A stretch of DNA of 26,330 nt, from IMG/VR virus record IMGVR_UViG_3300036770_000446, positions 1-26,330 of that record, one strand, 5' to 3'. Shown piece by piece: positions 1 to 26,330 of this stretch. Within the stretch, counting starts at the first letter, position 1. The number at the start of each line of letters is the position of its first letter. Position numbers and translations under genes: made by a program. Under the pieces are notes generated by a model, which was not told where the DNA came from, ran no database searches, and saw only the letters and a program-made list of their open reading frames with translations. The DNA comes from a virus.

Positions 1-372
1 ACAGGTTCGCTGTCGTTTGCGACGGTGACCGGCATTACGTCAAGCGCAGCAGCGGCATCTACCATTAGCATCGGCAACGGTCTTCCGGGTTACACGGCTT
101 GGTTACCGCTGGATATCTACACGCCGAACCAGGTCACGAACATTTCTGCCAAGACGAGCGGAACGGTCAACTACTCGGTTGAGTACACGAACGAAGATCC
201 GTTTGATCTTAGCATTGAGCAGTTAGCGGTCCCGCATCCGAATGCGAGCTTAACGGCAGCGAGCGGTGACGAGACGCAGTTCACGACGACGTTGATGCGA
301 GCGGTACGCTTGAAGATCAATTCGGGCGATGGCTCGGTTCGCTTCACGGTTGTCCAGCAATCGACGGCTTGA
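1..372 (+). CDS. Virion-associated hypothetical protein, 5' end missing
   Basis: The frame is open from base 1, so the gene runs off the left edge. The internal GTG at 25 is not a convincing start. At least 123 residues are present, ending in VQQSTA. The visible part is Thr/Ser-rich and predicted beta-stranded (TSGTVNYSVEYTNEDPFDL), with no Cys and no membrane segment, as expected of a capsid- or tail-associated beta-sandwich. It sits 3 bases before a fibre-like gene in the same operon. I do not recognise a named family. The virion role is inferred from composition and neighbours. Confidence 0.7.
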   Translation, partial: TGSLSFATVTGITSSAAAASTISIGNGLPGYTAWLPLDIYTPNQVTNISAKTSGTVNYSVEYTNEDPFDLSIEQLAVPHPNASLTAASGDETQFTTTLMRAVRLKINSGDGSVRFTVVQQSTA

Positions 373-375
373 TAA

Positions 376-1050
376 ATGGCTAACATCAAGATCACCGATC
401 TTACGGCAGCGACTGCACTTGGCGGGACTGAGCTGTTTGAGTGTGTTCAGTCCACGGCATCGGTCAAAGCATCAGCCACTCAGATTCAAAACTTTGTGGG
501 GCAGTCGCTTGTTCTGACTAACGCTGTAGGTAGTTTTGATTCGATCACGATTTCGTCGGGTGTTGTTCCGTATAACACCATTACGAATCAGGCTTACGGA
601 TTTTTCTACTCTTCGTTGGATCAGACTTTTGCAAGCGCAAACGTCGCTTATGCAGTCACTGTCAACAACTCGGCTCCGTTTAACAGCGGTGTGACTGTTG
701 CATCTAGCACGCAGATCACGATGATTGCTGCTGGTGTTTACGAGGTAGCGGCATCTTTACAGTTTGCAAACGCAGATTCGGTAGACCATGACGCTACGGT
801 TTTCTTTAAAAAGAACGGCGTAGACATTACTGCATCTGCAACGAAGATCACTGTTCCAAAGGCGGCTGATGGTGGAGCGATTGTTTTGACCGTCAGCGGT
901 TTTGATCAGTTCAACGCAAACGAATACATCCAGTGTTATGTTGTTGTTGAAGACACTGATGTGAGTTTGGATGCGACTGCGGCTGCTGTAGGTCCGCCTG
1001 CTATTCCGTCGATTCCGTCTGTCAACATTACTGCCAAAAGGATTGGCTAA
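376..1050 (+). CDS. Putative fibre/decoration protein with C1q/TNF-like domain
   Basis: This 224-residue protein has two parts. Residues 1-45 form a short module (KITDLTAATALGGTELFE, then QIQNFVG) of a kind common at the N terminus of phage fibre proteins. Residues 75-215 look like the jelly-roll C1q/TNF-like fold, with alternating hydrophobic strands such as AGVYEVAASLQF, DATVFFKKNGV and FNANEYIQCYVVV. Such domains usually trimerise and bind sugars or receptors at virion tips. The start lies 3 bases after the previous stop, which suggests translational coupling, and the stop overlaps the next ATG (TAATG). The fold is inferred by pattern; a structure prediction would settle it. Confidence 0.7.
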   Translation: MANIKITDLTAATALGGTELFECVQSTASVKASATQIQNFVGQSLVLTNAVGSFDSITISSGVVPYNTITNQAYGFFYSSLDQTFASANVAYAVTVNNSAPFNSGVTVASSTQITMIAAGVYEVAASLQFANADSVDHDATVFFKKNGVDITASATKITVPKAADGGAIVLTVSGFDQFNANEYIQCYVVVEDTDVSLDATAAAVGPPAIPSIPSVNITAKRIG

Positions 1051-1373
1051 TGAAGGTTCGCGGGAATTGGGAAGACTGGGACGGCTTTGAGAAGTTTGCT
1101 AAGGGCGGTCGTGCGTATAAGACGAGCGCATGGCAACGCAAAGAGGGAAAGAATCCCGAAGGCGGATTGAACGAAGCCGGTCGCAGAAGCGCGAAGCGTG
1201 AGGGGATGAACTTGAAGCCGCCCGTGAGTGCGAGCGAAGCCAAGCGATCCCCGAAGGCAGCGGGACGACGCAAGTCGTTTTGTGCTCGGATGTCCGGAAT
1301 GCCGGGTCCAATGAAGGATGACAAGGGCAGGCCGACGCGCAAAGCGTTGTCGCTGCGTAAATGGGATTGTTAA
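1050..1373 (+). CDS. Small basic protein, DUF6321-like
   Basis: This is a 107-residue, very basic protein. It contains WQRKEGKNPEGGLNEAGRR (about 28-46) and a conserved C-terminal block, KSFCARMSGMPGPM then RPTRKALSLRKWDC. From memory this matches the phage family DUF6321, whose function is unknown. Tight conservation of the Cys- and Trp-containing tail suggests a structured or nucleic-acid-binding small protein. The start overlaps the preceding stop (TAATG), with an AAAGGA about 10 bases upstream. Residues 17-22 (AKGGRA) match a double-glycine motif also found in the next gene and in two large virion-region proteins. Coding is secure; the role is not known. Confidence 0.75.
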   Translation: MKVRGNWEDWDGFEKFAKGGRAYKTSAWQRKEGKNPEGGLNEAGRRSAKREGMNLKPPVSASEAKRSPKAAGRRKSFCARMSGMPGPMKDDKGRPTRKALSLRKWDC

Positions 1374-1385
1374 GAGGAAACCACA

Positions 1386-2093
1386 ATGGCTGCTAAGTAC
1401 GTCAAAGATTTTATGTTTCCGGCTGACCGTGGTTTCCACGGATCAAACAAGATGCCGAAGGCTGCGATGGCTTCTGAGCGCGGAATGCCACGAGGTGTTC
1501 GTCGTCCGATGCCGTTGAAGCCGGTTCCCGAAGAGCCGATGTATGCCAAGGGCGGTAACGTAAAGGGCAAGAAGATCGCTAAAGTCATGCGCGAGTACAA
1601 AGAGGGCAAGCTGCACTCAGGTTCCAAGAAGGGTCCTGTGGTGAAGAACCCGAAGCAAGCGATGGCGATTGCGCTGTCGGAAGCTCGTGCTGCGAAGAAG
1701 GCCAAGGGTGGCGAGGTGTTCAGCGACGAATACATGGCTTACGAGTCAAAGGGTCCGAAGACTCGCTATACCGCTGCTAAGGGTCGTCGTATGGCGAAAG
1801 AGCGTGCCATGGAGCGTCGTGCTCTGGATAAGGCGCGTCACGCTGAGAAGTATGCTCCGGGCCTCAGTTTGGATATGGAAGACGAGAGCATGGTCCGTGA
1901 GGGCAAGATGCTCAAGTACGCCAAGGGCGGAAAGGCCAAGCATTCTGATGTGAAGATGGACAAGGCCATGGTGAAGAAGGCTGTCCACAAGCATGAGAAA
2001 GCGATGCATCCCGGCAAGCCGATGACCAAGCTCAAGCACGGCGGTGTTCCGTCGTATGGACGTAAGCCAATGTACGGCGGCGGTAAGTGCTAA
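1386..2093 (+). CDS. Lys/Gly/Met-rich protein, DUF6496-like segment
   Basis: This 235-residue, strongly basic, low-complexity protein follows a good Shine-Dalgarno (AAGAGGA, 7 bases before ATG). Residues 64-103 (KIAKVMREYKEGKLHSGSKK, then NPKQAMAIALSEARAA) resemble DUF6496, a small helical domain of unknown function that also occurs in bacteria. Around it are KGG-type motifs at 54-59, 106-111, 179-184 and 218-222, and a His/Lys/Met-rich tail ending YGGGKC. The charge suggests DNA packing or binding inside the capsid, but that is inference. The gene ends a sub-operon: its TAA stop is part of the -10-like element of the putative promoter that follows. Confidence 0.75.
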   Translation: MAAKYVKDFMFPADRGFHGSNKMPKAAMASERGMPRGVRRPMPLKPVPEEPMYAKGGNVKGKKIAKVMREYKEGKLHSGSKKGPVVKNPKQAMAIALSEARAAKKAKGGEVFSDEYMAYESKGPKTRYTAAKGRRMAKERAMERRALDKARHAEKYAPGLSLDMEDESMVREGKMLKYAKGGKAKHSDVKMDKAMVKKAVHKHEKAMHPGKPMTKLKHGGVPSYGRKPMYGGGKC

Positions 2094-2138
2094 AATAACT
2101 TCCGTGTAGTCAGAGGGGTCTGCTCGGTGCAGTGGACC
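2091..2138 (+). promoter_or_regulatory. Putative sigma70-type promoter and leader hairpin before adaptor-like gene
   Basis: TGC-TAAAAT (-10 hexamer at 2091-2096) is an extended -10 element that uses the TAA stop of the upstream gene. It is followed by exactly 10 bases and then TAGTC (2107-2111). The same arrangement, -10 then 10 bases then TAGTC, precedes the second adaptor gene near 11328. Downstream, GGTC-TGC (2117-2123) can pair with GCA (2129-2131) and GACC (2135-2138) around a TCGGT loop with a GTG bulge, giving a 5' leader hairpin. No clear -35 is seen. This is a comparison between two sites only, so the call is tentative. Confidence 0.4.
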
Positions 2139-2158
2139 ATGGCGCAAGAGGGACCCTG

Positions 2159-3154
2159 ATGGCGACTTCCGGTACAGTTTCGACAACTCAATTCACGACT
2201 AGGCAGGTCATTGACCATGCCTTTAGGCGTTGTCGTCTGGGTGCGCAGCAGATCACCTCCGAGATGATCGACGTTGCGAACGACCAGCTTTACCTGATCC
2301 TAAGCAACCTTGCTAACCGAGGCGTTCAGCTTTGGTGTATTGAGAAGCTGATAATGCCGCTGTACGAGGGGAATGGCGCGGTGACGCTGCCATTGGGTAC
2401 GGTGGATGTTCTCAATACCAACTTGCGCACTCTGACTGAAGTTACCGGTACCGAGACGACTAGCTCGACTACGGTCACAATGGTTGTTTCTGGCGGCACG
2501 ACGCTGACCACAGTTGGTATTTTGTGGAGCGCAGCGGCGGTTCCGTTCGTCGTTGAGCAGTCGGTAGATGGAATATCTTGGACTTCGGTTCCGACTGAGC
2601 AAAGCACCACGGCTCCGACTCAGGTAGCTGGCGAGTGGCTCTGGGTAGACTTCAACGCTACGACCACCAACAACTATTTCCGCGTTCGTGCTACGAGCGG
2701 GACCCTATCGGCCACGGATGTCTATTTCGGGAACACGCCCACAGAGATCCCTATTGCGCGATTGAATCGCGATGACTACACGGCGCTGCCCAATAAGTTC
2801 TTCCTTGGCCGACCTTTGCAGTTCTGGTTTGACCGTCAGCGCGAACAGCCGATCATGCATCTGTGGCCGGTTCCGAATGCGGCAGCGACGACCCAGCAGA
2901 TCGTGTTGTGGCGGCATCGCTACATTCAGGACGTTGGAACCATGGTCGAGGAACTTGATGTTCCGCAGCGTTGGTTTGATGCCATCGTGGCTTTGCTGGC
3001 TTCCAAGCTGGCCGAAGAGACGCCAGAAGTGGATGCCCAATTAATGCCAATTTTGGAAGCCAAGGCCGAGAAGGCGCTGGCGCAGGCCGAGAACGAGGAG
3101 CGGGACAACAGCCCAATTTACTGGGCACCGTTGATTAGCCCGTATACGCGATGA
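2159..3154 (+). CDS. Head-tail adaptor-like virion protein with inserted beta domain
   Basis: This is a 331-residue protein. I chose the ATG at 2159 because AAGAGGG lies about 6 bases upstream; an in-frame GTG at 2132 falls inside the leader hairpin. Residues 10-85 are helical and resemble phage adaptor proteins (FTTRQVIDHAFRRCRLGAQQ, then MIDVANDQLYLILSNLANRG). Residues about 95-195 are a Thr/Ser-rich beta segment (FVVEQSVDGISWTSVP, YFRVRATSG) resembling a discoidin or carbohydrate-binding insertion. Residues 200-331 return to the adaptor pattern (LHLWPVPN-like strand, VPQRWFDAIVALLASKLAEE). It probably sits at the portal-tail junction or works as a tail tubular-like protein, and the insertion could decorate the tail surface. 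The assignment is by pattern only. Confidence 0.6.
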   Translation: MATSGTVSTTQFTTRQVIDHAFRRCRLGAQQITSEMIDVANDQLYLILSNLANRGVQLWCIEKLIMPLYEGNGAVTLPLGTVDVLNTNLRTLTEVTGTETTSSTTVTMVVSGGTTLTTVGILWSAAAVPFVVEQSVDGISWTSVPTEQSTTAPTQVAGEWLWVDFNATTTNNYFRVRATSGTLSATDVYFGNTPTEIPIARLNRDDYTALPNKFFLGRPLQFWFDRQREQPIMHLWPVPNAAATTQQIVLWRHRYIQDVGTMVEELDVPQRWFDAIVALLASKLAEETPEVDAQLMPILEAKAEKALAQAENEERDNSPIYWAPLISPYTR

Positions 3155-3453
3155 GTCTATTTCTTGACACACGCGGATTGGCTTGGGCGGGCATTGGAAT
3201 CTGCGACCGGTGCTCGCGGAAGTTTCCGATTGGCGAGTTGATGCCGGACCCAAACTATCCGGGCTTGCGCGTATGCCGCGTAGATGTGGATGAGCTTGAC
3301 CCGTACCGGCTTCCGGCTCGGCAGACTGAACGCATTACGTTGCCGTTTGTACGGCCCGATGTCTCGGTGGCAACAGATCCGGCTGGCTTGATCAGCGAAG
3401 ACGGTAACACCTTTGTTACCACCGAAAACTTTGACGATTACGTGGAGCCGTAA
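3151..3453 (+). CDS. Small Cys-containing phage protein (degenerate zinc finger)
   Basis: This 100-residue protein overlaps the previous stop by 4 bases (ATGA). Residues 16-45 show C18-x2-C21 (GICDRCSRKFPIGEL) and C42 followed by D45 (LRVCRVDVD). Phage relatives I recall carry two CxxC-type pairs, so the last ligand here seems to be replaced by Asp. The middle, DPYRLPARQTE then ITLPFVRPD, is the conserved linker of this group. The C terminus is acidic. The gene lies between the adaptor-like and fibre genes. The function is unknown; a small zinc-stabilised structural or assembly protein is likely. Confidence 0.65.
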   Translation: MSLFLDTRGLAWAGIGICDRCSRKFPIGELMPDPNYPGLRVCRVDVDELDPYRLPARQTERITLPFVRPDVSVATDPAGLISEDGNTFVTTENFDDYVEP

Positions 3454-3458
3454 AAAGC

Positions 3459-5465
3459 ATGTCAAACGTCCCCACAAATTTGATTCCAACAAGAATCTCG
3501 CAGTTGCCCGAAGCTCCGGTTGCGGACCCGGCTGGCTATTTCCCGATTGTCATTTCGGGTACGACCTACAAAGTTCAGTTCAGCCAGATTCAAGGTAACG
3601 TCGAGGTTCCGGCTTCGCGTCGTGTTGATACGGGCACTGGACTGACGGGCGGTGGTTCGCTGTCTGCTGACATCACGATTGCGGTTGCCAACGGCGGAAT
3701 CGGAAACGATCAGCTTGATACGACGGGCGTTGCTGCGGGCACGTATGGATCAGGCTCTGCAATTCCGGTCGTCACGGTTAATAGCAAGGGCCGCGTTACC
3801 AACGTCAGCACAGAAGCCTTAGTCATTTCGGGCTACGTGCCTGATAACCGTCAGATCGTTGCCGGTGAAGGCTTGGCTGGTGGGGGCAACCTGTCGGCGG
3901 ATCGCACGCTGTCGATTGCGTATTCAAGCACGATTCCTTCGGCGCTTGGCTCGGCAACGGTGGGCACGGTTGAGAACCCGGCACGAGCGGATCACGTTCA
4001 CCCGGCTTTGGATCTTGGCGACCAAGATCAGACCACTGGCGTTCTGCCGATGGGCCGTGGCGGCACTGGATCTGCCATGTCGCCGGTTGCAGGCGCGGTC
4101 GTTGTTAGCAACGGTACTAACTTTGACCTGACGACGGTTGGATCTGCGGGTCAAGTGCTGTTCTCAAATGGCGCTTCGTTGCCGTCGTGGGGTCCTACTG
4201 CATCTTTGGTTGTCGCTGCTGCAAGTAGATTGCTTGGCGGCGCTGCCAATCAGGTTGTCTATCAATCGGCAACAGATCAGACCAGCTTTGTCGTTGCACC
4301 CGTCTCGGCTGACACCTTCCTCAAGTGGAACGGCTCTGGCTTTGAGTGGGGTGCGATTGCCGGTGCGGGTACGGTTACGAGCGTTGATGGCGACGGCGGG
4401 ACGACGGGGCTGACGGTTTCTGGTGGCCCGATTACGTCTGCCGGAACACTGACACTCGGTGGCACGCTTGCTATTAGCGCGGGTGGTACTGGGCTTGGCG
4501 CTGTTCCAACAGATGGTCAACTTTTGATTGGTGACGGCGCTGGTTACACGCTGGCCACGCTAACCGCTGGCACTGCTATCTCGGTCACGAACGCGACTGG
4601 TTCTATTACGCTTGCTAACACGGCACCCGACCAGACGGTCACAATTTCCGGCGGCGGACTGATTTCGGTTAGCGGCACGTATCCGAGCTTCACAGTCAGC
4701 GCAACTGAGGGCTTCAGCGGAACTGTCACCTCGATTGATGTCAGCAGCACTGTTAGCGGCCTGACGTTCTCCGGTGGCCCTGTTACCGATTCTGGCGTCA
4801 TTACGATGGCCGGAACGCTCGGCATATCTTCGGGTGGTACCGGACTAAGCGCGGCTCCCACAAACGGCCAGCTTTTGATTGGCGACGGCTCTGGCTTTGT
4901 TCTCTCGACCCTGACTGCCGGAACAGGCGTTTCGGTTACCAATGCCACCGGCTCCATCAGCATCGCCAACACGGCACCGGATCAGACGGTTGTTCTGACT
5001 GATGGCACGGCCATATCGGTCACCGGGACCTATCCGAGCTTCACTGTCACGAATACGGCTCCGGATCAGACAGTCATCATCTCCGGCAGCGGCATCATAA
5101 ACGTCACCGGAACCTACCCGAGCTTTACGGTTGGAGCCGTTGCCGGAGCGGCGGTTACCAGCGTTGATGTTTCGAGCACGGTCAGCGGCCTGACCTTTAG
5201 TGGTGGACCGGTTACCGGGTCTGGCGTCATCACCATGGCTGGCACACTGGCCATTACGAACGGCGGTACCGGCACGAGCACGGCCACTGGCTCCGGAGCC
5301 GTTGTGCTTCAATCGGGTGCAGTGCTGAACTCGCTGTCAATCACAGAAATGTTGACGACCTCTTTGGTCGTAAATCTCAATGCGGATTTGCTGGACGGTC
5401 AGACCGGCAGTTATTATTTAGATCTGGCTAACGCCACGGGAACCCTAAGCGGGGGAACATACTAA
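3459..5465 (+). CDS. Long repetitive tail fibre protein
   Basis: This 668-residue Gly/Thr/Ser-rich fibre protein begins with a module (RISQLPEAPVADPAGYFPIV, then QFSQIQGNV) that parallels the N terminus of the protein encoded at 376. A long array follows of GLTGGGSLSADITIAV-, GGTGL-, QLLIGDG-GYTLATLTAGT- and APDQTV-GTYPSFTV-type units, typical of beta-helical phage fibres. The C terminus is LLDGQTGSYYLDLANATG followed by GGTY, a common fibre ending. It probably forms an elongated trimeric fibre for host recognition. The GGTY codons also supply the G-rich ribosome binding site for the next gene. The fibre call is strong; the receptor is unknown. Confidence 0.85.
   Translation: MSNVPTNLIPTRISQLPEAPVADPAGYFPIVISGTTYKVQFSQIQGNVEVPASRRVDTGTGLTGGGSLSADITIAVANGGIGNDQLDTTGVAAGTYGSGSAIPVVTVNSKGRVTNVSTEALVISGYVPDNRQIVAGEGLAGGGNLSADRTLSIAYSSTIPSALGSATVGTVENPARADHVHPALDLGDQDQTTGVLPMGRGGTGSAMSPVAGAVVVSNGTNFDLTTVGSAGQVLFSNGASLPSWGPTASLVVAAASRLLGGAANQVVYQSATDQTSFVVAPVSADTFLKWNGSGFEWGAIAGAGTVTSVDGDGGTTGLTVSGGPITSAGTLTLGGTLAISAGGTGLGAVPTDGQLLIGDGAGYTLATLTAGTAISVTNATGSITLANTAPDQTVTISGGGLISVSGTYPSFTVSATEGFSGTVTSIDVSSTVSGLTFSGGPVTDSGVITMAGTLGISSGGTGLSAAPTNGQLLIGDGSGFVLSTLTAGTGVSVTNATGSISIANTAPDQTVVLTDGTAISVTGTYPSFTVTNTAPDQTVIISGSGIINVTGTYPSFTVGAVAGAAVTSVDVSSTVSGLTFSGGPVTGSGVITMAGTLAITNGGTGTSTATGSGAVVLQSGAVLNSLSITEMLTTSLVVNLNADLLDGQTGSYYLDLANATGTLSGGTY
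4377..5270 (+). repeat. In-frame fibre repeats (GLTxSGGPxT and APDQTV units)
   Basis: Within the fibre gene, the block TSxD--GLTxSGGPxT--G--T--GTLxI--GGTG occurs three times (starting near 4377, 4725 and 5160). The block APDQTV----GxxIxVxGTYPSFTV also occurs three times (near 4625, 4975 and 5055), with QLLIGDG--- blocks between them. Copies differ at many third codon positions but little in protein. Such repeats set fibre length and can expand or contract by recombination. Confidence 0.75.
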
Positions 5466-6028
5466 TGCCTACGATTCTTCTTAAGAAAAGCGACACGCCT
5501 AGTGCGGTTCCTACAACGGCTAACCTGACCAATCTGGCAGGCGGTGTCGAGGTTGCTGTTAACACGGCAGATCGCCGCATGTTCACCATGACCTCCGCAA
5601 GTGCGGTGGTTGAATTGGGAACGAACCCGACAAGCCTAACAACCAGCAATGCTTCTATAACGGTATTGACTGGTGCTTCGGCTACGATCACGACAATTCT
5701 AGATGGCGCAGGCAACGTCCGTAACATCCCATCAGCCGGTGCTGAGAAGACTTCTACTTACACCCTGACTGTTTCGGACGTTGGCGAATTTGTCACCATT
5801 GGTGCAAGCGGCGCGATTGATGTTCCCAACGATGTTTTTATCGCTGGTAACGCCATCTCAATCTTCAACAACACCACGGGCAACGCCACGGTCAGTCTGA
5901 CCATTACGACGGCTTATATCGCTGGAACCGATTCCGATAAGGCTTCGGTAACTCTTGCCACACGAGGTGTTGCTACGATCCTGTTTGTGAACCCATCGCT
6001 CTGCGTCCTGACCGGCAACGTGAGCTAA
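5465..6028 (+). CDS. Small beta-rich virion protein, possible fibre accessory
   Basis: This 187-residue protein has its ATG overlapping the fibre stop (TACTAATG), with GGGGGAA from the fibre's Gly-Gly codons as the ribosome binding site. Residues 1-60 (MPTILLKKSDTPSAVPTTAN, then LAGGVEVAVNTADRRMF) form the conserved phage 'LKKS...NL..GE..VN..D..lf' module found at the start of fibre or tail-tip proteins. Residues 95-187 (YTLTVSDVGEFVTIG, IFNNTTGNATVSLTIT, GVATILF) are a beta domain that resembles part of the protein encoded at 12035. There is no enzyme motif. A role in attachment-fibre assembly or at the tip is inferred. Confidence 0.65.
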   Translation: MPTILLKKSDTPSAVPTTANLTNLAGGVEVAVNTADRRMFTMTSASAVVELGTNPTSLTTSNASITVLTGASATITTILDGAGNVRNIPSAGAEKTSTYTLTVSDVGEFVTIGASGAIDVPNDVFIAGNAISIFNNTTGNATVSLTITTAYIAGTDSDKASVTLATRGVATILFVNPSLCVLTGNVS

Positions 6029-6032
6029 ACCC

Positions 6033-7871
6033 ATGTCAGGGATCATGCAAATCCTGTTGGGGGCGGTGCTGCAAGGGCCGCTTGTGCGTGGGTTGTTCGT
6101 TGGTGGATTTAACCAAACAACTCTTTCTGAAACCAACATTATTAGTTACGTCAACATTGCCACCTTGGGCGATGCAACTGATTTTGGTGATTTAACAGTT
6201 GCTCGGTCGCAGTTAGGCGCTTGTGCTTCTACTACACGCGGTGTTTTTGGCGGCGGTAGTGGAAATACCAACGTAATTGATTACGTCACTATTGCGACAG
6301 CAGGCAACGCAACTGATTTCGGCGATTTGCTTACTGGCGGCGCTCAACGAGTTTCGGCTTGTTCATCTGATACGCGCGGAATTTGGGCTGGTGGCGAAGC
6401 CACGGGGGGCGTTGTTCAAAATGTTATTCAATATATTACGATTGCTTCTGTCGGAAACGCTACTGACTTTGGTGATTTAACTGTTGCAAGACAACAGCTT
6501 GGTGCTTGCTCATCGCCAACGCGTGGTGTGTGGGCTGGCGGTAGAGATTCAGGATCAACGATTGTTAATGTTGTTGATTTCGTTTTAATTGCTTCTACTG
6601 GCAACGCCGTAGATTTCGGTGACTTAACATCTGCAAGAGCATGGTTAGCGGGGTGTTCAAGCAACACTCGCGGTGTTTTTGGCGGCGGAACAACCGGAAC
6701 AGCAACAAACGTCATTGATTATATTACTCTTGCAACAACCGGTAACGCTACCGATTTTGGCGATTTGCTGCTTGCTAATCAACAGTTAAGCGCGTGTGCG
6801 TCAACAACTCGCGGGTTGTTCGGTGGTGGAGAAACTCCATCGCGTACAAACGTCATTCAATACATTACGATTGCATCTACTGGCGATGCCGCAGACTTTG
6901 GCGACCTTACTATTTCTGTTGGCTTGCTCGCCGCCTGCTCTAACGCCAGCGGTGGCGTGACGCCGATCCCGGCTCCGTCGTCAAGTCAGATCGGTGTGTT
7001 TGCGGGTGGCAGTTCACAATCACTGCTGCAATACATTGATATTGCAACCACGGGAAATTCGTCAGATTTCGGCGATTTGTTAATTGTGACAAGGGATTTT
7101 GCTGGGTGCGGCTCGTCAACTAGAGGCGTATTTAGCGGCGGTTATGCAAGCGCGGCGCTAACGGTAACAAATGTTATTCAATACATTACGTTTGCCACGA
7201 CAGGATCAGCACAAGATTTTGGCGATTTGTTAGCGGCAAATGTTGGGCCAACTTCTTGTTCGTCAGACACTAGGGGTTTAATTGCTGGCGGCAACGTTGG
7301 TGGCGCTGTCTACGCTGCTACCAATGTTATTCAATACGTCACTATTTCCTCTACGGGAAACGCCATAGACTTTGGCGATTTAATAGCAGCGCGCGGAGAA
7401 CTTCCGGCGGCGCTTTCGTCTACAACAATAGGTGTTTTTGGCGGCGGGTTTACAACCGCAAGAGTAAACATTATTGATTACGTCACTATTGCCTCTGCTG
7501 GCAACGCCACGGATTTTGGTGATTTATTGGGCGTAAATACTTTCCTTGCAGGGTTTTCTTCTTCAACAAGAGGCGTTTTTGCAGGCGGTAATATTTCAGC
7601 AGGAACTAGAACAAACGTTATTCAATACATCACAATTGCATCTGCGGGAAACGCAACTGACTTTGGAGATTTAATTGCAGCAACACAAAACCCGGCTGGT
7701 TTTTCATCGCCAACTCGCGGCATTATTGGCGGTGGAAACATTGCGGCTGGCAACACAAATGTCATTCAATACGTCACAATTGCCAGCACAGGCGATGCTG
7801 TTGATTTCGGCGATTTGATGATTGCAAATACATATATGGCAGGCGCTTCTAACTGCCACGGAGGTATCTAA
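6033..7871 (+). CDS. Kelch-like 12-repeat virion protein, likely double beta-propeller
   Basis: This 612-residue protein is built of twelve units of about 45-50 residues: TNVI-YITIA-TGNA-DFGDL----------CSS-TRGVFGGG. This is a known phage/cyanophage-type repeat that resembles kelch beta-propeller blades. Units 1-6 end at SNASGGV (about residue 309), a Pro-rich linker TPIPAPSSSQ follows, and units 7-12 end at SNCHGGI. Each half therefore ends with the same SN--GG signature, which suggests two six-bladed propellers in one chain. The Gly-rich tips are plausible ligand-binding loops for cell-surface recognition. The gene is visibly richer in A/T than its neighbours. The GGAGGT coding the final Gly-Gly is a perfect ribosome binding site for the next gene. 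Confidence 0.75.
   Translation: MSGIMQILLGAVLQGPLVRGLFVGGFNQTTLSETNIISYVNIATLGDATDFGDLTVARSQLGACASTTRGVFGGGSGNTNVIDYVTIATAGNATDFGDLLTGGAQRVSACSSDTRGIWAGGEATGGVVQNVIQYITIASVGNATDFGDLTVARQQLGACSSPTRGVWAGGRDSGSTIVNVVDFVLIASTGNAVDFGDLTSARAWLAGCSSNTRGVFGGGTTGTATNVIDYITLATTGNATDFGDLLLANQQLSACASTTRGLFGGGETPSRTNVIQYITIASTGDAADFGDLTISVGLLAACSNASGGVTPIPAPSSSQIGVFAGGSSQSLLQYIDIATTGNSSDFGDLLIVTRDFAGCGSSTRGVFSGGYASAALTVTNVIQYITFATTGSAQDFGDLLAANVGPTSCSSDTRGLIAGGNVGGAVYAATNVIQYVTISSTGNAIDFGDLIAARGELPAALSSTTIGVFGGGFTTARVNIIDYVTIASAGNATDFGDLLGVNTFLAGFSSSTRGVFAGGNISAGTRTNVIQYITIASAGNATDFGDLIAATQNPAGFSSPTRGIIGGGNIAAGNTNVIQYVTIASTGDAVDFGDLMIANTYMAGASNCHGGI
6120..7868 (+). repeat. Twelve tandem kelch-like repeats in two sets of six
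   Basis: Diverged in-frame repeats, each about 135-165 bases, encode the TNVI-YITIA-TGNA-DFGDL blade. The array is interrupted once, near 6937-6990, by a GC-richer stretch encoding ASGGVTPIPAPSSSQ. It continues with blade 7 (SLLQYIDIATTG), which has lost the usual TNVI start. Nucleotide copies are diverged, so slippage is unlikely to be active. Confidence 0.8.
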
Positions 7872-8704
7872 TGGATTTGGTTGCTCACACCCCTTACACG
7901 AACTTGCCGGTTGCTAAGCCGGAATACAACTTGATGTTGAAGAACATCGAGTCACGGATGCCAGCAGTCGTGAAGGACTCTAGCAACTTCCACAAGTCGC
8001 ACTCGCAGTTTATGCAGGTGACGTTGGACGTAACGGCCATCACGCCGATCCGCTCCATTAAGCACACGTTGGCCGAGATTGAGCGCACCAAGATGGCGCT
8101 GCAAGAAGCGTACATTAACCTCCGCAAGAAGCAGGTAGAACTCAAGCGCAAGGAAGCGCAGTTGCTCAATGTCAACGACGAGTTTGACCGTGAGTTGCTT
8201 GAGATCGAGATCATGGAGATCAACACGCACACGGACAATGCCCAGAACGCCGTTCACGGTGCCGTGCGTAAGATGAATTTCTTGGTCAACCAGCACAAAC
8301 AACTGCTGGAAAAGATCGGCAAGAACGAGATCACCGAGGAAGACTACGAGAGGGAAGAGGCCCGTTATCACATTATGACCTGCATGAAGCAGGCTCTGAA
8401 CGCGGCTCGTAGCCGTGGCGGTGCGATTGACGAAGGCAACCTGATCTATCTCTTTGACCTTGGTATCAACGCGGCGCAAGCGCAGGCCGAAGTCATTGCG
8501 TACCTGAGAGTGGAAGCTGAACTCATTGAGCAGGGCAAGGCTCCGACGCATGAGATGACGCTGCGCTGGCTCGAAGCCTGTGCCGACAAGTGGCAGGAAG
8601 ACCCGGCTAAGTTTGCTGCTCGTCGCGGGTTCTCGGTGTTTGACCGGGCATCGCTCACGAACTTGCCGCCAGCCGAGCCAGTACCGGAGCCGGAGGCAGC
8701 GTAA
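7871..8704 (+). CDS. Coiled-coil hypothetical protein
   Basis: This 277-residue protein is mostly helical and charged. Residues about 60-160 form a long heptad-rich coiled coil (HTLAEIERTKMALQEAYINL, KKQVELKRKEAQLL, ELLEIEIMEIN). A Cys-containing helical block follows (HIMTCMKQALNAARSRGG), with an Ala/Pro/Glu tail PAEPVPEPEAA. The ATG overlaps the previous stop and is preceded by a perfect GGAGGT. There is no signal peptide or membrane segment. I recognise the general type from uncultured phage genomes but not a function. A chaperone or assembly factor for the preceding fibre proteins is one possibility, and this is inference only. Confidence 0.6.
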   Translation: MDLVAHTPYTNLPVAKPEYNLMLKNIESRMPAVVKDSSNFHKSHSQFMQVTLDVTAITPIRSIKHTLAEIERTKMALQEAYINLRKKQVELKRKEAQLLNVNDEFDRELLEIEIMEINTHTDNAQNAVHGAVRKMNFLVNQHKQLLEKIGKNEITEEDYEREEARYHIMTCMKQALNAARSRGGAIDEGNLIYLFDLGINAAQAQAEVIAYLRVEAELIEQGKAPTHEMTLRWLEACADKWQEDPAKFAARRGFSVFDRASLTNLPPAEPVPEPEAA

Positions 8705-9420
8705 TGCACCTCGTCGTCGGGACACCGTGCTATGGCGGAATGATGTGTACCGAGTACACAGAGTCCCTGCTGGGCTTGAAGGAAGCCTGCCTTCAGTACG
8801 GCATTAAACTGACGACGATCTTCCTTGGCAACGAGTCGCTGATCCAGCGCGGTCGCAACACCATCGCGCATTTGTTTTTGGAAACAGACGGCGACTATTT
8901 GATGTTCATCGACGCAGACCAGAAGTTTGTGCCGAATGACATTGCCAAGATGATCAAGGCCGACAAGGGCATCATTGGCGGTGCGGTGCCGATGAAGGGC
9001 ATCAATTGGGAACGGGTACGAGAAGGTGCGCGGCACGGCCATCCGAGACTGGATCTGCTGACCGGTATCTTTAACGTCAACTCGCTGCCCGGACACGAGA
9101 TGGTGAGTCCCAACTTGCCGTTTCAGGTCAAGCATGTCGGCACCGGTTTTATGTTAATTGCGCGTCATGTGTTTGACCGGCTGAAGCCCCATGTCGGCTG
9201 GTATACCAAGGACGGCGAGAAGCATTACGACTTCTTCAAGGTGCAGAACGTCAACCACGAACTGCTCTCTGAGGACTACAACTTTTGTCACATGTACCGT
9301 GAGCAAGGCGGTACCGTTTGGGTTGCTCCGTGGTGCCAGCTTGGGCATTTTGGAGCGCATTGCTTTAATGGACAGTATGCGGAGATGAACCATGCACGAG
9401 TGCATAAAATATCGGCTTAA
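8704..9420 (+). CDS. GT-A type glycosyltransferase (GT2-like)
   Basis: This 238-residue protein has the Rossmann-like N terminus of a GT-A enzyme: VVGTPCYGGMMC at 4-15, then strand and helix to GDYLMFIDADQKF at 63-75. The D70-x-D72 in IDAD is the metal/nucleotide-sugar DxD motif. GTGFMLIARHVFDRL (about 146-160) and LLSEDYNFCHMYREQGG (about 190-206) match the acceptor loop and the catalytic ED-x-x-F/L region. It should transfer a sugar from a nucleotide sugar to a protein, glycan or DNA base. Its place after fibre genes suggests virion glycosylation or modification of host surface sugars. GGAGG lies 7 bases before the start. No membrane segment is seen. Confidence 0.85.
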   Translation: MHLVVGTPCYGGMMCTEYTESLLGLKEACLQYGIKLTTIFLGNESLIQRGRNTIAHLFLETDGDYLMFIDADQKFVPNDIAKMIKADKGIIGGAVPMKGINWERVREGARHGHPRLDLLTGIFNVNSLPGHEMVSPNLPFQVKHVGTGFMLIARHVFDRLKPHVGWYTKDGEKHYDFFKVQNVNHELLSEDYNFCHMYREQGGTVWVAPWCQLGHFGAHCFNGQYAEMNHARVHKISA

Positions 9421-9736
9421 CCCCAACGGCACCGTCCCGTCGTTTCTGTGTCTTCATCCCGAAGGCGTAGGCGGCGTGTTTGGCGTTGCTTCACCCGGTA
9501 CGACCCAGCACGATGACACGGTGTTTGTCGGCCTTGCCGATCCCGGCGCGACGGGCAACTTTGAGGTGGTGCCGACCCAGCAGGCATTGCAGGACTACCT
9601 CGCAGCGGTCGGTGCTGACTGGACTGAGCCGGTTGACCCGAATGACCCTACTGGCCCGACCAAGCCGTTTGATCCGGTAGCCGCTGCTCAGTGGGTGTGG
9701 GATCGCAAGACCGCTCTTGATGCTGCTGAGGGATGA
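9392..9736 (+). CDS. Small hypothetical phage protein
   Basis: This 114-residue protein overlaps the end of the glycosyltransferase gene by 29 bases, with GGAG about 7 bases before its ATG. The sequence HECIKYRLNPNGTVPSFLCL begins a compact N-terminal part. It is followed by an acidic, Pro-rich segment (DPNDPTGPTKPFDP) and a final helix (AAAQWVWDRKTALDAAEG). It contains no motif that I can assign. The deep overlap suggests co-translation with the enzyme upstream. The function is unknown. Confidence 0.6.
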   Translation: MHECIKYRLNPNGTVPSFLCLHPEGVGGVFGVASPGTTQHDDTVFVGLADPGATGNFEVVPTQQALQDYLAAVGADWTEPVDPNDPTGPTKPFDPVAAAQWVWDRKTALDAAEG

Positions 9737-9737
9737 C

Positions 9738-9959
9738 ATGGAAATGCAGGTTCTTTTCAACATCATCATTGGTGTGGCCGGTCTGTTTGGCGGTTGGATT
9801 TTGAATAACATCTCGCGCTCAATTGAGAGGCTGGATGATGATGTTCGCAAGATGCCGCTGACCTACGTGACTCAGGCTCACTACCAACGCGATATTGATG
9901 AGATCAAAGGCATGTTGGATAAGATCTTCAACAAGCTGGATGAGAAGGTAGACAAGTGA
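9738..9959 (+). CDS. Small membrane protein of lysis cassette (XhlA-like layout)
   Basis: This 73-residue protein starts at the ATG at 9738, chosen because GAGGG lies 5 bases upstream. An earlier in-frame ATG at 9717 would sit inside the previous gene without a good site. Residues 4-24 (QVLFNIIIGVAGLFGGWILN) form one membrane helix. Residues 25-73 are a charged amphipathic/coiled segment (RSIERLDDDVRKM, DIDEIKGMLDKIFNKLDEKV). This layout resembles phage lysis accessory proteins of the XhlA/haemolysin type, but with the membrane helix at the other end. It is adjacent to two further membrane proteins and the endolysin. It is a candidate holin regulator or antiholin. Confidence 0.6.
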   Translation: MEMQVLFNIIIGVAGLFGGWILNNISRSIERLDDDVRKMPLTYVTQAHYQRDIDEIKGMLDKIFNKLDEKVDK

Positions 9960-10363
9960 GCGAAGACATCGAACTCTTCAAGGCCAAGGTCCAAGCCGAG
10001 CTAAACAGGCTTGAAGCCAACTCGTCTGCCAAAGACGTAGCCGGTAAGGCGATTGGTAAAGACGGCTTGAAGTACATCACGGTAATCGTGGTGATCGGTG
10101 TCGCATCCAGTCTCGTTCTTGATTCAGAGAAGATTGCTGCCGTGATGGGACTTCTTGGCGCTTCGCTGACCGCTCTTATCTCTATGCTCAACGGCATTGC
10201 CGGGGCGTCGGAAAAGGAAGAAAAGCCGGAGTTTGCCGTCATCAAGGAGCTTATCGCCAAGCTTGATCGACTGGATCGCAAAGAGATGCCGATGCGAGTT
10301 GATGTCGAGGGCGACCATGTAACCGTAACCAAGGGCGACGATGTGGTGAGGGCCAAGAAATGA
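9956..10363 (+). CDS. Two-TM holin-like membrane protein
   Basis: This 135-residue protein starts at a GTG overlapping the previous TGA (GTGA). It has a charged N-terminal helix (1-35). Two hydrophobic segments follow: 38-55 (LKYITVIVVIGVASSLVL) and 59-83 (IAAVMGLLGASLTALISM and on), separated by a short DSEK turn. The C-terminal tail is charged (DRLDRKEMPMRVDVEGD). A pair of close membrane helices beside an endolysin is typical of class II holins. The next gene is the stronger holin candidate, so this protein may be a partner or antiholin. Confidence 0.6.
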   Translation: MSEDIELFKAKVQAELNRLEANSSAKDVAGKAIGKDGLKYITVIVVIGVASSLVLDSEKIAAVMGLLGASLTALISMLNGIAGASEKEEKPEFAVIKELIAKLDRLDRKEMPMRVDVEGDHVTVTKGDDVVRAKK

Positions 10364-10845
10364 TGACCATGATCAGTACTTTCCTCTCGTTCCTTGCGGG
10401 CGGACTTCCGAAGATCCTTCAGTTGTTTCAGGACCGTCAGGACAAGAAGCATGAACTGGCTGTGCTCGCCATGCAGAAGGAGCGGGAGTTAGAACTTGCC
10501 GCCCGTGGCTACGCTGCCCAAGCCCAGATCGAAGAGATCAAGACCGAGCAGATTCAGATTCAGGCCGCAGCCGAAGAGCGCGTAGCCCTGTACCAGCACG
10601 ACACGGAAATCGGGAAAGGTGCCAGCCAGTGGATGATTAACCTGCGGGCATCGGTGCGTCCGGTCGTGACCTACATCTTTGTGCTGGAGCTAGTCATCAT
10701 TAACGTGGCTGGCATCTGGTATGCGTGGAATCAGGGCGTGCCGTTTGCAATTGCGATGGAGAACGTCTTCTCTGAAGAAGAGATGCTGATCCTGTCGTCG
10801 ATCATTGCCTTCTGGTTTGGTACTCAGGCTTTCGGTAAGAAATGA
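10360..10845 (+). CDS. Holin, GTA_holin_3TM-like
   Basis: This 161-residue protein resembles the family 'Holin of 3TMs, for gene-transfer release' (PF11351, named from memory). It has an N-terminal hydrophobic/amphipathic helix (MISTFLSFLAGGLPKILQLF) and a long charged helical stretch (about 26-75, KKHELAVLAMQKERELELAA). The conserved LRASVRPVVTYIFVLELVII begins the second membrane helix (about 96-122), and MLILSSIIAFWFGTQAFGKK is the C-terminal helix. Holins of this type open the inner membrane so that the cytoplasmic endolysin can reach the wall. Its start overlaps the previous stop (ATGATG), and its TGA overlaps the endolysin ATG. Confidence 0.8.
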   Translation: MMTMISTFLSFLAGGLPKILQLFQDRQDKKHELAVLAMQKERELELAARGYAAQAQIEEIKTEQIQIQAAAEERVALYQHDTEIGKGASQWMINLRASVRPVVTYIFVLELVIINVAGIWYAWNQGVPFAIAMENVFSEEEMLILSSIIAFWFGTQAFGKK

Positions 10846-11321
10846 AGGTAAGTCCTGAGACAATCAGGATGATCAAGCACCATGAGGGCGTAAGGAGAAA
10901 ACCTTACCGGTGTCCGGCGCACCTCTGGACGGTGGGCGTAGGTCATGTACTGTACCCGGAGCAGGCAAAACTACCTGTAGCCGAGCGACTGGCTTTCCCC
11001 CTGAAGGTCGAGGATTTTCGGATATGGTCCGATGCTGAAGTGGACGATCTACTTGCTAAAGACCTTGCGCGGTTTGAGCGAGGCGTGGCCCGACTTTGCC
11101 CTAATTCTGTTGGTGCTCAAGGCCGGTTCGATGGCCTCGTTTCCTTCGCTTTCAACGTGGGTCTGGGGAATTTACAGCGGTCTAGTCTCCGGATGAAGAA
11201 CAACCGGGGCGACTTCGAAGGGGCTGCGGAAGAGTTTATGAAGTGGACCAAGGCTGCGGGTAAGGTGCTCCCCGGCCTCGTCAAGCGTCGTCTGGATGAA
11301 CAGAGACTATACTTGTCGTAA
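10842..11321 (+). CDS. Endolysin, T4-type lysozyme (GH24)
   Basis: This is a 159-residue GH24 muramidase that cuts the glycan backbone of peptidoglycan. The N terminus IKHHEGVRRKPYRCPAHLWT contains E15, C24 and T30. The spacing is identical to the T4 lysozyme triad E11, D20 and T26, so Cys replaces the usual Asp, as in many 'YRCPAG'-type phage lysozymes. VGVGH follows directly. The body (RFDGLVSFAFNVGLGN, then LVKRRLDEQRLYL) matches the helical domain of the family, and the length is normal. There is no signal or SAR segment, so it depends on a canonical holin. It starts in ATGA overlap with the holin gene. Confidence 0.92.
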   Translation: MKVSPETIRMIKHHEGVRRKPYRCPAHLWTVGVGHVLYPEQAKLPVAERLAFPLKVEDFRIWSDAEVDDLLAKDLARFERGVARLCPNSVGAQGRFDGLVSFAFNVGLGNLQRSSLRMKNNRGDFEGAAEEFMKWTKAAGKVLPGLVKRRLDEQRLYLS

Positions 11322-11327
11322 ATTAGG

Positions 11328-11366
11328 TATAATTGCGCCCAAATAGTCTTGCCCGACTGGTAAGAC
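11328..11366 (+). promoter_or_regulatory. Putative promoter (TATAAT) and leader hairpin before adaptor gene
   Basis: A perfect TATAAT (11328-11333) lies 6 bases after the endolysin stop. It is followed by exactly 10 bases and TAGTC (11344-11348), the same spacing as at 2091-2111. GTCTTGCC (11346-11353) pairs with GGTAAGAC (11359-11366) around the loop CGACT, with one G-T wobble in eight pairs. No T-run follows, so it reads better as a 5' leader hairpin than as a terminator. TAGGAGAGG then gives a strong ribosome binding site before ATG 11387. The -35 is weak. I infer an internal late promoter. Confidence 0.5.
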
Positions 11367-11386
11367 GCGGGACTTAGGAGAGGTTT

Positions 11387-12034
11387 ATGCCTGCGTCGAT
11401 GACATTTACCAGTTTGCAGTCGGACATCCGCAACTACCTCGAACGCGGTGGTGCGACCGACCCTATCGTTTACGAGCAGATTCCCCGGCTGATTACGCTG
11501 GCCGAGCGGAGGATCGCCCGTGAACTGAAGATCCAAGGCTTTCAGACAGTGGTCAATACCACCCTGCAATCTGGGGTAGCGGTTTACCCGAAGCCGGATC
11601 GCTGGCGCGACACCATCAGCATCAACTACGGCACCGGTACTGGAAACAATACCCACACCCCGGTCTTCGCCAGATCCTACGAGTACATCCGCTCTTACTG
11701 GCCGAACGAGACTCAGACGGGTGGCCCGCAGTTTTACGCGGACTACGACTATAAGCATTGGATCTTTGCGCCGACTCCGGATGCCGACTATCCGTTGGAG
11801 GTGCTGTATTACGAACTGCCGCCGTTGCTGGATGACACCAACCAGACGAACTGGCTGACCGAGTTTGCGCCGAACCTGTTGCTGTACGGGTCGCTGGTGG
11901 AAGCCACGCCGTTTGTGAAGGACGATCAGCGCGTTCAGTTGTGGCAGACCTACTACGACCGGTCGCTGGCTGCGCTCAATGGCGAAGACCTCCAGAAGAT
12001 TGTTGATCGGTCCACGAATCGCCGGGAGGCATAA
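11387..12034 (+). CDS. Head-tail adaptor protein, SU10-type
   Basis: This 215-residue protein matches the phage adaptor family (SU10 adaptor type, from memory). The N-terminal FTSLQSDIRNYLERGGATDP, then IVYEQIPRLITLAERRIARE (residues 5-50), is the family's helical signature. Residues 60-125 form the beta part (YPKPDRWRDTISINYGTG, YIRSYWPN), with DYDYKHWIFAPTPDADYPLE and VLYYELPPLL as the conserved second block. NWLTEFAPNLLLYGSLVEAT is the C-terminal helix. Such proteins form a ring under the portal that connects to the nozzle. It starts with AGGAGAGG upstream and is followed by fibre-like and nozzle-like genes, a coherent neck module. Confidence 0.82.
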   Translation: MPASMTFTSLQSDIRNYLERGGATDPIVYEQIPRLITLAERRIARELKIQGFQTVVNTTLQSGVAVYPKPDRWRDTISINYGTGTGNNTHTPVFARSYEYIRSYWPNETQTGGPQFYADYDYKHWIFAPTPDADYPLEVLYYELPPLLDDTNQTNWLTEFAPNLLLYGSLVEATPFVKDDQRVQLWQTYYDRSLAALNGEDLQKIVDRSTNRREA

Positions 12035-13231
12035 GTGACTACTTATACAAACACCTTCGGTGGAACGAACATCTACCCGAGCGATGTCTCGTACCGCTAT
12101 GTATCGCTGACGATTGATCAGGTTCTGGACTGGCCGCTTGAGGCTGCTCCGAGCACTAATGTCGTTGCGAAGATCATGGACGTTAACGCGACGGCCTCTA
12201 GCCTTGTCATCACGATGCCCGATGCAACTCAGGCTGGCACGGGTGAGACGGTTCTGTTTAATAACGTCGGCGCTAATACTTTCACGGTTAAGACTTCAAC
12301 CGGCACCGTCATCTGCGCTCCGCAGTCGGGCACGACGTTTCAGATTTACCTAACTGACAACAGTACGGTTTCGGGTACGTGGCGTTCGTTCCAGTACGGA
12401 GCTTCGGCTTCGTCTACCAACGCGGCTGCGCTCGCTGGATTGGGCATCAAAGCAATTGCGACGACGCTCAACCAGTCGATGCCCGTTAATACCTTTAGCA
12501 CCAACTACACCGCTGGAACGAGTGATCGTGCTAGTGCTTTGGTTTGGACTGGCGGTGCTGGCACGCTGTCATTTGATGGCGCTCCGAGCTTGGGTGATGA
12601 CTGGTTCGTCAATGTTCGCAACAGCGGTACTGGCGATCTAACGCTAAACCCCAACAGTTCTGAACTAATTAACGGTGTCAGCACGCTTGTACTATCGCCG
12701 GGTGATAGCGCGATTGTTGTTACTGACGGCCTTGAGTTCTGGACAATCGGCTTCGGACAATCTGCTGTCTACGCATTCAGTCTGCTTCAGATTGACATCT
12801 CTGGCAGCGGTAACTACACGCTGTCGGTTGCAGAGCTTAATAAGACGGCTTACGTTTTCACCGGAACTTTAACTGGTGATCGCGACATTATTGTTCCAAC
12901 CACGGTTCAGCAATACTGGGTTAGCAATCAAACCAGCGGCTCTTATCAACTTGGAGTTAGAACGTCAGGACAGGCTAGTCCCGGCGTTACTATTGCTCAA
13001 AACGCTAGGGGTATTTTCTACTGCGACGGGACTAACGTGGTAGATGCGGATACTTCCACCGTATCATTCCCAGTTCAAATTAGTCAGGGCGGAACTGGCG
13101 CAACAACCGCCAGCAGTGCGCGAACCAACTTGGGTGCAACGACGGTGGGTAATGCTGTGTTCACCGCAGCCAGTCAAGCCGCAGCTCAGATTGCTTTGGG
13201 GCTGGACCCCATTGAGGGCGGTACGTACTAA
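12035..13231 (+). CDS. Fibre/tail-associated beta protein ending in GGTY
   Basis: This is a 398-residue protein. The start is a GTG directly after the adaptor stop (TAAGTG), with GGGAGG 5 bases upstream. It is Thr/Ser/Gly-rich with repeated beta units: SSLVITMPDATQAGTGETVL, FNNVGANTFTVKTSTGTVI, VNVRNSGTGDLTLNPNSSEL and LTGDRDIIVPTTVQQYWVSN. The C terminus QISQGGTGATTASSARTNLG and DPIEGGTY is the typical end of phage fibre-anchor proteins and parallels the end of the long fibre at 5465. It probably links the neck or nozzle to fibres. TACTAATG overlaps the next gene. No enzyme motif is seen. Confidence 0.7.
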   Translation: MTTYTNTFGGTNIYPSDVSYRYVSLTIDQVLDWPLEAAPSTNVVAKIMDVNATASSLVITMPDATQAGTGETVLFNNVGANTFTVKTSTGTVICAPQSGTTFQIYLTDNSTVSGTWRSFQYGASASSTNAAALAGLGIKAIATTLNQSMPVNTFSTNYTAGTSDRASALVWTGGAGTLSFDGAPSLGDDWFVNVRNSGTGDLTLNPNSSELINGVSTLVLSPGDSAIVVTDGLEFWTIGFGQSAVYAFSLLQIDISGSGNYTLSVAELNKTAYVFTGTLTGDRDIIVPTTVQQYWVSNQTSGSYQLGVRTSGQASPGVTIAQNARGIFYCDGTNVVDADTSTVSFPVQISQGGTGATTASSARTNLGATTVGNAVFTAASQAAAQIALGLDPIEGGTY

Positions 13232-14841
13232 TGCCGCTTCAGCCGGTCATTGTTCGCTCTGAAGCCGGTATCAAGCGAGACGGTACCAAGTTTGAGGGCA
13301 ACTTTTACGTTGACGGACAGTGGGTCCGCTTTCAGCGTGGACTGCCCAGAAAGATAGGCGGGTATCGTGCGCTTCAAGATCGCTTGGATGGTATTGCTCG
13401 TGGTATGCATATCCACAACCATAATGCATATACATACGTGCACATCGGTACGTCAGATGGTGTGTTTCGATTTCGGCTAGATCAGAACGGTCAGTCGAGC
13501 ATTGTTACAAATCGTACTGATCCGGGTTACGTCGCGAACTCCAACAACATGTGGCAGTTCGATGTGGCGTATAACACCACAAATAACCAGAACGAGATTC
13601 TGGCACATGTTGCTCCGAACGTAGCCGACATCTCATCGGATGCTCCGGGTCAGTTGTACACGGGGTTTGACAATGGCACGGGCACGCTGACTCCGGTTCC
13701 GTCATTGACTATTTCTGGCGGTATCGTTGCACTGGCTCCGTATGTCTTTGCGTATGGATCAGACGGCTTCATTCAGTGGAGTCGCGCTGGTTATACGGAT
13801 GACTGGAGCGGTGGTGATGCCGGTGCTGCGCGTATTACAAGCCAGAAGATTGTCAAAGGTCTTCCGCTTCGATCCGGTGCTGGTAACGCGCCGTCGGGTT
13901 TGTTCTGGTCGTTGGACTCGGTGATTCGTGCAACGTATGTGGGTAGCACGGCGGTGTTCCAGTTTGACACCATTACCTCACAGTCCAGCATCCTGTCATC
14001 GCAGAGCGTCATTGAGTACGACGGTATCTATTATTGGTGCGGTGTTGACCGGTTCTTGATGTTCAACGGTGTGGTTCGAGAAGTTCCGAACAACCTGAAC
14101 CTGAACTGGTTCTACGACAATCTGAACTACGCTCAGCGCCAGAAAGTTTTTGCGTTCAAAGTTCCGCGTTGGGGCGAGATCTGGTGGTGCTACCCGCGTG
14201 GTAATGCAACCGAGTGCACTCATGCCGTCATTTACAACGTGCGTGAGAATACGTGGTACGACACCGCTCTTCCGAATAGCGGACGCTCTGCTGGCATGTA
14301 CGCTCAGGTTTTTAGTTCGCCGCTCGTGGTGGGTGTGATTGACACCGAGACGACTGGTTATCGCGGAACTCAAACGAGCGAGCTGCGAATTACCGAAGAC
14401 GGCCAGCCCCGCATCATCAACGACCCCAAGGGCTACGTGGTGTGGCAGCATGAGTATGGTACCGATGAGATTAACGGTACTCAGATTCGTCCGGTGCAGT
14501 CGTACTTTGAGACGGCGGACATGTCGCTACTGACTTCGGATCAGCCTCAGAATATGGCGGTTCGCGTTGAGTACATGGAGCCGGACTTCGTGCTGTCGGG
14601 CAATATGACGGTGCAAGTAACCGGTCGCGCTAACGCCAGAGCCGGTGAAGTTACGAGCGATCCGCAGATTATCTATTCAACCCTGACCGACCGACAGCAG
14701 CAGTTGGTGTACTTCCGTGAGATCCGTCGTGAGATGCGATTCCGATTTGAAAGCAACACGCTGGGCGGTAATTACCAGATGGGTCAGATCATTGCCCACA
14801 TCGAACCGGCTACGGGTACGGTGCTCGGAGAGAATCCGTGA
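13231..14841 (+). CDS. Putative tail nozzle/stabilisation protein (beta-propeller)
   Basis: This is a 536-residue protein. The N terminus (IVRSEAGIKRDGTKFEGNFY, then VDGQWVRFQRGLPRKIGGYR) is a conserved start of phage nozzle-like proteins. Repeated strands with aromatic residues follow, such as AYTYVHIGTSDGVFRFR, YVFAYGSDGFIQWSRA, YYWCGVDRFLMFNG, GEIWWCYPRGN and AVIYNVRENTWYDT, as in the beta-propeller of P22 gp10 and T7 gp12-type nozzles. The C-terminal 100 residues (MAVRVEYMEP, QLVYFREIRREMRFRFES) form a separate beta domain. Its position after the adaptor supports a role in closing the portal channel. The assignment is by architecture, not by strong identity. Confidence 0.62.
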   Translation: MPLQPVIVRSEAGIKRDGTKFEGNFYVDGQWVRFQRGLPRKIGGYRALQDRLDGIARGMHIHNHNAYTYVHIGTSDGVFRFRLDQNGQSSIVTNRTDPGYVANSNNMWQFDVAYNTTNNQNEILAHVAPNVADISSDAPGQLYTGFDNGTGTLTPVPSLTISGGIVALAPYVFAYGSDGFIQWSRAGYTDDWSGGDAGAARITSQKIVKGLPLRSGAGNAPSGLFWSLDSVIRATYVGSTAVFQFDTITSQSSILSSQSVIEYDGIYYWCGVDRFLMFNGVVREVPNNLNLNWFYDNLNYAQRQKVFAFKVPRWGEIWWCYPRGNATECTHAVIYNVRENTWYDTALPNSGRSAGMYAQVFSSPLVVGVIDTETTGYRGTQTSELRITEDGQPRIINDPKGYVVWQHEYGTDEINGTQIRPVQSYFETADMSLLTSDQPQNMAVRVEYMEPDFVLSGNMTVQVTGRANARAGEVTSDPQIIYSTLTDRQQQLVYFREIRREMRFRFESNTLGGNYQMGQIIAHIEPATGTVLGENP

Positions 14842-15077
14842 GAACGCATCGCATCGTAGATCCGCGTGGGATGGAGTTGCAGTACTGGGCAGATACGCTG
14901 TGCTTGGACTTGGACGAGTATGCAGTGATCCCACAGTTGTACGCAGAATCCGAGTGGCAGAATTGGGCGGCGGGTTTGATTGGTATCAACGGCATTTCGC
15001 AGTTGAATCCTCCGTCGCCTTATCAGTTTGATGACTGGCGCGAATGGGCGCTTCGCTTCTATCAAGTTTTGGACTAG
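14838..15077 (+). CDS. Small hypothetical virion-region protein
   Basis: This 79-residue acidic, Trp/Tyr-rich protein starts at a GTG overlapping the previous TGA (GTGA). It reads MRTHRIVDPRGMELQYWADT, then DLDEYAVIPQLYAESEWQNW, and ends DDWREWALRFYQVLD. No Cys cluster, signal peptide or known motif is visible. Small proteins at this position in similar phage genomes are often tail-completion or chaperone proteins. Here the role is unknown. Tight coupling to the nozzle gene is the main reason to accept it as real. Confidence 0.6.
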   Translation: MRTHRIVDPRGMELQYWADTLCLDLDEYAVIPQLYAESEWQNWAAGLIGINGISQLNPPSPYQFDDWREWALRFYQVLD

Positions 15078-15084
15078 GTGAACT

Positions 15085-17940
15085 ATGGCTAGTTACTACA
15101 CTTACGGCACGATCCCGAATGCTGAAGAGACGGTCTATGGGCCTTTGTCTCAAGGCTACGCTGAGGGCGGTGAAGTAGATGAGGCTGTACCGGCAGATCG
15201 CGGTTTGCCTGAAGAACTGTATTACAGCGAAGAACCACAGATTTATTACAGCGAAGAGCCGCAGCCGTATTACAGCGAAGAGCCTCAACCTCTTGCCATG
15301 GCGCAACCTCGTAATGATCAGGTAGCAGCTCCTTATATCCCGCCCGGATTGCAAGCTGCTTTCTTACGTATGCAGGGAAAGTCTCCAGAGCAGTTGGCTG
15401 CAAAAGCAGAAGCCGCAGCTAAAACAAAAACGGAGCGCGAAGTTCTTTCTGGCCTTTTGCAAAGCAATCAGTTTGACGCGGCATTTAAATATGCCATGGA
15501 TAACAACGTCCAGAATCTTCTGATTGACCCAACAGAGCTGCGAACATTAAAAAGCAACTTCACTCCTGAGGAAACCAAAAAGTTTTTTGCAGAAATGCCA
15601 AAAGACTTGATGGGTCCGCAAAGCGAAGAGGAAGTTAAGTTTGATCCTGCCGCTGGACTTGAAGCTTCATTAGAGAAGAAAACAATACCATCTGGTCTTT
15701 CTGCGCTTGGACTTGTCGAGGGAGTTCCGCAAGTTCAAAGAGCGTTTATTCCACTTGAGCAAAAGAAAGAAGATGGCCTGTTTGAAGACATCATAAAAAC
15801 CGTTCTTGCCGCTGGCACTCTGTATGCCGGTGCGTCGGCATTGCCGGGACTTATTGGCGGCGGTAGTGCTGCTGGTGCTGGTACTGCTGGTACTGCTGGC
15901 GCTAGTGGGGCTGGAGCTACTGGTGGCGGTCTTTCGGGGGCTATAAAAGCTGTTGGAAGTATCCCCGCTAAAATTGGCGGAACAATTGCTGAAACACTCG
16001 GGCTTCCGGTTACTAGCACAGTAGGAAAGGCAGCTCTTGGAAATGCCGTTATTACTGGCGGAACAACTGCCGCTAAAGGCGGAAGTCTTGAAGACGTTCT
16101 TAAAGCAGGACTTCTGTCTGCTGGTCTTACTTACGTTTCTGCTCCCGTCATGGATGGGCTGAAAGACGCAGCAAAAGCCGTTGGCGGAAAGTTGGGTATT
16201 GGCACAGGCGCTGCTACTACGGCAGCGGGGCAAGCTGCAACGGAGGCTCTTTCTGACGTTGCCGTTGATGATCTGCTTCAACAGGTTACTGTTACAGCAA
16301 GTCGTCCAGCACTGAGCAATCTAATTGGTCTTGGCGCTGTCGCCGTTCCGACTAGCACTAAAGTTGACTTGCCTGAACCAAAAGTTGCAACAGAACAAGT
16401 TGCTCCAGAAATCGAAGAACCTCCTTTAGAAGAAGTTGTTGTTACTAGTCAGCGTCCGGGCCTTGAAAATCTTCTTGGCCTTGGAACGGTCGCGCTCCCG
16501 ACAACTACACCTGTTACCACTCCTCGCCCGAGCGTGTTGGAGCCGGAGCCGGTTGTTGCTGATCGCGAAGTTCGCGAGGAGCCTATTGAGCAGCAGCCAC
16601 TTGAAGAAGTAACTGTTACTGCGCAAAGACCGCCGCTTTCGGATTTGCTGGGGCTTGGCGCTGTGGCCGTTCCAACTACTACACCTGTTGAAACACCAAA
16701 GCCTGACTACATTGAAGAAGTTGTTCTTCCAGAAGAAGAACCGCTTGAAGAGGTAGTTGTTACTGGCCAGCGTCCGCCTCTTTCAGATCTCCTTGGTCTT
16801 GGTGCTGTAGCGGTTCCGACAACTACGCCTGTAGATGTAAAAGCTCCGGACTACATAGAAGATGTTGTAATACCAGAAGAAGAGCCGCTTGAGGAAGTGG
16901 TTGTCACTGGTCAGCGTCCACCTCTTTCGGATCTGCTCGGTCTTGGTGCGGTTGCCATTCCAACTACTACGCCTGTTGATGTTCGAAAACCAGACTACAT
17001 TGAAGATGTGGTTTTGCCAGAAGAAGAGCCTCTTGAAGAGGTTGTTGTTACCGGACAACGGCCGCCGCTTTCTGATTTGCTTGGCCTTGGAGCAGTTGCA
17101 GTTCCAACAACGACTCCGGTTGATTTGCCAAAACCAGAAGTTATTTTGGATCAAATCGTATATCCAGAAGAGGTGGTTGTTGAAGGAACCAAACCTACTG
17201 AGGGTGGGCTAACTCTGCCGCCGTTTACTATTCCAACTCAAACTCCGATTGAAGGTATAAAAGAGCCTGAAATTAATAAGCCTAACCCGCTTAAAGATCT
17301 GCTCGACAAGTACGGCTCGTTGGAAAATCTGCTTAAACTTCTCGGCGCTCTGGGATCTGCTGCTTCTGGAACTGCCAAGGCTCCCGCACCAACGGCTCCG
17401 ACTGGCGGCATGGGCGGCGCGTTGCCTAAGTACACCTATACCCGTCAGCAGTTGAGTCCGGACATTGATTACTACACCTACGGCACTCGCCCGGAGGCAA
17501 AGTTCTTTGACTACACGACTCAGCTTGAGAGGCCAGTACAGCCTGAACTGCCGCCTGCTAAGACTCCTGATCAAGAGTCTCCAGTAGTATCATTAGCAGC
17601 TCCTACTTATGTTGGGCCAACCCCTCTTTTTGTTGAACCGGGAATGGCTACCGGCGGTTTGACCGGCTACGCCAAGGGTGGCTCCAAGAGTTCCCGTTAT
17701 GTGGATGGTCCCGGCTCGGGTCGGGAAGACAAGATCCCGGCTCTTCTGAGCGACGGGGAGTACGTAATTGATGCTGAAACGCTGGCTCTGCTGGGGGACG
17801 GCTCGACCAAGGAGGGTGCTCGGCGCATGGATAAGTTCCGTGCTAATATCCGAAAGCACAAGGGTCGTGCCCTATCGCGTGGCCGGATTAGTCCAAACGC
17901 AAAGTCGCCCGATAAGTACATGGGCGGAGGGTTGACCTAA
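15085..17940 (+). CDS. Large repetitive internal virion protein with TonB-box-like repeats
   Basis: This 951-residue protein has several parts. Residues 1-75 contain AEGGEV (26-31) and three YYSEEPQ copies. Residues 230-300 are Gly/Ala-rich and hydrophobic (TVLAAGTLYAGASALPGLIG), possibly membrane-active. Residues 399-710 hold six repeats of EEVVVTGQRP plus LSDLLGLGAVAVPTTTPV with acidic linkers, then one degenerate copy. Residues 775-805 contain PKYTYTRQQ and YYTYGTRPEA, echoing the N-terminal YYTYGT. Residues 854-951 form a conserved phage tail module (VDGPGSGREDKIPALLSDGE, YVIDAETLALLGDGS). That module recurs at the ends of internal or tail proteins. Probably a virion or ejected protein; its function is not established. 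Confidence 0.65.
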   Translation: MASYYTYGTIPNAEETVYGPLSQGYAEGGEVDEAVPADRGLPEELYYSEEPQIYYSEEPQPYYSEEPQPLAMAQPRNDQVAAPYIPPGLQAAFLRMQGKSPEQLAAKAEAAAKTKTEREVLSGLLQSNQFDAAFKYAMDNNVQNLLIDPTELRTLKSNFTPEETKKFFAEMPKDLMGPQSEEEVKFDPAAGLEASLEKKTIPSGLSALGLVEGVPQVQRAFIPLEQKKEDGLFEDIIKTVLAAGTLYAGASALPGLIGGGSAAGAGTAGTAGASGAGATGGGLSGAIKAVGSIPAKIGGTIAETLGLPVTSTVGKAALGNAVITGGTTAAKGGSLEDVLKAGLLSAGLTYVSAPVMDGLKDAAKAVGGKLGIGTGAATTAAGQAATEALSDVAVDDLLQQVTVTASRPALSNLIGLGAVAVPTSTKVDLPEPKVATEQVAPEIEEPPLEEVVVTSQRPGLENLLGLGTVALPTTTPVTTPRPSVLEPEPVVADREVREEPIEQQPLEEVTVTAQRPPLSDLLGLGAVAVPTTTPVETPKPDYIEEVVLPEEEPLEEVVVTGQRPPLSDLLGLGAVAVPTTTPVDVKAPDYIEDVVIPEEEPLEEVVVTGQRPPLSDLLGLGAVAIPTTTPVDVRKPDYIEDVVLPEEEPLEEVVVTGQRPPLSDLLGLGAVAVPTTTPVDLPKPEVILDQIVYPEEVVVEGTKPTEGGLTLPPFTIPTQTPIEGIKEPEINKPNPLKDLLDKYGSLENLLKLLGALGSAASGTAKAPAPTAPTGGMGGALPKYTYTRQQLSPDIDYYTYGTRPEAKFFDYTTQLERPVQPELPPAKTPDQESPVVSLAAPTYVGPTPLFVEPGMATGGLTGYAKGGSKSSRYVDGPGSGREDKIPALLSDGEYVIDAETLALLGDGSTKEGARRMDKFRANIRKHKGRALSRGRISPNAKSPDKYMGGGLT
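16279..17210 (+). repeat. Tandem protein repeats with TonB-box-like EEVVVTGQRP
   Basis: Repeat starts fall at 16279, 16429, 16603, 16747, 16891, 17035 and (degenerate) 17167, with a core period of 144 bases (48 residues) in the last four full copies. The protein core EEVVVTGQRPPLSDLLGLG is identical in three copies. The DNA differs at many third positions, so the repeats are not recent duplications, or are held apart by selection. EEVVVTGxR resembles the TonB box of proteobacterial TonB-dependent receptors. Confidence 0.85.
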
Positions 17941-19388
17941 TGGGTGTTCTAGACTTTCTGTTTGAGGGCAGCGCCCCAACACCGGGTACCACCAGCAGCA
18001 GTACCCAAATTCAATTGCCAGAGTGGTACACCCAGTACACCACAGACATGCTGGGTCGCGCTCAGGGCGTTGCCAACCTTCCGTATGCTCAGTACACCGG
18101 TCCTCGGGTTGCAGGGTTTACCCCAACTGAGCGAACTGGCTTTGAGCAAACCAAAGCAGCAGCGGCGGCTTATCAGCCATTCTTGCAACAAGCGGGTGCT
18201 GCCCTAGGCCAAGCTGGTGGTATGAGCGGAATGGGTGCTGCCGCCCAAGATTTTGAGACGGCTTCTTCCATGCTGGGTGCTCAAGCAGCAGCTCCGTACT
18301 TAACCCCGGCAGCGGCTATGTCGGGCTTGACGGCAGCGCAGCCAATGTTCTCCCAAGCGATGCCTACCATTCAGCGAGCGGGTGAAGGGTCTGCCCTAAC
18401 GGCAGCGCAACCGTTCTTGGGGGCAGCAGCTCGGACGTTCCCGCAGGCGGCTCAGGAATACATGAGTCCTTACATTCAGAACGTCGTTGAAAAGATGGGC
18501 GACATCGGTGTGCGTCAGTTGCAGGAGAAGTATCTCCCGGCCATCGGTCAAGAGTTCATCGGAGCCGGTCAGTTCAGCGTCGGTCCCGGTAGCACTCGCA
18601 TGGGTGAATTTGGCGCTCGGGCGTTGCGAGATACGCAAGAGGCCATTTTGGCTGAGCAGGCTAAGGCGCTTCAGGCTGGTTATGGTCAGGCTGCGGACAT
18701 CTACGGTCAGGATGTGGGCCGGTTGGCGCAGTTGGCTGGAACGGTTGGTCAGCTTAGTACTGCTGATCTTAATCGCTTGCTGGAGAGTGGCGTTCGCGTT
18801 GCCGACATTGGCGCGAAGATGGGTCAACTTACGGCGGACGATGCCGCTCGGCTGGCGGACATTGGTAAGGCAACGGGTCAGCTTACCCAGCAGGATGCTG
18901 CCAACTTGGCTCGTATCGCAGAGTCGAAAGGTCAGCTTACCCAACAGGACGCTCAAAACCTTCAGGCTCTTGCTTCAAAGTACGGTGCTCTTGGCGAAGC
19001 AGCTCAAACCTTGGGTCTTACTGGAGCTGGAGCTATTACCGACGTTGGCGCGAAAGAACGCGCTATGCAGCAGGCCAATCTCAACTTGGCTTACGAAGAC
19101 TTCATTGCTCAGCGCGATTACCCGAAAGAGCAGATCAAGTTCTTGTCGGATGTGTTGGGCGGCGTGCAACTTCCGCAAACGACTGTTACGCAGTCCACTA
19201 CGACCCCGGCTCAACCCGGTGGAGCGTCAGCAATTGAAAAAGCAATTACCGGAGCCACTGGCATTGGAGAGCTTTTGGAGAAATATAGAAAATATTTCCC
19301 GTCTAGTTCCGCTAGCGGCACCGTTCCGAAATATGACTATGGCTCTATTACTGACAGCATTAATGACCTCTTGAAGGTTGGTGGCTGA
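17940..19388 (+). CDS. Ala/Gln-rich internal virion-like protein
   Basis: This 482-residue protein starts in TAATG overlap, with GGAGGG from the previous gene's Gly codons as ribosome binding site. The N terminus MGVLDFLFEG, then QLPEWYTQYTTDMLGRAQGV and YTGPRVAGFTPTERTGFEQT, is a block I associate with uncultured marine and freshwater phage virion proteins. Residues 80-260 are Ala-rich helices, ending with QFSVGPGSTRMGEFGARALR. Residues 270-348 hold four GQLT repeats. The C terminus GTVPKYDYGS resembles PKYTY in the preceding protein. It is probably an internal or ejection protein forming long helices. No enzymatic motif is seen. Confidence 0.65.
   Translation: MGVLDFLFEGSAPTPGTTSSSTQIQLPEWYTQYTTDMLGRAQGVANLPYAQYTGPRVAGFTPTERTGFEQTKAAAAAYQPFLQQAGAALGQAGGMSGMGAAAQDFETASSMLGAQAAAPYLTPAAAMSGLTAAQPMFSQAMPTIQRAGEGSALTAAQPFLGAAARTFPQAAQEYMSPYIQNVVEKMGDIGVRQLQEKYLPAIGQEFIGAGQFSVGPGSTRMGEFGARALRDTQEAILAEQAKALQAGYGQAADIYGQDVGRLAQLAGTVGQLSTADLNRLLESGVRVADIGAKMGQLTADDAARLADIGKATGQLTQQDAANLARIAESKGQLTQQDAQNLQALASKYGALGEAAQTLGLTGAGAITDVGAKERAMQQANLNLAYEDFIAQRDYPKEQIKFLSDVLGGVQLPQTTVTQSTTTPAQPGGASAIEKAITGATGIGELLEKYRKYFPSSSASGTVPKYDYGSITDSINDLLKVGG
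18747..18983 (+). repeat. Four GQLT helical repeats (18-residue period)
   Basis: GQL starts at protein residues 270, 295, 313 and 331. The last three units are 18 residues each: GQLTADDAARLADIGKAT, GQLTQQDAANLARIAESK and GQLTQQDAQNLQALASKY. The 18-residue period equals five alpha-helical turns, fitting a regular helical rod or coil. Confidence 0.8.
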
Positions 19389-19390
19389 TT

Positions 19391-20776
19391 ATGAAAAGAG
19401 AAGTCGCTGAAATGCTTGGCTTGCCATACGATCCCGCTCTTGACGAAGAAGAAACGGACGAGGAAGTTCAGGCCGAAGAAGACGCTCAGGCCGATGAGGA
19501 GCCTGAAGCTGGCGGGCTTTCGTACATTCCTGCGCGTGTTCGACGGGAGTATGAGCAGTCTCTGAAGGCTTACGAAGGCTCTTATCAGAATCAGATTAAC
19601 CAGATTCAAAAAGCCAAGGATCTGCTTCTTTCCCAGCCGACCGAGCTGAGCCGGAGTCAGTATCTCCAGCAGCTTGGCTCTGTGCTGACTGCTCCGCGCA
19701 AGTCTACTGATCCGCGCTTCTACGAGCGTCGTAATCTCTTTACTTTCCTCCGCGATGTGGGAGAGCTTGGCTCTGCACAGAAGGCAGCGGAAGAGAAAGC
19801 CAAGCTTGAGCAACAACAGAAGCTGCTCCAGCTTGACGAGCTTTCAGCAAAGTATGGTCAGGAGCGCGACTACAATCGCTTGAAGCTTGCCACCCAGTTG
19901 ATGGGTAAGTACAAGCCAGCGGCTGCTGCGAAAGAGCCGGATGAGATTACTCGTTTGCAAAACAGCCGAGAGCAGCTTGTTCAGAGTCGCTCCAGCATGG
20001 ACCCGAGAGCGCCTGAGTATTTGGCAATTAGTAATCGCATTAAAGAGCTTGATAAGCGCATCGCTTACCTTGGTGGGGAGCGTGCAGAAAAAGAAGGCGA
20101 AGCCCTTACGGTTGGTCAGAAAGCCCTTGATAAGAAAATTGGTGAAGAGTACGCCAACTGGGTTGTTGGTGGCGGCGCAGTTCAGAGCGCCTCTCGCATT
20201 TCAAGAATCAATGACATTACTTCGAAGCTGAAAAAGGACAAGGACATTAGCGGGCCTGTTGTTGGGTTCACCCTTGATAACCTTCCTACCATGGCCTCGG
20301 TTCTTTATCCAGAAGCTCAAGATGCTAAAGACGTTGTTGAGTCCGTTGTACAAACGGATCTTCGCGCCATCTTGGGCGGTCAGTTTGCTCAGAAGGAAGG
20401 TGAGGCTCTTATTAAGCGAGCCTATAACCCAAGACTGGGTGAGGAGAAAAACGCGAAGCGATTGCAATTGCTTGCTTTGCAGATGCAAATGGTTAACGAT
20501 GAAAAGAATCGTGCCATGCAATACTTTGGAGATAAGGGGACGATTCAGGGCTATACCTTCCGTCCGTTTACCGCTAATGATTTCTTGACATCTGATCAGC
20601 TTGATCGCCTTGATGCTGGTGAAACTCCAGAGGAAATTTTGGGGATTTCTAAGCCAGCTCCAAAACCCGCTGGTGAAGGTAAGCCTGCTGGTGGAAAGCC
20701 CGCTGAACCTAAAAAGAAATACAAGAAAAAAATTAAGGTTGGCGATCGCATTATTGAAGTTGAGGTTGAGGAGTAA
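19391..20776 (+). CDS. Coiled-coil internal virion-like protein
   Basis: This is a 461-residue protein. After a short start it has a very acidic stretch (DEEETDEEVQAEEDAQADEE, about 17-36), then a long charged helical region. The latter includes a coiled coil (AAEEKAKLEQQQKLLQLDEL). Residues about 330-375 (LRAILGGQFAQKEGEALIKR, AYNPRLGEEKNAKRLQLL) form a conserved block I recognise from phage proteins encoded next to transglycosylase internal proteins. The C terminus is Pro/Lys-rich and ends KIKVGDRIIEVEVEE. It lies between two other large candidates for internal proteins. An ejected or inner-core protein is inferred. Confidence 0.65.
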   Translation: MKREVAEMLGLPYDPALDEEETDEEVQAEEDAQADEEPEAGGLSYIPARVRREYEQSLKAYEGSYQNQINQIQKAKDLLLSQPTELSRSQYLQQLGSVLTAPRKSTDPRFYERRNLFTFLRDVGELGSAQKAAEEKAKLEQQQKLLQLDELSAKYGQERDYNRLKLATQLMGKYKPAAAAKEPDEITRLQNSREQLVQSRSSMDPRAPEYLAISNRIKELDKRIAYLGGERAEKEGEALTVGQKALDKKIGEEYANWVVGGGAVQSASRISRINDITSKLKKDKDISGPVVGFTLDNLPTMASVLYPEAQDAKDVVESVVQTDLRAILGGQFAQKEGEALIKRAYNPRLGEEKNAKRLQLLALQMQMVNDEKNRAMQYFGDKGTIQGYTFRPFTANDFLTSDQLDRLDAGETPEEILGISKPAPKPAGEGKPAGGKPAEPKKKYKKKIKVGDRIIEVEVEE

Positions 20777-20782
20777 GACCGA

Positions 20783-23700
20783 ATGCCTACTTACACGATC
20801 GCGGGTAAAAGGGTTACTTCTCCGGAGCCTCTTTCGGATGAGGAGATTGCGGCTCTTTACAGCGACCTTACCGGAGTTAAACCTGCCGCCGCGGCTCCTG
20901 CGCCTGCCGCTAAGCAGCGACTTACGCCTGAGCTTCCGCGAGATATCCGCACTCCGCAGGACGTAGATGTCCGTCGTGGTGCCAGCGGTCTTCTGGGCCT
21001 ACCCGGCGGCTTGCTTGACATCGCTACCGGCATTGCTGGCCTTGGTGGCGAGAATGCAGTAACCCGTTGGCTTCGAGAGAAGGAGCGTTCTCTTGCTGCT
21101 CAGGCTCCGAGCGAAGCTGGATACGAAGCCGGAAAGATTGTTCCGCAATTGGCTCCGGCGCTTGGCACTGCAAAGCTTGTATCTAAGATCCCGGCAGCTA
21201 GCACTGCTACCCGCGCTCTTCTTCAGGCTGCTGGTCAGGCCGGTCAGGCTTATGCGGTAACTCCGTCTGCATCAGAAGATCGCGAGCAGATGAGCGTGAT
21301 GGGCCTTGGTCCTCGCGAGTCTGCTGCTGTATTGGAAGGCGGTCTTGGTTTGGCAGGCGAGGCTGCGGCTCCTCTTGTTCGGGGTGCAATTCGCACCGGT
21401 CGCAAAGGCGCAGACTTCGCTCAATCTGTGAAAGAAGGTTTTACTGGCCGGATTCGTGGCGTTCCTACAACGCCGGTCACTGAAGAAGAGCGTGCCGCTC
21501 TTGCGATCACTCAGCGTAGAGGCGTGACTGCTGATGAGCAGGCTCTTGCCGATGCCGAGAAGGCTTCGCAGATGCGCCGAGAAGAGTTGAATGCTCTGCG
21601 TATCCGCCAGACTGAAGCAGCCGCTGCTCGCGAACAACAGCGTCAGGCTTTCCTTGCTCAGAAGAAAGCAGCCGAGGAAGCTGAGGCTAAGGCGCTTGAA
21701 ACGGTTGAGCTGACTCCAACTCGTGGCAAGCAGGAGCTTGGACAGCGATTGCGCGACACCGTCATGGCTGCGCGTAAGAAGTACATGGATGAGCGTTCTC
21801 AAGCGATCGGCAAGTTTGAATCCGGAGATGAAGTTCCGGTGTTCACCGCTGCTAAAGAAATGGAAGCGGCTGGTGAGTTCATTAACAAGACTGAAAAGTT
21901 TCAGGATCTTGTTAAGTACTTGCGCGAGCGCGGTGTTGGTCGAACCGGCAAGTCCGAGCTTGACCGTGAAGAAATCAAAGCTTTCAAGAATGTCCTTCGC
22001 GATGTAACTCCCAAGCAGCGGGTTTCTGAAACCATTCTAGACGAAGCCGGTAACAAGACGGTTGTGCGCAGGCTTGAGCCTGTTGACATTACTTTTGAAA
22101 AGCTTGTTAAGCTTCGCAGAAGAATTCAAAAGGGTGACCCCGGCGTAACCGAAACTGGTTTTCAGGCTATTACCGGAAAAACTAGAGACGCTTTGCTTGA
22201 GAAAATTGACAATGTTCTTGACGATTTCTCGCCCGGATACCTTGATTATAAGAAGACTTACGCCGAAACATCTGAGCCGTTGGACTTCTTGAAGGTCAAC
22301 ACGGTTGGAAAGAAGGCTGCTGGTTTCCAGAAGTTTAGCCAAGAAGAGTTTCAGGCTAACCCCGAGGCTGTGCTTGATGCTCTGCTCAATAACCCGAGCA
22401 AGACTAACGCTGACAACCTGCTGAAGTTTGTCGGCAACGAAGGCAAGGATGACATTGAGCAGGTCGTGCTTGAGGCGCTTGTCAATAAAGCTGGCGGAAA
22501 GTCCAGCGGCTACGCCAAGGTCCTTGAGAAGTACGACGACTTCTTAGAAGCATTCCCGACAGCGAAGAAGCGTCTTCAGGACGAGTCTGCGGTGTTTGAC
22601 AAGGCAACTGCTCCGGCACGCGCTGAGTATGAGAGTGCGATTGCAGGTCTTGAGCGTATCAAGGGCGAGAAGTTGGAAGACTCGCTCCGTCGCCGGATTG
22701 CAACTTCTGAGTTTCAGAAGGCTGATGCTATTCGCGTCTCGACTCAAGACAGACTCAAGAGCCTGCAAGACCTTGATAAGGACACCCTGATTGCGATCAG
22801 TGAAGAAGCCAACAAGATCCCGCTCAATACTTCGGTTGGACTTGCTCAGGCTACGGCATTGGCTGCAATCGCAGGCGGCGCTGGGCTTATTGCAAACGAC
22901 TCTCCGCTTGTTGGCATTCTTGCCATCGCAGGTGGCGCTGCTACTAGTAAGGCTGCGAGAAACGCCTTTGCTAAGAAAAGAGCGGAAGTTTCTAACCGCA
23001 TTGAAACCGAAGTTAAAAAGATCATCGCTAGCCGTTCTGGCGAGCGTGCTGCTTCTATCCAGCAGCGTATTGATAATCAAGACGGCATCATGCAGGCCCA
23101 GCGTATTGCGAACGAGGCACTGAAGAATATCGGCTTCAAGCCCGGTACTGGCGCTGTCACGGCTAACGCTATCTACAAGGCATTCGCTGTTGATAAGGGT
23201 GCTGAAGCTGAGATTGACGGCTCTAGCGCCGCTGGAGAAGAGGGCATTGTTCCTGATTCTGAGGGCGAGCCTGAGGTTGGCTCAAACGGCGAGTCTTACG
23301 ATATCGGTGAGATTATCTCGACTCGCGGCGCTGATGATTTGGCTCCGCTGATCATGTCGATCTATGAGCAAGAGTCCTCTTCTGGTAAGGCCGATACCGA
23401 CAAAGAGAATTACGCTGGCGCAAAAGGTCCGATGCAAGTCACGCGAGATACCTTTGAGGGTATGCGCATGTCTGGCTTAATTCCCGAGAATTACAGCTTT
23501 GACAACCAGTCACATTTAGCCGAGGCCGGAGTGGCGCTGATTCAGGATCTCGCTCGCCGTTATGGTAACGATCCTGAAAAAATTGCTGCTGCATACTACG
23601 GCGGTCCGAGAGCGGTTACTGAGCGTGGTATTCGACGGGAGCGTCGCGACCCAAAGAATCCTAAGGCTCCGACCGTAGGCCAGTACGCTGATCAGGTATT

Positions 23701-24238
23701 GGCTCGCTTGATGCCGACTGCTCAGGCTGAGGGAATGGCTGAGGGCGGATTGGTTGAACCCGGCAACATTGATGTCTCAAAACTGCCAGCAGTCCGTAAC
23801 GCTGATGGAACTTACAGCACCGTAAGATCTATGGGCGTTAACATCAATGGAAAGGAAGTCCTGATACCAACGGTAATTAACGGGCGCGTGGTTTCAGAGA
23901 AAGAAGCCATTAATCATTATTTGAAAACCGGAAAGCATCTTGGCGTTTTCAGCACTCCCGAGGAGTCCACCGCCTACGCTGAAAAGCTTCACCAAATGGA
24001 AGCTCAAAGGATCAAGAAGGCTCGCGGCGGTGCCGTTGAAGACACGACGGACTACACGCAGTACAACGATCGAATCCTTCGTGCATTGATTAAGCGTTAC
24101 GGCAACGAACAGAAAGCTCGTCAGGTAATGCGAGACACCGATGCCGGAGTGCTACTCAAGATTATGCGAGAAGAGGAAGGTGCTGCGCGATACAGTCCCA
24201 ATGAGCAGGCCTTGCTAAGGCGTTACGCAAACAGGTAG
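20783..24238 (+). CDS. Internal virion protein with lytic transglycosylase domain
   Basis: This is a 1151-residue protein. GAGGAG precedes the ATG. The N terminus MPTYTIAGKRVTSPEPLSDE is short and conserved. Residues 240-310 form a coiled coil. Residues about 683-730 are hydrophobic (ATALAAIAGGAGLIA, LVGILAIAGGAATS). Residues 850-945 are a soluble lytic transglycosylase domain: IYEQESSSGK with probable catalytic E864, then GPMQVTRDTF and AAAYYGGPRAV. Residues 985-1075 are a common phage C-terminal module (AVRNADGTYSTVRSMGVNIN, GKEVLIPTVINGRVVS, TGKHLGVFSTPEE). It probably enters the periplasm at infection and opens peptidoglycan for DNA passage, like T7 gp16. Confidence 0.85.
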   Translation: MPTYTIAGKRVTSPEPLSDEEIAALYSDLTGVKPAAAAPAPAAKQRLTPELPRDIRTPQDVDVRRGASGLLGLPGGLLDIATGIAGLGGENAVTRWLREKERSLAAQAPSEAGYEAGKIVPQLAPALGTAKLVSKIPAASTATRALLQAAGQAGQAYAVTPSASEDREQMSVMGLGPRESAAVLEGGLGLAGEAAAPLVRGAIRTGRKGADFAQSVKEGFTGRIRGVPTTPVTEEERAALAITQRRGVTADEQALADAEKASQMRREELNALRIRQTEAAAAREQQRQAFLAQKKAAEEAEAKALETVELTPTRGKQELGQRLRDTVMAARKKYMDERSQAIGKFESGDEVPVFTAAKEMEAAGEFINKTEKFQDLVKYLRERGVGRTGKSELDREEIKAFKNVLRDVTPKQRVSETILDEAGNKTVVRRLEPVDITFEKLVKLRRRIQKGDPGVTETGFQAITGKTRDALLEKIDNVLDDFSPGYLDYKKTYAETSEPLDFLKVNTVGKKAAGFQKFSQEEFQANPEAVLDALLNNPSKTNADNLLKFVGNEGKDDIEQVVLEALVNKAGGKSSGYAKVLEKYDDFLEAFPTAKKRLQDESAVFDKATAPARAEYESAIAGLERIKGEKLEDSLRRRIATSEFQKADAIRVSTQDRLKSLQDLDKDTLIAISEEANKIPLNTSVGLAQATALAAIAGGAGLIANDSPLVGILAIAGGAATSKAARNAFAKKRAEVSNRIETEVKKIIASRSGERAASIQQRIDNQDGIMQAQRIANEALKNIGFKPGTGAVTANAIYKAFAVDKGAEAEIDGSSAAGEEGIVPDSEGEPEVGSNGESYDIGEIISTRGADDLAPLIMSIYEQESSSGKADTDKENYAGAKGPMQVTRDTFEGMRMSGLIPENYSFDNQSHLAEAGVALIQDLARRYGNDPEKIAAAYYGGPRAVTERGIRRERRDPKNPKAPTVGQYADQVLARLMPTAQAEGMAEGGLVEPGNIDVSKLPAVRNADGTYSTVRSMGVNINGKEVLIPTVINGRVVSEKEAINHYLKTGKHLGVFSTPEESTAYAEKLHQMEAQRIKKARGGAVEDTTDYTQYNDRILRALIKRYGNEQKARQVMRDTDAGVLLKIMREEEGAARYSPNEQALLRRYANR

Positions 24239-24248
24239 AGTCAAGCCC

Positions 24249-24476
24249 ATGAAAAAGAAGGACAAGTACATCCCTGTTCAAATAGAAGACGGGAAATGGT
24301 ACCGGGTCCGTGGGTACACACACTCGGAGTGCTGTGACTGTGCGTTGGTTCACAAGGAAGAGTATCGACTCGTAGATGGCCATCTGGAATGGCGTGCATC
24401 TCGGGATGATAAAGCGACCAACAAACGCCGCAAGGAACTAGGCATAAAGGTGGATCGTGCCGATAAAGGTAAGTGA
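24249..24476 (+). CDS. Small Cys-motif phage protein
   Basis: This 75-residue basic protein has AGGTAGAG about 9 bases before its ATG. The core YTHSECCDCALVHKEEYRL (C28, C29, C31, H35) is a short metal-binding-like motif that I recall in many small phage proteins of this length. It is followed by HLEWRASRDDKATNKRR, a basic region suited to nucleic-acid contact. It overlaps the phosphoesterase gene start by 20 bases, so the two are probably co-translated. The function is unknown. Confidence 0.7.
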   Translation: MKKKDKYIPVQIEDGKWYRVRGYTHSECCDCALVHKEEYRLVDGHLEWRASRDDKATNKRRKELGIKVDRADKGK

Positions 24477-25452
24477 TTCTGAATTCATCGAAGCTTGGAA
24501 AAAACTAAAGAACGCTAATAAAGTTTCAGAATTTTTTAAGATGGACGTACGAGCCGTCCGAGCCAGAAGAAGAACCATGGAAATCAGATATGGCATATCG
24601 CTGCCGTCTGAGAGTAAAGGTTTAGGAAATAGCTGGCGCTCACAGAAAGGCCAGATGCTGGACAAGATCGCAGAGCATCGCTCCAAGGTTTACAAGCATG
24701 TCATGGACTACGAGCTGCACGATGGTGTGGTTCTCGTGGCATCGGATGCGCATTACTGGCCGGGTATTGTTACTCCCAGCCACGAAGCCTTCTGCAAGTT
24801 AGCTAAGCAACTTAGTCCGAAAATGGTGGTGCTCAATGGCGACATCTTGGATGGTGCTCGCATCAGCCGTCACGCTCGGATCATGTGGGAAAAGCAGCCC
24901 GAGTTGAAGGACGAGATCCACACCGTTCAGGATCGTTGCGCTGAGATCGAACGGGCTGCGAAGGGTGCCAAGTTAATCCGCACCATCGGTAACCATGACA
25001 GCCGCTTTGAGAACTACCTATCGGGTCGAGCTGGCGAGTTTGAAGAGATGGTAGGTACGACGCTGCTCGACTATCTCCCGCGCTGGGAGGCTGGCTGGGC
25101 ATTGCATCTAAACCGCGAAGAGGATGGCTGGGTCTGTATCCGGCACCGTCCGGTCGGAGGAGGCGTTCACTCCTCGTACAACTCAACCCTCAAGGCTGGC
25201 GTGTCCTACGTCCACGGGCATCTCCACAAGCTTCAGGTAACGCCGTGGGCGGATTATCGCGGTCGCCGATACGGCGTAGACACCGGGACGCTTGCGGAAC
25301 CATACGGGCCGCAGTTCAACTACACCGAAGCCGGTCCGGTCAATTGGGCATCGGGCTTTGCCGTTCTTACTTTTGTGGGCGGTAAGATGCTTCAGCCGGA
25401 ACTGTGCGTCGTCGAACATGGTAAGGCTTGGTTCCGAGGCAAAGAGGTCTAG
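24457..25452 (+). CDS. Calcineurin-like metallophosphoesterase with N-terminal HTH-like segment
   Basis: This 331-residue protein has all the metal-site motifs of the family: D97-x-H99 (VASDAHYW), G128-D129 (LNGDILDG), G178-N-H-D181 (TIGNHDSR), H230 (IRHRPVGGG) and G254-H-L-H257 (VHGHLHK). It should hydrolyse phosphoesters, possibly of nucleotides or DNA ends, with two metal ions. Residues 7-45 (SEFIEAWKKLKNANKVSEFF, then VRAVRARRRTME) look like a helix-turn-helix, as in other phage-encoded members. The GTG start is supported by AAAGGTGG just upstream and by the overlap with the previous gene. It is the last rightward gene, and its stop shares CTAG with the opposing gene. Confidence 0.88.
   Translation: MPIKVSDSEFIEAWKKLKNANKVSEFFKMDVRAVRARRRTMEIRYGISLPSESKGLGNSWRSQKGQMLDKIAEHRSKVYKHVMDYELHDGVVLVASDAHYWPGIVTPSHEAFCKLAKQLSPKMVVLNGDILDGARISRHARIMWEKQPELKDEIHTVQDRCAEIERAAKGAKLIRTIGNHDSRFENYLSGRAGEFEEMVGTTLLDYLPRWEAGWALHLNREEDGWVCIRHRPVGGGVHSSYNSTLKAGVSYVHGHLHKLQVTPWADYRGRRYGVDTGTLAEPYGPQFNYTEAGPVNWASGFAVLTFVGGKMLQPELCVVEHGKAWFRGKEV
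25449..25452. other. CTAG shared by two convergent stop codons
   Basis: The rightward phosphoesterase stops at TAG 25450-25452 and the leftward zinc-finger gene stops at TAG read from 25451 to 25449. The palindrome CTAG therefore ends both. CCGAGG (25434-25439) and CCTCGG (25466-25471) form a weak inverted repeat around it. No T-run follows on either strand, so a bidirectional intrinsic terminator is not well supported. Confidence 0.75.
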
Positions 25453-25793
25453 GGGAATCTTACACCCTCGGCATCGACTCGCTGAGCCTGAAGCGAATCC
25501 ACGTAAGCGGTCACGATCGCTTCGATGAACTCATCAAACTGATCCGGCGTGAACTTCGTGAAGTCGTAGTTACCAGTCGCCTCAATGAAGGCCCCCGCTG
25601 CTGCGGAGGCTTCGTTGAGCGCCAGTTTTTCATTAGGTGACTTGTCGATCATGTAGTTATCCATGCATTTAATGGAACAAAACTGGGCAGGTTTTTTCGA
25701 ATTCCCGCGCTGCGGGATGAAGAGGAACCCTCTAGCCTGCCTCTTGCAGATCTTGCACGAACCGAAAACCGACAATTTCCGTGTACTTGCCAT
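25449..25793 (-). CDS. Small zinc-finger protein
   Basis: This is a 114-residue protein. I chose the start at 25793 (MASTRKLSVFGSCKICKRQ) because the longer frame back to 25874 lies fully inside the upstream gene and is Arg-rich without conserved features. Residues 13-43 hold C-x2-C (SCKICKRQARGFLFI) and C-x3-C (QFCSIKCMDNYM), a zinc finger resembling MYM/treble-clef types. The C-terminal half is acidic and helical (FTKFTPDQFDEFIEAIVTAY). It overlaps the end of the helicase-like gene by 62 bases. The ribosome binding site is weak, so it may be translated by coupling. A role with the replication or recombination genes is inferred. Confidence 0.65.
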   Translation of the reverse strand: MASTRKLSVFGSCKICKRQARGFLFIPQRGNSKKPAQFCSIKCMDNYMIDKSPNEKLALNEASAAAGAFIEATGNYDFTKFTPDQFDEFIEAIVTAYVDSLQAQRVDAEGVRFP

Positions 25794-26330
25794 TCTTCTG
25801 AACCTTAATCTCGGCAGGTTTGAGTAAGGAATTTGCCTTACCGATCGCATCGACTGTTGTAGACGGAATAACACCCGGCCCGGTCATGCGATCCATCCAC
25901 CACTTAACTGCCTTGTCTCGTGCAAATCCCTTGTGTTCAAGGCAGACCCATTCCCGGTAAACCACTAGACCCGAGCGGTACTCAACCCTCAGGCTGTTAG
26001 GGCTTCCGGGCTTAATGTGTTGTCTATACGCAACAGAGTTAACCGGAACCCACTGGCTAGGGATAGCGGTGCTCATCACCGGCAGCGTCGTCGCCGTACG
26101 CTCAATCTCAGGCTCTCTGGCAGGCCAGACGTACCCACAATCGGGACACTCAGTGAGCGCCGCAAAAACGATGCTGTCGCATTCTGGGCAGGTCTTAGTC
26201 GGGGCTTCGCCGCCCTCCTCGGTCTTGCGTGGCTTCTTGGGATTGACCCGATCCACCGGCCCGTGCCGAGCGACGTTACCGGCGAAGTCCAGCACAAGGC
26301 AGTCTTCTTTGCCGGGGTAGTTGCCCATCC
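25732..26330 (-). CDS. C-terminal part of phage DEAD-like helicase, 5' end off window
   Basis: The frame is open to the right edge; at least 198 residues are visible. KEDCLVLDFAGNVARHGPVD (7-26 of the visible part) is the characteristic segment after motif VI in phage superfamily II helicases. A zinc ribbon follows (C47-x2-C50, C61-x2-C64; TCPECDSIVF, ECPDCGYVWP). The rest (VNSVAYRQHIKPGSPNSLRV, YREWVCLEHKGFARDKAVKW, GKYTEIVGFRFVQ) is a domain often found at the end of these helicases. The ATPase motifs would lie outside the window. It belongs to the leftward replication arm, opposite to the structural genes. Confidence 0.8.
   Translation of the reverse strand, partial: MGNYPGKEDCLVLDFAGNVARHGPVDRVNPKKPRKTEEGGEAPTKTCPECDSIVFAALTECPDCGYVWPAREPEIERTATTLPVMSTAIPSQWVPVNSVAYRQHIKPGSPNSLRVEYRSGLVVYREWVCLEHKGFARDKAVKWWMDRMTGPGVIPSTTVDAIGKANSLLKPAEIKVQKNGKYTEIVGFRFVQDLQEAG

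Follow-up and report, generated by a model that had tools for sequence, protein, structure and literature searches.

A TonB-box-like motif array in a probable podoviral ejection protein may dock on the host TonB-ExbBD motor

Both host receptors and bacteriocins are known to carry TonB boxes (PMC11658791). These boxes bind TonB by beta augmentation and tolerate sequence variation; the boxes of colicins and of receptors both bind TonB, with secondary structure outweighing exact residues, and the TonB-dependent colicins that carry them are pulled in (PMC11658791). Some phages also need this system: the entry of T1 and phi80 (via FhuA) and of phiL7 (tonB-exbBD) is described as dependent on it in PMC11658791 and in the review PMC8543423, which, citing Hung et al. 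2003, states that infection of Xanthomonas by phiL7 involves tonB-exbB-exbD1. Podoviral ejection proteins cross the outer membrane and the periplasm (PMC8954989). In the open-access literature, a scope outside which most subscription papers and preprints fall, we found no report of TonB boxes on phage proteins.

The stretch of DNA that we analysed (the window) is one complete virus record of 26,330 bases. It encodes a 951-aa protein (15085-17940, + strand), defined by its open reading frame, its homologues and its synteny with gp065c of Caulobacter phage GB2A, which carries an array of motifs resembling TonB boxes and is referred to below as the repeat protein. Seven copies lie in frame within this ORF, all on the + strand: QQVTVTASRP (aa 399, 16279-16308), EEVVVTSQRP (aa 449, 16429-16458), EEVTVTAQRP (aa 507, 16603-16632), EEVVVTGQRP three times (copies 4 to 6; aa 555, 16747-16776; aa 603, 16891-16920; aa 651, 17035-17064) and EEVVVEGTKP (aa 695, 17167-17196). 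An initial sequence-only reading had counted six or seven such repeats between 16279 and 17210, and its boundaries agree with this array. The exact 10-mer EEVVVTGQRP that it gave for the repeats occurs in only three of the seven copies, and the 48-aa (144-nt) tandem units detected by TRF (nt 16595-17138) hold four, copies 3 to 6. One 16-mer repeat peptide reads PLEEVVVTGQRPPLSD. No other ORF in the window had more than one stray match. Searches with the repeat unit against Pfam, NCBIfam and PDB returned no meaningful match, the motif being too short. The same protein has other repeated elements: tandem 24-nt repeats (window 15219-15284) encode YYSEEPQ(P/I) near its N-terminus, and a YYTYG..P.AE motif is found close to both termini.

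The likeness to TonB boxes was assessed in both directions. When a profile built from phage sequences only was scanned over whole receptor ORFs, the top-scoring position fell within the TonB-box zone in 67 of 89 TonB-dependent receptors, compared with a mean of 18 and a maximum of 60 for column-permuted profiles (n=1000) and 30 for the reversed profile; among the misses, L150, L152 and L156 have TonB-box-like sites outside the set zone. Conversely, a second profile was derived de novo from 64 receptors and no phage sequences (consensus LEEIVVTGSRR); under it, the seven phage copies were the top seven 12-mers in all window ORFs of at least 60 aa. The two profiles correlate at 0.61, and none of 5000 permutations exceeded 0.52. 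The resemblance of EEVVVTGQRP to the N-terminal TonB-box region of receptors, proposed from the sequence at the outset, is thus borne out by profiles that predict each other's sites.

The specificity of the motif in bacterial genomes points the same way. In 190 genomes of Alphaproteobacteria, a search for DNA that encodes [DE]EVVVTG with MGN codons (mostly R) two residues further along gave eight matches, seven of which lie at the N-terminus of a TonB-dependent receptor, immediately ahead of the plug. In 56 genomes of Gammaproteobacteria, a pattern for peptides like [DE]E[VI]VVT[GA]x[KR] hit such N-termini in 18 of 21 cases, so that receptors make up 25 of the 29 pooled matches; the reversed patterns had none in either group. 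The idea of a common linker motif, equally frequent in unrelated proteins, does not hold against these figures. A pattern ending in Pro had 0 matches in 289 genomes; it was too stringent, as most receptor boxes end in GSRI or TARR. By sequence, the phage motif is a TonB box, with the consensus (L)[DE]E[IV]VVTG/Ax[RK]. One non-receptor bacterial protein (L180, DUF4139-like by eye) carries PPPRLQMRDEVVVTGSRI in a Pro-rich linker and may be a TonB client.

The neighbourhood of the gene is that of a podoviral tail and its ejection proteins. Upstream lie an SU10-type tail adaptor (11387-12034, + strand; Pfam SU10_adaptor, E=1.3e-31), a tail-fibre-like gene, a podoviral tail nozzle (13231-14841, + strand; PDB 9nwi, 8zkm and 8zkk, E down to 1.6e-12; phrog_3287) and a conserved 79-aa ORF between nozzle and repeat gene (14838-15077, + strand; 46% identity to GB2A gp066c). 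The next gene after the repeat gene encodes a DNA ejection protein (17940-19388, + strand; phrog_4287, E=8.7e-6) that is also present in GB2A and DSL-LC04; it is followed by a probable second ejection-cassette protein of 461 aa (19391-20776, + strand; 35% identity over 189 aa to GB2A gp063c) and, at the cassette end, by a 1151-aa virion protein with an SLT transglycosylase domain (20783-24238, + strand; Pfam SLT, E=3.4e-9). Gene order is the same in the isolate GB2A, with identities of 51% for the nozzle, 46% for the small ORF and 64% for the C-terminus of the repeat protein (gp065c). The adaptor, nozzle, phrog_4287 and SLT neighbours, together with this shared order, place the repeat protein in a podoviral ejection cassette, which sharpens its earlier description as a protein of the virion region; judging from this synteny, it is probably ejected into the cell. 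The only firm host in the family is Caulobacter vibrioides, the host of the isolate GB2A, and the boxes of GB2A are weaker. Host assignment from homologues on contigs of metagenome-assembled genomes was rejected, such contigs being unreliable as host evidence. A metallophosphoesterase gene (24457-25452) directly follows the cassette.

An AlphaFold model of the repeat protein, built with 37 family members, is of low confidence (mean pLDDT 50.5) and shows a helical domain at aa 87-220, helices at 284-369 and C-terminal helices. All motif copies fall within aa 371-733 (16195-17283, + strand), a region rich in Pro, Glu, Val and Thr with a net charge of -44, where the model has no secondary structure and pLDDT is mostly below 50; the segment is therefore predicted to be disordered, so that the boxes would sit in a flexible, accessible part of the protein. 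Before it, a hydrophobic Gly/Ala stretch with its hydropathy maximum at aa 240-258 and the helices at 284-369 (together aa 236-369, 15790-16191, + strand) form a possible membrane-active segment. The conserved C-terminal domain (...GPGSGREDKIPALLSDGEYVIDAETLALLGDGSTKEGA..., 17695-17880, + strand) is marked by invariant columns in 37 homologues; the domain (SDGEYVIDAETLALLGDGS) is also present in other phages, in their tape-measure and virion proteins. We found no Pfam match up to E=10, no plug, no beta-barrel in the model and no toxin or killing domain in Pfam or NCBIfam; known ejection proteins showed no similarity to it, and its C-terminus alone gave short matches, to tape-measure PHROGs. 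In phages of Arthrobacter, Pelagibacter, Planktothrix and others, tape-measure and virion proteins again have the SDGEYVIDAET C-terminal domain.

The repeat protein was compared with the closest described systems. It shares with TonB-dependent receptors (Plug family PF07715) the consensus, the flexible segment and the cross-predicting profiles, but a receptor carries a single box, followed by a plug and a beta-barrel, whereas the phage protein family has up to seven in mid-protein and neither domain. Like the TonB-dependent bacteriocins (colicins B, D, Ia and M, pyocins, klebicins), it would be a foreign entering protein with TonB boxes in a disordered segment (PMC11658791); unlike them, it has a mid-protein array instead of a box near the N-terminus accompanied by receptor and killing domains. 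It resembles the podoviral ejection proteins T7 gp14-gp16 and P22 gp7/gp20/gp16 (PMC8954989) in its position after the tail genes and beside ejection and SLT genes and in its hydrophobic and helical segments. No sequence similarity to these proteins was found, and neither the consulted section of PMC8954989 nor our literature searches yielded a description of TonB boxes on them. Finally, scans of the ORFs of T1, phi80 and phiL7 as possible positives gave no convincing box: the presence of the motif is thus no general sign of dependence on TonB, and such dependence needs no box.

These observations suggest that some phages use the host TonB motor to aid entry. The reading that we favour, and hold to be fairly likely, is that the repeat protein is ejected and, while the genome enters, docks on TonB-ExbBD through a multivalent array of TonB boxes, in the manner of TonB-dependent colicins. 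Going by synteny, the repeat protein would be packaged in the virion and released along with the other ejection proteins; its disordered segment would then reach the periplasm, where single (L)[DE]E[VI]VVTGxRP boxes could each extend the C-terminal domain of host TonB by a beta strand, like the boxes of receptors and colicins. Docking on TonB-ExbBD would fix the ejection apparatus to the inner membrane, or the proton-motive force would pull the ejected protein, and the genome with it, inward, or both. Several box copies would raise avidity relative to the host's own receptors. If the array binds TonB, phages would recruit a motor driven by the proton-motive force directly, beyond the use of TonB-dependent receptors. 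Such docking would provide a mechanism for energy-dependent entry and help to explain the need of some phages for TonB/ExbBD; it would open the question of what powers podoviral genome entry to experiment in Caulobacter, using GB2A, and offer a sequence tag to recognise phage proteins that enter the envelope. We found no report of TonB dependence having been tested for any phage of the family.

Could the array be an ordinary Pro/acid-rich linker, enlarged by tandem duplication, in which the motif has no function? Four units are head-to-tail duplicates, and disorder and a varying length of the region also fit such a linker. We consider this reading very improbable, since the motif stays fixed despite high synonymous divergence and turns up in unrelated linkers throughout the family. 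Between repeat units, pS is 0.55-0.73 versus a pN of 0.06-0.20, and the 13-codon motif of copies 4 to 6 shows 6-11 synonymous and 0 non-synonymous differences; unchanged amino acids over so much synonymous change point to purifying selection rather than recent slippage. A de novo search of 56 non-redundant phage homologues, naive to TonB, ranked DLEEIVVTGRRP first; 51 of the homologues have a site for it, a few of these weak (e.g. L003, L120). The loose expression [DE]x[VIL]x[VI][TSE][GA] matched 70 times in 57 non-redundant homologues versus 3.2 in shuffles, a count that overstates independence because family members are related; reversed or permuted expressions matched 0-12 times in the same set. 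Homologue linkers differ completely yet carry LEEIKVTGKKP, NEIVVTGQRP, DDIVVSGKRP, DEIKVTAPKK or LEEVRVEGKKP, among others. As these homologues indicate, the motif is the conserved part of an otherwise variable linker. Conservation has its limits: several members have a weakened box or a T to E/K change (EEVVVEGTKP, DEVVIETTKP, DPVVVNPPQG in GB2A), L003, a close homologue that is 60% identical overall, is without a clear box, and the family members L047 and L120 are without one, so that the motif is not essential everywhere. The repeats of L003 look like drifted versions of the EVKVEAP repeats of L077. Elsewhere in the family, four homologues (L005, L012, L096 and L099) have a long Ala/Glu/Arg-rich helical N-terminus, which in L099 matches TolA weakly (TIGR02794, E=0.001) and may reflect low complexity or a periplasm-spanning helix.

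The main rivals to docking are two readings that do give the motif a function. The boxes could bind TonB to occupy it and not to be pulled, many boxes per particle titrating TonB, starving receptors and blocking superinfecting phages or bacteriocins that depend on TonB. Up to seven copies exceeds the need of a single docking tag, and the evidence from cross-predicting profiles applies equally to such a role; yet copy number varies widely across the family and can be one, which fits titration poorly, as does the position of the gene among those of the ejection cassette. We regard a decoy as unlikely. Slightly more doubtful to us is that the motif acts inside the virion or ejectosome, for instance by adding beta strands to another phage protein, its likeness to TonB boxes reflecting convergence on generic beta augmentation. 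TonB boxes are short beta strands that any strand-donor motif could resemble, and the motif also occurs in tape-measure-like, baseplate-hub-like and N-terminal contexts of other phages. The likeness is nevertheless not confined to VxV: it takes in the acidic pair before it, the leading L, the T-G/A and the following K/R, and in bacterial genomes the motif is specific to receptor N-termini. As weaker evidence, relatives by the C-terminal domain in Arthrobacter, Pelagibacter and Morganella phages, which are few and only distantly related, lack the strict motif. Arthrobacter has no outer membrane and no TonB.

Beyond this family, a DNA pattern for the exact motif found 29 loci in 2.9 million viral contigs, mostly of the repeat-protein family, and the reversed pattern found 0. 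One of the contigs (L016) has two adjacent ORFs of about 720 aa (4747-6909 and 6896-9049, - strand) that begin with TTVDEVVVTGKRP and PTVEEVVVTGKRR, each an N-terminal TonB-box-like motif followed by a basic stretch; on this evidence it appears to be an independent case of N-terminal motifs of this kind. An upstream gene near these ORFs has a weak match to phrog_2534 ('released from the phage upon host infection'). With the looser pattern DEIVVTGx[RK] the background is real, at 78 contigs forward versus 24 reversed; ORFs with at least two copies numbered 11 forward versus 0 reversed. By eye, its matches in unrelated phages include tape-measure-like proteins (L329, L344), what looks like a Mu-type baseplate hub with an N-terminal box (L311), small internal proteins that start with MEEIVVTGRR (L347, L351) and a tail protein (L330). 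Four related proteins of about 500-650 aa (L318, L328, L294, L353) carry DEIVVTGTRP arrays and have no SDGEYV C-terminal domain. A tentative extension, which we put forward with less conviction than docking itself, is that unrelated phage proteins entering the envelope (ejection, tape-measure, baseplate hub and N-terminally tagged internal proteins) gained TonB boxes on repeated occasions, in which case direct recruitment of TonB-ExbBD by virions would be a widespread and so far undescribed step of phage entry to Gram-negatives rich in TonB-dependent receptors. Evident false positives among the matches to the looser pattern include, on reading their sequences, L281 (HAD-like) and L285 (zinc-ribbon-like). 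Contigs L303 and L310, classed as viral, carry host genes for TonB-dependent receptors.
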